From: an uncultured Bacteroidia bacterium
Lineage (GTDB): Bacteria; Bacteroidota; Bacteroidia; Bacteroidales; UBA932
Assembly: GCA_902794005.1 (NCBI GenBank)
Contig: CADBFO010000021.1
Span: 1 to 57,861, forward strand
DNA length: 57,861 bases
Direction: 5' to 3'
Each line of letters opens with the position of its first letter. Within the stretch, counting starts at the first letter, position 1. The position numbers and the translations under genes are program-made. Of the stretch, positions 1 to 57,861 are shown piece by piece. The notes beneath the pieces are model-generated. The model did not search any database, was not told where the DNA came from, and saw only the letters and a program-made list of their open reading frames with translations.

Positions 1-150
1 AGCGAGCTGACGCAGGCCCCAATCCTCCTGGTACACAACCTCACCGCCATTGTCGGTGATGAGCTTGACGTACTTGGCAACCGCTTCCTTCATCTGGGTG
101 TCAGACAAAACGGGAGTTGCAATGAAAACGGTTTCGTACTGGTTAACCAT
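1..150 (-). CDS. rpsF: 30S ribosomal protein S6 (N-terminal 50 residues, cut by window edge)
   Basis: Small-subunit ribosomal protein bS6, which binds 16S rRNA together with bS18. The first 50 codons read [17 protein letters not shown] and continue with an amphipathic helix and the strand [11 protein letters not shown]. The YETVFI start and the GGxVxxxxxWGxRxLA block are typical of the family. The start ATG lies at 150-148, with a full consensus promoter about 60 nt upstream at 242-212. The rest of the gene, and probably rpsR and rplI as is usual, lie outside the window. Identification is firm; only the C-terminal half is unseen. Confidence 0.93.
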
Positions 151-211
151 AATTAATTGTTTATAAATGTTTTACATTCTTTCCGGGCCAAAATGAGCCC
201 AAAAAGGACTG

Positions 212-242
212 CAAATATACGAAATTTTACAGCAAAAACAAA
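212..242 (-). promoter_or_regulatory. Promoter of rpsF (Bacteroidetes type)
   Basis: Read on the minus strand, TTTG (242-239) is followed after exactly 19 nt by TATATTTG (219-212). This matches the TTTG-N19-TAnnTTTG consensus of the Bacteroidetes primary sigma factor. Transcription would start near 205 and leave a leader of about 55 nt before the rpsF start codon. Confidence 0.8.
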
Positions 243-345
243 AAAATTTCACCTATTGCCCGCTCGGAAAACACTGAGTAACTTTGGCTTGCAAACCTGG
301 ATGTGCGGTCTCGTGACCGGACGCCGTCAATTCTCCTGTTTGCAC

Positions 346-386
346 CGATGCCGGCAGGCCGGACCCACCCCGACCCACCGGCATCG
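346..386 (-). terminator. Hairpin after pepD, possible terminator
   Basis: A 9-bp perfect stem (CGATGCCGG at 346-354, CCGGCATCG at 378-386) encloses a loop that is G-rich on the minus strand. It sits 17 nt after the pepD stop codon. There is no T-run after it, so intrinsic termination is uncertain. The rest of 151-402 shows only the rpsF promoter and leader; I see no gene in it. Confidence 0.4.
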
Positions 387-402
387 CCGTATTGAAAAAG
401 GT

Positions 403-1863
403 CTATTTCTCGGGAATATTCGCCAGGACGGCCTTCAAATAATCCCACGTACGGGCTACGGAGGCAACATGCACCTTCTCGTCCGGGCTGTGCGGATATT
501 TGATGGTAGGGCCGATGGAAACCATCTCCCAGTTGGGATACTTGGCGCCCATGATGGCGCATTCAAGACCGCCGTGCGTAGCCATCACCTTCATAGGGTA
601 GCCGTACACTTTCTGGAACTGTTCCATGCACACCTTGTTGATGGGCGTATCCAGCTTGGGAGTCCAGCCCGAATAGCCGCCCTTGAAGGTGATTTCTTCG
701 GCGCCGGCCAGCTCGAAGAGGCAGCGGACACGCTGGGCCAGGTAGTCCTTGGAGGTGTCCACGGCGCTGCGCATGAGGGAATGGATGGTGATCTTTCCCT
801 GCTGGGTGCGGACGATGGCCAGGTTGATGGACGTTTCCGTGAGGCCGGGCATGGACTGGCTCATGCGAATGACACCGGAGGGAGCGGCGATAATGGCCTT
901 GACGGCACGCAGCATGGACTTGCCCTGGATAAACTTGGGCTGCACGGGAACATGGTCCTCAATGTCCAGCCGGGCCGAAGGATCGCTGTCCTGGAATTCG
1001 GTTTTGATGGTCTCGAAGATGGAAAGGATGAGGGCGCGTGCCGCATCGTACTTGTCGGCCGGGACAAGAATTTCGGCCGTAGCCTCGAACGGGATGGCGT
1101 TCCGGAGCGAACCGCCGCGGAAGAAGACCACCCTCACGCCATAGTCTTCCAGCAGGGGCAGGAGGATTCTGGCCACCACCTTGTTGGCATTGGCGCGGTA
1201 CAGGGAGATATCCATGCCGGAGTGTCCGCCCTGAAGGCCGCTCACCGTGAAACGCAAAGCCTCCATCCCTTCGGGCGTGTTGTACTTGTGATACTTGAAA
1301 CTGGCCGATACATCCAGGCCGCCGGCGCAGCCCACGCAGAGTTCGCCCTCTTCTTCGGAGTCCAGGTTAAGGAGAATATCGCCCTTGAGGACGCCGGGCT
1401 TCAGACAATTGGCGCCGGTCATGCCGGTTTCCTCATCATAGGTTACCAGCAACTCCAGCGGGCCGTGCTTCACGGAAGGCTCTTCCGCGGCGGCCAGTCC
1501 CAGGGCCACGCCGATGCCGTTGTCGGCACCCAGCGTCGTGCGGTCGGCCGTCACCCACTCGCCGTCAACATAGGCATTGATGGGGTCTTTCAGGAAATCA
1601 TGCGGGGAATCGGAGGTCTTCTGGGGAACCATGTCCATGTGGCCCTGCAGGATAACGCCCTTGCGGTTTTCCATGCCGGGAGTGGCGGGAACGCGGATGA
1701 TGATGTTCCCCGTATCGTCCTTGATGGTTTCAAAGCCATGGGAGACGCCCCAGTTATACAGATACTCGATTACTTTCCCTTCGTGCTTGGAAGGACGGGG
1801 AATCTGGGTGAGCGCATAGAAGTTCTTCCAGATTACTTTGGGTTCCAGATTTTGAATACTCAT
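403..1863 (-). CDS. pepD: Aminoacyl-histidine dipeptidase (peptidase M20, PepD)
   Basis: Cytosolic metallo-dipeptidase that cleaves Xaa-His and other dipeptides. The 486-residue protein has the usual family length and the M20 motifs: QGHMDMVPQK (His75, Asp77), LGADNGIG (Asp114) and YDEETGMTGA (Glu144/Glu145, base and metal ligand), followed by a GGHSGMDI block in the dimerisation domain and an HGGLECA stretch with a C-terminal metal-binding His. No signal peptide is present. It is the last gene of a minus-strand group (glycerophosphodiesterase, acyltransferase, DUF4831, pepD), starting 28 nt after the DUF4831 stop, so it could be co-transcribed. With the POT transporter and TldDE nearby it fits a peptide-using lifestyle. 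Confidence 0.93.
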   Translation of the reverse strand: MSIQNLEPKVIWKNFYALTQIPRPSKHEGKVIEYLYNWGVSHGFETIKDDTGNIIIRVPATPGMENRKGVILQGHMDMVPQKTSDSPHDFLKDPINAYVDGEWVTADRTTLGADNGIGVALGLAAAEEPSVKHGPLELLVTYDEETGMTGANCLKPGVLKGDILLNLDSEEEGELCVGCAGGLDVSASFKYHKYNTPEGMEALRFTVSGLQGGHSGMDISLYRANANKVVARILLPLLEDYGVRVVFFRGGSLRNAIPFEATAEILVPADKYDAARALILSIFETIKTEFQDSDPSARLDIEDHVPVQPKFIQGKSMLRAVKAIIAAPSGVIRMSQSMPGLTETSINLAIVRTQQGKITIHSLMRSAVDTSKDYLAQRVRCLFELAGAEEITFKGGYSGWTPKLDTPINKVCMEQFQKVYGYPMKVMATHGGLECAIMGAKYPNWEMVSIGPTIKYPHSPDEKVHVASVARTWDYLKAVLANIPEK

Positions 1864-1891
1864 AAAATATCAGTGTAGTTTTAGTGAATGA

Positions 1892-2890
1892 TTATTTCGA
1901 TTGCAGATACAGGACACTCTCCCGGCCCAGCTGATAGAACGGGATGCGGGTCTGGAGCAGGGGCTGGCTGTCCCTGCTGAGCGTCACCTTGCAGACCGCA
2001 GGAATCCGGTAGCGGACAGAGCCTTTCACCTTTCGCTTGTCGTGGGACTCCTCCGGAAGGGAGCCTTCCGGCTGGAGTTCCAGATAATAGGGAATCCCCT
2101 TTACGCCTTCCGTAACGGCACCGTCCTCGGTCAGGCGGAACACCAGGTAGCGATGGTTCTTGACGGCGGAGGACGGAGTAACCTCGAAGGAATAGCTTTG
2201 CCTGCGTACCTCGGAGTAGCCGCAGAACAGGGACATGTATTCTTTCTCCAGGCGGTCGAGTTCCTTCAGGGCGGCGCTCATGGCCTCGCCGGAATAGCTG
2301 GCATCGGTGTTTCCGGAAGCGATGTTGTGACGGTCCCTGCGAACGGACAGGATCATGTCGGCCGCATCGGAAACTTTGTCTTCCAGGGTTTTCTCCACCA
2401 GAACCTTGTGCTCTACCGGCACCTGTACCACTGCCGTGTCTGTCTGGACGGACTCATAGACAATCTGGATGGCTTCCTTCTCCGCTTCGGTGAGCCCCCT
2501 GCCGGTGAAGTCTCCGGAAAGGCCGGGAAGGAAACGCCAGCTGACACCGTTGCCCCTGTCGGCTCCGCCGACGGATACAAGGCCCTGGGCGCTCATGGAC
2601 AGCAGTGCGGCACTTTCGGCGTCGCAGGTGTACCAGGCGTTCATATCGGCCTCCGTGTGGGGAATGAGTTCCACACGGGTAATTTCGGTTGTGACCATGT
2701 CTTTGTCACGCACCGATGTATTGAGCATTTTCTTGGCAAAGGCGGCGTAAGGGCCGGCGAAGAAAGATTCCTGCCGGACATCCACCTTCACCGTGACCGA
2801 CGTGGCCGGCAATGCATAGGACACCTCCTGAGCCCGGACAGAAACGGACAGAAGGCAAAGGAAGAGGATCATCGCGGTTTTTTTCATCAT
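1892..2890 (-). CDS. DUF4831 family exported protein
   Basis: Protein of about 332 residues in a Bacteroidetes family of unknown function. It starts with a signal peptide (two lysines, hydrophobic core, cleavage near VRAQ) and then shows the family opening, in which a strand of the type YALPATSVTVKVDV is followed by FFAGPYAAFAKKML. It probably acts in the periplasm or envelope. I chose the ATG at 2890, which overlaps the last base of the acyltransferase stop (TAATG arrangement). The ATG at 2899 would lie inside the upstream gene and would add only three residues before MMKK; the ATG at 2887 is also possible. No catalytic motif is recognisable, and I do not assign a function. Confidence 0.78.
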   Translation of the reverse strand: MMKKTAMILFLCLLSVSVRAQEVSYALPATSVTVKVDVRQESFFAGPYAAFAKKMLNTSVRDKDMVTTEITRVELIPHTEADMNAWYTCDAESAALLSMSAQGLVSVGGADRGNGVSWRFLPGLSGDFTGRGLTEAEKEAIQIVYESVQTDTAVVQVPVEHKVLVEKTLEDKVSDAADMILSVRRDRHNIASGNTDASYSGEAMSAALKELDRLEKEYMSLFCGYSEVRRQSYSFEVTPSSAVKNHRYLVFRLTEDGAVTEGVKGIPYYLELQPEGSLPEESHDKRKVKGSVRYRIPAVCKVTLSRDSQPLLQTRIPFYQLGRESVLYLQSK

Positions 2891-3723
2891 TATTTCCATC
2901 TTTTATGGGTCCAGAGATAATTCCAAGGCTGTTTTTGAAGGTCTTGCTCCAGCAGGCGGTAATAGCGTTGCATCAGTTCCACGGGATTCTCTCCCGCAGC
3001 ATGTTCGCTGAGCGGAACCAGCGTCATCCGGTAGCCGCCATCCTCCCGGGCCTCAAAACGGAGGTATGCCACCGCCATGTCCAGCTTTACGGCCAAGGCG
3101 GCGGATCCGGTCATGGTGGCCGTTTCCTGATGCAGAAAATCCACACGCACGTTATCGTGGCTATTGTAGGGATACTGGTCCGTGATGAAGACATAGACAA
3201 ACTTTCGCTCCTTGTTTTTCAGGGCGAAACGAAGCACCTCCCCCGCTTCCAGGTATCCGTCGAAGCCCAGATCGGCCACGGCTGCCGTGCGGCAACGGGC
3301 CATCCGGCGATCCATGCGGGCATTGTGGAGACGAAGATAGGTAACGGCAATGTCTCTTGCCGTAAAATCCAGAGGAACGCCATATGAGTAATTGAGGATA
3401 CCGCCGATGAGCTCCCAGTTGCCGGTATGCGCCTGAAGGAGCATCAGCTGACGGGCCCCGCCGTACAGGCGGTTGAATTCCTCGGGGTTGGTAAACTCCA
3501 CGATGTGGCTGTCCCGGAGGCGTTTCCGGCCTTTGTCGCCCCGGCATCGGCCAAACCACAGCGTTTCCATAAAAATAGTGGCCAGATGGCGGTAGAAACG
3601 CTTATGGATTGCCTGAAGCTCATCATAATTGTTCTCCGGAAAACTGCGGCTCAGGTTCACCATCACCACATCGGAGCGGTAACGGAGCACGCTGCGCAGA
3701 AACCAGGCGAGGAAAGCCTTCAT
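2890..3723 (-). CDS. Lysophospholipid / lipid A acyltransferase (LpxL-HtrB family)
   Basis: Inner-membrane acyltransferase that transfers an acyl chain from acyl-ACP to a lipid A precursor or a related envelope lipid. The HxxxxE catalytic motif is HTGNWE at residues 99-104, and the N-terminal part contains the usual block VVMVNLSRSFPE followed by a conserved FYRHLATIFMETLW helix. The protein has 277 residues. Its N-terminus is slightly short for the family, whose members normally have a longer membrane anchor, but the start at 3723 has an AAAAGG ribosome-binding site and sits 5 nt after the upstream stop, so it is probably real. It belongs to one operon with the phosphodiesterase before it and the DUF4831 gene after it. 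Confidence 0.87.
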   Translation of the reverse strand: MKAFLAWFLRSVLRYRSDVVMVNLSRSFPENNYDELQAIHKRFYRHLATIFMETLWFGRCRGDKGRKRLRDSHIVEFTNPEEFNRLYGGARQLMLLQAHTGNWELIGGILNYSYGVPLDFTARDIAVTYLRLHNARMDRRMARCRTAAVADLGFDGYLEAGEVLRFALKNKERKFVYVFITDQYPYNSHDNVRVDFLHQETATMTGSAALAVKLDMAVAYLRFEAREDGGYRMTLVPLSEHAAGENPVELMQRYYRLLEQDLQKQPWNYLWTHKRWK

Positions 3724-3728
3724 ACCTT

Positions 3729-4652
3729 TTATTTAAGAGGATATTCGTTTACCACTTCCAACAGGCGGTCGGGATAGTTGGAGATGATGGCTTCCACTCC
3801 CAGGCCGATGAGCCGGCGCATCTCGTCCTTGTCGTCCACCGTCCAGGTAACCACCTGCATCCCGCGGTCGTGGGCATACTTCATCAGTTCCTCATTCACG
3901 TTGCCGTGTTCCGGACTCAGCCACTCGGGCGTGAAGTCCAGCTTGGACATCGCCTCCTCCACGTCCTTCTCATAGTCTTCCAGAAGATAGGCAAGGATAT
4001 GGCCGGGGTACTTCTCGTTGATATAGTTGAGGGAACGCTCGTCGAAGCACTGGATAATGAGGCGGTTTCCCAGGTTCAAGGAGTCGAGCATGGCCACGCA
4101 CAGGTCCGTGAACGCATGATATTCGGGCCAGTTCACGCCTTCGATGCCCCCGTCGCCGTCGGGGTCGCTCTTGATCTCGACATTGTATTTCATGGGAGCG
4201 AGACCTTTCTCACGGGTATAAGCTTCCACGGCCCGGATCACATCGGCCGCAACGGGCTTGACACAGGGGATGCATTTTTTCTCCGGCCAGTCCGGATTGG
4301 GTTTGGACCCCACATCGTATTTGACGATTTCGCTGTACGGGAGTTCATACAGATAGGTTTTGGGGTCTGTCTCCAGAACGGGCGTCCCGTCCGGATAGGA
4401 AGCATAACGGTGATGGAAATACTTGTCGTGCGAAAGGATAACCTTCTTGTCCTGTGTTATGCAGAGATCCATCTCCAGGGTATTGACGCCCAAATCCACG
4501 GCGTTGAGCATGGCCTCCAGGGACTCTTCCGGAAACAGCCCCATGCCCCCACGGTGGGCCTGGACATCGGTCACCCTTTCCTTTCCCTTCCGGGTTCCGC
4601 AGGAAACCAGCATGGCTGCCACGGCGGCGATCCAAAGCAGATTGCGTCTCAT
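3729..4652 (-). CDS. Glycerophosphodiester phosphodiesterase, lipoprotein
   Basis: Hydrolyses glycerophosphodiesters released from phospholipids to glycerol 3-phosphate and an alcohol. The 307-residue protein starts with a lipoprotein signal ending in the lipobox LVSC (Cys18), so it should be anchored in the envelope. GDPD catalytic motifs are present: QAHRGG (His33, Arg34), LEMDL (Glu60, Asp62) and SHD (His75). The C-terminus has the usual TIM-barrel end with VVTWTVDD and IISNYPDRL. It is the first gene of the minus-strand group and has its own promoter candidate at 4716-4685. Its pairing with an acyltransferase suggests lipid turnover or recycling. UgpQ and GlpQ types cannot be told apart here. 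Confidence 0.9.
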   Translation of the reverse strand: MRRNLLWIAAVAAMLVSCGTRKGKERVTDVQAHRGGMGLFPEESLEAMLNAVDLGVNTLEMDLCITQDKKVILSHDKYFHHRYASYPDGTPVLETDPKTYLYELPYSEIVKYDVGSKPNPDWPEKKCIPCVKPVAADVIRAVEAYTREKGLAPMKYNVEIKSDPDGDGGIEGVNWPEYHAFTDLCVAMLDSLNLGNRLIIQCFDERSLNYINEKYPGHILAYLLEDYEKDVEEAMSKLDFTPEWLSPEHGNVNEELMKYAHDRGMQVVTWTVDDKDEMRRLIGLGVEAIISNYPDRLLEVVNEYPLK

Positions 4653-4684
4653 AGTATATTTTTACTTGTCGTTTTCCAATCAGA

Positions 4685-4716
4685 CAAATGTAGTTATTTC
4701 CCCCCAAATAAACAAG
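4685..4716 (-). promoter_or_regulatory. Promoter candidate of the glycerophosphodiesterase operon
   Basis: On the minus strand CTTG (4716-4713) is followed after 20 nt by TACATTTG (4692-4685), a full match to the -7 element TAnnTTTG with a one-base deviation in the -33 element. It lies 33 nt upstream of the start codon. Confidence 0.6.
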
Positions 4717-4740
4717 CAGGAGCTTGTAGAGGCATATAAA

Positions 4741-4772
4741 TTTGGCAAAGTCAGAAATTATAACCATTTTTG
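4741..4772 (+). promoter_or_regulatory. Promoter candidate of the POT transporter operon
   Basis: TTTG (4741-4744), 20 nt, then CATTTTTG (4765-4772), one mismatch to TAnnTTTG. It lies 33 nt before the transporter start codon, divergent from the promoter at 4716-4685. Confidence 0.5.
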
Positions 4773-4805
4773 TAAGGATAAGCCAAAACTAAAACTATCA
4801 ATATT

Positions 4806-6353
4806 ATGTTCAAAGGTCACCCCAAAGGATTAATTCCGGCCGCGCTCAGCAATATGGGCGAGCGATTCGGCTATTATATCATGAATGCAGTCCTGCTGCT
4901 GTTCCTGTGCTCCAAATTCGGATTGTCAGACAGCACCGCCGGACTTATCTATTCCGTGTTTTATTCTTCCATCTACATCCTGGCGCTGGTGGGCGGTATC
5001 ATTGCCGACCGAACCCAGGATTACAAGGGGACCATCCAGAAGGGCCTGCTGGTCATGGCCCTGGGATATATTCTTCTGGCCATCCCCGTAACGGCCACCT
5101 CCGGAAATCTGTCGTGGCTGCTTCCTTTCACTTGCGTAGCGCTGGCCCTCATCGCCTTTGGCAACGGTTTGTTCAAGGGCAATCTCCAGGCCATCGTCGG
5201 CCAGATGTATGACAACCTGGAGGCCGAGGAAGCCAAAAAGGGTCCCGAGGCCCTGGAACTGGCGAAGAGCAAGAGAGATTCCGGCTTCCAAATTTTCTAT
5301 GTGTTCATCAATATCGGCGGCCTCATCGCCCCCTTCGTCGCGCCCCTGCTTCGGGAATGGTGGCTCAAGGCCAACGGTTTCCTGTACAATGCCAACCTGC
5401 CGGAACTGTGCCACAAAGTGCTGAACGGAACCATCGGAGACCAGACCGCCAAGTATGATACCCTTTCCGCGGCTGCCAACCTGGGCGGCGGCGCCTTTGA
5501 ACCCTCCGCCTATCTGGAGGTCTTCAACCAGGGCGTTCACTTCTCTTTCTTCGCTTCCGTGGCCGCCATGATTATTTCACTGGTTATCTTCCTCTATTAC
5601 AAGAAGATTTTCCCTACCCCGCAAAAGCATGCCGCCGCTTCTTCCGCCTCTTATACGGAGCAGGAGAAGATTGCCATGGCCAAGGAAATCAAACAGCGCA
5701 TGTACGCTCTCTTCGCCGTTCTGGGTATCGCGATTTTCTTCTGGTTCTCCTTCCATCAGAACGGACAGTCCCTTTCCGTCTTTGCCCGTGACTTTGTGAA
5801 AACGGACAAAATCGCTCCCGAAATCTGGCAGGCGGTCAATCCTTTCTTCGTCATTGTCCTCACGCCCATCATCATGTGGATCTTCGGCTCGCTGGCCAAG
5901 CAAGGCAAGAGCGTTTCCACGCCCCGGAAGATTGCCATCGGCATGGGAATCGCCGGCGTAGCCTATCTGTTCCTCGCAGCATTCTCTTACATGCAGGGAT
6001 ATCCCTCCGGTACCGATTTCCGCGCCATGGACGAATCTGTCGCCGCCGGCATGAAGGCCGACTGGTGGGTTCTCATCGTCACTTACTTCTTCCTGACCGT
6101 TGCGGAACTCTTCATCTCCCCGCTGGGACTCTCCTTCGTCTCTAAAGTGGCTCCCAAGCACATGCTGGGTCTCTGCCAGGGATTGTGGCTGGGAGCAACG
6201 GCCCTGGGCAACCTTCTGATCTGGATCGGCCCCGTCATGTACAATGCCTGGCCCATCTGGAAGTGCTGGACCGTGTTCCTGGTGGTCTGTCTCATTTCCA
6301 TGGGCATCATGCTGGGAATGGTCAAATGGCTGGAAAGAGTGACCGGCGAATAG
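4806..6353 (+). CDS. Proton-dependent di/tripeptide transporter (POT/PTR family, MFS)
   Basis: Inner-membrane symporter that takes up short peptides with protons. The 515-residue protein carries the POT signature near the N-terminus (SNMGERFGYYIM, with the ERFxYY element of helix 1) and about 12-14 hydrophobic segments. A second family feature is the region around ELFISPLGLSFVSKVAPK in a late helix. The start at 4806 is followed directly by the family-typical HPKGL segment. It heads a plus-strand group with the zeta-like kinase, TldD, TldE and a glycosyltransferase. With PepD, TldDE and the amino acid fermentation genes it supports peptide import as a nutrient route. Substrate range cannot be read from sequence. 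Confidence 0.92.
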   Translation: MFKGHPKGLIPAALSNMGERFGYYIMNAVLLLFLCSKFGLSDSTAGLIYSVFYSSIYILALVGGIIADRTQDYKGTIQKGLLVMALGYILLAIPVTATSGNLSWLLPFTCVALALIAFGNGLFKGNLQAIVGQMYDNLEAEEAKKGPEALELAKSKRDSGFQIFYVFINIGGLIAPFVAPLLREWWLKANGFLYNANLPELCHKVLNGTIGDQTAKYDTLSAAANLGGGAFEPSAYLEVFNQGVHFSFFASVAAMIISLVIFLYYKKIFPTPQKHAAASSASYTEQEKIAMAKEIKQRMYALFAVLGIAIFFWFSFHQNGQSLSVFARDFVKTDKIAPEIWQAVNPFFVIVLTPIIMWIFGSLAKQGKSVSTPRKIAIGMGIAGVAYLFLAAFSYMQGYPSGTDFRAMDESVAAGMKADWWVLIVTYFFLTVAELFISPLGLSFVSKVAPKHMLGLCQGLWLGATALGNLLIWIGPVMYNAWPIWKCWTVFLVVCLISMGIMLGMVKWLERVTGE

Positions 6354-6360
6354 GCATTGA

Positions 6361-7035
6361 GTGCCCAGACTCTATATAATATCTGGTCCTAACGGCTCCG
6401 GGAAAACCACGGCATCGTACGGTGTTCTCCCGGAGCTGCTGGACTGTAGCGAGTTCGTGAATTCCGACGAGTTTGCCAAACACCTTTCCCCCTTCTCCCC
6501 GGAAATCGCCTACATCACGGCAAGCCGCCTGATGCTCCGGAAAGTCAAGTACCTCTTCGACCGCCGGGAAGATTTCTGCATCGAGACCACCCTGGCCACG
6601 CGCTCGCTCATCAAGATGGTGAACAGCGCCCAGCAGAAAGGATACTACGTCACCGTACTGTATTTTTGGCTTGCAAGCCCCGACATTGCCGTTGAGCGGG
6701 TGGCGGCCCGGGTTCGCGCCGGCGGACATGATGTCTCCGAAGAAACCATCCGCCGACGATACAGGATGGGCCTCAACTACTTCTTCCACAGCTATATGCA
6801 CCTGTGCGACAAGTGGATTCTGGCCGACAATTCCACCCCGCCTTTCGATGTCATCGCCGAGGGATCCAAGAAAGGCCTGGTCATCCGCGATATGGAAAGA
6901 TACAATTTTGTGCGCTCTCTGCTGACGGACGATATCGAACCCCTGACCCCCATCAGGGACGTCGCAGAATCCATTGTAAAAGAAATCGCCAAGGTTCCCC
7001 TGGCGCATGACGGAGTCCCTTATCAGAATGATTGA
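6361..7035 (+). CDS. Zeta-toxin-like P-loop kinase
   Basis: Small nucleotide-binding kinase of the zeta toxin / predicted ABC-type ATPase family, 224 residues. The Walker A motif GPNGSGKTT is at residues 9-17, and the FVNSDEFAK block (Asp36) matches the substrate-aspartate region of zeta kinases, which phosphorylate UDP-N-acetylglucosamine. An RVxxRVRxGGHDVSEETIRRRY stretch is the usual arginine-rich lid. The start codon is GTG, 7 nt after the transporter stop, and fits because the protein begins directly with the first strand. No epsilon-type antitoxin is adjacent, so a toxin role is doubtful. Its end overlaps the tldD start by 8 nt, which suggests translational coupling. The substrate is unknown. 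Confidence 0.8.
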   Translation: MPRLYIISGPNGSGKTTASYGVLPELLDCSEFVNSDEFAKHLSPFSPEIAYITASRLMLRKVKYLFDRREDFCIETTLATRSLIKMVNSAQQKGYYVTVLYFWLASPDIAVERVAARVRAGGHDVSEETIRRRYRMGLNYFFHSYMHLCDKWILADNSTPPFDVIAEGSKKGLVIRDMERYNFVRSLLTDDIEPLTPIRDVAESIVKEIAKVPLAHDGVPYQND

Positions 7036-8464
7036 AAACAAAGCATACTATTTTGACATCTTCCGCGCCGACGAGGCCCTGCTGGAAAAATTGGTCCAGG
7101 AGGCCCTTTCCGGCGGAGGCAGCTATTGCGACCTGTATTTTGAAAACACCACATACGGCAGCCTCCTGCTCAGAGACGGAGCCGTCACTTCCGGCGGCAA
7201 CCACATCGATTTCGGCGTGGGGGTCCGCGTTCTCAGCGGAGAAAAAACCGGCTATGCCTATTCGGAGAGCACGGCCTGGGCCGATTTGCTCGCCTGCGCG
7301 CATGCAGCCGCACAGATTGCGGAAAAGCCCGTGGACGTAAGCCCCTACGGGACCCGGAATCCCAGCCGCGGAGAGCCCAACCCGGCGGCGGACCGCTATC
7401 CCGTGCTCCGGCACTGGCGGGGAACGCCCCTTTCCGACTTCCTCCCCTTTCTCCAAAGGCTGGAGGCATCGGTCAGGCAGAAAGACGGCCGCATCGTGAA
7501 AATCATCGCCAACCTGGCTTTTCAGGTCAGCGATATCCTCATGTACAACAGTTTCCGCGAACTCAAATGGGACACCCGTCCCATGGGCAGCATCTCCCTG
7601 TCGGTGGTCTTTCAGCAAAACGGCCAGACCGAGAACAAATCCACCTCCCGCAGTTTCCGCAAGGGGGCCGAAATGCTTTCCGACGCCCTCATCGAAGAGA
7701 TGGCCGCAGAGGTGGTTCAGGGCATTGACGAGCGTTTTGCCGCCCGCCGCCCCAAGGGAGGCCGCATGAGCGTGGTGATGGGCGCCGGTGCTTCCGGCAT
7801 CCTTCTCCATGAAGCCATGGGACATGCTTTCGAGGCCGATTTCAACCGCAAAGGCACGTCCATCTTTGCCGACAGGATGGGACAGCAGATTTGCCCGAAA
7901 GGAATCCAGATCATCGATGACGGAACGCTTGCCGGCAACCGGGGCGCCCTGAATTTTGACGACGAAGGCATCCCCGGCCAGAAGACCTATATGGTGGAGG
8001 ACGGAGTCCTCACCTCCTATCTCCACGACCGCATCTCCGCGGCCCATTACGGGGTTCGTCCCACCGGAAACGGCCGGCGCGAGAGCTTCCGCTACGCCCC
8101 CATCCCGCGGATGCGGGCCACCTATATGGAAAGCGGAAACGCCAAAGCCCAAGACCTCATTGCAGAGGTGTCCAAAGGCATTTTTGTGGATGAATTCTCC
8201 AACGGACAGGTGCAAATCGGCGAAGGAGATTTCACTTTTTACGTAAAATCCGGTTTCCTGATTGAGAACGGCCGGCTCACCCAGCCCGTGAAAGACATCA
8301 ACATCATCGGCAACGGACCTGCCGCCCTGGCCGATATCCGCGGGGTGGCCGACGACCTTGCCGTTGACCCCGGCGCCTGGACCTGCGGAAAAGAGCAGTC
8401 CGTCCCCGTGAGCTGCGGCATCCCGACCGTCCTGATCGGAAACTTAACCGTGGGAGGAGAATAA
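7028..8464 (+). CDS. tldD: Metalloprotease TldD
   Basis: Zinc protease subunit that forms a heterodimer with TldE. The pair degrades unfolded peptides and, in some bacteria, processes modified peptides such as microcin B17. The HExxxH motif is HEAMGH, encoded at 7808-7825 (residues 261-266 with the start used here). The C-terminal region shows the family blocks around MRATYMESG and KDINIIGNGP. I chose ATG 7028 because it gives the usual N-terminus; an in-frame ATG at 7007 would add seven residues and cannot be excluded. The stop TAA shares one base with the tldE start (TAATG), so the two subunits are translationally coupled, as expected for an obligate pair. Confidence 0.92.
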   Translation: MIENKAYYFDIFRADEALLEKLVQEALSGGGSYCDLYFENTTYGSLLLRDGAVTSGGNHIDFGVGVRVLSGEKTGYAYSESTAWADLLACAHAAAQIAEKPVDVSPYGTRNPSRGEPNPAADRYPVLRHWRGTPLSDFLPFLQRLEASVRQKDGRIVKIIANLAFQVSDILMYNSFRELKWDTRPMGSISLSVVFQQNGQTENKSTSRSFRKGAEMLSDALIEEMAAEVVQGIDERFAARRPKGGRMSVVMGAGASGILLHEAMGHAFEADFNRKGTSIFADRMGQQICPKGIQIIDDGTLAGNRGALNFDDEGIPGQKTYMVEDGVLTSYLHDRISAAHYGVRPTGNGRRESFRYAPIPRMRATYMESGNAKAQDLIAEVSKGIFVDEFSNGQVQIGEGDFTFYVKSGFLIENGRLTQPVKDINIIGNGPAALADIRGVADDLAVDPGAWTCGKEQSVPVSCGIPTVLIGNLTVGGE

Positions 8465-9819
8465 TGATGGATAATGCCCTTTTGACCCAAGAAGAAATCG
8501 CGCTGGCCCGCCACTGCCTGGAGTATGCACGGCAGCAAGGCGCCGGGAAAGTGAGGATTACCCTGAGCAAAAGCCTGATGAACCTCATCGGCCTTCTCTC
8601 GGGAGAGGTGGACAAAACGGCCCACGCCCTGGACCGCAGCCTGCAAATCCAGCTGTTCGTAGAAGGAAAGTATGGTGCTTTCTCCAGCAACAAACTGGAA
8701 AAAGAGGGTCTGGAAGCCTTCATTTCCGAGGCCATTGATACGGTGAAGATGCTGGAGCCCGACAGTTTCCGGGAGCTTCCCGCCCCGGAACGCCTTTGTA
8801 CGAAAGCCCTCACCGGTCGTGAACTGGACCTCTACGATCCCGCCTATGCCTCCCTGTCGGCCCAGAAGCGCAAAGAGATTGCCCTGGCTTCCATGGCCTG
8901 GAACAGGCTGCAGGGCCGGCAGGAAGGCTGGAAACTCATTGCCGAGGAAGGAGAATACTCCGACAGCGTCTTCGATTCCCTGACCCTTGACAGCCAGGGC
9001 CTTTATGCCCGCCATACGGAGACCTCCTTCGAAATCGGATACGAATCCACTGTGGAAGATGCGGAAGGAAACCATTTCTCCAGCTACTGGTGGGATGCCG
9101 CTCCCCTGCTGGAAAATCTGCAGTGGAAAAACTGCGCCGAGACCGCCTGCCGGCGCGCCGTGGAACAAATCGGTCCCCGGAGCGTGGAAAGCGGAAAATA
9201 CAACGTAGTGGTGGACAGCGAGTGCGCGTCCAAACTGCTCACACCCGTGCTGAATGCCCTGGGAGGTTTTTCGCTGCAGCAGAAAAACTCGTTCCTGGTG
9301 GACAGTCTCGGGAAACGGCTTTTCCCGGAGAACCTGACCATTCTGGACCTGCCGCTCACGCCCGGCGACACCGGCTGCCGCCTCTTCGACAGCGAAGGGG
9401 TTGCCACGCGGGAAATGCCCGTCATTGAAAACGGCGTGGTAAAAACCTATTTCCTGAACACGTACATCGCCGGCAAGATGCAGGCCGAACCCACCATCGA
9501 GGATGTCACCCGCATCAAGCTGCTCCCGGTGGGCGACAGCAAAACCCGCGAACAACTGATGGCCCAGGTGGGCGACGGCATTCTGGTAACGGGTTTCAAC
9601 GGTGGCAATTCCAACCCCGCCACCGGCAATTTCTCCTACGGAATCGAAGGATTCCTTTTCCGGAACGGCCGCCCGGTGCACCCTGTCAGGGAAATGCTCA
9701 TCACCGGCAATTTCCTCAGCCTCTGGGGAAACCTTATCGGCACGGCCGATGACGCACGCCCCTGCCTTTCCAAACTCATCCCCACCCTGGCCTTCCGCCA
9801 GGTGGATGTCAGCGCATAA
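8464..9819 (+). CDS. tldE: Metalloprotease partner TldE (PmbA)
   Basis: Partner subunit of TldD, from the same U62 family but without the zinc-binding HExxxH. The 451-residue sequence shows the family layout: an N-terminal half with LSGEVDKTAHALDRSLQIQ, then GKYNVVVDSECASKLL, and a C-terminal block with GFNGGNSNPATGNFSYG, which is characteristic of PmbA/TldE. It starts directly at the tldD stop and is followed after 3 nt by the glycosyltransferase gene. The dimer is cytosolic and degrades flexible peptides that enter its chamber, which agrees with the peptide transporter at the head of the cluster. Confidence 0.92.
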   Translation: MMDNALLTQEEIALARHCLEYARQQGAGKVRITLSKSLMNLIGLLSGEVDKTAHALDRSLQIQLFVEGKYGAFSSNKLEKEGLEAFISEAIDTVKMLEPDSFRELPAPERLCTKALTGRELDLYDPAYASLSAQKRKEIALASMAWNRLQGRQEGWKLIAEEGEYSDSVFDSLTLDSQGLYARHTETSFEIGYESTVEDAEGNHFSSYWWDAAPLLENLQWKNCAETACRRAVEQIGPRSVESGKYNVVVDSECASKLLTPVLNALGGFSLQQKNSFLVDSLGKRLFPENLTILDLPLTPGDTGCRLFDSEGVATREMPVIENGVVKTYFLNTYIAGKMQAEPTIEDVTRIKLLPVGDSKTREQLMAQVGDGILVTGFNGGNSNPATGNFSYGIEGFLFRNGRPVHPVREMLITGNFLSLWGNLIGTADDARPCLSKLIPTLAFRQVDVSA

Positions 9820-9822
9820 TGT

Positions 9823-10830
9823 ATGAAAACCGCCGTCGTCATCCTCAATTACAATACGAAGGACTACCTCCGCAAGTTCCTTCCGGGACTCATCGCCTCC
9901 TGTGAGGGGCAGGATGCCCGGGTATTTGTGGTGGACAACGCCTCCGGCGACGGATCCGTCCAGATGATGGAAGCGGAATTCCCGGACATTCCGCTCATTG
10001 TGCTGGAGAAGAATTTCGGGTTCACAGGAGGCTACAACCGGGCCCTGGAAATGATTGAGGCCGACTATTTTGTCCTCATCAACAGCGATATCGAAGTGCC
10101 GGAAGGCTGGCTGAAGCCTCTTACGGACTGGATGGACAGCCATCCGCAGTGCGGAGCCTGCGGTCCCAAGCTCCTCTCCTGGCACCGGCGGGACCGCTTC
10201 GAATACGCCGGGGCGGCCGGGGGGCTTATCGACCGCTACGGCTATCCCTTCTGCCGGGGCCGGATCATGCTGAAAGTGGAAAAAGACCGCGGGCAGTACG
10301 ACAGCCCGCAGAACGTGCTCTGGGTAAGCGGCGCCTGCCTGATGGTGCGTTCCTGCGTATGGAAGGCCCTGGGGGGCCTGGACGAGCGTTTTTTTGCCCA
10401 CATGGAAGAGATCGACCTTTGCTGGAGAATGCAGCTCGGAGGCTGGAAGGTGACGGTGGTGCCCGCATCGGCCGTATGGCATATCGGCGGCGGAACCCTT
10501 CGCAACGAATCGCCCTTCAAGCTCTACCTGAACTTTAGGAACAACCTCCTGCTGCTGGAAAACAACCTGCCGGCCACATTCGCTGCCGAAGGCGCGAAAA
10601 CCCCTTACGGGAAAGCGCGGCGGCGCATCCTTGCCCGCATGTGCCTGGACGGCCTGTCGGCCCTGGTCTATCTCGTGACCCGCCGCCGGACTTTCTACAA
10701 AGCCGTCCTGGAGGCGCACCGGGAATACCGCCGGCTCCGGCGCAAGGGGACCATCCCTCCCGCACCGCAGATGCCGGAAGGCCTGTACCGCGGCTGGATT
10801 GTCCCGAAAGGCTTGTTCAGGAGATTATAA
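9823..10830 (+). CDS. Family 2 glycosyltransferase
   Basis: Cytosolic or membrane-associated inverting glycosyltransferase with the GT-A fold, 335 residues. Visible motifs are the N-terminal VVILNYNTKDYL, VVDNASGDGS for the nucleotide-sugar site, NFGFTGGYNRAL, the metal-binding LINSDIEVP, and the late block DERFFAHMEEIDLCWRM, which resembles rhamnosyltransferase-type GT2 enzymes of cell-surface glycan synthesis. Acceptor and sugar are unknown. It starts 3 nt after tldE, probably as the last gene of this transcription unit, and is followed by a 164-nt gap that contains the trkA promoter. It has no obvious functional link with TldDE. Confidence 0.88.
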   Translation: MKTAVVILNYNTKDYLRKFLPGLIASCEGQDARVFVVDNASGDGSVQMMEAEFPDIPLIVLEKNFGFTGGYNRALEMIEADYFVLINSDIEVPEGWLKPLTDWMDSHPQCGACGPKLLSWHRRDRFEYAGAAGGLIDRYGYPFCRGRIMLKVEKDRGQYDSPQNVLWVSGACLMVRSCVWKALGGLDERFFAHMEEIDLCWRMQLGGWKVTVVPASAVWHIGGGTLRNESPFKLYLNFRNNLLLLENNLPATFAAEGAKTPYGKARRRILARMCLDGLSALVYLVTRRRTFYKAVLEAHREYRRLRRKGTIPPAPQMPEGLYRGWIVPKGLFRRL

Positions 10831-10937
10831 GACGGGGGATTCCTCAGCATTTTGGGCAGCACCTCGAAAACAGGCGGTAATGAAGCCACGATTTTTGGCC
10901 CCGGGCCTCGCAGAATGCCCCGGCGGAAAACATTCTT

Positions 10938-10968
10938 TTTGTTACCGTACCAATTTTTTGTATCTTTG
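10938..10968 (+). promoter_or_regulatory. Promoter of trkA (Bacteroidetes type)
   Basis: TTTG at 10938-10941, 19 nt, then TATCTTTG at 10961-10968: a full consensus match. It lies 26 nt before the trkA start codon. I see nothing else clear in the 10831-10994 gap. Confidence 0.8.
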
Positions 10969-10994
10969 CGTAATAGGACAATGACAGCGCATAT

Positions 10995-12362
10995 ATGAAG
11001 ATTATCATCGAAGGCGCCGGGCAGACGGGTTCCCACCTCGCGAAAATGCTCAGCGTGGAAGCCAACGAAATCACCGTCATCGATTCGGATGCCGGCCGCA
11101 TCCGCTCACTTGCCTCCCAGGCCGATGTCGTCACCATCCAAGGCCCACCTTCCACCATCGGCATCCTGAAAGATGCCGGCTGCGACGGAGCCGACCTTTT
11201 CATCGCCGTCAACCCCAGCATGGAGCAGAGCGTCAATATCGTAAGCGCCCTTCTGGCCAAGAAGCTGGGCACCAAGCGCGTGATTGCCCGTATCGACGAC
11301 GAAGCCTATCTCTCCCCCGAGAACAAACTGCTGTTCAAGGACATGGGCCTGGACATGATGTTTTTCCCCGAGAAGAGCGCCAGTGATGAAATCGTGGATC
11401 TGCTGCGCAGCAGCGCCTCCACGGACACCCTGGATTTTGCCCGGGGCAAACTGCAGCTTTCGGTCTTCAAGCTGGACGACGACTCCCCGCTTCTGGACAT
11501 GAACGTGACGGAATTCGCCCATGCCGTGAAGAATATCGAAGCCGCATCCGATTTTCGCATCGTCGCCATTTCACGCGGCGGGAAGACCATTATCCCCAAG
11601 TTTGACACCACTTTCAAATTCCACGATTACCTTTATATCATTTCCCGCCGGGACGGCATGCCCGCCCTCATGAGATTCCTGGGAAAAGACAAGATCGACA
11701 TCCGCCGGGTCATGATTCTCGGAGGCAGCGAAATCGGCTATATGGTGGCCGAAAGACTTGCCGGGCAGAAACTGGACGACATCAAGCTCATCGAGGTGGA
11801 CCGGAATCGTGCCCGACACCTTTCGGAAGTCCTCCCGGACGAGGTAACGGTGGTCTGCGGAGATGCCCGCAATTCCGATTTTCTCCAGGAGGAGGACATC
11901 CGCGGCTTCCAGGCGGTGCTGGCGTTCACCGGAAACGACGAAGTGAACATCCTTTCCTGCGTAGTGGCCAAGAAAATGGGGGTTCCCCGCGTCATTGCAC
12001 AGGTGGAAAACCTCGAATACCTGCGTCTGGCTGAAGAAATGGGCGTCGATACCGTCATCAACAAGAAACTGATTACGGCCAGCCGCATCTTCAAGTTCAC
12101 CCTCTCGGACAAAGTGAGGTCGGTCCGCTATGTGAGCGGTACGGATGCCGAGGTGCTGGAATACACGGCCGCCCCCGGTTCCCGCATTACCAAAAGCATC
12201 CTGAAGGAGATTGAATTCCCGGCCAATGCCATCATCGGCGGCGTCATCCGCGGCGGAGACAGTTTCATCGCCGTAGGACATTCACGGATAGAACCGTACG
12301 ACCGCGTCGCCGTATTCGCCCTTCCCGATGCCGTGAAAGACGTGGACAAAATGTTCAAATAA
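10995..12362 (+). CDS. trkA: Potassium uptake regulatory subunit TrkA
   Basis: Peripheral NAD-binding subunit of the Trk potassium channel, bound to the cytosolic face of TrkH. The 455-residue protein has the duplicated layout of TrkA: a first Rossmann domain starting IIIEGAGQTGSHLA, a TrkA-C domain around residues 140-220, a second Rossmann domain starting VMILGGSEIGYMVAERL near residue 237, and a second TrkA-C domain at the end. The gene has its own consensus promoter. The membrane partner TrkH, often adjacent in this phylum, is absent from the window. The decarboxylase operon follows directly. Confidence 0.92.
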   Translation: MKIIIEGAGQTGSHLAKMLSVEANEITVIDSDAGRIRSLASQADVVTIQGPPSTIGILKDAGCDGADLFIAVNPSMEQSVNIVSALLAKKLGTKRVIARIDDEAYLSPENKLLFKDMGLDMMFFPEKSASDEIVDLLRSSASTDTLDFARGKLQLSVFKLDDDSPLLDMNVTEFAHAVKNIEAASDFRIVAISRGGKTIIPKFDTTFKFHDYLYIISRRDGMPALMRFLGKDKIDIRRVMILGGSEIGYMVAERLAGQKLDDIKLIEVDRNRARHLSEVLPDEVTVVCGDARNSDFLQEEDIRGFQAVLAFTGNDEVNILSCVVAKKMGVPRVIAQVENLEYLRLAEEMGVDTVINKKLITASRIFKFTLSDKVRSVRYVSGTDAEVLEYTAAPGSRITKSILKEIEFPANAIIGGVIRGGDSFIAVGHSRIEPYDRVAVFALPDAVKDVDKMFK

Positions 12363-12366
12363 TTGC

Positions 12367-12374
12367 TAAATTTG
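12367..12374 (+). promoter_or_regulatory. -7 element upstream of the decarboxylase operon
   Basis: TAAATTTG matches TAnnTTTG and lies 21 nt before the ATG at 12396. No good -33 element is seen in the end of trkA, so this is only a candidate for an internal promoter. Confidence 0.4.
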
Positions 12375-12395
12375 CAAGATCAGAAAACCAACGAT

Positions 12396-13952
12396 ATGAG
12401 CATCCAGACGGATAACATTCAAAAATTGGTGGAGCGCCGGGCCCTCGCCCGCCTCGGCGGCGGAGAAAAACGCATCGAAGCCCAGCACGCCAAAGGAAAA
12501 CTTACGGCCCGCGAGCGCCTGTCCCTGCTTCTGGACAAGGGCAGCTTTGAAGAATACGACATGTTCGTGCAGCACCGCTGTACCAATTTCGGCATGGACA
12601 AAAGCCATCCCGACGGAGATGGCGTCGTTACAGGATGCGGCACCATCGAAGGACGCCCGGTGTATGTGTTCGCCCAGGATTTCACCGTCAGCGGCGGCTC
12701 CCTCTCCAAGACCATGAGTGAAAAAATCTGCAAGGTCATGGACATGGCCTTGCGGAACGGCGCCCCCTGCATCGGCCTGAACGATTCGGGCGGCGCGCGC
12801 ATCCAGGAAGGAATCGACGCCCTGGCCGGCTACGGAGAAATCTTCGAGCGCAACATCCTGGCTTCCGGCGTAGTTCCGCAAATCAGCGCTATCCTGGGGC
12901 CCTGTGCCGGCGGTGCGGTATATTCCCCCGCCCTCACGGACTTTACCTTCATGGTCAAGAATACCTCCTACATGTTCCTTACCGGCCCGGCCGTCGTGAA
13001 GAGCGTCACCGGAGAAGAAGTCAGCCAGGAGGAGCTCGGAGGAGCCTCCGTCCATGCTTCCAAAAGCGGTGTGGCCCATTTTGCCGCCGAAAACGAGCAG
13101 GAAGCCATCGCTACCATCCGGGAGCTTTTGTCCTATCTCCCCCAGAACAACCTGGAATCGGCCCCTTTCCTGGAGACCGCAGACCCCGTGAACCGCGTGG
13201 ACGATGCCCTCAACGCCATCATCCCCGACAATCCCAACAAATCCTACGATATGTACCAGGTTATCCGGAGCATCGTGGACGACGGACGCTTCCTGGAAAT
13301 TCATAAGGATTTTGCCAAGAACATGATCGTGGGCTTTGCCCACATGAACGGACGCAGCGTGGGCATCGTTGCCAACCAGCCCGGCGTACTGGCAGGCGTA
13401 CTGGATATCAACGCCAGCCGCAAGGCCGCCCGCTTCGTGCGCTTCTGCGACGCCTTCAACATTCCGCTGGTCACGCTGGTGGACGTTCCCGGCTTCCTTC
13501 CCGGCACCCAGCAGGAATACGGCGCCATCATTACCAACGGCGCCAAACTCCTGTACGCTTTCGGCGAGGCAACCGTTCCCAAGGTCACCGTCACGCTGCG
13601 GAAAGCCTATGGCGGCGCCCATATCGTCATGAGCTGCAAACAGCTCCGCGGAGACGTCAATTACGCCTGGCCCAGCGCCCAGATCGCCGTCATGGGGGCC
13701 GATGGAGCCGTAAACGTTCTCCATGCCAAGGAAATGAAGGAGAACCCGCAGCAGGCTTCCGCCATTTTCGAAGAGAAGAAGAAGGAATACGAAGACCTTT
13801 TCTCCAATCCGTACCAGGCCGCCCAGAAGGGCTACATCGAAGACGTGATCGAGCCGCGCAACACGCGCTTCCGCGTTATCCGCGCCCTGGAACAGCTTGC
13901 CGGCAAACAGGCCTCCGTCCCTGCCAAGAAACACGATAACCTGCCGCTGTAA
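12396..13952 (+). CDS. mmdA: Methylmalonyl-CoA decarboxylase alpha subunit (carboxyltransferase)
   Basis: Carboxyltransferase of about 518 residues that moves the carboxyl group from methylmalonyl-CoA to biotin. The two crotonase-like halves are clear: [23 protein letters not shown] with the CoA-binding [13 protein letters not shown], and later [14 protein letters not shown] with [11 protein letters not shown]. Alone it could equally be a propionyl-CoA carboxylase beta chain. The OadG-like gene, biotin carrier and OadB-type membrane subunit directly downstream identify it as part of a sodium-translocating decarboxylase. I used ATG 12396 ([10 protein letters not shown]); an upstream TTG at 12363 would extend it into the -7 box region. 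In propionate producers this enzyme conserves the decarboxylation energy of the succinate pathway. Confidence 0.88.
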
Positions 13953-13955
13953 ACC

Positions 13956-14894
13956 ATGAGAAAAGTCCTCACAAGCGTACTGGTCCTCCTGGTATCGGCC
14001 CTGGCCTTGAAAGCCCAGAATGTCAGCGACCTCATCATTTCCGAGGTGCTGGCCCAGCCGGATTCCACCGGCATTCTGGACGATTACGGGCGTCGCAGCG
14101 GCTGGGTGGAACTGTACAACAAATCTACCGGAACGGTGAATTTCGGCGGCTGTTACCTGACGGACGACCGTAGCGCTCTCCGGAAAAGCCCCATTCCCAA
14201 GAGCGACCTGCGCACCAAACTGGGTCCTCGCCAGACCGTGCTTCTGTACTGCAGCGGAAACGGCCACGACGGAACCTTCTACGCAGGATTTACCCTGGCG
14301 CCCGGAAAAACCGTTTATCTCGTATCCAACGACGGGCGCACCATCATCGACTCCCTGCAGATTCCGGCCGGCCTTCCTGTCGGAAAATCGGTCATCAAAC
14401 TGGCCGAGGACATCCGGCAGCAGAATTTCGAGACGGTTCACGAACCCGCAACGCCCTCGCCTGCCATCGTCAACGGAGACCAGAATGCCGCCACCAAGGG
14501 AGAACGCATGAAAGAGCGGGATCCGCACGGCTGGATTCTGACTGTCGTCTCCGTGAGCGTGGTGTTCTGCGCCCTGGCGATCCTGTGGTTCCTCTTCTGG
14601 CTGCTGTTTGACCGCTCCGCCAAGAAGAAAGCGAAGGAAGGGACCTCGCTCAGCAAGACAAAAGGAAAGCGGACTGTCACATTGGGCGAAAGCGAAGAAT
14701 CTGCCGTGGCGGCCGCCATTGCCCTGGCGCTGGACATGGAGCAGGGCGGAGACAGGTATGCCGCCATTGCCGCAGCCGTGCACCTGTACCTGAGCGAATC
14801 CGTCCACGACGTAGAGCCGGGCATCGTAACCATTCGCAGGGCAGAAAGCGAATGGAACAACAAATCACTGATTTTCAGAAAGTTACCAAGATAA
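13956..14894 (+). CDS. OadG-like gamma/delta subunit with exported lamin-tail domain
   Basis: Membrane protein of 312 residues with three parts. Residues 1-21 are a signal peptide ending in KAQ. Residues about 22-140 look like a lamin-tail beta-sandwich (start SDLIISEVLAQP, core WVELYNKSTGTVNFGGCYLTDD, then GKTVYLVSNDG). A transmembrane helix at about 193-217 is followed by a cytosolic lysine-rich linker and a tail with AAIAAAVHLYL and GIVTIRRAESEWNNK, as in OadG-like subunits of these decarboxylases. The topology places the lamin-tail domain in the periplasm. OadG-type subunits hold the carboxyltransferase and membrane pump together. The position between mmdA and the biotin carrier supports this role. 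Confidence 0.8.
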   Translation: MRKVLTSVLVLLVSALALKAQNVSDLIISEVLAQPDSTGILDDYGRRSGWVELYNKSTGTVNFGGCYLTDDRSALRKSPIPKSDLRTKLGPRQTVLLYCSGNGHDGTFYAGFTLAPGKTVYLVSNDGRTIIDSLQIPAGLPVGKSVIKLAEDIRQQNFETVHEPATPSPAIVNGDQNAATKGERMKERDPHGWILTVVSVSVVFCALAILWFLFWLLFDRSAKKKAKEGTSLSKTKGKRTVTLGESEESAVAAAIALALDMEQGGDRYAAIAAAVHLYLSESVHDVEPGIVTIRRAESEWNNKSLIFRKLPR

Positions 14895-14929
14895 GTAACT
14901 AAAGAGTTATTGATAAAAACAAAAATGTT

Positions 14930-15361
14930 ATGAAGTCATATAAGTTCAAAATCAACGGGAAGGACTACGCCGTGACCATCGGCGAAGCAGAGGGCAGAAT
15001 GCTGTCCGTCAACGTAAACGGGGCCGACTATCAGGTAGAGTTGGAGAACGCTCCCGTCGCGGCTCCGGCCCCGGTCCAGACTGCCGCCCCGGCAGCAGCG
15101 GCTGCTGTGGCACCCGCGGCCCCGGCGCCCGCCGCACCCGCCGGTGCCGGTGAGAAGGTCAACTCTCCGCTTCCGGGCGTCATCGTAGAAGTGAGCGTCA
15201 AAGAAGGCCAGGCCGTGAAGGCCGGCCAGAAAGTCGCCGTCCTGGAAGCCATGAAGATGGAGAACGAAATCCCCGCCCCCAAGGACGGAACCATCACCGC
15301 CATCCATGTGAACAAAGGAGACAGCATCCTGGAAGGTGCTCCCGTCGTAACCATCGCCTAA
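14930..15361 (+). CDS. mmdC: Biotin carrier subunit of the decarboxylase
   Basis: Biotinyl carrier protein of 143 residues. An N-terminal folded segment (1-41) is followed by a flexible Ala/Pro linker (about 42-72) and the biotinyl domain. Lys109 in EAMKMEN is the biotinylation site. It carries the carboxyl group from the alpha subunit to the membrane beta subunit, where decarboxylation drives sodium export. The stop codon TAA at 15359-15361 is immediately followed by the start of the beta subunit with a one-base overlap, so both are coupled. A biotin carrier of a soluble carboxylase would look similar; the neighbours decide. Confidence 0.92.
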   Translation: MKSYKFKINGKDYAVTIGEAEGRMLSVNVNGADYQVELENAPVAAPAPVQTAAPAAAAAVAPAAPAPAAPAGAGEKVNSPLPGVIVEVSVKEGQAVKAGQKVAVLEAMKMENEIPAPKDGTITAIHVNKGDSILEGAPVVTIA

Positions 15362-16506
15362 TGGAACACATTTTCGAGTCCCTTTCCCAGTTCTGGGAAT
15401 ACACCGGTTTCGCAAACTGCTCCTGGCAGAACCTGGTGATGATTGCCATCGGCCTGGTATTCATCACACTGGCCATTGTCAAGGAGTGGGAACCCATGCT
15501 GCTGGTTCCCATCGGCTTTGGAATGATTGTAGGCAACATCCCCATGTTCCCCGGTCTGAACATCGGCGTGTATGAGGACGGCTCCGTTCTCAACATCCTT
15601 TATCAGGGCGTGAAACAGGGGTGGTATCCCCCGCTCATTTTTCTGGGCATCGGAGCCATGACGGATTTCTCCGCACTCATCTCGCAGCCGCGCCTCATCC
15701 TCATCGGGGCCGCCGCGCAGATGGGCATTTTCGGGGCCTATCTCCTGGCGCTGCTCATGGGCTTTGCTCCCAATGAGGCCGGCGCCATCGGCATTATCGG
15801 CGGCGCCGACGGTCCCACGGCCATCTTCCTCAGTTCCAAACTGGCCCCGGACCTGATGGGCGCCATCGCCGTATCGGCCTATTCCTATATGGCCCTGGTG
15901 CCCGTGATTCAGAAGCCCATCATGCTCCTGCTCACCACCAAGAAGGAAAGGCTGATTCACATGCCCACCCCGCGCGTGGTGTCCAAGAAAGAGAAAATCA
16001 TCTTCCCCATCGTGGGCTTTCTCATCACCGCATTCATCGTGCCGAGTGGTCTGCCGCTGCTGGGCATGCTCTTCTTCGGGAACCTTCTCAAGGAAAGCGG
16101 CGTCACCAAGCGTTTGGCCAACACCGCCAGCGGTCCGCTCATCGATGTAGTGACCACCCTGATCGGCCTCACCGTGGGCGCATCCACCCAGGCCGACAAA
16201 TTCATCAGCGTCAAGTCCATCCTCATCTTCGGACTGGGCCTGCTGAGTTTCGTGATCGCCACCACCAGCGGCGTGCTGTTCGTCAAACTGATGAACCTTT
16301 TCATCGCCAACCCGGCCAAGAAGATCAATCCGCTCATCGGCAATGCCGGTGTGTCGGCCGTACCGGACAGCGCGCGCGTTTCCGAGGTCGTGGGCCGCGA
16401 GATAGACCCCACCAACCACCTCCTGATGCACGCCATGGGCCCCAATGTGGCGGGTGTAATTGGATCGGCCGTCGCCGCCGGTATCCTGTTGAGTTTCCTC
16501 GGCTAA
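15361..16506 (+). CDS. mmdB: Sodium-translocating decarboxylase beta subunit (OadB/MmdB)
   Basis: Integral membrane subunit of 381 residues that decarboxylates carboxybiotin and exports sodium. It contains the conserved block GIIGGADGPTAIFLSSKL; Asp150 corresponds to the essential aspartate of the OadB family. About nine to eleven hydrophobic segments are seen, and the protein ends with HAMGPNVAGVIGSAVAAG, typical of the family. It is the last gene of the decarboxylase operon and is followed by a strong intrinsic terminator. Oxaloacetate and methylmalonyl-CoA decarboxylases share this subunit. The carboxyltransferase type at the start of the operon favours methylmalonyl-CoA. Confidence 0.93.
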   Translation: MEHIFESLSQFWEYTGFANCSWQNLVMIAIGLVFITLAIVKEWEPMLLVPIGFGMIVGNIPMFPGLNIGVYEDGSVLNILYQGVKQGWYPPLIFLGIGAMTDFSALISQPRLILIGAAAQMGIFGAYLLALLMGFAPNEAGAIGIIGGADGPTAIFLSSKLAPDLMGAIAVSAYSYMALVPVIQKPIMLLLTTKKERLIHMPTPRVVSKKEKIIFPIVGFLITAFIVPSGLPLLGMLFFGNLLKESGVTKRLANTASGPLIDVVTTLIGLTVGASTQADKFISVKSILIFGLGLLSFVIATTSGVLFVKLMNLFIANPAKKINPLIGNAGVSAVPDSARVSEVVGREIDPTNHLLMHAMGPNVAGVIGSAVAAGILLSFLG

Positions 16507-16548
16507 TCTACTGGCAGGAAAACATCTGAATATCAGCACTTTACTTAT

Positions 16549-16580
16549 AATCCTCTGCGCTTTTTGCGCAGAGGATTTTG
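16549..16580 (+). terminator. Intrinsic terminator of the decarboxylase operon
   Basis: A 12-bp perfect stem (AATCCTCTGCGC at 16549-16560, GCGCAGAGGATT at 16566-16577) with a TTTTT loop, followed by a short T stretch. It lies 43 nt after the beta subunit stop. Confidence 0.85.
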
Positions 16581-16646
16581 CGTAATCGGCTCATTACTAC
16601 ATGCTTGGCTGCCACACAGAATCTTAGGTTAAAAGTTTAAAGAATA

Positions 16647-16677
16647 TTTGGAAATTTGCTTCAAAAGTATAACTTTG
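16647..16677 (+). promoter_or_regulatory. Promoter of the ior operon (Bacteroidetes type)
   Basis: TTTG at 16647-16650, 19 nt, then TAACTTTG at 16670-16677: full consensus, 38 nt before the iorA start codon. Confidence 0.8.
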
Positions 16678-16715
16678 TAGATTGAAAACAGCGAAATTAG
16701 TAATCGGTTTAAAAG

Positions 16716-18311
16716 ATGTCACAAAAAAATCTGTTACTGGGAGATGAAGCGCTGGCACTCGGCGCCCTCCATGCGGGACTTTCCGGCGTTTACGCCTACC
16801 CCGGAACCCCTTCTACGGAAATTACGGAATTCATCCAGGTCCATCCCCTCACGGCCGGGCGGAAGGTACACTGCGACTGGTCGTCCAACGAAAAGACGGC
16901 CATGGAAGCGGCCTTGGGGATGTCGTATGCCGGCAAACGAGCCCTGGTGTGCTTCAAGCACGTCGGCCTGAACGTCTGCGCAGACCCTTTCATGGGCTCT
17001 GCCATGACCGGCGCCAACGGAGGGTTGGTCATCGCTTCCTGTGACGACCCTTCCATGCACAGTTCGCAGAATGAGCAAGATTCCCGTTTTTACGGCGCTT
17101 TCGCCATGATGCCCGTGTTCGAGCCCTCCAACCAGCAGGAAACCTATCAGATGACCCGTGCAGCATTCGACTATTCCGAAAAGCGCGGCATTCCGGTCCT
17201 GATGCGCCTGACAACCCGTATGGCCCATTCCCGTGCCGTGGTGGAGAACGGAGAGGACATCCGGGAGCAGAACACCCTTCATTATCCGGAGAAGCCCCGC
17301 CAGTGGGTTACGCTTCCGGTTAATGCCCGCGTACGCAACCGGGAACTCATCAAGGACTACGCCGGGTTCGAGGAAGATGCCGTCTCCTCCCCTTTCAATT
17401 CCCTTACGGAAGGAAAGGATAACAGCCTGGGCATCATCGCTTGTGGCATAGCATATAACTATCTTATGGAAAACTTCCCTGACGGATGTCCGTATCCCGT
17501 GCTGAAGGTGTCCCAGTATCCCTTCCCGAGGGAACTGGCCCGCCAACTGGCCGCCAGGACCAGGCGAATCCTGGTCATGGAAGAAGGCCAGCCCCTGGTG
17601 GAAGAACGCCTGGCCGGGGTTTACCCCACCGGCATCCAAATCTGCGGTCGACTGGACGGCACTCTGCCCCGTGACGGGGAACTCAATCCGGATGCCGTCC
17701 GGAAGGCCCTCGGGCTCCCTGCTCTCCCGCAGTACCCTTCGTCAGAGGTGATCGCTCCCCGTCCGCCGGCACTTTGCCAGGGCTGCGGCCACCGCGATTT
17801 CTACACCGCCCTCAACAATGTCCTGAAGGATTACGCCGGAGCCCGAGTCTTTGGCGATATCGGCTGCTATACGCTGGGCTGGATGCCTCCTTTCAACAGC
17901 CTCGATACCTGCGTGGAAATGGGCGCCTCGCTCACCATGGCGCAAGGGGCTGCTTACAGCGGCACCTGGCCGGCCGTAGCCGTCATCGGAGACTCCACTT
18001 TTACGCACAGCGGAATGACAGGCCTCCTGGACGCCGTCAATGGAAAAGCCGATGTCACCCTCTGCATCTCCGACAACCTCACCACCGGCATGACGGGCGG
18101 TCAGGACAGCGCCGGTACGGGCCGCATCGAGGCCATCTGCGAAGGCCTGGGCGTGGAGAAGGAGCACATCCGCACCATCGTCCCGCTTCCCAAGAATTAT
18201 CCGGATATGGAAAAAGTTATCCGCGAAGAGCTGGAGTACCACGGTGTATCGGTCATCGTCTGCCGCCGCGAATGCATCCAAACCCTCAGAAGACATGCCG
18301 CTAAAAAGTAA
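16716..18311 (+). CDS. iorA: Indolepyruvate:ferredoxin oxidoreductase alpha subunit, short form
   Basis: Thiamine-diphosphate enzyme that oxidatively decarboxylates arylpyruvates to arylacetyl-CoA. The 531 residues contain the N-terminal YAYPGTPSTEITE block, a FKHVGLNVCADP segment, the CQGCGHRDFYTAL start of the TPP-binding domain and a FGDIGCYTLG motif for the cofactor. The sequence stops at CRRECIQTLRRHAAKK. Archaeal IorA proteins continue here with a ferredoxin-like domain for two 4Fe-4S clusters, and that domain is absent. Electrons must therefore pass to another protein. It is the first gene of a four-gene unit with IorB, an aminotransferase and a CoA transferase, behind its own consensus promoter. 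Confidence 0.9.
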   Translation: MSQKNLLLGDEALALGALHAGLSGVYAYPGTPSTEITEFIQVHPLTAGRKVHCDWSSNEKTAMEAALGMSYAGKRALVCFKHVGLNVCADPFMGSAMTGANGGLVIASCDDPSMHSSQNEQDSRFYGAFAMMPVFEPSNQQETYQMTRAAFDYSEKRGIPVLMRLTTRMAHSRAVVENGEDIREQNTLHYPEKPRQWVTLPVNARVRNRELIKDYAGFEEDAVSSPFNSLTEGKDNSLGIIACGIAYNYLMENFPDGCPYPVLKVSQYPFPRELARQLAARTRRILVMEEGQPLVEERLAGVYPTGIQICGRLDGTLPRDGELNPDAVRKALGLPALPQYPSSEVIAPRPPALCQGCGHRDFYTALNNVLKDYAGARVFGDIGCYTLGWMPPFNSLDTCVEMGASLTMAQGAAYSGTWPAVAVIGDSTFTHSGMTGLLDAVNGKADVTLCISDNLTTGMTGGQDSAGTGRIEAICEGLGVEKEHIRTIVPLPKNYPDMEKVIREELEYHGVSVIVCRRECIQTLRRHAAKK

Positions 18312-18317
18312 CTGATT

Positions 18318-18899
18318 ATGAAAAAAGACATTATACTTGCTGGCGTGGGAGGACAAGGTATCCTCTCCATCGCAACGGTCATCGGATCGGCCGCCCTGGA
18401 ACAAGGCCTGTATCTCAAACAGGCCGAAGTTCACGGCATGAGCCAGCGCGGTGGCGACGTACAGTCTAACCTCCGCCTCTCGTCGGCCCCGATTTACAGC
18501 GACCTGATTCCCCGGGGCGGAGCAGACCTCATTGTCTCACTGGAACCCATGGAAGCCCTGCGCTATGTGCCGTATCTGGCCCCGGACGGATGGATTATCA
18601 CCAATACCACCCCGCTGGTGAACATTCCCGACTATCCGGAGATGGACAAGGTGATGGATGCCCTCAACGCTTTCCCTCAGGTGCTGGCATTGGACGTGGA
18701 CAGCATTGCGAAAGACCTGGGCAGCCCGCGCGGAGCCAACATGGTGCTCCTGGGTGCCATGAGCGCCGTCCTTCACATTCTGGAACCCGAGAAACTGCGG
18801 GAGGGTATCCGCCGCATTTTTGCCCGGAAGGGAGACGCCGTGGTGGAATCCAACATCAAGGCCTTTGACGCCGGTCTCGCCCATTTTCAAAATCGCTGA
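18318..18899 (+). CDS. iorB: Indolepyruvate oxidoreductase beta subunit
   Basis: Subunit of 193 residues with the gamma-type fold of 2-oxoacid:ferredoxin oxidoreductases. It begins IILAGVGGQGILSIATVIG, the hallmark GVGGQG motif, and continues with EVHGMSQRGGDVQSNLRLS, the conserved substrate and CoA region. It assembles with IorA 6 nt upstream and completes the active site. The next gene, an aminotransferase, starts 3 nt after its stop. The pair is cytosolic and oxygen-sensitive, in line with an anaerobic host. Confidence 0.92.
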   Translation: MKKDIILAGVGGQGILSIATVIGSAALEQGLYLKQAEVHGMSQRGGDVQSNLRLSSAPIYSDLIPRGGADLIVSLEPMEALRYVPYLAPDGWIITNTTPLVNIPDYPEMDKVMDALNAFPQVLALDVDSIAKDLGSPRGANMVLLGAMSAVLHILEPEKLREGIRRIFARKGDAVVESNIKAFDAGLAHFQNR

Positions 18900-18902
18900 A
18901 CG

Positions 18903-20216
18903 ATGAAAAAACCGCTTTCCCAAGAAACACTGGACCGGGTGCTCCGGGATATGGGAATCGAAGATATCTCCCGCACCACCATCCGCCAGTGCGCCATGAT
19001 CGGCAACATGCTTGAACAGGAAGCCGGAGAGCCCTTTTCCCACCTGGAGTTCGGCGTTCCGGGCATTCCTGCCTGCCCTATCGGCATTGAAGCCCAGAAG
19101 AAGGCCCTGGACGAAGGCAAATGCTCCATCTACCCTTCGGTTCAAGGCTTGCCGGAGCTGAAAGAGAACGCCTCGCGCTTTGTCAAGGCGTTCATCGACA
19201 TCGACATCGACCCCAAGGGCATCGTCCCTACGGTAGGCTCCATGCAGGGAAGCCTCACTTCCATTCTGGAATGCTCCCAGCTGCAGCCCGGAAAGGACAC
19301 CATCCTGTACATCTGTCCCGGTTTCTCGGCGCAGGGCCGGCAACCGGACATCCTGGGTATCAAAAATGTCTGGTTCGACATCTACGAATACCGGGCCGAA
19401 AAGCTACGGGACAAACTGGAATCCTATTTCAAACAGGGGAATATCGCCGCCATCCTGTATTCCAACCCCAACAATCCGGCCTGGATCTGCCTGACGGACG
19501 AGGAACTTCAGATCATCGGCGAACTGGCCACCCGGTACGATGTGATTGTCCTGGAAGACATGGCCTACCTGTGCATGGATTTCCGAAAAGACCTTTCCGT
19601 CCCCTTCGAACCGCCGTTCCAGAGCACTGTAGCCCATTATACGGACAACTACGTGATGCTGCTGTCCGGGTCCAAAATCTTCAGTTACGCGGGAGAGCGG
19701 ATCGGCATCGTGTGCATCTCGGACAAGCTTTACCAGCGGGAATATCCCGCCCTCAAGGAGAAATGGGGCATCGCCCGATTCGGCGACAATTTCATTCTCA
19801 ATTACTTGTATGTCAATACGTCCGGCGTTTCCCATTCGGCCCAATATGCCTTGTCGGCCATGTTCAAGGCCTGCGTGGAAGGCCGATACAACTTTGTGAA
19901 CGAACTCCGCAACTATGGTTTCCGGGCGCATCGCTCCAGGGAGATCTTCGACCGAAACGGCTTTCACCTGGTCTATGACAAAGATATGGAACAGGCCATC
20001 GGAGACGGTTTCTTCTACACGGTGGAATACCGGGACATGTCCAACCGCGAGCTCCTGGAAGCCCTGTTCCGCTGCGGCGTGGTGGCCATTCCGCTCAATA
20101 CCACGGGCAGCAGCCAGTGCGGCATCCGCGTCTGCGTGTCACGTCTTCTGAACGACGATGACTTCCTCCGCCTGGACAATCATCTGAAACTCTTTGTAAA
20201 TTTAGTGGAATCATGA
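18903..20216 (+). CDS. PLP-dependent class I/II aminotransferase (likely aromatic or branched substrate)
   Basis: Fold-type I aminotransferase of 437 residues. Lys258, in LSGSKIFSYAGERIG, is the expected Schiff-base lysine. Also visible are ILYSNPNNPAWICL for substrate and cofactor binding, VLEDMAYLCMDF with the pyridine-binding Asp, and IRVCVSRLL near the C-terminus for the carboxylate-binding Arg. It sits between IorB and the CoA transferase and overlaps the latter by 4 nt (ATGA). The obvious role is to make the 2-oxo acid that IorAB oxidises, from tryptophan, phenylalanine, tyrosine or possibly branched amino acids. The exact amino acid cannot be read from sequence. Confidence 0.85.
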   Translation: MKKPLSQETLDRVLRDMGIEDISRTTIRQCAMIGNMLEQEAGEPFSHLEFGVPGIPACPIGIEAQKKALDEGKCSIYPSVQGLPELKENASRFVKAFIDIDIDPKGIVPTVGSMQGSLTSILECSQLQPGKDTILYICPGFSAQGRQPDILGIKNVWFDIYEYRAEKLRDKLESYFKQGNIAAILYSNPNNPAWICLTDEELQIIGELATRYDVIVLEDMAYLCMDFRKDLSVPFEPPFQSTVAHYTDNYVMLLSGSKIFSYAGERIGIVCISDKLYQREYPALKEKWGIARFGDNFILNYLYVNTSGVSHSAQYALSAMFKACVEGRYNFVNELRNYGFRAHRSREIFDRNGFHLVYDKDMEQAIGDGFFYTVEYRDMSNRELLEALFRCGVVAIPLNTTGSSQCGIRVCVSRLLNDDDFLRLDNHLKLFVNLVES

Positions 20217-21505
20217 AATATGTAAGCGCCGACGAAGCCGTCAAACTGGTCCGGAGCGGAGATACCGTCGTCTGTCAGGGCGGCACGTCCGTACCCGTCA
20301 TCCTGCAGGAAGCCCTGGCACGCCGTCACGAGGAACTCAGGGGCGTCCAGATTGTCAGCGGATTCAACATCACCGCAGCAGAAGCCCCTTTCTGCAAGCC
20401 CGAATACAAGGATTCGTTCCTGGTGAACAGCATTTTCATCAGCGCAGACCAGCGAAAACACATCGCCGCCGGCTACGGGACCATGACGCCCGCCTTCCTG
20501 GGCGAAGTGCCCGGTCTGTTCCGCCGCCGGGAGATGCCCGTGGACGTGGCGTTCATCAACTGCTCCCTGCCGGACGAGAACGGATATCTCAGCTTCGGCA
20601 TATCGGCCGATATCGCCGTGTCGGCCGTGGAATGCGCCCGGGTGGTGATTGCCCAGGTGAGCCCCAATATCCCCTACCTCTACGGCAAATGTCTCATCCA
20701 CGAATCGGAGATTGCGGCCGCCGTCTATACCGAGGAACCGCCGCTGGGAATGGTGTTCGGAGACCCCACCCCCATCGAAGCAGCCATCGGCGCCAACGTG
20801 GCGTCGCAGATACCGGACGGCGCCTGCCTGCAAATCGGCGTGGGCGGCATTCCCAATGCCGTTCTCAACGGCATCAAAGACCACCGGCACCTGGGGCTTC
20901 ATACAGAAGCCATGACCGACGGCGTCATCCGCCTCATCAAGGAAGGTGTCATCGACAATTCCCTCAAGAAAGTGCACCCCGGCGTCAGTGTGGCCGCGCT
21001 GGCCATCGGCTCCAAGGAAATGTACAAATACATCGACCACAACCGGACCATGGAATTCTTTGACGTGGCCTATACCAACGATCCTTTCCTGATTGCACGG
21101 AATCCCAGGGCCTGCGCCATCAACTCCGCCATCGAAGTGGACCTGACCGGCCAGATTTGCGCCGATTCCATCGGCGAGATGATGTTCTCCAGCGTGGGCG
21201 GCCAGCACGACTTCATGTACGGCTGCTCCCTGGCCGAAGAAGGACGCATTTTCATCGCCCTGCCTTCCCGGACCACCAAGGGGAAATCCAAGATTGTCCC
21301 CACCCTTACCCCCGGAGCCGGCGTGGTGACCACCCGTTTCCAGACGCAATATGTGGCAACGGAACACGGCATCGTCTATCTGAGGGGAAAAAGCCTGGCC
21401 GAAAGGGCCAAGCTCCTGATTTCCATTGCCCATCCCGATGACCGGGAAGAGCTGGAGAAAGCCGCCTGCAAGCGCTTCGGCTACAGTTTCCTGCGGCTCC
21501 GTTAG
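20213..21505 (+). CDS. Acyl-CoA:acetate CoA-transferase (4-hydroxybutyrate CoA-transferase / acetyl-CoA hydrolase family)
   Basis: Family I type CoA transferase of 430 residues. Glu232 in GLHTEAMTDGVIRL is the expected catalytic glutamate that forms the glutamyl-CoA intermediate. Other family blocks are GGTSVPVILQEAL, LQIGVGGIPNAVL, GGQHDFMYG and VATEHGIVYLRGKSLAERA. It overlaps the aminotransferase by 4 nt, so translation is coupled. In this operon it would release the free aryl or branched acid from its CoA ester while forming acetyl-CoA from acetate, which can yield ATP through acetate kinase. Its stop overlaps the stop of the convergent serine hydrolase gene by three bases. Confidence 0.87.
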   Translation: MKYVSADEAVKLVRSGDTVVCQGGTSVPVILQEALARRHEELRGVQIVSGFNITAAEAPFCKPEYKDSFLVNSIFISADQRKHIAAGYGTMTPAFLGEVPGLFRRREMPVDVAFINCSLPDENGYLSFGISADIAVSAVECARVVIAQVSPNIPYLYGKCLIHESEIAAAVYTEEPPLGMVFGDPTPIEAAIGANVASQIPDGACLQIGVGGIPNAVLNGIKDHRHLGLHTEAMTDGVIRLIKEGVIDNSLKKVHPGVSVAALAIGSKEMYKYIDHNRTMEFFDVAYTNDPFLIARNPRACAINSAIEVDLTGQICADSIGEMMFSSVGGQHDFMYGCSLAEEGRIFIALPSRTTKGKSKIVPTLTPGAGVVTTRFQTQYVATEHGIVYLRGKSLAERAKLLISIAHPDDREELEKAACKRFGYSFLRLR

Positions 21506-22731
21506 CGGATGGCGGCCGCAGCGATACTGGCCACCACGGATCGCAGCCTCGCCACCGCTCCCCCATCGTGGGGATGCACACGGTTGGTGAGGATGATGAC
21601 AGCCGTATCGGTATCCGGATCCAGAATGATGGAAGTACCTGTGTAGCCCGTGTGGCCGCGCAGGTTTTCCGTTTCGAAGATGTCCCCGCTGGTATAGGGA
21701 CCGTTGTAATACGTATCCCAGCCCAGGGCGCGGGCCACCTTGGGATCGTTGACGGCGGGGACTTCAAACATCTTCCGCACCGTCTGCGGGGCCAGGATCC
21801 GGCGGCCGTTCCAGCTGCCGTCTCCCAGAAGCGCCGCCGCGATGACAGCCAGGTCTTCCACATTGGAGAACACCCCGGCATTGCCGGAATTGCCCCGGTT
21901 GATGATGCGGGCGATGGGGTCGTGGACGGCGGCCACCAGCGGAAGGCCGTCTTCCTGAACCTCGGTAGGGGCACAGAGCTCCGCCAGCTCCGGTTTGACG
22001 GGATTTCCATCCAGCGGGAAATAAGCAGTATGCCCGAGTCCCAGGACATCGAAGACATGCTGCTGCACATAGTCACAGAGCCGCTGCCCCGTAATGCGCT
22101 GGACAATATGCTGGAGCGTCACGAAATTGAGGCAGCTGTACAGCTGGTCGCTTCCGGGACGGAAATTGCGCCCGGCGCGCGTAGCGATATAGCCGATAAA
22201 GGCTTCCGGGGTTCCGGCGCCGAATTCTGCCACGTAGGCGTCCACATCGGCATAGGCATCCAGACCGGAGGAGTGCGTCAGGAGGTGCTGGACGGTGATT
22301 TCCGCCTTATCCCCTGTCACGGGGTCCACCCAGGGCAGAAAGCCGGGAATGTAACGGCTCACCGGGTCCACCAGGCGAAGTTGTCCCCGTTCCACCAGCT
22401 GCATCACCGAAAGGGTGGTTCCCACGCATTTGGAAAGGGAGGCCAAATCAAACATGGTATCTGTCGTAAGTATCTCTTTATCAGGGACGAGAGACTTATA
22501 ACCGAAAGCTTTATGATAGACAAGCACCCCGTGACGGACAATACCGATGACCGCTCCGGGAATCTCTCCGAGGGCGACGGAAGCGTTGGCGGCGCTGTCG
22601 ATGAGCGCCAAATGGGAGGAACACATGCCAGCGGCTTCCGGAGAAGCGTGAGGAATGCCCTGAGACCGGGGACCGGTGCAGGAAAGCACCACGGCGGACA
22701 ACACCGCCAGAAGGATTTCTTTAAAATACAT
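21502..22731 (-). CDS. Serine hydrolase of the class C beta-lactamase fold, lipoprotein
   Basis: Envelope serine hydrolase (beta-lactamase, D-aminopeptidase or esterase type). With the start at 22731 it has 409 residues and begins with a lipoprotein signal ending in the lipobox VLSC (Cys18). The SxxK motif is SLSK at residues 98-101 of this start, preceded by FDLA as usual. The second motif is LYSCLNF, where many relatives have YSN. The C-terminus has a GHTGYTGTSI element, close to the HTG/KTG third motif. I prefer ATG 22731 over 22749 because the latter adds a polar extension before the signal. It overlaps the stop of the upstream barrel gene by 11 nt. Substrate unknown; a true antibiotic resistance role is not implied. 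Confidence 0.85.
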   Translation of the reverse strand: MYFKEILLAVLSAVVLSCTGPRSQGIPHASPEAAGMCSSHLALIDSAANASVALGEIPGAVIGIVRHGVLVYHKAFGYKSLVPDKEILTTDTMFDLASLSKCVGTTLSVMQLVERGQLRLVDPVSRYIPGFLPWVDPVTGDKAEITVQHLLTHSSGLDAYADVDAYVAEFGAGTPEAFIGYIATRAGRNFRPGSDQLYSCLNFVTLQHIVQRITGQRLCDYVQQHVFDVLGLGHTAYFPLDGNPVKPELAELCAPTEVQEDGLPLVAAVHDPIARIINRGNSGNAGVFSNVEDLAVIAAALLGDGSWNGRRILAPQTVRKMFEVPAVNDPKVARALGWDTYYNGPYTSGDIFETENLRGHTGYTGTSIILDPDTDTAVIILTNRVHPHDGGAVARLRSVVASIAAAAIR

Positions 22732-23998
22732 AGGTCGTTGCCATGCCAATCGTCCAGTCGCTGACTTGCGGGTCCAGGCCCCGGCCTACATCCAGCGAGA
22801 GGATGAAATTCGTGTTGATCTGGATTTTCCCTCCAAGGCCGAAGGCGGCCATCACGGGAAGGGACCTGTCCTGCCAGATATTCAGTCCCGGATACATTTC
22901 TCCCAGCTTTTTCTGTTCCTGCAGCCGATAAGGACGGGTGATGGCACAGAGGTCGGCAAAAGGGTTCAGCACCAGGTTGACATCCTGATTGAAAAGTTGG
23001 AATTTGAAGGGAATAAAACGCAGTTCGAAATTGCCCCATGCATACCCGGCAGCCATCACGCGGTTGTAGCGGATGCCCCGTACCGTAACACGGCTGCCCA
23101 GGCCGCAGATTTCTTCATAAGGATAGAAGATGGTGGCCACCTCGTTCAGATTATAGTAGGGAATCTCTCCGGCAATCTGGTGCTGCAGCCCCAGGTGATA
23201 TGCAAAGACAAGCCTCCCGGGGAAGAGCGTCACATAATGCCGGAAATGGGCCACCAGCTGCGCATAACTGTACTTCCACCGCCCCAGGTCCGCGTTTCCC
23301 ACCAGATAAAGTTCTCCGTACACCCCCTGGTTAGGAGAGAGTTCCACATCCCGGGTGTCATAAACGAAGCCCCCCTTGAATTCCAGCGACGTTCCTCCGA
23401 AGAATTCATCTTCCCGGATGAGGCCGATATCCCGGTATGCGACAAACAGGCTGTTTGCCGAATCGTATTTTTGCAGGGAAAAATCGGCCATCCGGACATG
23501 GCGGAACACAAACCCGCCCATCCAGTCCAGATGGGAGCCGATTCCCCCCATCACAGACCCGGCGACACGGAAAAACCGCCGTTTATTGGTGTACCAGGCC
23601 GTACGCGTGTCTGCATTCAAATCCAAGGCGGCGTCATAGGGCGACGCGATGCCATTGAACCCATAGAAGTTGTTCACCATGGCGTCCCGGTAGGTTACGC
23701 TGGCATTGACGCGAAGTCCCTTGATGAGCGAGGGGGACTCAAAATAAAAATGGGCGAACCAGGAACCTTTGGTGGCGTATGCCGCTGAAAAACCCGCATG
23801 GTGAAGAAAGTTGGGGTATGAACTTCCGTCTCCGTAATAGAAGAAATCCGAAAAGGCTCCCAGCGTGACACCGGTGTCCGTAGTATATCCCAGATTGGGC
23901 ATGGGCGTGAATACCCAGCCGGTCTTGGGCTTGTCCCGGGCGACGGAGAAAACACCCGGAAGGAGCAGGAAAACAACACAGACAAAAACCTTTTTCAC
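22721..23998 (-). CDS. Omp85/BamA-TamA-like outer-membrane beta-barrel protein
   Basis: Outer-membrane barrel of 425 residues with a signal peptide (1 to about 20). It resembles the surface-antigen D15 domain without POTRA domains. Features are alternating amphipathic strands rich in aromatic residues, a GLGSRVTVRGIRYNR segment that matches the conserved RG-containing loop 6 region of the Omp85 superfamily, and a terminal strand ending in YVF with the C-terminal Phe used as a targeting signal. No POTRA domain means it is unlikely to be BamA itself. The serine hydrolase downstream overlaps it by 11 nt, so the two form a unit. Function unknown. Confidence 0.8.
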   Translation of the reverse strand: MKKVFVCVVFLLLPGVFSVARDKPKTGWVFTPMPNLGYTTDTGVTLGAFSDFFYYGDGSSYPNFLHHAGFSAAYATKGSWFAHFYFESPSLIKGLRVNASVTYRDAMVNNFYGFNGIASPYDAALDLNADTRTAWYTNKRRFFRVAGSVMGGIGSHLDWMGGFVFRHVRMADFSLQKYDSANSLFVAYRDIGLIREDEFFGGTSLEFKGGFVYDTRDVELSPNQGVYGELYLVGNADLGRWKYSYAQLVAHFRHYVTLFPGRLVFAYHLGLQHQIAGEIPYYNLNEVATIFYPYEEICGLGSRVTVRGIRYNRVMAAGYAWGNFELRFIPFKFQLFNQDVNLVLNPFADLCAITRPYRLQEQKKLGEMYPGLNIWQDRSLPVMAAFGLGGKIQINTNFILSLDVGRGLDPQVSDWTIGMATTYVF

Positions 23999-24104
23999 AT
24001 TGTCTTCATTTGATACAAATATAAGGAAAAACTATGGGATAACGGAAGTTTTTTTGCTATATTTGCAAAATACAGATGAGTACACTAAGATAACATATAA
24101 GCAT
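23999..24104. promoter_or_regulatory. Divergent promoter region between the barrel gene and the V-type ATPase
   Basis: Two -7 elements of the form TATATTTG are seen: on the minus strand at 24023-24016 (18 nt before the barrel gene start) and on the plus strand at 24058-24065 (40 nt before the ATPase E gene). Neither has a clear TTTG at -33, so both are candidates based on the -7 box and position. Confidence 0.5.
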
Positions 24105-24707
24105 ATGGACAAACTCCAGGAACTGACCCAGAAGCTGTATAACGAGGGTCTTTCAAAAGGAAAAGAAGAAGGCGAAGCCATTCTGGCCCAAGCCAAAGAA
24201 GAAGCCAATTCCATCGTCAAGAAGGCCAAGGAAGAAGCGGCCCTCATCATGGAGAAAGCCCGCAAGGAGGCCGATGATTACCGTGTCAAGATGGAAGGAG
24301 ACGTAAAGATGGCATCCACCCAGGCCCTGCAGGCCACCCGCACCGGCATTGAGAACCTCATCATCGCCAAGGCCGTGGACACGCCCGTGAAAAACGCCCT
24401 TTCGGAAACCGCTTTTCTCAAAGAAATCATCAGCGCCGTCGCAACGCGCTTCAGTGCCCAGGAAAGCACGGACATCGCACTTCTTCTTCCCGAGAACCTG
24501 CAGAAAGAACTGGAACCCTTCGTACAGGGAGAGCTGGCCAAAACGCTCGGCAAGGGCGTAGAAGCCTCCTTCTCCAAGAAAGTGGAGGGCGGATTCAAGA
24601 TCGGCCCCGGGGACGGCAGCTATTTCATCGACCTTACGGATGAAAGTTTCCGGGAGCTCATCGGAGACTATCTGCGCCCCGCCACCAAGAAAATCCTTTT
24701 CGGATAG
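24105..24707 (+). CDS. ntpE: V-type ATP synthase subunit E
   Basis: Peripheral stalk subunit of 200 residues linking the V1 and Vo parts. The first 80 residues form a long charged helix rich in Ala, Glu and Lys (GKEEGEAILAQAKEEANSIV and onward), as expected for the stalk. The C-terminal part is globular with a GGFKIGPGDGSYFIDLTDESF segment typical of bacterial E subunits. The open frame extends upstream to 23865, but the ATG at 24105 is the first start after the promoter and gives the family N-terminus. It is the first gene of a seven-gene ATPase operon. Confidence 0.88.
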   Translation: MDKLQELTQKLYNEGLSKGKEEGEAILAQAKEEANSIVKKAKEEAALIMEKARKEADDYRVKMEGDVKMASTQALQATRTGIENLIIAKAVDTPVKNALSETAFLKEIISAVATRFSAQESTDIALLLPENLQKELEPFVQGELAKTLGKGVEASFSKKVEGGFKIGPGDGSYFIDLTDESFRELIGDYLRPATKKILFG

Positions 24708-24710
24708 CCC

Positions 24711-25358
24711 ATGAGCAATTTCGAGTACATCATCTCCAGCCTCCCCATCCTCACGGCAGATTACAGATACGAAGACGGAGAGGGTTTCAGGAGTGTTGTG
24801 GACCAAATCCACAGCGAACTGTCGGAAAAAGACGCCGAAGCGCTGGATTTCCTCCTCAAAGGCTTCAGGCCCGAGGAACTGAACCCGGACTTCTATGCCT
24901 GCGCCCTTTCCCATCCGGTCAAATTCCTGCGGGAGTTCTTCCGCTTCGACCTGAACCTGCGCAATGCCAAAGTCGGCTTCCTGAACCGGGAACTGGGCCG
25001 CCCGGACGACCTGGATCTCATCACCGGCCTGGGAACGGAGGAGGATGAAAACCTGGATATCGACCTCTACCGTTTCCGCGGGGGCGAATTCGAGGAGGAG
25101 ATGGAGGTGGCATCGGCCCTCGCCCAGGACAGCCTGCTGGAAAGGGAGAAGACCCTGGACGAAATCACCCGGAAAAAGATCTCTTCCCTGGAAACCTTCC
25201 ATTACTTTGACCTTACCGCCGTCCTGGCCTACGTGGCCAAACTGCACATCGTCAACCGCTGGCTGGCCCTGGACCCCGAAACGGGCCGCGCTTTGTTCCA
25301 CCAACTGGTAGATGAGGTCAGAGGCACTTTCGGGGGCGTTAACTATACAGAAAAATAA
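24711..25358 (+). CDS. DUF2764 protein of the V-type ATPase operon (candidate subunit C)
   Basis: Protein of 215 residues from a family found between subunits E and A in V-type ATPase operons of Bacteroidetes, Chlamydiae and spirochaetes. The sequence begins NFEYIISSLPILTADY, is rich in acidic helices, and has the LETFHYFDLTAVLAYVAKLHIVNRW block near the C-terminus. Archaeal-type operons carry subunit C in a similar place and no other C gene is seen here. A role as a distant C subunit, linking the rotor to the stalk, is therefore likely but is inferred from position. It starts 3 nt after the E gene. Confidence 0.78.
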   Translation: MSNFEYIISSLPILTADYRYEDGEGFRSVVDQIHSELSEKDAEALDFLLKGFRPEELNPDFYACALSHPVKFLREFFRFDLNLRNAKVGFLNRELGRPDDLDLITGLGTEEDENLDIDLYRFRGGEFEEEMEVASALAQDSLLEREKTLDEITRKKISSLETFHYFDLTAVLAYVAKLHIVNRWLALDPETGRALFHQLVDEVRGTFGGVNYTEK

Positions 25359-25369
25359 GAAAACCATAT

Positions 25370-27112
25370 ATGAAGACAAAAGGAATAGTTACCGGTATCG
25401 TGAGTAACCTCGTCACCGTCAAGGTGGACGGTCCGGTTGCTGAAAATGAAATCTGCTACATCGACCTTCACGGCGTGAAGATGATGGCGGAGGTTATCAA
25501 GGTGGTTGGAGACAATGCCTCTGTCCAGGTGTTCGAAAGCACCCGCGGCCTCAAGGGAGGCGACACCGTGGAATTCGAAGGCCGGATGCTGGAAGTCCAG
25601 TTGGGGCCCGGTCTGTTGTCCAGCACCTACGACGGCCTGCAGAACAATCTGGCCACCATGGAGAATGTTTTCCTGCAGCGCGGCGAATATACCGATCCGC
25701 TGAACCGCGAGAAACTGTGGGACTTCACCCCGCTGGCCCAAATCGGAGACAAAGTGATTGCCGCAGATTGGCTGGGCGAAGTCAAGGAAGGCTGGCTGCC
25801 CCATAAAATCATGGTTCCTTTTTCCTTCAAGGGCGAATACACCGTAAAATCCATCAAGGAAGCCGGCCAGTACAACGTGGACACCACCGTCGCCGTCCTG
25901 GTGGATGCCCAGGGAGAGGAAGTTCCCGTCACCATGGTTCAGAAATGGCCTGTGAAAGTGGCCGTCAAGGGATATAAGGAAAAGCCCCGTCCCGACAGAA
26001 TCATGGAAACGGGCGTCCGTGTCATCGACACCCTGAACCCCATCGCCGAAGGCGGTACCGGTTTCATTCCCGGTCCTTTCGGCTGCGGCAAGACCGTGCT
26101 CCAGCACGCCATCGCCAAGCAGGGGGACGCCGATGTCATCGTGATGGCCGCCTGCGGCGAACGTGCCAATGAGGTGGTGGAGATTTTCACCGAATTCCCG
26201 GAGCTCATAGACCCGCATACCGGCCGGCACCTCATGGAGCGCACGACCATCATCTGCAACACCTCCAACATGCCCGTCGCCGCCCGTGAGGCCTCCGTGT
26301 ACACCGCCATGACCATCTGCGAATACTACAGGGCCATGGGACTGAAGTGCCTCCTCCTGGCCGATTCCACCTCCCGCTGGGCCCAGGCCCTCCGCGAAAT
26401 GAGCAACCGTATGGAAGAACTCCCCGGCGCCGACGCATTCCCGGTGGACCTTTCCTCCATCATCTCCAACTTCTATTCCCGTGCGGGCATGGTGGTGCTC
26501 AACAACGGTCAGACAGGCGCCGTCACATTCATCGGCACGGTATCCCCTGCCGGCGGCAACCTCAAGGAACCCGTGACCGAGAGCACCAAGAAAGCCGCCC
26601 GCTGCTTCTATGCCCTGGAACAGGCCCGCGCAGACCAGAAGCGCTATCCGGCCGTCGGCCCGCTCGAGTCCTACTCCAAATACCTGGATTATCCGGAAAT
26701 ACGCCAATATCTGGATGAGACCATCGAGAAAGGATGGGCAGATAAAGTGATGTGGGCCAAGAACATCATCCGCCGCGGAAGGGAAGCCTCCGAGCAAATC
26801 AACATCCTCGGTGACGACGGTGTTCCCATGAGCTATCATGTAAATTTCTGGAAGAGCGAACTGGTGGACTTCGTCATCCTGCAGCAGGATGCCTTCGACG
26901 CCATCGACGCCCTGTGCCCGCTGGAGCGCCAGCGCTTCATGTTGGATCTGGTTCTGGACATCTGCGGCAAGGACTACGACTTCGAAGATTTCGAAAAGTG
27001 CCGCGATTTCTTCAAGAATCTCATCAATGAGCTCCGCCAGATGAACTATTCCGCCTACGAGAGCGAACAGTTCTGGGCCTACAATGAATCCGTTAAGAAA
27101 ATGATTGCATAG
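25370..27112 (+). CDS. ntpA: V-type ATP synthase catalytic subunit A
   Basis: Catalytic nucleotide-binding subunit of 580 residues. The P-loop is GPFGCGKT at residues 235-242, a sequence diagnostic of V/A-type A subunits. The large non-homologous insert before it is also present, as are VIVMAACGERANEVVEIF and the SNMPVAAREASVYT and LADSTSRWAQALREMS blocks. It forms the hexameric head with subunit B. In anaerobic Bacteroidales the enzyme could make ATP or pump ions. The sodium or proton choice depends on the K ring. It lies 11 nt after the DUF2764 gene and 3 nt before ntpB. Confidence 0.97.
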   Translation: MKTKGIVTGIVSNLVTVKVDGPVAENEICYIDLHGVKMMAEVIKVVGDNASVQVFESTRGLKGGDTVEFEGRMLEVQLGPGLLSSTYDGLQNNLATMENVFLQRGEYTDPLNREKLWDFTPLAQIGDKVIAADWLGEVKEGWLPHKIMVPFSFKGEYTVKSIKEAGQYNVDTTVAVLVDAQGEEVPVTMVQKWPVKVAVKGYKEKPRPDRIMETGVRVIDTLNPIAEGGTGFIPGPFGCGKTVLQHAIAKQGDADVIVMAACGERANEVVEIFTEFPELIDPHTGRHLMERTTIICNTSNMPVAAREASVYTAMTICEYYRAMGLKCLLLADSTSRWAQALREMSNRMEELPGADAFPVDLSSIISNFYSRAGMVVLNNGQTGAVTFIGTVSPAGGNLKEPVTESTKKAARCFYALEQARADQKRYPAVGPLESYSKYLDYPEIRQYLDETIEKGWADKVMWAKNIIRRGREASEQINILGDDGVPMSYHVNFWKSELVDFVILQQDAFDAIDALCPLERQRFMLDLVLDICGKDYDFEDFEKCRDFFKNLINELRQMNYSAYESEQFWAYNESVKKMIA

Positions 27113-27115
27113 ACT

Positions 27116-28435
27116 ATGGCTACGAAAGCATACCAAAAAGTTTATACCAAACTGGAAGGCATCACAAAGGCCACCGTATCCCTGAAAGCCAAGGGTGTCT
27201 CCAATGACGAGCTGGCTGTGGTGGACGGACGTCTGGCCCAGGTGGTGCGCATCAAAGGAGAAACCATCACCCTGCAGGTGTTCTCGGGCACCGAAGGAAT
27301 TCCTACCAATGCGGAGGTCGTATTCCTGGGAGAGCCTCCTGTTCTCAAAGTGTCCGACCAGCTTTCCGGCCGATTCTTCGACGCCTATGGGCATCCCATT
27401 GACGGCGGTCCGGAGATTGACGGCGAGGAGCGCCCCATCGGCGGTCCTTCCGTGAATCCCTACAAACGCCGCCAGCCCTCGCAGCTCATTCCCACCGGCA
27501 TCGCCGGCATCGATCTCAACAACACCCTGGTCTCCGGCCAGAAGATTCCTTTCTTCGCAGACCCGGACCAGCCCTACAACCAGGTGATGGCGGACGTCGC
27601 CCTCCGTGCCGACGTTGACAAGATTATCCTGGGCGGCATGGGCCTGTCCAACGACGATTACCTGTTCTTCCGCCACAGTTTCGAATCGGCCGGAGCCCTG
27701 GACAAAATCATCTGCTTCATCAATACCACGGAGAATCCCCCGGTGGAGCGTTTGCTGGTGCCGGACATGGCCCTCACCGCCGCCGAATACTTCGCCGTGG
27801 ACAAAAACGAAAAGGTGCTGGTGCTCCTGACGGACATGACCCTCTATGCCGACGCCCTTTCCATCGTTTCCAACCGTATGGACCAGATTCCTTCCAAGGA
27901 TTCCATGCCGGGTTCCCTGTACAGCGACCTCGCGAAAATCTACGAGAAGGCCGTACAGCTTCCTACGGAAGGCTCCATCACCATCATTGCCGTCACCACG
28001 CTGAATGACGGGGACATCACCCACGCCATCCCCGACAACACCGGCTACATCACGGAAGGCCAGCTTTTCCTGCGGGCCGATTCCGACACCGGAAAGGTCA
28101 TCATCGATCCGTTCCGCTCCCTGTCCCGACTCAAACAACTGGTGCAGGGCAAAAAGACTCGCGAAGACCATTCCCAGGTCATGAACGCTTCCGTTCGCCT
28201 GTATGCCGACGCCCAAAATGCCAAGACCAAACTGGAGAACGGTTTCGACCTCTCCGACTACGATCACCGTTGCCTGGATTACGCCAAGGACTATGCCCGC
28301 GAACTCCTGGCCATCGACGTGAATATCGGCATCACCGAGATGCTGGACACAGCCTGGAAGCTGTTCGCCAAATACTTCTCCCCGGCCGAAACCGGTATCA
28401 AACAGGCTCTGATTGACAAATATTGGATCAAATAG
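27116..28435 (+). CDS. ntpB: V-type ATP synthase subunit B
   Basis: Non-catalytic head subunit of 439 residues. It has the family blocks KVSDQLSGRFFDAYGHPIDGG, KRRQPSQLIPTGIAGIDLNNTLVSGQKIP without a functional P-loop, and VLVLLTDMTLYADALSIVSNRMDQIPSKDSMPGSLYSDLAKIYE. It alternates with subunit A in the head. The last base of its stop codon is the first base of a 52-nt imperfect palindrome that fills most of the gap to ntpD. Confidence 0.96.
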   Translation: MATKAYQKVYTKLEGITKATVSLKAKGVSNDELAVVDGRLAQVVRIKGETITLQVFSGTEGIPTNAEVVFLGEPPVLKVSDQLSGRFFDAYGHPIDGGPEIDGEERPIGGPSVNPYKRRQPSQLIPTGIAGIDLNNTLVSGQKIPFFADPDQPYNQVMADVALRADVDKIILGGMGLSNDDYLFFRHSFESAGALDKIICFINTTENPPVERLLVPDMALTAAEYFAVDKNEKVLVLLTDMTLYADALSIVSNRMDQIPSKDSMPGSLYSDLAKIYEKAVQLPTEGSITIIAVTTLNDGDITHAIPDNTGYITEGQLFLRADSDTGKVIIDPFRSLSRLKQLVQGKKTREDHSQVMNASVRLYADAQNAKTKLENGFDLSDYDHRCLDYAKDYARELLAIDVNIGITEMLDTAWKLFAKYFSPAETGIKQALIDKYWIK

Positions 28436-28486
28436 ATCCTTCACCACGTTCAGGATGCTACGACATTCTGAGTGAAACGAAGAATC
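28435..28486. repeat. Imperfect palindromic repeat between ntpB and ntpD
   Basis: Two 23-nt arms, 28435-28457 (starting GATCCTTCACC) and 28464-28486 (ending CGAAGAATC), are imperfect inverted copies separated by 6 nt. The arm CATTCTGAGTGAAACGAAGAATC belongs to the GATTCTTC...CAGAATGACA type of dispersed repeat, of which related pieces occur at 47369-47396, 48453-48475 and 55708-55774. It interrupts an otherwise tight operon without ending it. Confidence 0.7.
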
Positions 28487-28495
28487 TTTAGAATT

Positions 28496-29104
28496 ATGGC
28501 AATTAAATTCCAATACAATAAAACTTCGCTGACGGAAATCGGCAAGCAGCTCAAGGTCCGGCAGCGCGCCCTCCCCACCCTACAGAACAAGGAGAGCGCC
28601 CTGCGGCTGGAGGTGCGCAAGGCCAAGGCCGACAGCGAACGTTTGATTGACGAGTTGGAGGAGGCCCTGCAGCGTTACGATTATCTCGCCGCCCTGTGGA
28701 ACGAGTTTGAACCGGGGCTCATCGCCATTACGGACGTAGAGCTCTTCACCAAAAAAATAGCCGGTGTCAAAACGCCCGCCCTGGGCGAAATCAAATATGA
28801 AATCCGCCCCTTCAACGCCTTTGTAAAACCCGCCTGGTATGCAGACGGGGTTTCCATCCTCAAGGAACTCAGCCGCCTGGGCATCGAGTCGGAAGTTTAC
28901 AAGGAGAAGGCCCGGATTCTGGATTATCAGCGAAAGAAGACCACCCAGAAGGTAAACCTGTACGAAAAAGTGCAGATTCCCGGTTATCGGGAGGCCATCC
29001 GTAAAATCAAACGCTACATGGAAGATGAGGAGAACCTCTCCAAGGCCTCTTCCAAGATTGTCAAAAACCGCCATGCAGAGGAAGAGGAGGCCTCAGGGCT
29101 ATGA
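28496..29104 (+). CDS. ntpD: V-type ATP synthase subunit D
   Basis: Central rotor stalk subunit of 202 residues. It is mostly long coiled-coil helix, starting MAIKFQYNKTSLTEIGKQLK and continuing with LRLEVRKAKADSERLIDELE; the C-terminal helix returns with QKVNLYEKVQIPGYREAIRKIKRYMEDEE. I used ATG 28496 rather than 28472 because the latter lies in the palindromic repeat region and gives a non-family N-terminus. The end overlaps the subunit I gene by 4 nt (ATGA). Confidence 0.92.
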   Translation: MAIKFQYNKTSLTEIGKQLKVRQRALPTLQNKESALRLEVRKAKADSERLIDELEEALQRYDYLAALWNEFEPGLIAITDVELFTKKIAGVKTPALGEIKYEIRPFNAFVKPAWYADGVSILKELSRLGIESEVYKEKARILDYQRKKTTQKVNLYEKVQIPGYREAIRKIKRYMEDEENLSKASSKIVKNRHAEEEEASGL

Positions 29105-30891
29105 TTACACCCATGATCAAATACTCCTTCATTCTGTTGAATGGAGAACAGGACGGACTGCTGGAAAAAATCCAGGAGCTGGGGCTGTTGGATATCACCC
29201 GCAGCACAAAGCCCATGGATGACAATTCGCATGCACTCGCCGGGGAAATCGATTTGCTGGACGGCTTCATTCACGGAATCCGAGAAGCGGAAATTCCGGA
29301 AGGCACCCAACCTGTCCCCTTCCGGGGAGAAGGCTCGGATGACATTGTCCGCCTGGCCGGCGGAACGCTCATGCTCTTCTCCAAATCCAAGGAAAAGATA
29401 AAAACCCTGACGAAACAGGTCAAAGACCTGAAAGTCTGGGGCAGTTTCGATTCCTCCATCGTTGAAAAAATCGCCGAAGCGGGCGTTAGGCTGCATTTCC
29501 ATATCGTGAGTCCCAAAACCTTCCGGGAAAACTGGGCCCAGGAATATGCCCTTTCCGAGATTGCCCGCAACAAGGAAAGCGTTTATTTCGTCGTGGCCGG
29601 AGAAGATGATCTTCCCGGTGAAATCCCCGTCCCCAAAGAAAACTGGACAGAACTGGAAGCTCAGCTTGTCAAGGAAACGGCCAGGATGAAAGAATTGGAA
29701 GGCGAGATGGCGTCCCTCAAGGAGCGTCTTCCCGAACTGGAGAGCCTACGCACCCAGGCCTACGCCAAGCTGGACCTGTATCTTGCCGGCACAGCCGCCG
29801 TTCCCGCAGCGGAGGACACCATTGTCACGCTGGTGGGCTATGCTCCTGCAGAAAACCGAGAGGCCGTAGAAGCCGCCCTGGATGCAAGCGGCTCCTACTA
29901 CATCAAGGAAGAGGCCGTTGTGGATGACAATCCGCCCATCCAGCTCAAGAACAACTGGTTTGTACGGCAGTTCGAAATTCTTACGGACATGTACGGCCGG
30001 CCGGACTACAACGAGTTCGATCCCACGCCTTATATCTCCGTCTTCTTCCTGCTGTTCTTTGCCATGTGTATGGGAGATGCCGGGTATGGCCTGGTCCTGA
30101 TCATCGGCGGACTCCTGCTCCGGAAGGTGGATGGGATGAAGAATCTGGCCCCCTTGGTGAGCATTCTGGGTGTCGGAACCTTTGTTGTGGGCATCGTCAT
30201 GCACACCTTCTTCGGCGTGGACATTGCCGTCCTGCCGTGGATTCCCGACTGGCTCAAGTCCATGATGATAACAGGAACCATCGCCGGCTTCGAAGCCCAG
30301 ATGGTCCTGGCCCTTGTCATCGGTGTCGTCCACCTGTGCCTGGCGATGGTTGTCAAGACGGTCTATGCCACCAAGAACAAAGGTTTCCTGGGCTCTCTGG
30401 GCACCTGGGGCTGGACGCTTCTGATCGTGGGAGGCGTACTGGTGGGAACGCTTGCCCTGTTCTTCTCGATTCCCGCCCAAGTGACCAAATGGATTGTCAT
30501 CGGCCTGGGTATCGTGAGTGCGCTGGGGATCTTCCTATTCAACGACATCAAACGCAACCCCCTCAAGAATATCGGCTCAGGCCTGTGGGAAACCTACAAC
30601 ACGGTTACCGGCCTGCTGGGAGACGTCCTGAGCTATCTGCGCCTGTATGCCCTGGGACTGGCCGGCGGCATGTTGGGCAAGGCCTTCAACGACATTGCCA
30701 CCATGACGCTGGGAGACGGCGGATTCGGCTGGGTGCCCTTTGTCATCATTCTGGTTATCGGACACGCCCTCAACCTGGCCATGTGTTGCCTGGGGGCCTT
30801 CGTACACCCGCTACGTCTTAACTTCTTGGAGTTCTTCAAGAACTCCGGATACGACGGCAAGGGGCGCATTTATCGTCCTATCAAGAAATAA
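29101..30891 (+). CDS. ntpI: V-type ATP synthase subunit I (membrane stator)
   Basis: Membrane subunit a/I of 596 residues. The N-terminal half is cytosolic and coiled-coil-like (LVKETARMKELEGEMASLKE and onward) and binds the peripheral stalks. The C-terminal half contains about seven or eight membrane helices, beginning with PYISVFFLLFFAMCMGDAGYGL, the family hallmark. The block DVLSYLRLYALGLAGGMLGKAFND contains the arginine that faces the rotor ring (LSYLRLYALG). The translational overlap with ntpD suggests coupled synthesis. An alternative ATG at 29113 would remove four residues. Confidence 0.93.
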   Translation: MITPMIKYSFILLNGEQDGLLEKIQELGLLDITRSTKPMDDNSHALAGEIDLLDGFIHGIREAEIPEGTQPVPFRGEGSDDIVRLAGGTLMLFSKSKEKIKTLTKQVKDLKVWGSFDSSIVEKIAEAGVRLHFHIVSPKTFRENWAQEYALSEIARNKESVYFVVAGEDDLPGEIPVPKENWTELEAQLVKETARMKELEGEMASLKERLPELESLRTQAYAKLDLYLAGTAAVPAAEDTIVTLVGYAPAENREAVEAALDASGSYYIKEEAVVDDNPPIQLKNNWFVRQFEILTDMYGRPDYNEFDPTPYISVFFLLFFAMCMGDAGYGLVLIIGGLLLRKVDGMKNLAPLVSILGVGTFVVGIVMHTFFGVDIAVLPWIPDWLKSMMITGTIAGFEAQMVLALVIGVVHLCLAMVVKTVYATKNKGFLGSLGTWGWTLLIVGGVLVGTLALFFSIPAQVTKWIVIGLGIVSALGIFLFNDIKRNPLKNIGSGLWETYNTVTGLLGDVLSYLRLYALGLAGGMLGKAFNDIATMTLGDGGFGWVPFVIILVIGHALNLAMCCLGAFVHPLRLNFLEFFKNSGYDGKGRIYRPIKK

Positions 30892-31353
<462 letters not shown>

Positions 31354-31372
31354 CAGACGGCAAAACGTCCTC

Positions 31373-31409
31373 AAAAAAACCTGGCTCCCTTTTTCGGAGT
31401 CAGGTTTTT
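31373..31409. terminator. Bidirectional terminator between ntpK and yggS
   Basis: Stem CCTGGCTCC (31380-31388) with GGAGTCAGG (31396-31404), one wobble pair and a 7-nt loop, flanked by a run of seven A and by TTTTT. It serves the ATPase operon on the plus strand and yggS on the minus strand, whose stop codon overlaps its end. Confidence 0.85.
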
Positions 31410-32086
31410 CAGTACTCGCGCGGACCGAAGATATCGGTTCCGATGCGCACCATCGTCGCTCCATGCCTCACGGCGACAGGCCAGTCTCCCGACATGCCGA
31501 TAGACAAGTGGTCAAAGCCGGGAAGCCCCATTCCATGAATCCGCCTGAACAGCGATTCAATGCGAGCAAACTCCCTTTCCACCTGCTCCCTGTCTTCCGT
31601 ATGGGAGGCCATTCCCATCAAACCCCTTATTCTGACGGGGGAAGCAGCTCCCTTTTCGCCTTTTCCGCCGGGGAATACCCGTGACGCCGCAATCTCCAGA
31701 ATTTCCTCCTCTGAGAAGCCTTGTTTGGATTCTTCGACTCCCAGATGAAGCTCCAGAAGCACGTCCACCCCCCTGTCGTTTGCGGCCGCCCATTTCTCTA
31801 TAGCTTCCAGGAGATGGAAGGAATCCACCGACTGGACCAGCGAGACATAGGGCAGTACCAATTTGAGTTTATTGGTCTGCAAGTGGCCGATAAAATGCCA
31901 CTGCACATCGGCAGGCATCTGCGGAACCTTGGCCGCCAGCTCCTGCGGACGGCTTTCAGCGAAAATACGCTGTCCGGCTTCATAGGCCTCCATAAGCCTT
32001 TCCACCGGATGGAATTTGGAAACGGCCACCAGAGAAACATCCGGGGGCAGTTCCTTCCTGATCAGCTGCAAATTCTTTTCTATCAT
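31409..32086 (-). CDS. yggS: YggS/PROSC family PLP homeostasis protein
   Basis: Cytosolic pyridoxal-phosphate-binding protein of 225 residues with a single TIM-barrel domain. Lys24 in VAVSKFHP is the cofactor lysine. WHFIGHLQTNKLKLVLP, SVDS, LLELHLGVEESKQGF, GLMGMASH and LSIGMSGDWPVAV follow the family order. The usual GENRVQE is FAESRPQEL here, a mild variation. I used ATG 32086 because the frame upstream of it runs through a palindromic repeat and into the yidC coding region. It follows yidC, separated by a terminator-like hairpin. Confidence 0.9.
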   Translation of the reverse strand: MIEKNLQLIRKELPPDVSLVAVSKFHPVERLMEAYEAGQRIFAESRPQELAAKVPQMPADVQWHFIGHLQTNKLKLVLPYVSLVQSVDSFHLLEAIEKWAAANDRGVDVLLELHLGVEESKQGFSEEEILEIAASRVFPGGKGEKGAASPVRIRGLMGMASHTEDREQVEREFARIESLFRRIHGMGLPGFDHLSIGMSGDWPVAVRHGATMVRIGTDIFGPREY

Positions 32087-32116
32087 AAAAAGAGATGCCC
32101 GGACAAAGCCGGGCAT
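32087..32116 (-). terminator. Terminator-like palindromic repeat between yidC and yggS
   Basis: Perfect 8-bp stem ATGCCCGG (32095-32102) with CCGGGCAT (32109-32116) and a 6-nt loop. On the minus strand it is followed by CTCTTTTT, giving an intrinsic terminator just after yidC and immediately before yggS. The sequence ATGCCCGG-loop-CCGGGCATGACA also looks like a dispersed repeat type known from many bacterial genomes. Confidence 0.6.
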
Positions 32117-32121
32117 GACAA

Positions 32122-33950
32122 TTAGCGTTTCTTTCCTCTCTGCTTTTCCATCTCCCGCTGCATCTTCTGGGCTTCTTCCAGACGCTGCTGCCACTTGCTC
32201 TTGGGAGCGGCCTTGCCGCTGGCTTCGGCCGCCTTCACTTTGTCCAGAATCTCCTGGGGCTTCACAATCCACTTGCGGATTACAAAGGTTTCTACCATGG
32301 TGATGAGGTTGCTCAGCAGATAGTAGTAACTGAGACCGCTGGAGAGGTTGTTACAGATGAAGAACATCATGACGGGCATCATGTACAGGCTCATCACCTG
32401 CATCATCTTGGCATTGGGGTCGTTTCCGGCCGTCTGGTTCTGCATGGTGATCTTCGAGTAGAAGAACATGGACAGAGCCATCAGAAGGGCAAAGAGGGAA
32501 ATGTGGTCCATGCCCAGGATACTGGTTCCCCAATGGATGACATCATCATAGGCGCTCAGGTCCTCGGCCCACAGGAACGGCTGCTGGCGCAGCTGGATGG
32601 AGGCCGGGAAGAAGCGGAACATGGCCCAGAGAATAGGCATCTGGAGCAGCATGGGCAGGCAGCCGCCCATGGGCGAAACACCGGCCTTGCGGTACAGGTC
32701 CATGGTTTCCTGCTGCTTCTTCATGGCGTCCTCCTGCTTGGGATACTTGGCGTTGATTAGGCGAAGGGCAATACCACAATCTTGATGAAGATGGTCATCA
32801 GGAGGATGATGATACCGTAGCTGGATATGAACTTGGACAACCAGTCGAACAGCGGGATAATCACGTATTTGGTGAACACGCCGATGATCCGGCCTCCAAG
32901 CGGAATCACTTTCTCATAGGAATGGTTGTAAGCCTTGAGGCCTTTATAGTCATTGGGGCCGAAGTAAAACTCGAAGGGAACCTGGATGTTGTCAGACCCC
33001 GGAACGATATCGGCCTGCATGAGGGCCTTGCAGTGCATGAGATCTTCCCCGCCCTTGGGCATGAACTCGATCTTGAACTCTCCGTAGGTGAAATTATTCG
33101 GAGAACGCATGATGGCGCTGAAGAACTGCTGCTGGAAGGCAAACCACTCGATGTTGTTGTTGAAACGCTTCTCTCCCGCACGGCCGTTGCCGATATTGGC
33201 CGGCTTGTTGTCGTCCGGGAAATAATAATTGAGGCGGGAATACTGGGTTTCGTTCTTGTAACCTTTCTCCATGCGCGGAATGACGGCATCGAAATCGATG
33301 TCGATACTTCCCACGTTGCGGGGAATGAGGTTGCCCATCCCGACAAAGGAAAGCGTCTCGTTCAGCGAATAGGAATCCTTCACCAGCGTGTACTTCTGCT
33401 CGATGTATCCGCCGTTCCCCATCGGGAGACGCATCACCACCGTACTGTCCGAAGAGGCTTCCGGGACATACTGGAAGGTAAATTTGCGCGTGTCGATGGC
33501 GGTAGGGGCATACACCACATAACCCAGCTGGCTCTTTTCTCCCTGCAGGAGATACAGCGGTTCCTTGCTATAGGTAAGGTAATCTTTCACCTTCACCGAA
33601 TACGGCTGGGCGCCTCGGGTGGTGAAGACGATTTCCAGTTTCTCGTTTTCGAGCGTCAGGAGCTGCCCCTCGGCCCGGGCGGCCGAATTGAGCAGGGAAT
33701 CCGAATAGACGGGAGCCTGGACGGGAGCCTGGACGGCCGTGGCAGCCGAATCGACAGCGGCGGCAGCCTCGGGATGCTCTGCGCGCCAGATGCTGTCCTG
33801 CTGCCATTGGGCATAAGCCTCGGCGGCAGCAATGGAATCCAGTTGGGCTTGATAGGCCTGTTGCTTGGCTACTTGCCGGCTCTGATATCCGAAGTACCCC
33901 ATCATGATGAGGAACATCAGGACAAAGCCGATGATTGATTTTTTATCCAT
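32122..33950 (-). pseudogene. yidC: Membrane protein insertase YidC, frame broken by an internal deletion
   Basis: Insertase for inner-membrane proteins. The first frame (33950-32757, 397 residues) has the first membrane helix (MDKKSIIGFVLMFLIMMGYF), the periplasmic domain and the start of the core (IIILLMTIFIKIVVLPFA) and then stops. The second frame resumes at once with a different phase, LINAKYPKQEDAMKKQQETM, and contains the remaining core helices (GVSPMGGCLPMLLQMPILWAMF) to 32122. Compared with the family about 16-20 residues of the cytosolic loop after LPF are missing, and the phase shift means the lost piece was 3n+1 nt. Everything else looks intact. YidC is normally essential, so an assembly error or a mixed population is as likely as a true lesion. 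Confidence 0.85.
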
Positions 33951-33953
33951 AGG

Positions 33954-35738
33954 CTACTCCTTCACCTCCTCGGCTTCCTTGGCGCGAATCCGGGCCTTCA
34001 AGTCCTCGAGTTTGGCCTTGGCAGCATTGATTCGCTCCTGCATCTGGGCCTTCAGTTTCTCGGCACCCTTGGAAAGGCCGAAGAAACCGATGTTGTTCTC
34101 GTAGGTCTGAATCTCCTGCTGGAGCTGGTTGAACTGCTCTTTGAGACGGTCTGTCTCCGTGAGCGGACGGCGCTCTGCGCGACCACCTTCACGACGGCCG
34201 TTCTCCCTGCGGCCACGGGTGCCGAAGCCGGGGAATTTCTCCTCCATCGCATCACGGTAAGCAGCCTGGACGGCATCTTTCTCCTTGAAGGGGACAAAGC
34301 CGATGGCATTCCACTTCTCTGCAAACTCCTTGCGGGCCGCCTCGTCTTTCTCCGCATCCGGAACATAGGCTTTGATTTCCTCGATAAGGGCCTTCTTGGC
34401 GGCCAGATTGCCGGCCAGGTTGCCGGGACCGGCGGGACGGTTGTCACGGGCCGTAAAGAAGGCATCGCAGGCGGCGCGGAAACGCTTCCAGATCTGCTCG
34501 CTCTTCTTGCGAGGGACGGCCCCGATTTCCTTCCACTGCTTCTGCAGTTCGATGAGACGATCTGCGGTGGCCTTCCAGTCGGTGCTGTCCTTGAGGGACT
34601 CGGCTTCCTCGATGATGGCCATCTTCTTCTCCAAATTGGCGTTCATGCTGTCCTTGAACTCCGTAAAGGAGGCGCGCTTGCGCTCGAAGAACTTGTCGCA
34701 GGCGGCGCGGAAGCGCTCATATATCTTCTGGTTTTCCTTGCGGGTGGCAAAGCCGATGCCGCGCCACTTGGCCTGAATGTCCTCGATTTCCTTGCTCAGG
34801 GCATTCCACTCGGTGGAGGAGCTGATCTCCTTCTCTGCAATAGCCTCCACCTGCTCGCAGAGGGCGCTCTTGGCGGCAAGGTTCTCTACCTGCTGGGCTT
34901 TGAGCCCTTCAAAATGGGCCTGATAGCGCTTATTGACAATGCTGGTCGCGGCACGGAAGCGCTCCCAGATGCTTTCGCGGAATTCCTTGGCCACGGGGCC
35001 CAGGTCCTTCCACAGTTCGTGCAGCTTCTGGAGTTCCTTGAAGGCTTCCACCACATCCTCTTCCCCGGCAAGGGCCTCCGCCTGTTCGCAGTAGGCGGTC
35101 TTCGCTTCCAGATTCTTCTTGAAATCCAGGTCCCGGAGTTCGCGGTTGATATCCACCAGGTCATAGAACTTGGTGACATAGAGCTGATAAGTGTCATTGA
35201 TGTCCCGGAAATTCTGCTGGGGAACCGGGCCGATTTCCCGCCAACGGTTCTGGATGTCACGAAACTTGGGGAAGGCATCCTTCATATCGCCGGGCTGCTC
35301 CACGAGGACCTTGAGTTCCTCGATGACGGCCTGCTTTTTGGCGAAATTCTCTTCCCGCTGGGCATCCAGCTCCCTGTTGTATTCTGCGCGCTCTTTCTTA
35401 TATTTCACATAGAGTGCCTTGAAACCGGCCTCGATGGCGGCAAAGGGGCTGATGGGACCGCTCTGCAGGGGAACGGTAGCCTCTTCGGAAGAGGTGTTCT
35501 CATCGGGCTCCTCCACGACCTCGTCCTCGCCGGCTTCGGCCTTCTCCTTGGAGAGGCGCTTATAGAAGGCGGACTTGATGGCTTCCGCCTCCTTGGACCG
35601 AGTCATACGGTCTTCGCTTTCAATCAACGTCTGGAACAGTTCCGAAAGTTCCGCGAGGGTTTTCTCGCCATAGTTCTGTTCCTCTTTTGCTACATCTGCG
35701 GGCTCCTCGGCTACCACAGGCTTAATTTCTTCACTCAT
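33954..35738 (-). CDS. DUF349 repeat protein
   Basis: Cytosolic, highly charged protein of 594 residues. After an acidic N-terminus (residues 1 to about 110) come at least five helical DUF349-type repeats, each with a W-(K/R)-x-(I/L)-G-x-(V/A) core followed by a basic FRAA element: RWREIGPVPQ, LWKDLGPVAK, KWRGIGFATR, QWKEIGAVPR and KWNAIGFVPF. The C-terminus is a coiled coil. Function is not established. It lies 3 nt upstream of yidC on the same strand, an arrangement that suggests a link with membrane protein biogenesis or simply a shared promoter. A -7 element (TATATTTG, 35776-35769) lies upstream. Confidence 0.85.
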   Translation of the reverse strand: MSEEIKPVVAEEPADVAKEEQNYGEKTLAELSELFQTLIESEDRMTRSKEAEAIKSAFYKRLSKEKAEAGEDEVVEEPDENTSSEEATVPLQSGPISPFAAIEAGFKALYVKYKKERAEYNRELDAQREENFAKKQAVIEELKVLVEQPGDMKDAFPKFRDIQNRWREIGPVPQQNFRDINDTYQLYVTKFYDLVDINRELRDLDFKKNLEAKTAYCEQAEALAGEEDVVEAFKELQKLHELWKDLGPVAKEFRESIWERFRAATSIVNKRYQAHFEGLKAQQVENLAAKSALCEQVEAIAEKEISSSTEWNALSKEIEDIQAKWRGIGFATRKENQKIYERFRAACDKFFERKRASFTEFKDSMNANLEKKMAIIEEAESLKDSTDWKATADRLIELQKQWKEIGAVPRKKSEQIWKRFRAACDAFFTARDNRPAGPGNLAGNLAAKKALIEEIKAYVPDAEKDEAARKEFAEKWNAIGFVPFKEKDAVQAAYRDAMEEKFPGFGTRGRRENGRREGGRAERRPLTETDRLKEQFNQLQQEIQTYENNIGFFGLSKGAEKLKAQMQERINAAKAKLEDLKARIRAKEAEEVKE

Positions 35739-35768
35739 ACGTTTATAATAAGGTTAAACAATAGTTTA

Positions 35769-35806
35769 CAAATATAAGAATATTCCACGAAAAAAAGCTA
35801 TTTTTG
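35769..35806. promoter_or_regulatory. Divergent -7 elements between the DUF349 gene and trmD
   Basis: TATATTTG on the minus strand (35776-35769) and TATTTTTG on the plus strand (35799-35806) each match TAnnTTTG at a sensible distance from the respective start codons. Clear -33 elements are not visible. Confidence 0.5.
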
Positions 35807-35824
35807 CAGCACATTTGTTCAGTC

Positions 35825-36502
35825 ATGCTCAGAATCGATATCATCAGCGTTGTTCCGGAACTGCTGGAGAGCCCTCTCAGCCATTCCATTCCCGGCCGGG
35901 CCGTCAAGAAAGGCCTTGCAGAAATCCACATCCACGACCTTCGCCAGTATGGCCTGGGTTCCCGACAGACGGTGGATGACTATTCCTACGGCGGAGATGC
36001 CGGCATGGTGATGATGGTGGAACCGGTCTTCAACTGCATCAACGACCTGAAGGCCCGGCGCCCATACGACGAAGTCATCTACATGGCGCCGGACGGGGAA
36101 ATCCTCACCCAGGGCATCGCCAACGAACTGTCGCTCAAAGAAAACATCATCATCCTGTGCGGGCATTACAAAGGTATCGACGAGCGCATCCGCGAACACC
36201 TTGTCACCCGCGAAATCTCCGTGGGAGACTTCGTGGTGAGCGGCGGCGAAATTCCCGCCGCCCTGCTGGCCGACAGCATCATCCGCCTGATCCCCGGCGT
36301 ACTCACCGACGAGACATCGGCCCTGAGCGACTCCTTCCAGGACGGGCTGGTCTCCCCTCCCGTCTATACCCGTCCGGCCGATTTCAACGGCTGGAAAGTG
36401 CCCGACGTTCTCCTGAGCGGCAATCCCAAACTCATCCGCGCCTGGCAGGACGAACAGGCCGTCCGCCGCACCCGCGAACGCCGGCCCGAACTATTGAAAT
36501 AA
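35825..36502 (+). CDS. trmD: tRNA (guanine37-N1)-methyltransferase TrmD
   Basis: SPOUT methyltransferase that modifies G37 next to the anticodon and prevents frameshifting. The 225 residues show the knot motifs: SYGGDAGMVMMVEP, ILCGHYKGIDERIREHL, EISVGDFVVSGGEIPA and the C-terminal SGNPKLIRAWQDEQA. The start at 35825 (MLRIDIIS) is preferred over the in-frame ATG at 35804, which lies only a base before the end of the -7 element. The gene is followed after 6 nt by sdaA. Confidence 0.95.
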   Translation: MLRIDIISVVPELLESPLSHSIPGRAVKKGLAEIHIHDLRQYGLGSRQTVDDYSYGGDAGMVMMVEPVFNCINDLKARRPYDEVIYMAPDGEILTQGIANELSLKENIIILCGHYKGIDERIREHLVTREISVGDFVVSGGEIPAALLADSIIRLIPGVLTDETSALSDSFQDGLVSPPVYTRPADFNGWKVPDVLLSGNPKLIRAWQDEQAVRRTRERRPELLK

Positions 36503-36508
36503 CAGCTT

Positions 36509-37720
36509 ATGCATTCGCTTCGAGAACTTTACAACATCGGGAAAGGGCCCTCCTCTTCCCATACCATGGGACCCAACAAGGCCGCCCGGCTTTTTGCCGG
36601 CCGCCACAGCGGGGACAGCGCCCGCTTCGAAGTCACGCTCTTCGGCTCCCTCGCCGCTACGGGCAAGGGCCACATGACCGATATCGCCATCCTGGAAGCG
36701 CTGGAGCCCATTGCCCCCACAACCATCATCTGGGAGCCCTCCCGCTTTCTGGAGTACCACTCCAACGCCATGCTCTTCAAGGCTTTTGACGCCGAGGGAT
36801 CGGTGCTGGAGGAATGGACGGTCTATTCTGTCGGCGGCGGCGCTCTCTCCGAGGGGCCCGGCAGGGAAATGAGCCTTTCCGGAGAAGTGTACGACATGAA
36901 CACCCTCACGGAGATTGTCCAGTGGTGCGACAGCCACGGCCGCCATCTCTGGGAATACGTGGACTTGTGTGAAGGGCCCGGAATCTGGGACTACCTGATG
37001 GAAGTGTGGGAAGCGATGAAAGCCTCCGTGGAACGGGGCCTGGATACGGACGGCAGGCTTCCCGGCCCGCTGAACCTTTCCCGGAAAGCCTCTGTCTATC
37101 ACGTGAAAGCGCTCGGGTACCAGCCCAACCTCCGTTCGCGCGGCCTGGTGTTCGCCTACGCCCTTGCCGTAAGCGAGGAGAACGCAGCCGGCGGCACCAT
37201 CGTCACCGCCCCCACCTGCGGCTCCAGCGGCGTAATGCCCGGTGTTCTTTACCACCTGTCCCATGGACATTCTTTCAGCGACACCAAGATCATCCACACC
37301 CTGGCCACGGCCGGCCTTGTGGGCAACGTCGTCAAACAGAATGCCTCCATTTCCGGCGCGGAAGTCGGCTGCCAGGGAGAAGTAGGAGTCGCCTGCGCCA
37401 TGGCATCGGCCGCCGCATGCCAGCTCTTCGGCGGCAGTCCCTATCAAGTGGAATACGCGGCAGAGATGGGCCTGGAGCATCATCTGGGGATGACATGCGA
37501 CCCCATCTGCGGCCTGGTACAGATTCCCTGCATCGAGCGGAACGCTTTTGCCGCCACCCGTGCCCTGGACGCCAACATCTACTCCACCTTCTCCGACGGG
37601 CGACACCGCATTTCTTTCGACCACGTGGTTGCGGTGATGAAACAGACCGGGAAAGACCTCCCCTCCCTGTACAAGGAGACCTCCGCCGGAGGACTCGCCC
37701 TGCAGTACCAGCAGCGCTGA
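36509..37720 (+). CDS. sdaA: L-serine ammonia-lyase (iron-sulfur type)
   Basis: Deaminates L-serine to pyruvate and ammonia with a 4Fe-4S cluster. The single-chain protein of 403 residues has the N-terminal domain opening LYNIGKGPSSSHTMGP, followed by the alpha domain with VTAPTCGSSGVMPGVLYHL, QNASISGAEVGCQGEVGVACAMASAA, and MTCDPICGLVQIPCIERNAFAA. The cysteines in these blocks are the cluster ligands. It is the second gene after trmD. It fits amino acid fermentation. Confidence 0.95.
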   Translation: MHSLRELYNIGKGPSSSHTMGPNKAARLFAGRHSGDSARFEVTLFGSLAATGKGHMTDIAILEALEPIAPTTIIWEPSRFLEYHSNAMLFKAFDAEGSVLEEWTVYSVGGGALSEGPGREMSLSGEVYDMNTLTEIVQWCDSHGRHLWEYVDLCEGPGIWDYLMEVWEAMKASVERGLDTDGRLPGPLNLSRKASVYHVKALGYQPNLRSRGLVFAYALAVSEENAAGGTIVTAPTCGSSGVMPGVLYHLSHGHSFSDTKIIHTLATAGLVGNVVKQNASISGAEVGCQGEVGVACAMASAAACQLFGGSPYQVEYAAEMGLEHHLGMTCDPICGLVQIPCIERNAFAATRALDANIYSTFSDGRHRISFDHVVAVMKQTGKDLPSLYKETSAGGLALQYQQR

Positions 37721-37734
37721 CACCGTGATTTATA

Positions 37735-37841
37735 TAAATAAAGGGCTCACAATCACTGCGAGCCCTTTACTTGGTTAGTTAGTAGTGTATTCTTACCTTT
37801 AAAGAAGAAGGTTAATTAGTTGGTTAGAAGATACGTTTTTC
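37735..37841 (-). ncRNA. Candidate small RNA downstream of the thiamine receptor
   Basis: A consensus promoter (37877-37847, minus strand) and an intrinsic terminator (37768-37740) define a transcript of about 105 nt in the space between two convergent genes. The interval has no ATG on that strand, so a leader peptide is unlikely. It contains two related pyrimidine-poor motifs, CCAACTAATTAACC and CTAACTAACCAAG, flanking CTTCTTCTTTAAAGG, and then the hairpin followed by TTTATTTAT. It could act as an independent RNA or as a 3'UTR-derived RNA of the receptor mRNA, which would share the terminator. I do not recognise the family. Confidence 0.5.
37740..37768. terminator. Terminator hairpin between sdaA and the candidate small RNA
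   Basis: Perfect 9-bp stem AAAGGGCTC (37740-37748) and GAGCCCTTT (37760-37768) with an 11-nt loop. The downstream T/A stretch is better on the minus strand (TTTATTTATAT) than on the plus strand, so it mainly ends transcription coming from the minus strand, and probably also sdaA. Confidence 0.75.
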
Positions 37842-37846
37842 TGATG

Positions 37847-37877
37847 CAAATATAAACAAAGTATTTATATCTGCAAA
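37847..37877 (-). promoter_or_regulatory. Consensus promoter of the candidate small RNA
   Basis: On the minus strand TTTG (37877-37874) is followed by exactly 19 nt and TATATTTG (37854-37847). Both elements and the spacing match the phylum consensus. It lies about 35 nt downstream of the receptor stop codon and drives no open reading frame. Confidence 0.7.
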
Positions 37878-37911
37878 ATTTTTTAAACTTTTCTTTATTA
37901 AATAAATTTTT

Positions 37912-40104
37912 TTAAAAATAAAGGGACGCCTTTATCATAAAATTACAAGGAGGCTGCGGATATACCCCAATTCCCGTATGGATGATCCCGGATTCCGCAT
38001 CGTAACTCTCCCAGCGCCAGCCGGAGGCATAATACAGTCGGTTGAGAAAATTATTCACATAAACCGTGAGGCCCAGCTTTTTTTCTCCGATGGAAAAGAC
38101 CTGTCCCAGAGAAAGATTCGCCAGCCAGTAAGCCGGGACCGCCATCTCTTCCCGCAGGGAATTGTCCAGGTACTGCCGGCCCACATATTTCCCGTCCACG
38201 GTAAACTGCCCGCCTTTCCAGGGCCGTAAACTCACCCGCAGCATTCCAATGACCGAGGGAGACATCAACATGGTGGTTTTGCCATAATGCACCGGATGGG
38301 TGGCCGAATAGTCCTCGTACGGGACATAAGACGTATAGTCGGCAATCTGGTTCATGGACAGGGTGGCATTTCCGTCCAGTCGAAGCCATTCCAGAGGCTC
38401 CCAGCTTGCACACAACTCCACGCCGCGACGCCAGGCGCGGGGGACATTCTCCTTGATGGCATAGCCGCTGGAAGACAGCCGGCCCGTCTCCAGCAGCATA
38501 TCCCAGTATTCCATGGCATAAAGGTTCAGGGAGGCCGAGAAGTTCCGGGTGCGGAGTTCATAACCGGCCTCGATATCCAGCATCCGCTCGGGCTCGATGG
38601 CCGCCCCGTCTCCCTTGACATTTTCCTTGATGTCTCCCCTGCCCGGTTCCCGGTGTCCCAGGGCGGCCGAGGCATAAATCTTATGGATTCCCCAGGCGGC
38701 GGTGAGACCGGCGCGGGGATTGAAGAAATTCCATCGGCGGGTGTAATCCAGCAGGTCTTCCGGCACAGCGCCGAATTCCAGCCAGTCGTCGTCGGCCCCA
38801 TGAAGGCGGTAGCCGATGGTGCGGTACTGCAGATCCGCATAGGCGGTGAGCCAGGGAAGCGGCCGATACTCGGCCCGCACAAAAGCGCTTGTCTCGTTTT
38901 TCCAACCGGTATTGCCGTACCAGTCCAGGGAAGCATAATCAAAGTTCCGGGCTGCTTTCCGGGCCCATAGGACTTCCCCCCAATGGCCGCCCCGATACCA
39001 CGACAAATTGGCTCCGGCGGTGACGCTCAATCCTTCGGTCCGGTAGCGGAGGCTGGAATTGAGCACCCAGAGATCATTGTCCATCAGCTTGCGGTAAATC
39101 ATGTCGCTCCGGCCCGAATACCGGGAAGGGAATCCGAAATTGGCGAACTTCCGGTTCATCTTGTAGTACTCGTCGAATCCGTCCCCGCGGGTATAATTGA
39201 CCGTGTTCACCCAGGTAAGACGTTCTTCGAAACGACGGGTATAGTTCAACTGAACGTGGTGCTGTATATAATTGTCCGTCTGGTTGTCATAGTACCGTAC
39301 ATGACCGGCTTCGTCCACATATTCCCCCGCCCCGTTGTAACGGCGGTCCTTGTAGTACTGTTCCAGGTCGATGCCGTCCCAGGTGATGCCGCTCACCTGC
39401 TGGCCCATCAGATAGGTAAGTCTCAGGGAGCGGGGGCCGCTGAGCCAGCCCAGGACGGCAAACAGCGATGAGGAGCCCACATGAGCATTCCGGATATATC
39501 CGTCGGTGCTGCCAAGATTCATGGCCAGGTCAAAGTATAGCCCGCTCGGAAGTTTTCCGCTGGAAACGGCGGCAGAAGCCATCATGGTGCCGAACGAACC
39601 GGCGCTGAACTCCAAGCGGGCCGACGGGTCGGGCTGGACAAAGGCCGTGTGCATATTGATGCTGGCTCCGAACGCCCCCGCCCCGTTGGCGGTCGTACCC
39701 AGGCCGCGCTGGACCTGAACGCCGGAGATGAGACTGGCGAGGGCCGGAATGTTCACCCAGAACACCTCCTGGGACTCGGCGTCATTGAGCGTGATGCCGT
39801 TGAGCGTCACATTGATCTGGGACCCTTTGCTGCCGCGGATGGTCATGGCCGAATTGCCCAGTCCGGTTCCGCCTTCGTTGTAGGTGACCACCGAAGGCAG
39901 CAGATTCAGGGTCATCGGAAGGGAATTCATGGGATTGGAAGCACGTAGCTCATCCTTTCCAACCGTGGTGAAAGTAACGGGCGTGTATTCGTCGGCCCGG
40001 GAAGCGGACACGACCACCGAGTCCAGACGCTCGGTCTTTTCCTGCGCGACGGCGGCGCAGACATGCAGCACGCACAGTGCTGCAGAAAGCAGTGTTTTTT
40101 TCAT
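37912..40104 (-). CDS. TonB-dependent outer-membrane receptor, likely thiamine transporter
   Basis: Outer-membrane receptor of 730 residues with a signal peptide (1 to about 20), a plug domain (start RLDSVVVSASRADEYTPVTFT as TonB-box-like region, then MTIRGSKGSQINVTLNGITLNDAESQEVFW) and a 22-strand-type barrel ending in a final strand MIKASLYF with C-terminal Phe. The TPP riboswitch immediately upstream assigns thiamine or a precursor as the likely substrate. In Bacteroides a TonB receptor of this kind (OMPthi) is known to be under a TPP riboswitch. No PnuT inner-membrane transporter lies next to it in this window. The start codon overlaps the riboswitch end. Confidence 0.88.
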   Translation of the reverse strand: MKKTLLSAALCVLHVCAAVAQEKTERLDSVVVSASRADEYTPVTFTTVGKDELRASNPMNSLPMTLNLLPSVVTYNEGGTGLGNSAMTIRGSKGSQINVTLNGITLNDAESQEVFWVNIPALASLISGVQVQRGLGTTANGAGAFGASINMHTAFVQPDPSARLEFSAGSFGTMMASAAVSSGKLPSGLYFDLAMNLGSTDGYIRNAHVGSSSLFAVLGWLSGPRSLRLTYLMGQQVSGITWDGIDLEQYYKDRRYNGAGEYVDEAGHVRYYDNQTDNYIQHHVQLNYTRRFEERLTWVNTVNYTRGDGFDEYYKMNRKFANFGFPSRYSGRSDMIYRKLMDNDLWVLNSSLRYRTEGLSVTAGANLSWYRGGHWGEVLWARKAARNFDYASLDWYGNTGWKNETSAFVRAEYRPLPWLTAYADLQYRTIGYRLHGADDDWLEFGAVPEDLLDYTRRWNFFNPRAGLTAAWGIHKIYASAALGHREPGRGDIKENVKGDGAAIEPERMLDIEAGYELRTRNFSASLNLYAMEYWDMLLETGRLSSSGYAIKENVPRAWRRGVELCASWEPLEWLRLDGNATLSMNQIADYTSYVPYEDYSATHPVHYGKTTMLMSPSVIGMLRVSLRPWKGGQFTVDGKYVGRQYLDNSLREEMAVPAYWLANLSLGQVFSIGEKKLGLTVYVNNFLNRLYYASGWRWESYDAESGIIHTGIGVYPQPPCNFMIKASLYF

Positions 40105-40178
40105 TTCCTTACGACGGTATCAACCGTATCAAGTTCAATGGGACTCTCTCAATCAGGCACCCGCCTGATACCCCAAAT
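40103..40178 (-). promoter_or_regulatory. TPP (THI-box) riboswitch
   Basis: The minus strand carries the THI-box landmarks in order: GGGGTATC for the first conserved strand, a short GC-rich arm, TTGAGAGAGTCCC (the CUGAGA-type pyrimidine sensor region), TTGAACTTGAT, GGTTGATACC and CGTAAGGAAA. The last element merges with the receptor ribosome-binding site (AAGGA) and start codon. The closing stem may pair ATTT at the start with AAAT that includes the first two bases of the start codon, so thiamine diphosphate would block translation. The aptamer starts right at the stop of the glutaminyl cyclase gene. Confidence 0.88.
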
Positions 40179-40179
40179 T

Positions 40180-40929
40180 TTATTTTTCAATCAGTTCTAT
40201 CTGATATAAACGAGGCCAGTTCTTTCCGGTCAGGTAAATGCGCCCCGCAGCGTCACGGGCAATTCCGTTGAGCACATCCGTGTCAGGGGCCCGCAGTTTA
40301 GCGGGAAGCAGACCGGCGCAGTCCACCAGCCCTTCCACCTTGCCGGAGGAAGGATTGATGATGACAATGGATTCCGTGGTGTACACGTTGGCCCAGATTT
40401 TTCCGTCAATCCACTCCAACTCGTTCAGGTAGCGGACCGGACGTCCGTTCAAGGTGACCGGCAGTTTCCGGAGCACTTTCAGGTTCCTGTCCATAAAATA
40501 CAGCGCCGAGCCGCCATCGCTGGCAATGAGCTGTTTCCCGTCCGTAGTGAGTCCCCAGCCCTCACGGGGGTAACTCACCGTGGCTTTGTACGCCAGTGTG
40601 GCGGCATCGTAACGGAAAGCCACCTTATTGGTCCATGTCAGGACATAAAGCTCTCCGTCAAGGACAGCCGAGCCTTCACCGAAGTACTTGCGGCTCAATT
40701 TTTTAAGGGCGATCGGCTCCCCGGTGGCCAGGTCCACGGTCCGGATGGTGCTCTCCCCGTACTGACCGGTCGTTTCATACAGGATCCCGTCCTGGAAGAA
40801 GATCCCCTGGGTATAGGCATCCGTGCGGTGAGGGTATTCCTTCACCACCTTCAGCCGATACTCCTTCACCTGCGCCTCGGAACAGGCGCAGAGGGTAAGT
40901 CCCAGAACCAGAATCCAAAATTTCTTCAT
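40180..40929 (-). CDS. Glutaminyl-peptide cyclotransferase (plant-type QC), lipoprotein
   Basis: Converts N-terminal glutamine of peptides to pyroglutamate. The 249-residue protein starts with a lipoprotein signal ending in the lipobox LCAC (Cys16), so it acts in the envelope. It has the five-bladed propeller repeats of this family, with HRTDAYTQGIFFQDGILYETTGQYGES in the first blade and LNELEWIDGKIWANVYTTE and LNGIARDAAGRIYLTGKNWPRLYQI in the last blades. It overlaps the upstream DUF1846 gene by 4 nt and ends where the riboswitch begins. Bacteroidetes protein exports often expose N-terminal Gln after signal cleavage, a plausible substrate. Confidence 0.9.
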   Translation of the reverse strand: MKKFWILVLGLTLCACSEAQVKEYRLKVVKEYPHRTDAYTQGIFFQDGILYETTGQYGESTIRTVDLATGEPIALKKLSRKYFGEGSAVLDGELYVLTWTNKVAFRYDAATLAYKATVSYPREGWGLTTDGKQLIASDGGSALYFMDRNLKVLRKLPVTLNGRPVRYLNELEWIDGKIWANVYTTESIVIINPSSGKVEGLVDCAGLLPAKLRAPDTDVLNGIARDAAGRIYLTGKNWPRLYQIELIEK

Positions 40930-42404
40930 TTTTCCACTTTCTTGATTTTGCGTACCGGGTCACAGGTAAGGCCGATGCCCAGCTTGTTGAAAGTCTTGCG
41001 GTCCACCTCACTGAGCATGACGGTGGAATGGACCTGGGCACCCGCCAGGTTGGGCAGCTGCTCCAGCGCCAGGCGGCAGTTCTCGTCCAGGCGCCCCATC
41101 ATGGAGATGGCCACCAGCACCTCGTCCGTGTGCAGGCGCGGATTATGTCCGTGCAAATACTCCACCTTGAGTTTCTGGATGGGCTGTATCATCGTCTGCG
41201 GAATCAGTTTCACATTGTGAGCAATGCCTGCCAGGTGTTTGATAGCATTCAAAAGCAGTGCCGCACTGGGGCCCAGCAGCGGACTGGTCTCTCCGGTGAT
41301 GAGGGTTCCGTCGGCCAGTTCGATGGCGGCGGTGGCCTTCTGCGCCTTCTCCAGACGCTCACGGGCCGCCACCGTACATTTGCGGTCGTTTACCGTAATC
41401 TTGGCCCGTTTCATCACCAGGCCGATTTTGTTCACTTCGCCCTCCGTGGCCTTTCCGTCGGCAAAATTGCACAGAGAGGCAAAATAACGGCGGATAATCT
41501 CCTGCCGGGAGGCCTCGCAGCACAGCTCGTCGTCGCTGATGCAATAGCCGATCATGTTCACGCCCATGTCCGTGGGAGACTTGTAAGGCGCCTCCCCGTA
41601 AATATCTTCAAAGAGGGCGTTCATCACCGGGAAAATCTCAATGTCGCGGTTATAGTTCACGGCCGTCTCCCCATAGGCGTCCAGATGGAAGGGGTCTATC
41701 ATGTTCACGTCTTCCAGGTCGGCCGTGGCGGACTCATACGCCAGGTTTACAGGATGGGTCAGCGCCAGGTTCCAGACAGGGAAAGTCTCGAACTTGGCGT
41801 AACCGGCCTTGACACCCCGCTTGTTTTCCTGATAGAGCTGGCTCAGGCAGGCGGCCATCTTGCCGCTGCCGGGCCCGGGAGCCGTGACCACCACCAGCGG
41901 CTTGGAAGTCTCCACATAGTCGTTCTTGCCGAACCCTTCATCCGAATCGATCAGGGCCACGTTGTGCGGATACCCTTCGATGGTATAATGGTAATAGACC
42001 TTGATATCCATCTTTTCCAGGCGTGTGCGGTAGGCCTCGGCGCTGGACTGGCCGTTGAAATGGGTGATGACCACGCTGTTCACGCTGAATCCGCGGGACA
42101 TGAATTCCTCGCGGAGACGCAGCACATCCACGTCATAAGTGATGCCCAGGTCGCTGCGGACCTTGTTTTTTTCGATATCGACGGCACTGATGACAATGAC
42201 AATCTCCAGATCGTCCTTGAGCTGGGTGAGCATCTGAAACTTGCTGTCGGGTTCGAAGCCGGGGAGGACGCGGCTGGCGTGGTAATCGTCAAACAGTTTG
42301 CCGCCGAACTCCATGTAAAGTTTGTCACCGAAGGTGGCGATGCGCTGCTTGATGCGTTCCGATTGGATTTTCAGGTACTTTTCGTTGTCGAACCCGTATT
42401 TCAT
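40926..42404 (-). CDS. DUF1846 protein
   Basis: Cytosolic protein of 492 residues with a P-loop-like GPGSGKMAACLSQLYQ motif near residue 170 and the family opening GFDNEKYLKIQSERIKQRI. Function is unknown; I know it only as a conserved family of anaerobes. I used ATG 42404 because this gives the family N-terminus; the frame extends to 42470 through the promoter region. It is the first gene of a unit with the glutaminyl cyclase and, beyond the riboswitch, the thiamine receptor. Confidence 0.85.
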   Translation of the reverse strand: MKYGFDNEKYLKIQSERIKQRIATFGDKLYMEFGGKLFDDYHASRVLPGFEPDSKFQMLTQLKDDLEIVIVISAVDIEKNKVRSDLGITYDVDVLRLREEFMSRGFSVNSVVITHFNGQSSAEAYRTRLEKMDIKVYYHYTIEGYPHNVALIDSDEGFGKNDYVETSKPLVVVTAPGPGSGKMAACLSQLYQENKRGVKAGYAKFETFPVWNLALTHPVNLAYESATADLEDVNMIDPFHLDAYGETAVNYNRDIEIFPVMNALFEDIYGEAPYKSPTDMGVNMIGYCISDDELCCEASRQEIIRRYFASLCNFADGKATEGEVNKIGLVMKRAKITVNDRKCTVAARERLEKAQKATAAIELADGTLITGETSPLLGPSAALLLNAIKHLAGIAHNVKLIPQTMIQPIQKLKVEYLHGHNPRLHTDEVLVAISMMGRLDENCRLALEQLPNLAGAQVHSTVMLSEVDRKTFNKLGIGLTCDPVRKIKKVEK

Positions 42405-42437
42405 AAGGCAGTGGATGGTTTTCGTAAATACGGGGTA

Positions 42438-42471
42438 CAAAAGTACGCTTTTTTTTCTAAAAGAACACAAT
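42438..42471 (-). promoter_or_regulatory. Promoter candidate of the DUF1846 gene
   Basis: On the minus strand TTG (42470-42468) and, after 22 nt, TACTTTTG (42445-42438), a full match for the -7 element. It lies 33 nt upstream of the start codon. Confidence 0.55.
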
Positions 42472-42506
42472 TATTTTTCCGATATTCACAAAAAAGACAG
42501 GAACGC

Positions 42507-42925
42507 CTACTCTTTGTAATCAAAGTAAGAGAAGGACGCCTTCCCCCCGACGGCATACAGGCCGATGGTAACCCCCGTGAAGCCGCCGACCACCTCCGTG
42601 CTCAGCAGAGAGGTATCCAGGGTTCCCACTTCCCGGCCGTCTGCAAAGAAGCGGTACTGCAGGCCGTCCGATGAACTGCTGAGGGAAAGGAGGGTTTCCC
42701 CGGCGCTCAGCGGAACTTCTCCCAAACAGGCGCTTACCCCCTTCAGTTCCAGCCGAAGGACGGCTTTCCTCCCCTGCACGCCCAGGGTCACAAAGCCCTT
42801 AGCAGCGTATCTGCGGGAACGCCCGCCCCGCTTCCGCCGCCTGTTGGCTTGCAGGAAACGGTCATGGCGGCCATCGCCACCACGGACACAAGGGCGGCAA
42901 GGGCAGAGGGAAGACGGTGATTCAT
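42507..42925 (-). pseudogene. Remnant of a GH43-like lipoprotein (signal peptide joined to C-terminal domain)
   Basis: Two pieces in different frames remain. From 42925 a lipoprotein start of 45 codons (MNHRLPSALAALVSVVAMAA, lipobox TVSC at Cys25) ends at a TGA at 42790-42788. Overlapping it, in the next frame, is a C-terminal beta-sandwich with KGFVTLGVQGRKAVLRLELK and GGFTGVTIGLYAV and the end FSYFDYKE, which resembles the C-terminal domain of family 43 glycoside hydrolases. The catalytic part of at least 300 residues is missing. The simplest history is a large internal deletion that also shifted the frame. The family assignment rests on the last 90 residues only. Confidence 0.65.
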
Positions 42926-43046
42926 GGAGCTTGCATTTGAATGGTTTTTCAAAAATAATCAATCCGTTCCTGATTCGCAAACAAGTTCCCCCAAAATCAT
43001 CCGGATTATCCCGGCGGTCATATTAGGATTATCTCTAAGAAATTGC

Positions 43047-43054
43047 TATTTTTG
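43047..43054 (+). promoter_or_regulatory. -7 element upstream of pgi
   Basis: TATTTTTG matches TAnnTTTG, 32 nt before the pgi start codon. No -33 element is seen. The stretch 42926-43086 holds nothing else I can identify. Confidence 0.45.
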
Positions 43055-43086
43055 CAGGTTATGAAAAATATTAATACACAATAGTT

Positions 43087-44424
43087 ATGGTAAATGTAGA
43101 TATCAAAGGCTGCGCTTCCTTCATTGAGCCTGCCAAATATGAAGCTTATGTCAACAAGGCCCTGGAAGCTTTCGATGTACTGGAAAGCGAAAACGGCGCC
43201 GGAAACGATTTCCTGGGATGGAAACACCTTCCCTCCGAAGTTCCGGCCTCCATTCTCGGCGATATCGACGCCATCTGCCATCTCTGGAAGGAGAAGGGCG
43301 TGGACCTGGTGATTGCCATCGGCATCGGAGGCAGCTACCTGGGCGCCAAGTGCGTGATCGAGGCCCTGAGCCATAACTTCGCCAGGCAGCTCAAGCACAA
43401 GGATGCCCCCGAGGTGGTCTTCGCCGGCAACAACCTCTCCGAGGAATACCTGGCCGAACTGATGGACCTGGCCGCCGAGCGCAACGTGGCCTGCATCGTC
43501 ATTTCCAAGAGCGGCACCACTACGGAGCCTGCCGTGGCCTTCCGTATCGTGAAGCAGTTCATTGAGCAGCGTTACGGAAAGGCCGACGCCGCCCAGCGCA
43601 TCGTGGCCATCACCGATGCCAAGAAAGGCGCCCTCAAGACCCTTTCCACCCAGGAAGGCTACAAGACCTTCGTCGTTCCCGATAACGTGGGCGGCCGATT
43701 CTCCGTCCTCACCCCGGTGGGCCTGCTGCCCATCGCCGCCGCCGGCCTGGACACCAAGGCCCTCCTGGAAGGAGCCCGCAAGGCCGAAAATGCCCTCGCC
43801 GTCAAATCGGCCCAGAACCCGGCCGTGGTTTATGCCGCCATGCGCAACCTCCTTTTCTCCGAATACGGCAAGAGCACGGAAATCCTCGTCAACTACAATC
43901 CCAAGCTCAGCTTTGTGGCCGAATGGTGGAAGCAGCTCTACGGCGAATCCGAGGGCAAGGACGGCACCGGCATCTTCCCCGCCAGCGTCAACAACACCGC
44001 CGACCTCCACTCCATGGGCCAGTTCATCCAGCAGGGAACCCGTATCATGTTCGAAACCGTCCTCCACGTAGAGACAGCGCAGCGCAGCATGGTCATCGGC
44101 TCCGACGAGCAGAATCTGGATCAGCTCAACTTCCTCTCCGGCAAGCATGTGGAGCATTGCAACCACATGGCCGAACTGGGAACCCGCCTGGCCCATATCG
44201 ACGGCGGCGTTCCCCAGATGACGGTCTCCATCGAAAAGCTGGATGCGCAGAACCTGGGCGCCCTCCTGTATTTCTTCGAGTTCGCCTGCGGCGTCAGTGC
44301 CTATACCCTGGGCGTGAATCCGTTCAACCAGCCCGGCGTAGAGGACTACAAGAAGAACATGTTCGCCCTGTTGGAAAAACCCGGTTACGAAGAAGCCACC
44401 CAGGCCATCCGCGCCCGGATTTAA
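43087..44424 (+). CDS. pgi: Glucose-6-phosphate isomerase
   Basis: Interconverts glucose 6-phosphate and fructose 6-phosphate in the cytosol. The 445 residues have the shorter bacterial type layout with VDLVIAIGIGGSYLGAKCVIEAL for the phosphate site, VISKSGTTTEPAVAFRI, the signature KGALKTLSTQEGYKTFVVPDNVGGRFSVLTPVGLLP, and the C-terminal GVNPFNQPGVEDYKKNMF with the catalytic lysine. The gene is followed by a small barrel gene 3 nt downstream, so the two may be co-transcribed. Confidence 0.97.
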   Translation: MVNVDIKGCASFIEPAKYEAYVNKALEAFDVLESENGAGNDFLGWKHLPSEVPASILGDIDAICHLWKEKGVDLVIAIGIGGSYLGAKCVIEALSHNFARQLKHKDAPEVVFAGNNLSEEYLAELMDLAAERNVACIVISKSGTTTEPAVAFRIVKQFIEQRYGKADAAQRIVAITDAKKGALKTLSTQEGYKTFVVPDNVGGRFSVLTPVGLLPIAAAGLDTKALLEGARKAENALAVKSAQNPAVVYAAMRNLLFSEYGKSTEILVNYNPKLSFVAEWWKQLYGESEGKDGTGIFPASVNNTADLHSMGQFIQQGTRIMFETVLHVETAQRSMVIGSDEQNLDQLNFLSGKHVEHCNHMAELGTRLAHIDGGVPQMTVSIEKLDAQNLGALLYFFEFACGVSAYTLGVNPFNQPGVEDYKKNMFALLEKPGYEEATQAIRARI

Positions 44425-44427
44425 AGA

Positions 44428-45066
44428 ATGAAAAGATTACTCATGATCCTGCTCTTTTGCATGGCTGTGCCCGTTTTCGGTGCACAGCCGCCCGAGGGCA
44501 GGCACACCTTCCGGCTGGGATGGGGGGACATGCTGTTCGAGACGATGGCATTCCAACCTACCGTAGCCGGAATCCATCCCTCCCCGGAAAGCCTTCCCAG
44601 CAGTTATACCCGCAATGAAAAGTACAGTTTCGGCTATACCGGACACTTCTATGCCGAATACCTCTACCGCTTCACCAAAGTTGTGAGCGTGGGCATCCAG
44701 GCCGATGCCGAAGGCATCTTCTGGAAAGAGGGCACCTTTGACCGCTACCACAAACTGACCGTGCCTGAAGTACCGGTGCGCAATTGGGACATCGTACTTA
44801 TGCCCACCGTCCGCTTCACCTGGCTGCACCGTCCCCTGGTCCGGCTCTATTCCGGCCTGGGTGCGGGAGCCATCTTCGCATTCGACAACCTCAGGCAGTT
44901 CAAGGCCGGCTTTGCCCTGAACCTCAACTGGATCGGACTGGAGATCGGCAAGGGACACTGGGGCGGCAACGTGGAGCTGGGCATGCTCAACTCCCTGTCC
45001 GACCCTTATCACATCTATCAGGCGGCCTCCCGCCTCATCTGTTTCGGTGCATATTACAAATGGTAG
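44428..45066 (+). CDS. Small outer-membrane beta-barrel protein of unknown function
   Basis: Protein of 212 residues with a signal peptide (MKRLLMILLFCMAVPVFG, cleavage near GAQ). The rest alternates aromatic and polar residues in short strands (FGYTGHFYAEYLYRF, VSVGIQADAEGIFW, IVLMPTVRFTWL, LVRLYSGLGAGAIFAF) and ends in FGAYYKW, with a C-terminal aromatic residue as in outer-membrane barrels. I estimate eight strands. It is not assigned to a named family. It lies between pgi and a lipase-like lipoprotein gene, 3-4 nt from both neighbours. Confidence 0.7.
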   Translation: MKRLLMILLFCMAVPVFGAQPPEGRHTFRLGWGDMLFETMAFQPTVAGIHPSPESLPSSYTRNEKYSFGYTGHFYAEYLYRFTKVVSVGIQADAEGIFWKEGTFDRYHKLTVPEVPVRNWDIVLMPTVRFTWLHRPLVRLYSGLGAGAIFAFDNLRQFKAGFALNLNWIGLEIGKGHWGGNVELGMLNSLSDPYHIYQAASRLICFGAYYKW

Positions 45067-45070
45067 GATT

Positions 45071-46285
45071 ATGAAAAGAAGCCTTTTTTATTCCGGCCTT
45101 CTGGCCTTGCTCCTATGCGGCTGCCGGCATCCCGACGTGGAAGTGGCAGACTTTGAAACTTTCCGCATCACCAAGGTGAGCAGCAGCGACATCCTGATGG
45201 GAAACAGCCTCAACCCGGAAATCCGTTTTATGGAAACGGGAGATGGCGCGGAAACCAAATTGGCATCCATAACCGCCACCGATATCGTGAAAGATATTCT
45301 GGGCAGCATCGAGAGCAACCGGCTCATCCACATCGCAGGCACCTATCAGGGGCACGACATCGACGGATCTCCCCTCACCCTCTCCGGGAAACTGCTTTTA
45401 CCCGCCAAAGGGAAAATCAAGAACATGCTCATCGTGAGCCATTTCACCATCGGCGCCAACTATGAGTGCCCTTCGGAGAGTTTCCCGCTGGAAGGCCTCC
45501 TGGCCGGTCGCGGATATGCCGTCGTCGTGGCCGATTACATCGGCTTCGGCGTCACCAAAGACCGCATCCACCCGTACATGCACGTGGAAAGCACCGCCCG
45601 CAGCGTAGTGGACATGGCCCTGGCCGTGAAACCTTACCTGAAATACATCGGCCGCGAGCCGGAAAGCGAAGAGGTGATTCTGCTGGGCTATTCCCAGGGA
45701 GGGTCCACCACCCTGGGGGTCATGGACATGATTCAGAACGAATACGAAGACCAGCTCCCCATCAAGGCGGTCTATGCCGGCGGCGGCCCCTACGACCTTG
45801 CCGCCACCTTCGACGTTTCCATTCTGGAAGACATGACCGGCATCCCCTGCGCCATTCCCATGATTGTCCAGGGAATCAACGAAGGAGAGAACCTTGGCCT
45901 GGACATTTCCGTTTTTTTCAAACCGACCCTCCTGGAACATTATGACGAATGGATCAATTCCAAGAACTATACGGTGAAACAGATCAACATCTTGATGAAC
46001 GCCAAATCCGTCAGCGAGCTGATGACCGACGTCGGACGCGACAAGGAGAACCCGCAGACCGCCCGTCTGTACAAGGCGCTCATGATGAATTCGGTGCTCA
46101 ACTTCATCCCCCGCCACCCCATCCATTTCTTCCACAGCACGCAAGACACCACGGTCCCCTTCATCAACGGCCAGAAGGCCGAACAGTACTTCAAGGGGAC
46201 GGACATCACCTTTGATTTCGGGGCATACGGCGTACATGGCATGGGAGCCATACGATTTATCTTAAACGCCTATAAAGAATTGTAG
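45071..46285 (+). CDS. Alpha/beta hydrolase lipoprotein (secretory lipase-like)
   Basis: Envelope hydrolase of 404 residues with a lipoprotein signal (lipobox LCGC, Cys18). The nucleophile elbow is GYSQG with Ser208. Candidate partners are the Asp in HSTQDTTVPFINGQ and the His in YGVHGMG. Spacing and the block GRGYAVVVADYIGFG resemble secretory lipases and related cutinase-like esterases. I used ATG 45071 because the in-frame ATG at 45047 lies inside the preceding gene and would put a polar stretch before the signal. The substrate is unknown; acyl esters of plant or host glycans or lipids are possible. Confidence 0.82.
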   Translation: MKRSLFYSGLLALLLCGCRHPDVEVADFETFRITKVSSSDILMGNSLNPEIRFMETGDGAETKLASITATDIVKDILGSIESNRLIHIAGTYQGHDIDGSPLTLSGKLLLPAKGKIKNMLIVSHFTIGANYECPSESFPLEGLLAGRGYAVVVADYIGFGVTKDRIHPYMHVESTARSVVDMALAVKPYLKYIGREPESEEVILLGYSQGGSTTLGVMDMIQNEYEDQLPIKAVYAGGGPYDLAATFDVSILEDMTGIPCAIPMIVQGINEGENLGLDISVFFKPTLLEHYDEWINSKNYTVKQINILMNAKSVSELMTDVGRDKENPQTARLYKALMMNSVLNFIPRHPIHFFHSTQDTTVPFINGQKAEQYFKGTDITFDFGAYGVHGMGAIRFILNAYKEL

Positions 46286-46310
46286 AGGTATTGTTTTTTT
46301 CGTACCTTTG
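46280..46310 (+). promoter_or_regulatory. Promoter of the RNase P RNA gene
   Basis: TTG (46280-46282), 20 nt, then TACCTTTG (46303-46310), a full -7 match, 5 nt before the first base of the P1 stem. It overlaps the end of the upstream lipase gene. Confidence 0.7.
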
Positions 46311-46315
46311 CCAGC

Positions 46316-46638
46316 GGAATGGCAGGACGATCTGTCGCGGGGCTCCGGCCCTGAGGAAAGTCCGCACAGGGAAGGGCACCCGGCTGTGGAAAGCACAGTA
46401 GGGAGCAATCTTTAAGCAGCGTAACAGAAAAGAACCGCCGGAGTTTTTCTCCGGTAAGGGTGAAAACGCGGGGTAAGAGCCCACGACGCCGTCTGGCGAC
46501 AGCTGGCGGGTACGCTGCCCGGGCCTGCAAGACCAAATATACCGGCAGTTGAGGGCTGCCCGCCTGATGCCGGGGGGTAGGTTGCGAAGATAAATGACAG
46601 ATTCAAAAACAGAAAGCGGCTTACGGCCCTGCCATTCC
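46316..46638 (+). ncRNA. rnpB: RNase P RNA (type A)
   Basis: Catalytic RNA of RNase P, which matures tRNA 5' ends. The P1 stem is perfect over 11 bp: GGAATGGCAGG at 46316-46326 and CCTGCCATTCC at 46628-46638. The conserved GAGGAAAGTCC of CR-I follows near the 5' end, AGAGCCCA-type CR region occurs in the middle (GGTAAGAGCCCACG), and the region before P1 3' strand has the usual GATAAATGACAGA. Length is about 320 nt, normal for this group. P1 is followed by six T, so the RNA may terminate at its own last stem. Confidence 0.95.
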
Positions 46639-46650
46639 TTTTTTCATACG

Positions 46651-46682
46651 ACGAACCCCGAAGATGCGTCTCCGGGGTTCGT
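46651..46682. terminator. Hairpin between rnpB and the uronate operon
   Basis: Perfect 10-bp stem ACGAACCCCG (46651-46660) and CGGGGTTCGT (46673-46682) with a 12-nt loop. It lies after rnpB and 22 nt past the eda stop on the other strand, so it probably ends transcription from both sides, though T-runs are short. Confidence 0.6.
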
Positions 46683-46703
46683 GCTTTAAGGGATATCGGC
46701 CGA

Positions 46704-47366
46704 TTATTTCCGGAACCAGGCCAGAGACTTGGCGCAGAGGTCAGAGATGGATTTCCAGTCTCCGGCGGCCACGACGTCCTTGGGGAAAAGCTTGGAACCC
46801 ATGCCCACGGCGGTGACGCCGCTCTTTCCCCAGGCCGTCAGATTCTCTTCCGTAGGCTCTACGGCACCGGTACACATCACCATGGCCCAGGGAAGCGGGC
46901 CCAGGATGTTCTTCACGAAAGACGGGCCGCCCACGTTGCCGGCCGGGAAAACCTTCACCAGGTCGCAGCCCAGTTCCTGGGCCTTGACAATCTCGGTCAC
47001 GGTGCCGCAGCCGGGGCTGTACGGGATGCCGCGGCGGTTGGCCACCTTCACCACGTCCTCCACCATGCAGGGCGATACCAGGAAATCGGCCCCCATTTGC
47101 AGATAGAGGACGGCGGTAGGCGCATCCAGGATGGTACCGGCGCCCAGGGCCATCCCGGGGCATTCCTTCCGGACGAAAGCGATGACCTCCTCGAACACCT
47201 TGTTGGCGCCGTCGCCGCGATTGGTGAATTCGAAGGCGCGGATGCCGCCGTCATAGCAGGCCTTCACCACCTTCTTGGTGAGTTCCACATCCTTGTTGTA
47301 GAACACCGGGACGATTCCGGTGCTGCGGATGATGTTGATTGTGTCGATTTTATTGAATTTTGCCAT
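46704..47366 (-). CDS. eda: KDPG / KHG aldolase
   Basis: Splits 2-keto-3-deoxy-6-phosphogluconate into pyruvate and glyceraldehyde 3-phosphate. The 220-residue class I aldolase has GIRAFEFTNRG with the catalytic Glu region, GAGTILDAPTA, FLVSPCMVEDVV, and the Schiff-base lysine in VKVFPAGNVGGPSFVK. The usual start is ATG 47366 (MAKFNKIDTI); the frame extends to 47396 through a repeat piece. It is the last gene of the uronate operon and closes both branches at the KDPG level. Confidence 0.93.
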   Translation of the reverse strand: MAKFNKIDTINIIRSTGIVPVFYNKDVELTKKVVKACYDGGIRAFEFTNRGDGANKVFEEVIAFVRKECPGMALGAGTILDAPTAVLYLQMGADFLVSPCMVEDVVKVANRRGIPYSPGCGTVTEIVKAQELGCDLVKVFPAGNVGGPSFVKNILGPLPWAMVMCTGAVEPTEENLTAWGKSGVTAVGMGSKLFPKDVVAAGDWKSISDLCAKSLAWFRK

Positions 47367-47368
47367 AT

Positions 47369-47396
47369 GGATTCTTCTCTTCGTTCTGATTGACAC
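47369..47396. repeat. Single arm of the dispersed repeat between kdgK and eda
   Basis: GGATTCTTCTCTTCGTTCTGATTGACAC-type sequence filling the 30-nt gap between kdgK and eda. It resembles one arm of the palindrome at 28435-28486. Confidence 0.5.
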
Positions 47397-48434
47397 TTAG
47401 CGGCTTACGCGACCGGAACCGCCGCCTTTGATTAAACCTTCCACTTCAGAGACCGTAACACGGTTGTAGTCGCCCAGGATGGTGTGCTTGAGGCAGGAGG
47501 CTGCCGCAGCGAACTCGATGGCTTCCTGGTCGGTATCGTAGGCGATGAGGCCGTACAGGAGACCGCCCATGAAGGAATCGCCGCCGCCCACACGGTCCAC
47601 GATGTGGGTGATGTCGTACCGACGGCTCTGCCAAAGGGTCTTGCCATCGTACAGAACGCCGCCCCAGGTGTTGTGGTTGGCGTTGATGGAGCCGCGCAGG
47701 GTGATGGCCACTTTCTTGCACTTCGGGAACTTTTTCATCAGCTGCTCTGCTACGCTCACAAAGATGCTCTGGTCAATCTCACCGCCGGTTTTCTCGGCGT
47801 CGAAGCCTTCGGGCTTGATGCCGAACTCCTTCTCGGCATCTTCCTCGTTGCCAAGAATAAGGTCGCAGCCTTCCACCAGGGCGGGCATCACCTCGGCGGC
47901 CGTCTTGCCGTATTTCCAGAGTTTCTTGCGGTAGTTGAGGTCGCAGGACACCTTCACGCCCAGTTCATTGGCCACCTTGATGGCTTCCAGACAGGCATCG
48001 GCCGCCCCCTGGCTCAGGGCAGGGGTAATGCCGGTCCAGTGGAACCAGTCGGCCCCTTCCAGCACCTTGTGCCAGTCCACCATGCCGGGCTGGATTTCGG
48101 AGATGGCGGAGTGGGCGCGGTCATAGACCACTTTGGAACCACGGGCCACCGCTCCGGTTTCCAGATAATAGATCCCCACACGGTCTCCGCCGTACACCAC
48201 GCCGTCCAGATTCACGCCCAGCCCCTTGAGTTCGGCCGTACACATGTCGGCGATGTCGTTTTTGGGAAGGCGCGTCACAAAATGGGCGTCCACGCCGTAG
48301 TTGGCCAGCGACACGGCCACATTGGCCTCACCGCCGCCGAAGGTTGCGTCAAATTGGCGAGCCTGGGAAAAACGCTGGTATCCCGGGGTCGAGAGGCGAA
48401 GCATCACTTCGCCGAAACTTACTACTTTTGCCAT
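47397..48434 (-). CDS. kdgK: 2-keto-3-deoxygluconate kinase (PfkB family)
   Basis: Phosphorylates KDG to KDPG with ATP. The ribokinase-type fold is visible from VVSFGEVMLRLSTPGYQRF and the substrate lid FGGGEANVAVSLANYG to the catalytic block DRVGGGDSFMGGLLYG near the C-terminus, whose Asp is the base. Length 345 residues. The kinase sits between kduI and eda in the operon, where KDG from both uronate branches arrives. A fructokinase function is possible for the family in general but not likely here. Confidence 0.9.
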   Translation of the reverse strand: MAKVVSFGEVMLRLSTPGYQRFSQARQFDATFGGGEANVAVSLANYGVDAHFVTRLPKNDIADMCTAELKGLGVNLDGVVYGGDRVGIYYLETGAVARGSKVVYDRAHSAISEIQPGMVDWHKVLEGADWFHWTGITPALSQGAADACLEAIKVANELGVKVSCDLNYRKKLWKYGKTAAEVMPALVEGCDLILGNEEDAEKEFGIKPEGFDAEKTGGEIDQSIFVSVAEQLMKKFPKCKKVAITLRGSINANHNTWGGVLYDGKTLWQSRRYDITHIVDRVGGGDSFMGGLLYGLIAYDTDQEAIEFAAAASCLKHTILGDYNRVTVSEVEGLIKGGGSGRVSR

Positions 48435-48452
48435 ATTGTTTTACTTGGAATT

Positions 48453-48475
48453 AGATTCTTCACTCGGTATGACGG
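48453..48475. repeat. Single arm of the dispersed repeat between kduI and kdgK
   Basis: AGATTCTTCACTCGGTATGACGG, similar to the arms of the palindrome at 28435-28486, within the 45-nt gap between the kduI stop and the kdgK start. Confidence 0.45.
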
Positions 48476-48479
48476 AAAA

Positions 48480-49400
48480 CTAACGCATTTCCGTATAAGG
48501 GATCTTGTCCATGTCGCCATAGTCCAGGTTCTCACCGGCCATGCCCCAGATAAACATGTAGTTGGAGGTGCCGGCCGCGGCGTGGATGCTCCATTCGGGA
48601 CTCATCACGGCCTGCTCGTTGGCCAGCCAGAGGAGGCGCTCCTGCCGGGGCTCTCCCATCAGGTGGCAAATCATGTTTCCCGGTTTCACATTGAAGTAGA
48701 AATAAGCTTCAATGCGGCGGGCGTGGGTGTGAGCCGGCATGGTATTCCAGACAGAACCGGGCTTGAGCTCGGTAAGCCCCATCTGCAGCTGGCAGGGCCC
48801 TTCCTCCAGCACGTTGTTCACGATCAGCTGGTTGATGACACGGTCGTTGCTGTCCTCCATCTTGCCGGCGGCAAAGGAATTGGCCTTGAGCGAGCCTTTG
48901 CGGCCGTCGATGGTGATCAGCTGGGTCTTGTAGGCCTTGTGTGCCGTGGCGGAATTGAGATAGAACTTGGCCGGATGCGCCGCATCTTTGCTTTTGAAGA
49001 TGACCTCTTCATTCCCCCGTCCCACATACAGGGCTTCCTTGAACTTCAGGACATAATCCTTTCCGCTTACCGTCACGATGCCTTCCCCGCCGATATTGAT
49101 GATGCCCAGTTCACGGGCAAAAAGGAAATAAGGGGCCTTCAGGGGGTCGATCGTCTCCAGCTTCAAGGGTTTGGTGGCAGGCACCGCTCCGCCGAAGATG
49201 AAACGGTCGTAGAGGGAATAAGTGAGACGGATTTCGTCGGAGACCATCACCTCCGGCATCATAAAACGGGAACGGAGGGTTTCGGTGTCGTACGTCTTTA
49301 CATCGGCCGGATGACAGGCCGTCTGGATGGTATATTGGGTTTGTGCGCTCATGATGAGAGTTGTCAGCAACAGGGCCGACAGGCTAATTAACTTTTTCAT
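48480..49400 (-). CDS. kduI: 5-keto-4-deoxyuronate isomerase KduI with an N-terminal signal peptide
   Basis: Cupin isomerase that converts 5-keto-4-deoxyuronate (DKI) to 2,5-diketo-3-deoxygluconate (DKII). The zinc site is intact: HTHARRIE gives His224, His226 and Glu231, and His273 lies in WSIHAAAG. Residues 1-20 ([20 protein letters not shown]) form a clean signal peptide with two lysines, a hydrophobic core and an Ala/Gln cleavage site. Directly after it the family N-terminus ([20 protein letters not shown]) starts, so the signal is added to a complete enzyme, 306 residues against about 280 in E. coli. The gene start overlaps the end of the EIIC gene by 17 nt. KduI is usually cytosolic, so export is the odd feature. 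An internal ATG at residue 17 could give a cytosolic form. Confidence 0.9.
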
Positions 49401-50775
49401 AGGAAGCTTTGATAATTCTTCTGCGGTTGAAGACGGCCATCACGGTAGTTCCCACAACGAGAATACCGCTGCCGATGAGTTTGAAGTCGTGTACCAGATG
49501 GAAGATGACCCAGGAGAAGAGGCTGGAAGCAAAGTCCAGGCTGCCGCCCAGGAAGCCTTCCGGGATGGCCACGGCCGTGTCGCCGGTGCGGGCATAGACA
49601 TCCTGCGCCGCCTGCGTGAAGTACGGAGCCAGGTCGGTCACGAAATACAGGCCCACCGTCAGGGACACCAGGCCGATAAGGAATGTCTTTACCACATTGC
49701 CCCTGGTAACGGGCAGTACCGCCGGGAACACATAGAACATTCCGGCCAGCGAAGCCAAGGGCAGGAACTCGTTTCCGGGCAGGGCCACGGCCAGCAGCAG
49801 CGTGCAGGGAATCAGCAGCAGCGACACCACCAGGGTGGTGGGATGGCCGATTACCAAGGCCGGGCTCATGCCGATATTGATGCCGGCCGAGTTCTTGAAC
49901 TTTCTGGAAACCAGGTCTTTGGTGGCTTCGGCAATGGGCTTTAGGCCTTCGATGAACAGCGAGGTGATTCGCGGAATCAGTTCCATCACGGCCCCCATCT
50001 TGATGCCCAGCCCCAGGATGGCGGGGATATGATCCACCACCTCCGTCCAGCTGCGATAACTGAGGCAGCCGATGAGGATGCCCACCAGCACGCCCAGCAG
50101 CAGCGGTTCTCCCAGCACGCCGAACTTCTTCTTGAGGCCTTCGGCATCGATGTCCAGCCTGTCGAAGCCGGGAATCTTGTCAAAGCACCAGTTGAGTCCT
50201 TCGGCGAAGGGGACGAAACCCTGGACGAAAGGCTGCGGAATGGAAATCCCGTCCATGTCCTTGTAGTAGCCCTGGAATTTTTTGGTGGTAAGGTCGGCCA
50301 TCACGAGCGTAATGACGAAGCAGATGATGGCGGCGAAGAAGCCATACCAGATACTGTCCGTGGCAAAATACACAACGGCGCCGATAAAGGCGTAGTGCCA
50401 GTAGTTCCACAAGTCGATGTTGATGGTATTGGTGGCCTTCACCAGCAGCAGGACAATGTTGACCGCCAGGCAAACCGGGATGATGAATGCCCCCACGGTG
50501 GTATTGTAGGCCACCGATGCGGCGGCCGGCCATCCCATGTCGAAGATGCCCAGCTGCAGGCCGTAAATCTCGGTCATCTCCTTCAACGGAGTGCCCAGGG
50601 AGGAGGTCAGGAGGGCCGTCACCACGCTCAGGCCCACGAAACCCACGCCCACCAGCAGGCCGCTCTTGAGCGCCTTGCCGGGCTTGATGCCGATGCAAAC
50701 GCCCAGGATGAAGAACAGGATGGGCATCATCACCGCGGCACCCAGGCCGATGATATAACTGAATACTTGTTCCAT
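49384..50775 (-). CDS. Orphan PTS EIIC permease, galactitol (GatC) family
   Basis: Integral membrane protein of 463 residues with about 11-12 hydrophobic segments, of the EIIC-GAT type (GatC/SgaT superfamily); note [20 protein letters not shown] and [17 protein letters not shown]. No EIIA or EIIB gene is in the window. The first helix begins [19 protein letters not shown]. Bacteroidetes generally lack PTS sugar uptake, so this protein probably acts as a facilitator or secondary transporter, not as a PTS component. Position between kduD and kduI suggests unsaturated-uronate derivatives as substrate. Its end overlaps kduI by 17 nt. Confidence 0.83.
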
Positions 50776-50823
50776 ACGTTGATTCGAAGGACTCCGGAGC
50801 GAAACGTGCGCCCCGCAGGAGTG

Positions 50824-51624
50824 CTATTTGGGCTGTTTTCCGATATACGCCAGGATACCGCCGTCCACATAGAGGATGTGGCCGTTGACGGCATCCGAAG
50901 CCTTGGAGGCCAGGAAAACGGCAGGACCGGCGAGTTCATCAGGGTCCAGCCAGCGGCCGGCAGGGGTCTTGGCGCAGATGAAGGAGTCGAAGGGATGGCG
51001 GGAACCATCGGCCTGCCTTTCGCGCAGCGGAGCGGTCTGGGGCGTGGCGATATATCCGGGGCCGATGGCATTGCACTGGATGTTGTACTCGCCGTATTCC
51101 GAACAGATGTTGCGCGTGAGCATTTTGAGGCCACCCTTGGCGGCGGCATAGGCGCTCACCGTCTCGCGGCCCAGTTCGCTCATCATGGAGCAGATGTTGA
51201 TAATCTTTCCCTCCCGGCGCTCCATCATCTCGGGAACGACGGCGGCGGCGCAGATGTACGGCCCCACGAGGTCCACATCGATCACCCGCTGGAACTCGGC
51301 CCGGGACATCTCGTGCATGGGAATGCGCTTGATGATGCCGGCGTTGTTCACCAGGATGTCAATCCGGCCCACCTCCCGATGGATTCTGTCCACAAGGGCT
51401 TTCACGGCCACCTCGTCGGTGACATCACACACATAGCCGTGCACGTTGGTGATACCGGCCTCCCTGTAGGCTTCCAGGCCCTTTCGCATGGAAGCCTCGT
51501 TGGAGGTGTTGAAAATGATATGCTCGACGCCCGCCTCCACGAAGGCCTTGGCGATGGCGAAGCCAATCCCATAAGCAGCCCCGGTGACCCAGGCGTTCTT
51601 TCCTTTCAGTGAAAAGATATCCAT
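50824..51624 (-). CDS. kduD: 2-keto-3-deoxygluconate 5-dehydrogenase (KduD-like SDR)
   Basis: NAD(P)H-dependent short-chain dehydrogenase of 266 residues that reduces DKII to KDG. SDR motifs are visible: TGAAYGIGFAIA (TGxxxGIG cofactor loop), NNAG, the catalytic Ser in INICSMMSELG and the YxxxK motif YAAAK. Relatives are often named gluconate 5-dehydrogenase. The adjacent kduI and KDG kinase make KduD activity the better guess. It lacks a signal peptide, so it is cytosolic. It lies 48 nt before the EIIC gene and 3 nt after the MFS transporter gene. Confidence 0.85.
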   Translation of the reverse strand: MDIFSLKGKNAWVTGAAYGIGFAIAKAFVEAGVEHIIFNTSNEASMRKGLEAYREAGITNVHGYVCDVTDEVAVKALVDRIHREVGRIDILVNNAGIIKRIPMHEMSRAEFQRVIDVDLVGPYICAAAVVPEMMERREGKIINICSMMSELGRETVSAYAAAKGGLKMLTRNICSEYGEYNIQCNAIGPGYIATPQTAPLRERQADGSRHPFDSFICAKTPAGRWLDPDELAGPAVFLASKASDAVNGHILYVDGGILAYIGKQPK

Positions 51625-51627
51625 AGA

Positions 51628-53076
51628 TTAAATCTCGACAGGTTTGTACTTGGGAACCAGCGACTTCATGATGATCCAGCCCAGCAGATAGGCCAGACCG
51701 CAGAAGCAGAACATGATGAAGTAACCGGCCGGCTTTCCTTCGAAGCCCATGAAATGGAAGGCGGCACCCTGCCCCTCAGCATAAGTGAACAGGTTACCGG
51801 CCACCTTCTGGATAATCATGGAGCCCAGACCGCCCGCCATGGCGCCGATTCCGGTAACGGAAGCGATGGTGCTCTTGGGAAACATGTCACCCACGGTAGA
51901 GAAGATGTTGGCGCTCCAGGCCTGGTGTCCCGCACCGGCGATACCGATGAGGACGGCCGGCCACCAGGGGCTGTAGGCGCCCAGCGGCTGGGCGGCAAGG
52001 GCCACCAGCGGGAAGAAGGCAAAGATGAGCATGGAAAGCATTCGGCCCGCATACGGATCCATCCCCTTCTTCTCCACGAAGAGCTTGGGCAGATAGCCGC
52101 CGAACAGGGAAACCACCGTCACGATGGCGTAGAGGGTGAAAATAAGGCCCTGGCCCAGCGGAGAACTGGCCGGTGCATTGAACTGGTCCTGAAAATAAGC
52201 GGGAGCCCAGAAAAGGAAGAACCACCACACGCCATCGGTGAGGAACTTGCCCACGATGAAACTCCACGTCTGCCTGTAGCGGAAGCACTGCATGAAGGGG
52301 ATGGACTTCTCGTCGGCCGAGGAAGCCTTGACGGCCGCATCCTCGGCATCGTCCTGGTGAATATACTCCAGTTCCGCCGTATTGACGTGCCTGCTCTTTT
52401 CAGGCTTGTCATACATGAACTGCCAGAAGAACATCCAGAGGAAGCCCAGTGCGCCGATGATGATGAAAGCCATTTCCCAGCCCAGGTGCTTGGCAAGCGG
52501 CGGAATCAGGAGCGGAGCGGCCAGCGCACCGACGGAAGCGCCTGCATTGAAGATGGAAGTCGCGAAAGCACGGTCCTTCTTGGGGAAAAACTCGGCCGTG
52601 GCCTTGATGGCCGCCGGGAAGTTTCCGGATTCACCGAGCGCCAGGATGCCACGGCAAAGGAGGAACAGGTACACGGATACGGTAGAAATGGCCAGGGCTA
52701 CGTTGGAACCGGCCTCGACAGCCCTCAGGGCCGCCACGGAATCCACTTCGGGAACAAACCAGGTGGTGGCGATGCCGCAGGCGGCATGCATCACGGCACC
52801 CACGGACCATACGCAGATGGCGATGAGATAGCCCTTCTTGGTGCCCATCCAGTCCACGAATTTGCCGGCGAAGAGGCAGGCGATGGCGTAGAAGATGGAG
52901 AACAGAGAGGTGATGGTACCGTAGTCGGCATCCGTCCAGTGGAACTCCGGTGCAATGAATTCCTTGTAAGTAAGGGAGAGCACCTGGCGGTCCAGGTAGT
53001 TCACGGTAGTGGCCACAAACAGCAGGCTGCAGATCCACCACCGCCAGTTGGTCATCAATTTTTTCTGTGTGGACAT
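51628..53076 (-). CDS. exuT: MFS hexuronate transporter (ExuT-like)
   Basis: Inner-membrane transporter of 482 residues with 12 predicted helices, of the anion:cation symporter family that contains ExuT. The start WWICSLLFVATTVNYLDRQVLSLTYKEF is typical of these hexuronate carriers, as is DWMGTKKGYLIAICVWSVGAVMHA in the loop 2-3 region. It likely imports galacturonate and glucuronate. It stands between uxaB and kduD, 3 nt from each. The operon thus contains two different permeases, this MFS one for saturated uronates and the EIIC-type one. Confidence 0.87.
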   Translation of the reverse strand: MSTQKKLMTNWRWWICSLLFVATTVNYLDRQVLSLTYKEFIAPEFHWTDADYGTITSLFSIFYAIACLFAGKFVDWMGTKKGYLIAICVWSVGAVMHAACGIATTWFVPEVDSVAALRAVEAGSNVALAISTVSVYLFLLCRGILALGESGNFPAAIKATAEFFPKKDRAFATSIFNAGASVGALAAPLLIPPLAKHLGWEMAFIIIGALGFLWMFFWQFMYDKPEKSRHVNTAELEYIHQDDAEDAAVKASSADEKSIPFMQCFRYRQTWSFIVGKFLTDGVWWFFLFWAPAYFQDQFNAPASSPLGQGLIFTLYAIVTVVSLFGGYLPKLFVEKKGMDPYAGRMLSMLIFAFFPLVALAAQPLGAYSPWWPAVLIGIAGAGHQAWSANIFSTVGDMFPKSTIASVTGIGAMAGGLGSMIIQKVAGNLFTYAEGQGAAFHFMGFEGKPAGYFIMFCFCGLAYLLGWIIMKSLVPKYKPVEI

Positions 53077-53079
53077 AAG

Positions 53080-54519
53080 CTATAGGATGGATTTAACGGC
53101 TTCACGCATGCCCTTCTCTTGAATCAGGGACAGGTCTTTGGTGAGAAGGTCGGTCAGGCCCGGAACGGCATTGAGGTCTTCGCCCCAGATGAATGCTTCG
53201 GCCAGGACGCCCCTGGCCACCTTGGCCACGTCGCCGGTGGCCCAGAGGTCCTTCAGGAGATCCATGATCTTGGGGTCGTCGTTGGGAACGATCTCGTCCT
53301 CTCCTCTTTTGCCGCCCTTGTAATAGGTGCAGATACCGGCGAGGCCCAGGACGATGCCCTGAGGCAGTTCACCCTTGCGCTCCAGATAGGTCTTGAGACC
53401 GGGCAGGTCGCGGGTCTTGAACTTGGGGAAGGAGTTGAGCATGATGGAGGTGACAAAATGCTTCACGAAGGGATTGCGGAAGCGTTCCATCACATCGCCG
53501 GCGAATATCTCCAGCTCGTCCTTGGGCAGGTTGCAGGTGGGAAGAAGTTCCTCGAACATCACCTTGTGCACGAACTTGCCCACCTCGGGATCCTCGCAGC
53601 ATTCCTTGACGGTATTGAGACCGCTCAGATAGCCCACGGGACTCAGTACGGTATGGGGGCCGTTGAGGAGGGTTACCTTACGCTCGTGGTAAGGAGCCTC
53701 GGAAGGCACGAAGAGCACGTTGAGGCCCGCTTTGTCGGCCGGGAATTCGGCGGCGACTTCCTTGGGAGCCTCGATGACCCAGAGATGGAAAATCTCGGCC
53801 TTGTCCAGGAGACGGTCGTCGTAACCGATACGCTCGCAGAGCTGGGCGGCGGTGTCACGCGGATAACCGGGAACGATGCGGTCCACGAGGGTGCTGTACA
53901 CGCCGCAGCACTCCTCAAACCAGGCGCTGAAGTCCGGACCCAGGTTCCACAGGTCGATATACTGACGGATGCATTCCTTGAGGTGCCTGCCGTTTTCGAA
54001 GATAAGCTCGCAAGGGAAAAGGATGAGGCCCTTGTCCCTGGCGCCTTTGAAATACTCGAAACGGTGATACAACAGCTGCGTGAGCTTGCCGGGATAGGAG
54101 CCGGCGGGCTTGTCGGTAAATTTGCAGGCAGGGTCGAAGGCGATGCCTGCCTCGGTGGTATTGGAAATTACAAAGCGGATTTCAGGCTGTTCGGCCAGCT
54201 TGAGGTACTCCTCAAACTGAGTATAGGGGTTCAGTCCGCGGGAAATCACGTCAATCAGGTCCACGCTGTCCACCGGCTCTCCGTTCTGGAGCCCCTGAAG
54301 ATTCAGGTGATAGAGGCCGTCCTGTTCGTTGAGCCATTCCACCATGCCTTTCTCGATGGGCTGAACCACCACCACGGAGCCGTTGAAGTCCGTCTTCTGG
54401 TTGGTTTTCCAGATAATCCACTCGATGAATGCGCGAAGGAAGTTGCCCTCGCCAAACTGAATCACCTTTTCGGTGTACTGCTTTGCCTGCGGTGCAGACG
54501 TTCGATTAAGTCTTTCCAT
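53080..54519 (-). CDS. uxaB: Tagaturonate reductase (altronate oxidoreductase)
   Basis: NADH-dependent reductase of 479 residues that converts tagaturonate to altronate. The mannitol-dehydrogenase-type fold begins with VIQFGEGNFLRAF, the cofactor loop, and continues with VVVVQPIEKGM, FVISNTTEAGIAF and the catalytic block LLNGPHTVLSPVGYLSG, typical of UxaB. It lies 9 nt after uxaA. UxuB (fructuronate reductase) is related, but the neighbour uxaA supports the galacturonate branch. Confidence 0.92.
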   Translation of the reverse strand: MERLNRTSAPQAKQYTEKVIQFGEGNFLRAFIEWIIWKTNQKTDFNGSVVVVQPIEKGMVEWLNEQDGLYHLNLQGLQNGEPVDSVDLIDVISRGLNPYTQFEEYLKLAEQPEIRFVISNTTEAGIAFDPACKFTDKPAGSYPGKLTQLLYHRFEYFKGARDKGLILFPCELIFENGRHLKECIRQYIDLWNLGPDFSAWFEECCGVYSTLVDRIVPGYPRDTAAQLCERIGYDDRLLDKAEIFHLWVIEAPKEVAAEFPADKAGLNVLFVPSEAPYHERKVTLLNGPHTVLSPVGYLSGLNTVKECCEDPEVGKFVHKVMFEELLPTCNLPKDELEIFAGDVMERFRNPFVKHFVTSIMLNSFPKFKTRDLPGLKTYLERKGELPQGIVLGLAGICTYYKGGKRGEDEIVPNDDPKIMDLLKDLWATGDVAKVARGVLAEAFIWGEDLNAVPGLTDLLTKDLSLIQEKGMREAVKSIL

Positions 54520-54528
54520 ATCTGTGTT

Positions 54529-56046
54529 TTATAAAGTTACTCCTTGTTTAAAAATAGCGATCTCGCGGATGCCGTATTTTTCGTTGTTCACCGCTTCGCC
54601 CGATGCGGCGGCCAGCACGAATTCGATGAAACGGGCCGATACCTCTTCCATCGGCTCCCCTTGCGCCAGAACGCCGGCGTTGAAGTCAATCCAGGAAGGC
54701 TTGGCTTCGGAAAGCGGGGTGTTGGTGGAAATCTTCATGGTGGGAACGAAACTGCCGAAGGGTGTTCCGCGGCCGGTGGTAAACAGGACGATCTGGCAGC
54801 CGGAGGCCGCAAGAGCCGTGGAGGCCACGAGGTCGTTTCCGGGGGCCGACAGCAGATTCAAACCCTTGACGCTGAGGCGCTCGGCATACCTCAGTACGCC
54901 GCGGACGATGCTCTTCCCGCATTTCTGCGTGCAGCCCAGGGATTTCTCTTCCAGGGTAGAGATGCCGCCGGCCTTGTTGCCCGGCGAAGGGTTCTCGTAC
55001 ACGGGCATCCCCTGCTTGATGAAGTATTCCTTGAAGTCATTGATCAGATGCACCGTCTTGTCAAAGGTGGCGCGGTCCTGGCAACGGTTCATCAGGATGG
55101 TCTCGGCACCGAACATCTCGGGGACTTCCGTGAGCACGGTGGTGCCGCCCTGGGCCACAATCCAGTCGGAGAATACGCCCAGCAGAGGGTTGGCCGTGAT
55201 GCCGGAAAGGCCGTCGGAGCCTCCGCATTTGAGTCCCACGCGGAGTTCGCTCACAGGAACGTCCGTCCGTTCATCCTTCGAGCAGACGGCGTAGATTTCC
55301 CGCAGGCGCTCCACGCCGTACTGAATTTCGTCGTCCACTTTCTGGCACGCGAACATTTTCACGCGGGATGCATCCACAGGGCCCACCAGTTCACGGAAAG
55401 CATCCAGCTGGTTGTTTTCGCAACCGAGGCTCACCACCAGTACGCCGCCGGCATTGGGATGATGCACCATGTCGGCAAGGATCTGGCGGGTATTCTCATG
55501 GTCTTCGCCCAGCTGGGAGCAGCCATAATTGTGCGGGAAATGGACCACCGCGTCCACGGAAGATGTCTCTCCGGCAATCTCTGCCTTGAAGCGGTTCACA
55601 ATCTGTTCGCAGATGCCGTTCACGCAGCCCACGGTGGGAATCACCCAGATCTGGTTGCGGATGCCAACTTGTCCGTCGGCCCTTCTGAAACCCTTGAAGC
55701 TTGCAGCGGATTCTTCGCCGCGCTCAGAATGACACGCATCATCCCCAGGCTTGCCGGAGGATCTTACAGAATCCAGGGGTTCATACTGATAGTCCAACAG
55801 CCCTTCCAGGTTGGTCTTGATGCAGGAATGATCCACCAGGGTACCGGCTTCGGCATCCCGGGTCACATGGCCGATGGGGAAACCATACTTGACCACGTCC
55901 TCCCCCGCCCTGAGGCTGCGGAGGACGATTTTGTGGCCGCGGGGAATGTCCATCGCCAGGGTCACGCCTTCCACCACCTCTCCCTTGGAGAGATCCTGGA
56001 GGGCCACCGCCACATTGTCGGCCGGATTGATTTTGATGTATTTCAT
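54529..56046 (-). CDS. uxaA: Altronate dehydratase, with a repeat-derived insertion in the linker
   Basis: Dehydrates altronate to KDG. The N-terminal SAF domain (residues 1 to about 85) has PRGHKIVLRSL and DHSCIKTNLEGLL with iron-binding residues. The C-terminal domain begins KGFRRADGQVGIRNQIWVIPTVGCVNGICEQIV and includes NYGCSQLGEDHENT and VGLKCGGSDGLSGITANPLLG. The linker between the domains, normally about a dozen residues, is enlarged by residues 91-113, encoded by the dispersed repeat at 55708-55774 and reading in frame through a CHSERGEES element. I used ATG 56046, which shares one base with the uxaC stop (TGATG). Total length 505 residues. Confidence 0.93.
   Translation of the reverse strand: MKYIKINPADNVAVALQDLSKGEVVEGVTLAMDIPRGHKIVLRSLRAGEDVVKYGFPIGHVTRDAEAGTLVDHSCIKTNLEGLLDYQYEPLDSVRSSGKPGDDACHSERGEESAASFKGFRRADGQVGIRNQIWVIPTVGCVNGICEQIVNRFKAEIAGETSSVDAVVHFPHNYGCSQLGEDHENTRQILADMVHHPNAGGVLVVSLGCENNQLDAFRELVGPVDASRVKMFACQKVDDEIQYGVERLREIYAVCSKDERTDVPVSELRVGLKCGGSDGLSGITANPLLGVFSDWIVAQGGTTVLTEVPEMFGAETILMNRCQDRATFDKTVHLINDFKEYFIKQGMPVYENPSPGNKAGGISTLEEKSLGCTQKCGKSIVRGVLRYAERLSVKGLNLLSAPGNDLVASTALAASGCQIVLFTTGRGTPFGSFVPTMKISTNTPLSEAKPSWIDFNAGVLAQGEPMEEVSARFIEFVLAAASGEAVNNEKYGIREIAIFKQGVTL
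55708..55774. repeat. Palindromic dispersed repeat inside the uxaA coding sequence
   Basis: The 67-nt element is bounded by GGATTC (55708-55713) and GAATCC (55769-55774) and includes the typical repeat core GGATTCTTCGCCGCGCTCAG followed by AATGACA. It is fully open in the uxaA frame and sits exactly at the domain linker. Confidence 0.7.
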
Positions 56047-57461
56047 CAGAACTGGAAATAATTCTTGGCGTTGTTGTAGCAAATGTCCTCAATCATCCGG
56101 CCGATGAAGTCCATCTCGGAGGCCGGCAGTTTTCCCTGCTCCACATCCTTTCCGAAGACGTCGCACAGGATGCGGCGGAAGTACTCGTGACGGGGATAGG
56201 AGATGAAACTGCGGCTGTCTGTGAGCATGCCCACGAAACGGCTGATGAGGCCCAGGTTGCTCAGGGAATCCATCTGGCGGCGCATGCCCACTTCCTGATC
56301 CAGGAACCACCAGCCGGAGCCGAACTGCATTTTTCCGGGCACGGTGCCGTCATTGAAGGTATAGGCCATGGTCATCATCACAGCATTGTCCTTGGGATTG
56401 AGGCAGTAGAGGATGGTCTTGGCCAGTTTATCCTCACGGGTAAGGCGGTCGAAGAAACGGTGGCCGGCCGTGGCGATATCCAGATCGTGGATGGCGTCGT
56501 AACCGGTGTCGGCCCCCACCTCGGCGAACATCTTGGTGTTGTTGTTGCGGATGGCGCCGATGTGGAACTGCTGGGCCCAGCCGGCCTCGGCGTCCATGAC
56601 GGCCTGGTCGTGCAGGAAGGCGCTGCGGAATTTCTCCAGTTCCTTGGGATTGGGGGCAATGCCCAGGAGCACTTTCTTGAAGATGAGCTCAATCTCGATT
56701 TCCTTGTAATCGGCGCTGTAAAAGTTCTCCAGGCCGTGATCGGAGAGTTTGCACCCGTTCTCGGCGAAATAGTCGTGACGCTTCTTGAGGGCTTCCTGGA
56801 GGTCGGCAAAGGAGTTGATCTCCATGTCGGCGGCTTCGCCCAGGCGCTTCAGGTAGGCCTTGTAAAATTCGGGACGCTCGATGGCCATGGCGCAGTCCGG
56901 GCGCCAGGCGGGAATCACCTTCACGCCGAAGGGATGCTGGGCGATCATCTTGTGCCAGCGAAGGTCGTCAGCCGGATCGTCGGTGGTGCAAACCACCTGT
57001 ACGTCGAATTTCTTGATGAGGGCCTGGCCGCGGAACTCCGGCGTAGCCAGCTTGGCGTTGCACTCCTCGAAAATTTCACGGGCCGTAGCCGGGCACAGGA
57101 GTTTTTCGATTCCGAAAACGCGGCTCAGTTCCAGATGGGTCCAGTGATAGAGGGGGTTTCGCATGGTGTAAGGAACCGTCTCGGCCCATTTCTGGAAAGT
57201 CTCCCAGGCGCTGTGCTTGCCGCCGGTGAGATAATCCTCGGACACGCCGTTGGCGCGCATGGCACGCCATTTATAATGGTCGCCATAGTGGCCGTCCACC
57301 AGCCAGAGCTGGGTGATGTCGCGGAACTGGATGTTCTCGGCAATCTGCTGCGGAACCAGGTGGCAGTGATAGTCGATAATGGGCATCTTCTCCGCGTGCT
57401 CGTGGTAAAGTTTCTTAGCGGTCTCCGTCTGGAGCATGAAATCGGGATTGATAAAGGTCAT
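56046..57461 (-). CDS. uxaC: Glucuronate / galacturonate isomerase
   Basis: Isomerises galacturonate to tagaturonate and glucuronate to fructuronate. The 471-residue amidohydrolase-type barrel has PIIDYHCHLVPQQIAEN with the metal-binding HxH, VVCTTDDPADDLRWHK, QFHIGAIRNNNTKMF with the late histidine, and DSRSFISYPRHEYFRRILCD near the C-terminus. It is the first gene of the uronate operon in the window. The stop overlaps the uxaA start. Confidence 0.95.
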   Translation of the reverse strand: MTFINPDFMLQTETAKKLYHEHAEKMPIIDYHCHLVPQQIAENIQFRDITQLWLVDGHYGDHYKWRAMRANGVSEDYLTGGKHSAWETFQKWAETVPYTMRNPLYHWTHLELSRVFGIEKLLCPATAREIFEECNAKLATPEFRGQALIKKFDVQVVCTTDDPADDLRWHKMIAQHPFGVKVIPAWRPDCAMAIERPEFYKAYLKRLGEAADMEINSFADLQEALKKRHDYFAENGCKLSDHGLENFYSADYKEIEIELIFKKVLLGIAPNPKELEKFRSAFLHDQAVMDAEAGWAQQFHIGAIRNNNTKMFAEVGADTGYDAIHDLDIATAGHRFFDRLTREDKLAKTILYCLNPKDNAVMMTMAYTFNDGTVPGKMQFGSGWWFLDQEVGMRRQMDSLSNLGLISRFVGMLTDSRSFISYPRHEYFRRILCDVFGKDVEQGKLPASEMDFIGRMIEDICYNNAKNYFQF

Positions 57462-57495
57462 AGTTCCAAATGTTTAATTTGTATTATTGGGAAGA

Positions 57496-57519
57496 GAGTC
57501 GGGGTATCACCCCCGGCTC
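57496..57519. terminator. Hairpin upstream of uxaC
   Basis: Nine-pair stem (GAGTCGGGG at 57496-57504, CCCCGGCTC at 57511-57519, one wobble or mismatch) with a 6-nt loop, in the 70-nt gap between the upstream gene stop and uxaC. No T-run follows on the minus strand, so it may be a partial terminator or a processing site. I found no good promoter for uxaC in the gap. Confidence 0.4.
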
Positions 57520-57531
57520 CCTTAAAAAAGC

Positions 57532-57861
57532 CTACTGATTGGTGTAGGAGATGTGATAGAAACGGAGTCCGTTCACCGGAGTGGTGATGATCACCTCGCC
57601 GGCCGGGACGCTGAACTCGATGTCCTGCGGGCTGTTGGAGGAGTAGCCGCCGGGCTGGGCCTGGACGTCTTCCCCCACCGTCACCTGCACCGTACGGTCC
57701 AGCGCCTCGGAACTGCCGGTGTTGGAAACCGTAATCTTCAGCGTTCCCTGGTCGGGAGCGATGAACTTGAAGTAACGGTCCATGTCGCCGGACTTGCCGC
57801 CGAACTGGATGAAGGTGGTGTTGTACTTGCTCTTGGCGCCGGAGTGGAACAGAAGGCCGTT
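57532..57861 (-). CDS. C-terminus of a secreted protein, probably polysaccharide lyase-associated (partial)
   Basis: The last 109 residues of a protein that continues past the window edge. The visible part starts NGLLFHSGAKSKYNTTFIQF and contains a beta-sandwich with FKFIAPDQGTLKITVSNTGSS, PGGYSSNSPQDIEFSVPAGEVII and the end NGLRFYHISYTNQ. Similar modules follow pectate lyase and other carbohydrate-active domains in Bacteroidetes, and its place just upstream of the uronate operon agrees with pectin degradation, but the catalytic part is not seen. The module type is recognised by general pattern only. Confidence 0.6.
   Translation of the reverse strand, partial: NGLLFHSGAKSKYNTTFIQFGGKSGDMDRYFKFIAPDQGTLKITVSNTGSSEALDRTVQVTVGEDVQAQPGGYSSNSPQDIEFSVPAGEVIITTPVNGLRFYHISYTNQ

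Follow-up and report, generated by a model that had tools for sequence, protein, structure and literature searches.

Gene organization of the locus

The window, the whole 57,861-nt stretch of DNA analysed here, contains a reverse-strand run of genes for sugar acid use in which an isomerase gene (kduI) overlaps the gene of an EIIC-type permease. The features are as follows.

46704–47396, reverse strand: kdgA, KDPG/KHG aldolase (PF01081; NF005499 above cut-off)
47397–48434, reverse strand: kdgK-type PfkB kinase, KDG to KDPG (PF00294; scores below the cut-offs of NF041633 and NF041332)
48480–49400, reverse strand: kduI with Sec/SPI-type leader, 306 aa, DHU (DKI) to DKII isomerase, predicted periplasmic (NF002091; 9kd0_A alignment; conserved leader and zinc ligands)
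49344–49400, reverse strand: leader peptide, codons 1–19, predicted cleavage A/Q at 19/20 (layout, Q at +1, dN/dS)
49384–49400, reverse strand: 17-nt overlap of the EIIC 3′ end and the kduI start (coordinates)
49384–50775, reverse strand: orphan EIIC-GAT permease of 463 aa, which would import DKII independently of the PTS (PF03611; S304, S342)
50824–51624, reverse strand: dhuD-type reductase, 266 aa, leaderless, proposed cytosolic DKII to KDG step (NF005488)
51628–53076, reverse strand: MFS transporter, ExuT-like, of the hexuronate/galactonate kind (PF07690; TIGR00893 best, below cut-off)
53080–54519, reverse strand: uxaB, tagaturonate reductase (NF002969 above cut-off)
54529–56082, reverse strand: uxaA, altronate/galactarate dehydratase family (PF04295, PF20629, PF08666)
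56046–57461, reverse strand: uxaC, hexuronate isomerase (NF002794 above cut-off)

The listed start codon of kdgA is GTG, and an ATG at codon 11 is a possible alternative. The 17-nt overlap, already described in the original prediction, is confirmed by the coordinates. Among relatives, the ends of the EIIC and kduI matches range in most loci from overlapping to ~250 nt apart, and this difference in spacing between loci rules out the overlap as a conserved device.

The reductase directly upstream (51624–50824) begins with MDIFSLKGKN and has no leader. It passes NF005488/PRK07097, a model named gluconate 5-dehydrogenase (456.6 bits, cut-off 369), and scores below the cut-off of the KduD model TIGR01832 (208.2 against 338.85 bits). 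We read it as DhuD-type because the Bacteroidota pair is named kduI-dhuD in the available text of PMC12838403; NF005488 presumably covers DhuD. The original prediction had placed a signal-free kduD at this position; the leaderless reductase and its place stand, and on our reading the name KduD gives way to DhuD-type.

A complete isomerase behind an export leader

KduI passes the equivalog model NF002091 with 377 bits (cut-off 250), and PDB chain 9kd0_A aligns with its residues 20–306, i.e. with a complete enzyme behind the leader. The zinc ligands H224, H226, E231 and H273 are all present; they were picked from the residues that we take to bind zinc in E. coli KduI. The three His and one Glu are kept in 129–130 of 130 distinct leader-bearing KduI sequences. 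The full-length enzyme with four zinc ligands proposed earlier is thus borne out. As judged from sequence and molecule name alone, the known structure 9kd0 is itself a KduI of the leader clade solved without its leader: it is identical at 287 of 287 residues to the mature KduI of B. xylanisolvens XB1A, and its residue 2 is the predicted +1 Q.

The window KduI begins with a 19-residue Sec/SPI-type leader (MKKL...MSA/Q, the slash marking predicted cleavage) that has a basic start, a hydrophobic core and no lipobox Cys, whereas textbook members of the family have no export leader. Leader rows inspected by eye exhibit an ATG, a K/R-rich stretch, a hydrophobic core and a small residue followed by Q. 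The predicted +1 residue is Q in 91 of 92 distinct leader proteins (90 A/Q and 1 S/Q), the exception being L114 with ANA/T, and in 35 of 39 loci of a second leader set (L272, L275, L276 and L277 have no Q). The Bacteroidetes Q-rule, as given in the available text of PMC5837995, places Q at +1 after signal-peptide cleavage, and the leader fits it, with a small residue just before the cleavage site, Q just after it and no lipobox Cys. In alignment with relatives, the predicted cleavage would give approximately the N-terminus of leaderless KduI. Pooled dN/dS is 0.27 in the leader versus 0.066 in the KduI core (118 overlapping pairs from 30 close loci), and by this sequence measure the leader is under coding constraint.

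If the leader were a mis-called start, or were left unprocessed, KduI would be cytosolic and the EIIC an operon passenger. Textbook KduI is cytosolic and the window protein does possess an internal Met17, a start that the original prediction had named beforehand as speaking against export. However, Met at −3 occurs in just 28 of 91 parsed leaders, and the leader rows show an upstream ATG and a basic start. The coding constraint, the Q at the junction and the pairing with EIIC described below also count against a mis-called start, which we consider highly improbable. In this parsing, a start was defined as an ATG with K, R, N or Q as the next residue, and the end as A-Q, such that basic starts and A at −1 (91/91 each) arise by construction and were unused as evidence; L083 is absent from the 91 and L114 was taken at the wrong A-Q. 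Export of KduI is strongly supported by its sequence, with the leader layout, the A/Q junction, the Q at +1 in relatives and the dN/dS all upholding the complete signal peptide first proposed.

Leader-bearing KduI co-occurs with the EIIC

The original prediction had called for a survey of Bacteroidales KduI homologues to see whether a signal peptide goes with a neighbouring EIIC gene, which we carried out. Leader-bearing KduI and this EIIC were found in the same 56 of 161 Bacteroidaceae genomes, while the remaining 105 contained the EIIC in 0 and a leaderless KduI in 38. The leader state was taken from sequence for 40 of the 56 leader genomes and 18 of the 38 leaderless genomes, and the remaining 16 and 20 were assigned by the position at which the alignment starts (residues 1–9 versus 9–19). 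Order-wide, 103 of 393 genomes had KduI and 10 had the EIIC, every one beside leader-bearing KduI; two short KduI fragments among the 393 are sequences outside the leader reading. Both sets of counts assume that the KduI and EIIC searches used the same genome draws.

At the level of loci, the 98 leader loci encode 92 distinct proteins; by tblastn, 95 loci have the EIIC no more than 400 nt away, two (L085 and L088) have it at 1.8–3.1 kb, and for L050 it lies in another part of the genome. For leaderless KduI loci the count is 0 of 105. These counts leave out the incomplete rows L199, L209, L211 and L215. In the second leader set, a relaxed 60-residue window called a leader in L301, L304, L305 and L309; all four have the conserved MKTNYE start and are taken as leaderless in the genome-level pairing. 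A second KduI copy in one genome (L281 in G829) has an altered start and no adjoining EIIC. A leader-bearing query gave 560 matches, and the best 80 of these all carried leaders; this is partly selection, since they were ranked by likeness to such a query, and their genomes overlap with the region set. The contrast of 56/56 with 0/105 genomes bears out the predicted association and rules out a chance one. Familiar gut species carrying both genes include B. xylanisolvens, B. finegoldii, B. faecis and P. plebeius. The EIIC search of 395 genomes of the phylum beyond Bacteroidales yielded three members of the order and a single 31% fragment. The correlation between KduI and EIIC identities is moderate (r 0.56; 276 pairs, 24 loci) and was unused as evidence.

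In the densest rooted KduI tree the leader-bearing sequences form one clade; among other samplings, one tree needed one change and two trees needed two. Repeated gain was considered on account of loci L115 and L118, which are placed near leaderless rows, and of the two trees with a second change. The AU test did not reject a single leader clade (p 0.41), and with this value and the one clade in the densest rooted tree we make no claim of several independent gains. The leader-bearing clade probably arose once, and the pairing would therefore represent long co-retention, not repeated gain.

An EIIC of the GatC family with few PTS partners

The permease passes PF03611 (EIIC-GAT; 264.5 bits, cut-off 24.2) and falls below the galactitol-specific TIGR00827 (368.6 bits, cut-off 542.2). 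It belongs to the same sequence family as the GatC galactitol PTS permease (PDB 9u82), with a match over residues 3–405. All 120 orphan rows, some of them near-identical, have Ser/Thr at position 304, where 7 of 7 PTS EIICs have Asp, and the window EIIC has S304 and S342 at positions where PTS EIICs carry Asp. In the 9u82 chain the conserved Asp that is Ser/Thr in orphan EIICs is residue 296. This Asp, in a G-x-D-x-A motif before GH, is a feature found in the present alignment, and we know of no published criterion based on it.

A search of the window genome (89% complete) for HPr, EIIB and EI returned nothing for the first two and nothing above cut-off for EI. Among 19 genomes with leader-bearing KduI and EIIC, HPr was found in 1 and EIIB in 1 (both G027), and EI above cut-off in 0; as the genomes in this test are 72–100% complete, single absences mean little. 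Weaker matches to the EI model lie mostly in ORFs of ~900–1030 aa, which from their length we take to be pyruvate phosphate dikinase. The claim of an EIIC gene without PTS partners therefore holds for HPr, EIIB and EI above cut-off in 18 of 19 genomes, including that of the window, and this sets the orphan EIIC apart from GatC, as does its score below TIGR00827.

Membership of the EIIC-GAT family would fit a PTS permease still served by EIIA, EIIB and HPr from elsewhere in the genome, as would G027, where one contig carries HPr together with an EIIB domain and a 561-aa EI-like ORF. Against this, the other 18 genomes have no HPr or EIIB matches, none of the 19 has EI above cut-off, and the operon contains a separate KDG-type kinase, making continued PTS function extremely improbable. 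The EIIC here may instead work without phosphate-transfer partners.

A proposed route for unsaturated uronates

The leader and the stand-alone EIIC suggest that a sugar acid is converted outside the inner membrane and its product then imported. In the route we propose, exported GH88/GH105 hydrolases would act in the periplasm and free unsaturated uronate, which would open there to DHU (DKI), and the exported zinc isomerase KduI would convert DHU to DKII in the same compartment. The orphan EIIC would bring DKII through the inner membrane unphosphorylated, and uptake would be pulled by cytosolic DhuD (DKII to KDG, nicotinamide-dependent), KdgK and KdgA. The sole step moved outside would be the one needing no nucleotide cofactor. 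Protein location, cargo, and the direction and energy of transport are what we infer here; the leader, catalytic site, operon, EIIC pairing and want of PTS partners are read from the sequence itself. The earlier reading of periplasmic isomerisation, EIIC import and cytosolic reduction is supported, and we regard an exported KduI branch working with a PTS-free EIIC carrier as the likely arrangement.

The cargo is suggested by a Lactobacillus intestinalis plasmid, which has a kduD–EIIC–kinase–aldolase operon with a related EIIC and, over the 319 kb searched, no KduI match. The occurrence of kduD with EIIC in the absence of kduI suggests that the cargo is DKII, the substrate of KduD; this argument comes from one Gram-positive plasmid, the plasmid sequence being the scope of the search, and the tree that groups the L. 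intestinalis EIIC with the orphan EIICs has long branches and carries a warning. Transport of DKII by the EIIC, which we infer, is strengthened by this operon and by the loss of the conserved acidic residues.

The neighbouring ExuT-like MFS protein could be the importer. DKII would then enter through it, with KduI still periplasmic and the EIIC carrying DHU, KDG or hexuronate. At least 34 of 98 leader loci have an MFS gene nearby, the window operon includes one, and ExuT takes up hexuronates in E. coli according to the available text of PMC3578941. However, an MFS gene is also found near at least 26 of 105 leaderless KduI loci, so it does not track the leader as the EIIC does; neighbour clustering undercounts, finding the EIIC in 83 of 98 leader loci versus 97 by tblastn. 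The L. intestinalis operon fits DKII better than DHU, and KDG as cargo would make KduD unneeded. We therefore consider import of DKII by the MFS protein unlikely.

Alternatively, exported KduI would convert galacturonate and glucuronate to tagaturonate and fructuronate in the periplasm and the EIIC would import these keto-uronates. E. coli KduI has been hypothesised to act on hexuronates (PMC3578941, available text), and uxaB and uxaA lie in the same cluster. The window nevertheless has uxaC for that step, neighbour clustering within flanks of up to 8 kb, which undercounts, places a UxaB-family gene in just 7 of 98 leader loci, and DKII is the cargo suggested by the kduD operon of L. intestinalis. 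Keto-uronate import appears very unlikely.

The source of the sugar bears on the DKII route in both directions. The GH88 of the window genome has a lipoprotein-type leader. Genomes with leaderless KduI also have GH88/GH105 with export leaders, indicating that the use of such sugars does not depend on an isomerase in the periplasm. One leader genome (G060, 99% complete) had no GH88 match and another (G095) weak ones only, which counts against our preferred explanation.

We give roughly even chances to a broader proposal, in which a PTS permease lineage turned into a stand-alone carrier of unphosphorylated DKII, the exported isomerase makes the transported species and so replaces phosphorylation, and DKII from Bacteroidales could feed neighbours. 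DKII as a shared nutrient is raised by the Gram-positive plasmid, which has a carrier–reductase unit and no isomerase.

Comparison with known systems

In Dickeya dadantii and E. coli, the isomerase and the reductase are both cytosolic. Their KduI–KduD system shares with the present one the isomerase family, the zinc site and the order DHU, DKII, KDG, KDPG, and differs in that the window KduI has an export leader. PMC12838403, in its available text, has DHU arise from pectin in the cytoplasm. It describes hybrid kduI-dhuD clusters of Bacteroidota, named type E, with the same gene pair and the same reductase type as read here, 63% of type E strains being Bacteroidota, and in that text we found no distinction between two Bacteroidota KduI classes. 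Its main text uses 'signal' 0 times and 'PTS' 0 times, and names the phosphotransferase system for streptococci.

The periplasmic GH88 route of B. thetaiotaomicron also yields DHU in the periplasm, and from there DHU is said to feed straight into cytoplasmic metabolism; the available text of PMC6994673 names no inner-membrane carrier or periplasmic isomerase for it. PMC4769552 makes no mention of an isomerase, permease or PTS, the three things looked for. The literature search found no paper that treats 9kd0, a periplasmic KduI or an EIIC gene next to kduI. The KdgR regulon includes a few periplasmic or extracellular proteins according to the available part of PMC3878776, and an earlier hint could lie there. 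For the passage of unsaturated uronates over the inner membrane of Bacteroidales, no named carrier was found in the portions of the literature available, and the leader-bearing kduI with its EIIC is a candidate. KduI falls into two clean classes that annotation lumps together.

A probably exported KduI in the uronate cluster

The minus strand of the window carries a single run of genes for uronate use, comprising uxaC, uxaA, uxaB, an ExuT-like MFS transporter, a reductase, an EIIC-GAT permease, kduI, a KdgK-type kinase and kdgA. The coordinates first assigned to the KduI, EIIC and reductase genes agree with the window gene calls. The original prediction had placed kduD upstream of the EIIC gene; a reductase gene does lie there, but the profile that it passed is one other than KduD, and we read the enzyme from its sequence as DhuD-type. 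The EIIC gene (49384–50775) also matches the phage protein family phrog_31009, whose function is unknown (2.5e-72).

The window encodes a full-length KduI whose ordinary N-terminus is preceded by a leader of 19 residues, and the alignment of PDB 9kd0_A to it begins at residue 20. Among the tabulated loci, leaders consist of an ATG with a basic stretch, a hydrophobic core, which is part of how the leader was defined, and a small residue followed by Q at the end. They terminate immediately ahead of where leaderless KduI proteins start. The junction is A/Q in 90 of 92 distinct leader proteins and S/Q in one; at locus L114 (genome G187) it reads ANA/T, with the A-Q further in. Q also follows the junction at 35 of 39 additional leader loci, the four without it being L272, L275, L276 and L277. 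This +1 residue agrees with the Bacteroidetes Q-rule, as set out in the available text of PMC5837995. The minus strand of the window also encodes, at 40180–40929, a glutamine cyclotransferase (PF05096, 290 bits). Enzymes of this type would cap N-termini that follow the Q-rule, among them the one predicted for mature KduI.

Translation from an internal start, represented by a Met at −3, had been raised as an alternative to export and looks unlikely, this Met being present in just 28 of 91 parsed leaders. Pooled dN/dS was 0.27 for the leader versus 0.066 for the core (118 overlapping pairs, 30 close loci), and the leader value indicates coding constraint. The 9kd0 chain and mature B. xylanisolvens XB1A KduI agree without a mismatch (287 of 287 residues), and residue 2 of the chain is the predicted +1 Q of that protein. 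Zinc ligands are retained in 129–130 of 130 distinct leader KduI sequences.

Leader KduI is paired with an orphan EIIC

In an order-wide draw of 393 genomes, KduI was found in 103 and an orphan EIIC in 10, namely the window's genome and nine whose fetched KduI bears a leader, with the EIIC immediately upstream. KduI sequences were fetched for 108 of 111 matches, the remainder being the window and two short fragments; together with 19 from close relatives, these gave 127 loci (18 leader, 105 leaderless and 4 incomplete). EIIC adjoins all 18 leader KduI genes and is absent at all 105 leaderless loci, 10 of which, from close relatives, were checked at locus level only. The best 80 of 560 matches to a leader-bearing query, the closest named loci, all carry the leader, and in 77 of them EIIC lies within 400 nt of kduI. 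The distance is 3.1 kb in L085 and 1.8 kb in L088, and in L050 EIIC is elsewhere in the genome.

Across 161 Bacteroidaceae genomes, KduI occurs in 94 and EIIC in 56, and these 56 are the same genomes that encode a leader KduI (leader state was taken from sequence in 40 of 56 leader and 18 of 38 leaderless genomes and otherwise from the alignment start), upholding the proposed association of signal-bearing KduI with EIIC. Three genera contain genomes of both states, and nine leader genomes also hold a leaderless second KduI (six by fetched sequence, three by alignment). A second copy in G829 (L281) has lost the usual start and has no adjoining EIIC, while in G826 leader kduI and EIIC are on separate contigs. 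The predicted arrangement of leader KduI, EIIC and reductase is confirmed. At the level of sequence there is strong support both for the export of KduI and for its link with an EIIC that lacks PTS partners.

The EIIC match in G859 (contig C381, 29539–30911) is split over two frames, so either the gene is disrupted or the contig was misassembled there. EIIC lies on records labelled plasmid in B. finegoldii (L259, NZ_OY725925.1) and P. massiliensis (L262, OY725991.1); the former places EIIC-kduI-MFS next to pectinesterases and may be chromosome, because dxs and tatC are also present. A KduI-EIIC locus in a MAG titled Paenibacillus (L080), whose KduI groups with Bacteroidales rows, is probably mislabelled or mis-binned.

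In a dense tree with two outgroup sequences, leader KduI forms a single clade (support 100/96) among leaderless lineages, its exact position being weakly supported. One smaller sampling needed one leader change and others needed two; a single clade was not rejected by an AU test (p 0.41). Because the dense tree recovers one clade and one clade is not rejected, the pairing seems to have arisen once, then spread and persisted with a patchy distribution inside genera, and not to have been gained many times in parallel.

Source of DHU and cargo of EIIC

Of 24 genomes screened for GH88/GH105 enzymes, 23 gave matches, the exception being a leader genome (G060). Export or lipoprotein leaders were seen by eye at 29 of 30 loci, including the window's genome, L227 being ambiguous. 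From these leaders we expect periplasmic formation of DHU in leader and leaderless classes alike, in which case leaderless genomes would have to import DHU via another carrier. The available portions of published accounts describe kduI-dhuD clusters in Bacteroidota (PMC12838403, in the main text of which neither "signal" nor "PTS" occurs), DHU made by periplasmic GH88 that feeds cytoplasmic metabolism (PMC6994673), and monomers crossing the inner membrane by import, with the carrier unnamed (review PMC9067506). The accessible text of PMC3878776 puts 5-dehydro-4-deoxyglucuronate among the inferred end products and assigns cytoplasmic enzymes to monosaccharide pathways. It adds that regulons including KdgR comprise a small number of proteins located in the periplasm or outside the cell. 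No description of a periplasmic KduI, or of an EIIC serving KduI, was found among the open-access papers searched.

HPr and EIIB were each detected in one of 19 leader genomes, G027 in both cases, and EI exceeded the cut-off in none of the 19. Weaker EI matches in 17 of the 19 fall mostly in ORFs of ~900–1030 aa, which, going by their length, we take to be pyruvate phosphate dikinase. G027, a congener, has a 561-aa EI-like ORF next to HPr; these cluster with a 621-aa EIIB-domain ORF on contig C13 (~29105–35673; L216, L217, L268), either as a PTS island or as contamination. In seven compared EIICs (the GatC chain and six whose neighbouring genes are annotated as IIA and IIB), position 304 is Asp in all seven and position 342 in six, against Ser/Thr and Ser, respectively, in 120 orphan EIIC rows. 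The loss of Asp would suit an acid cargo.

A Lactobacillus intestinalis plasmid carries kduD, EIIC, a sugar kinase and a KDPG-type aldolase in succession. Neither IIA nor IIB is annotated in the 15 kb inspected, and a search confined to the 319-kb plasmid gave no KduI match anywhere on it. Its kduD is 52% identical to E. coli KduD versus 41% to the window reductase. Its EIIC, 53% identical to that of the window, has Thr304 and Ser342 like the orphans. A tree groups it with them and separates it from C. difficile and L. salivarius PTS EIICs (split 100/99, with a long-branch warning). Because a DKII reductase is the partner common to the L. intestinalis and Bacteroidales EIICs, DKII would be the most economical cargo, and DKII import, as originally proposed, is the best-supported but unproven function of EIIC.

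A DUF4861 (PF16153) protein is encoded near kduI, mostly on the same strand (for example, L164:7750–8991, a lipoprotein-like copy, and L117:7790–9085), and may be an unrecognised contributor to the use of unsaturated uronates. It occurs at no fewer than 14 of the 98 loci with a leader and 40 of the 105 without one, with a second cluster at 14 or more of the 105 leaderless loci, all three being minimum counts as the clustering undercounts.
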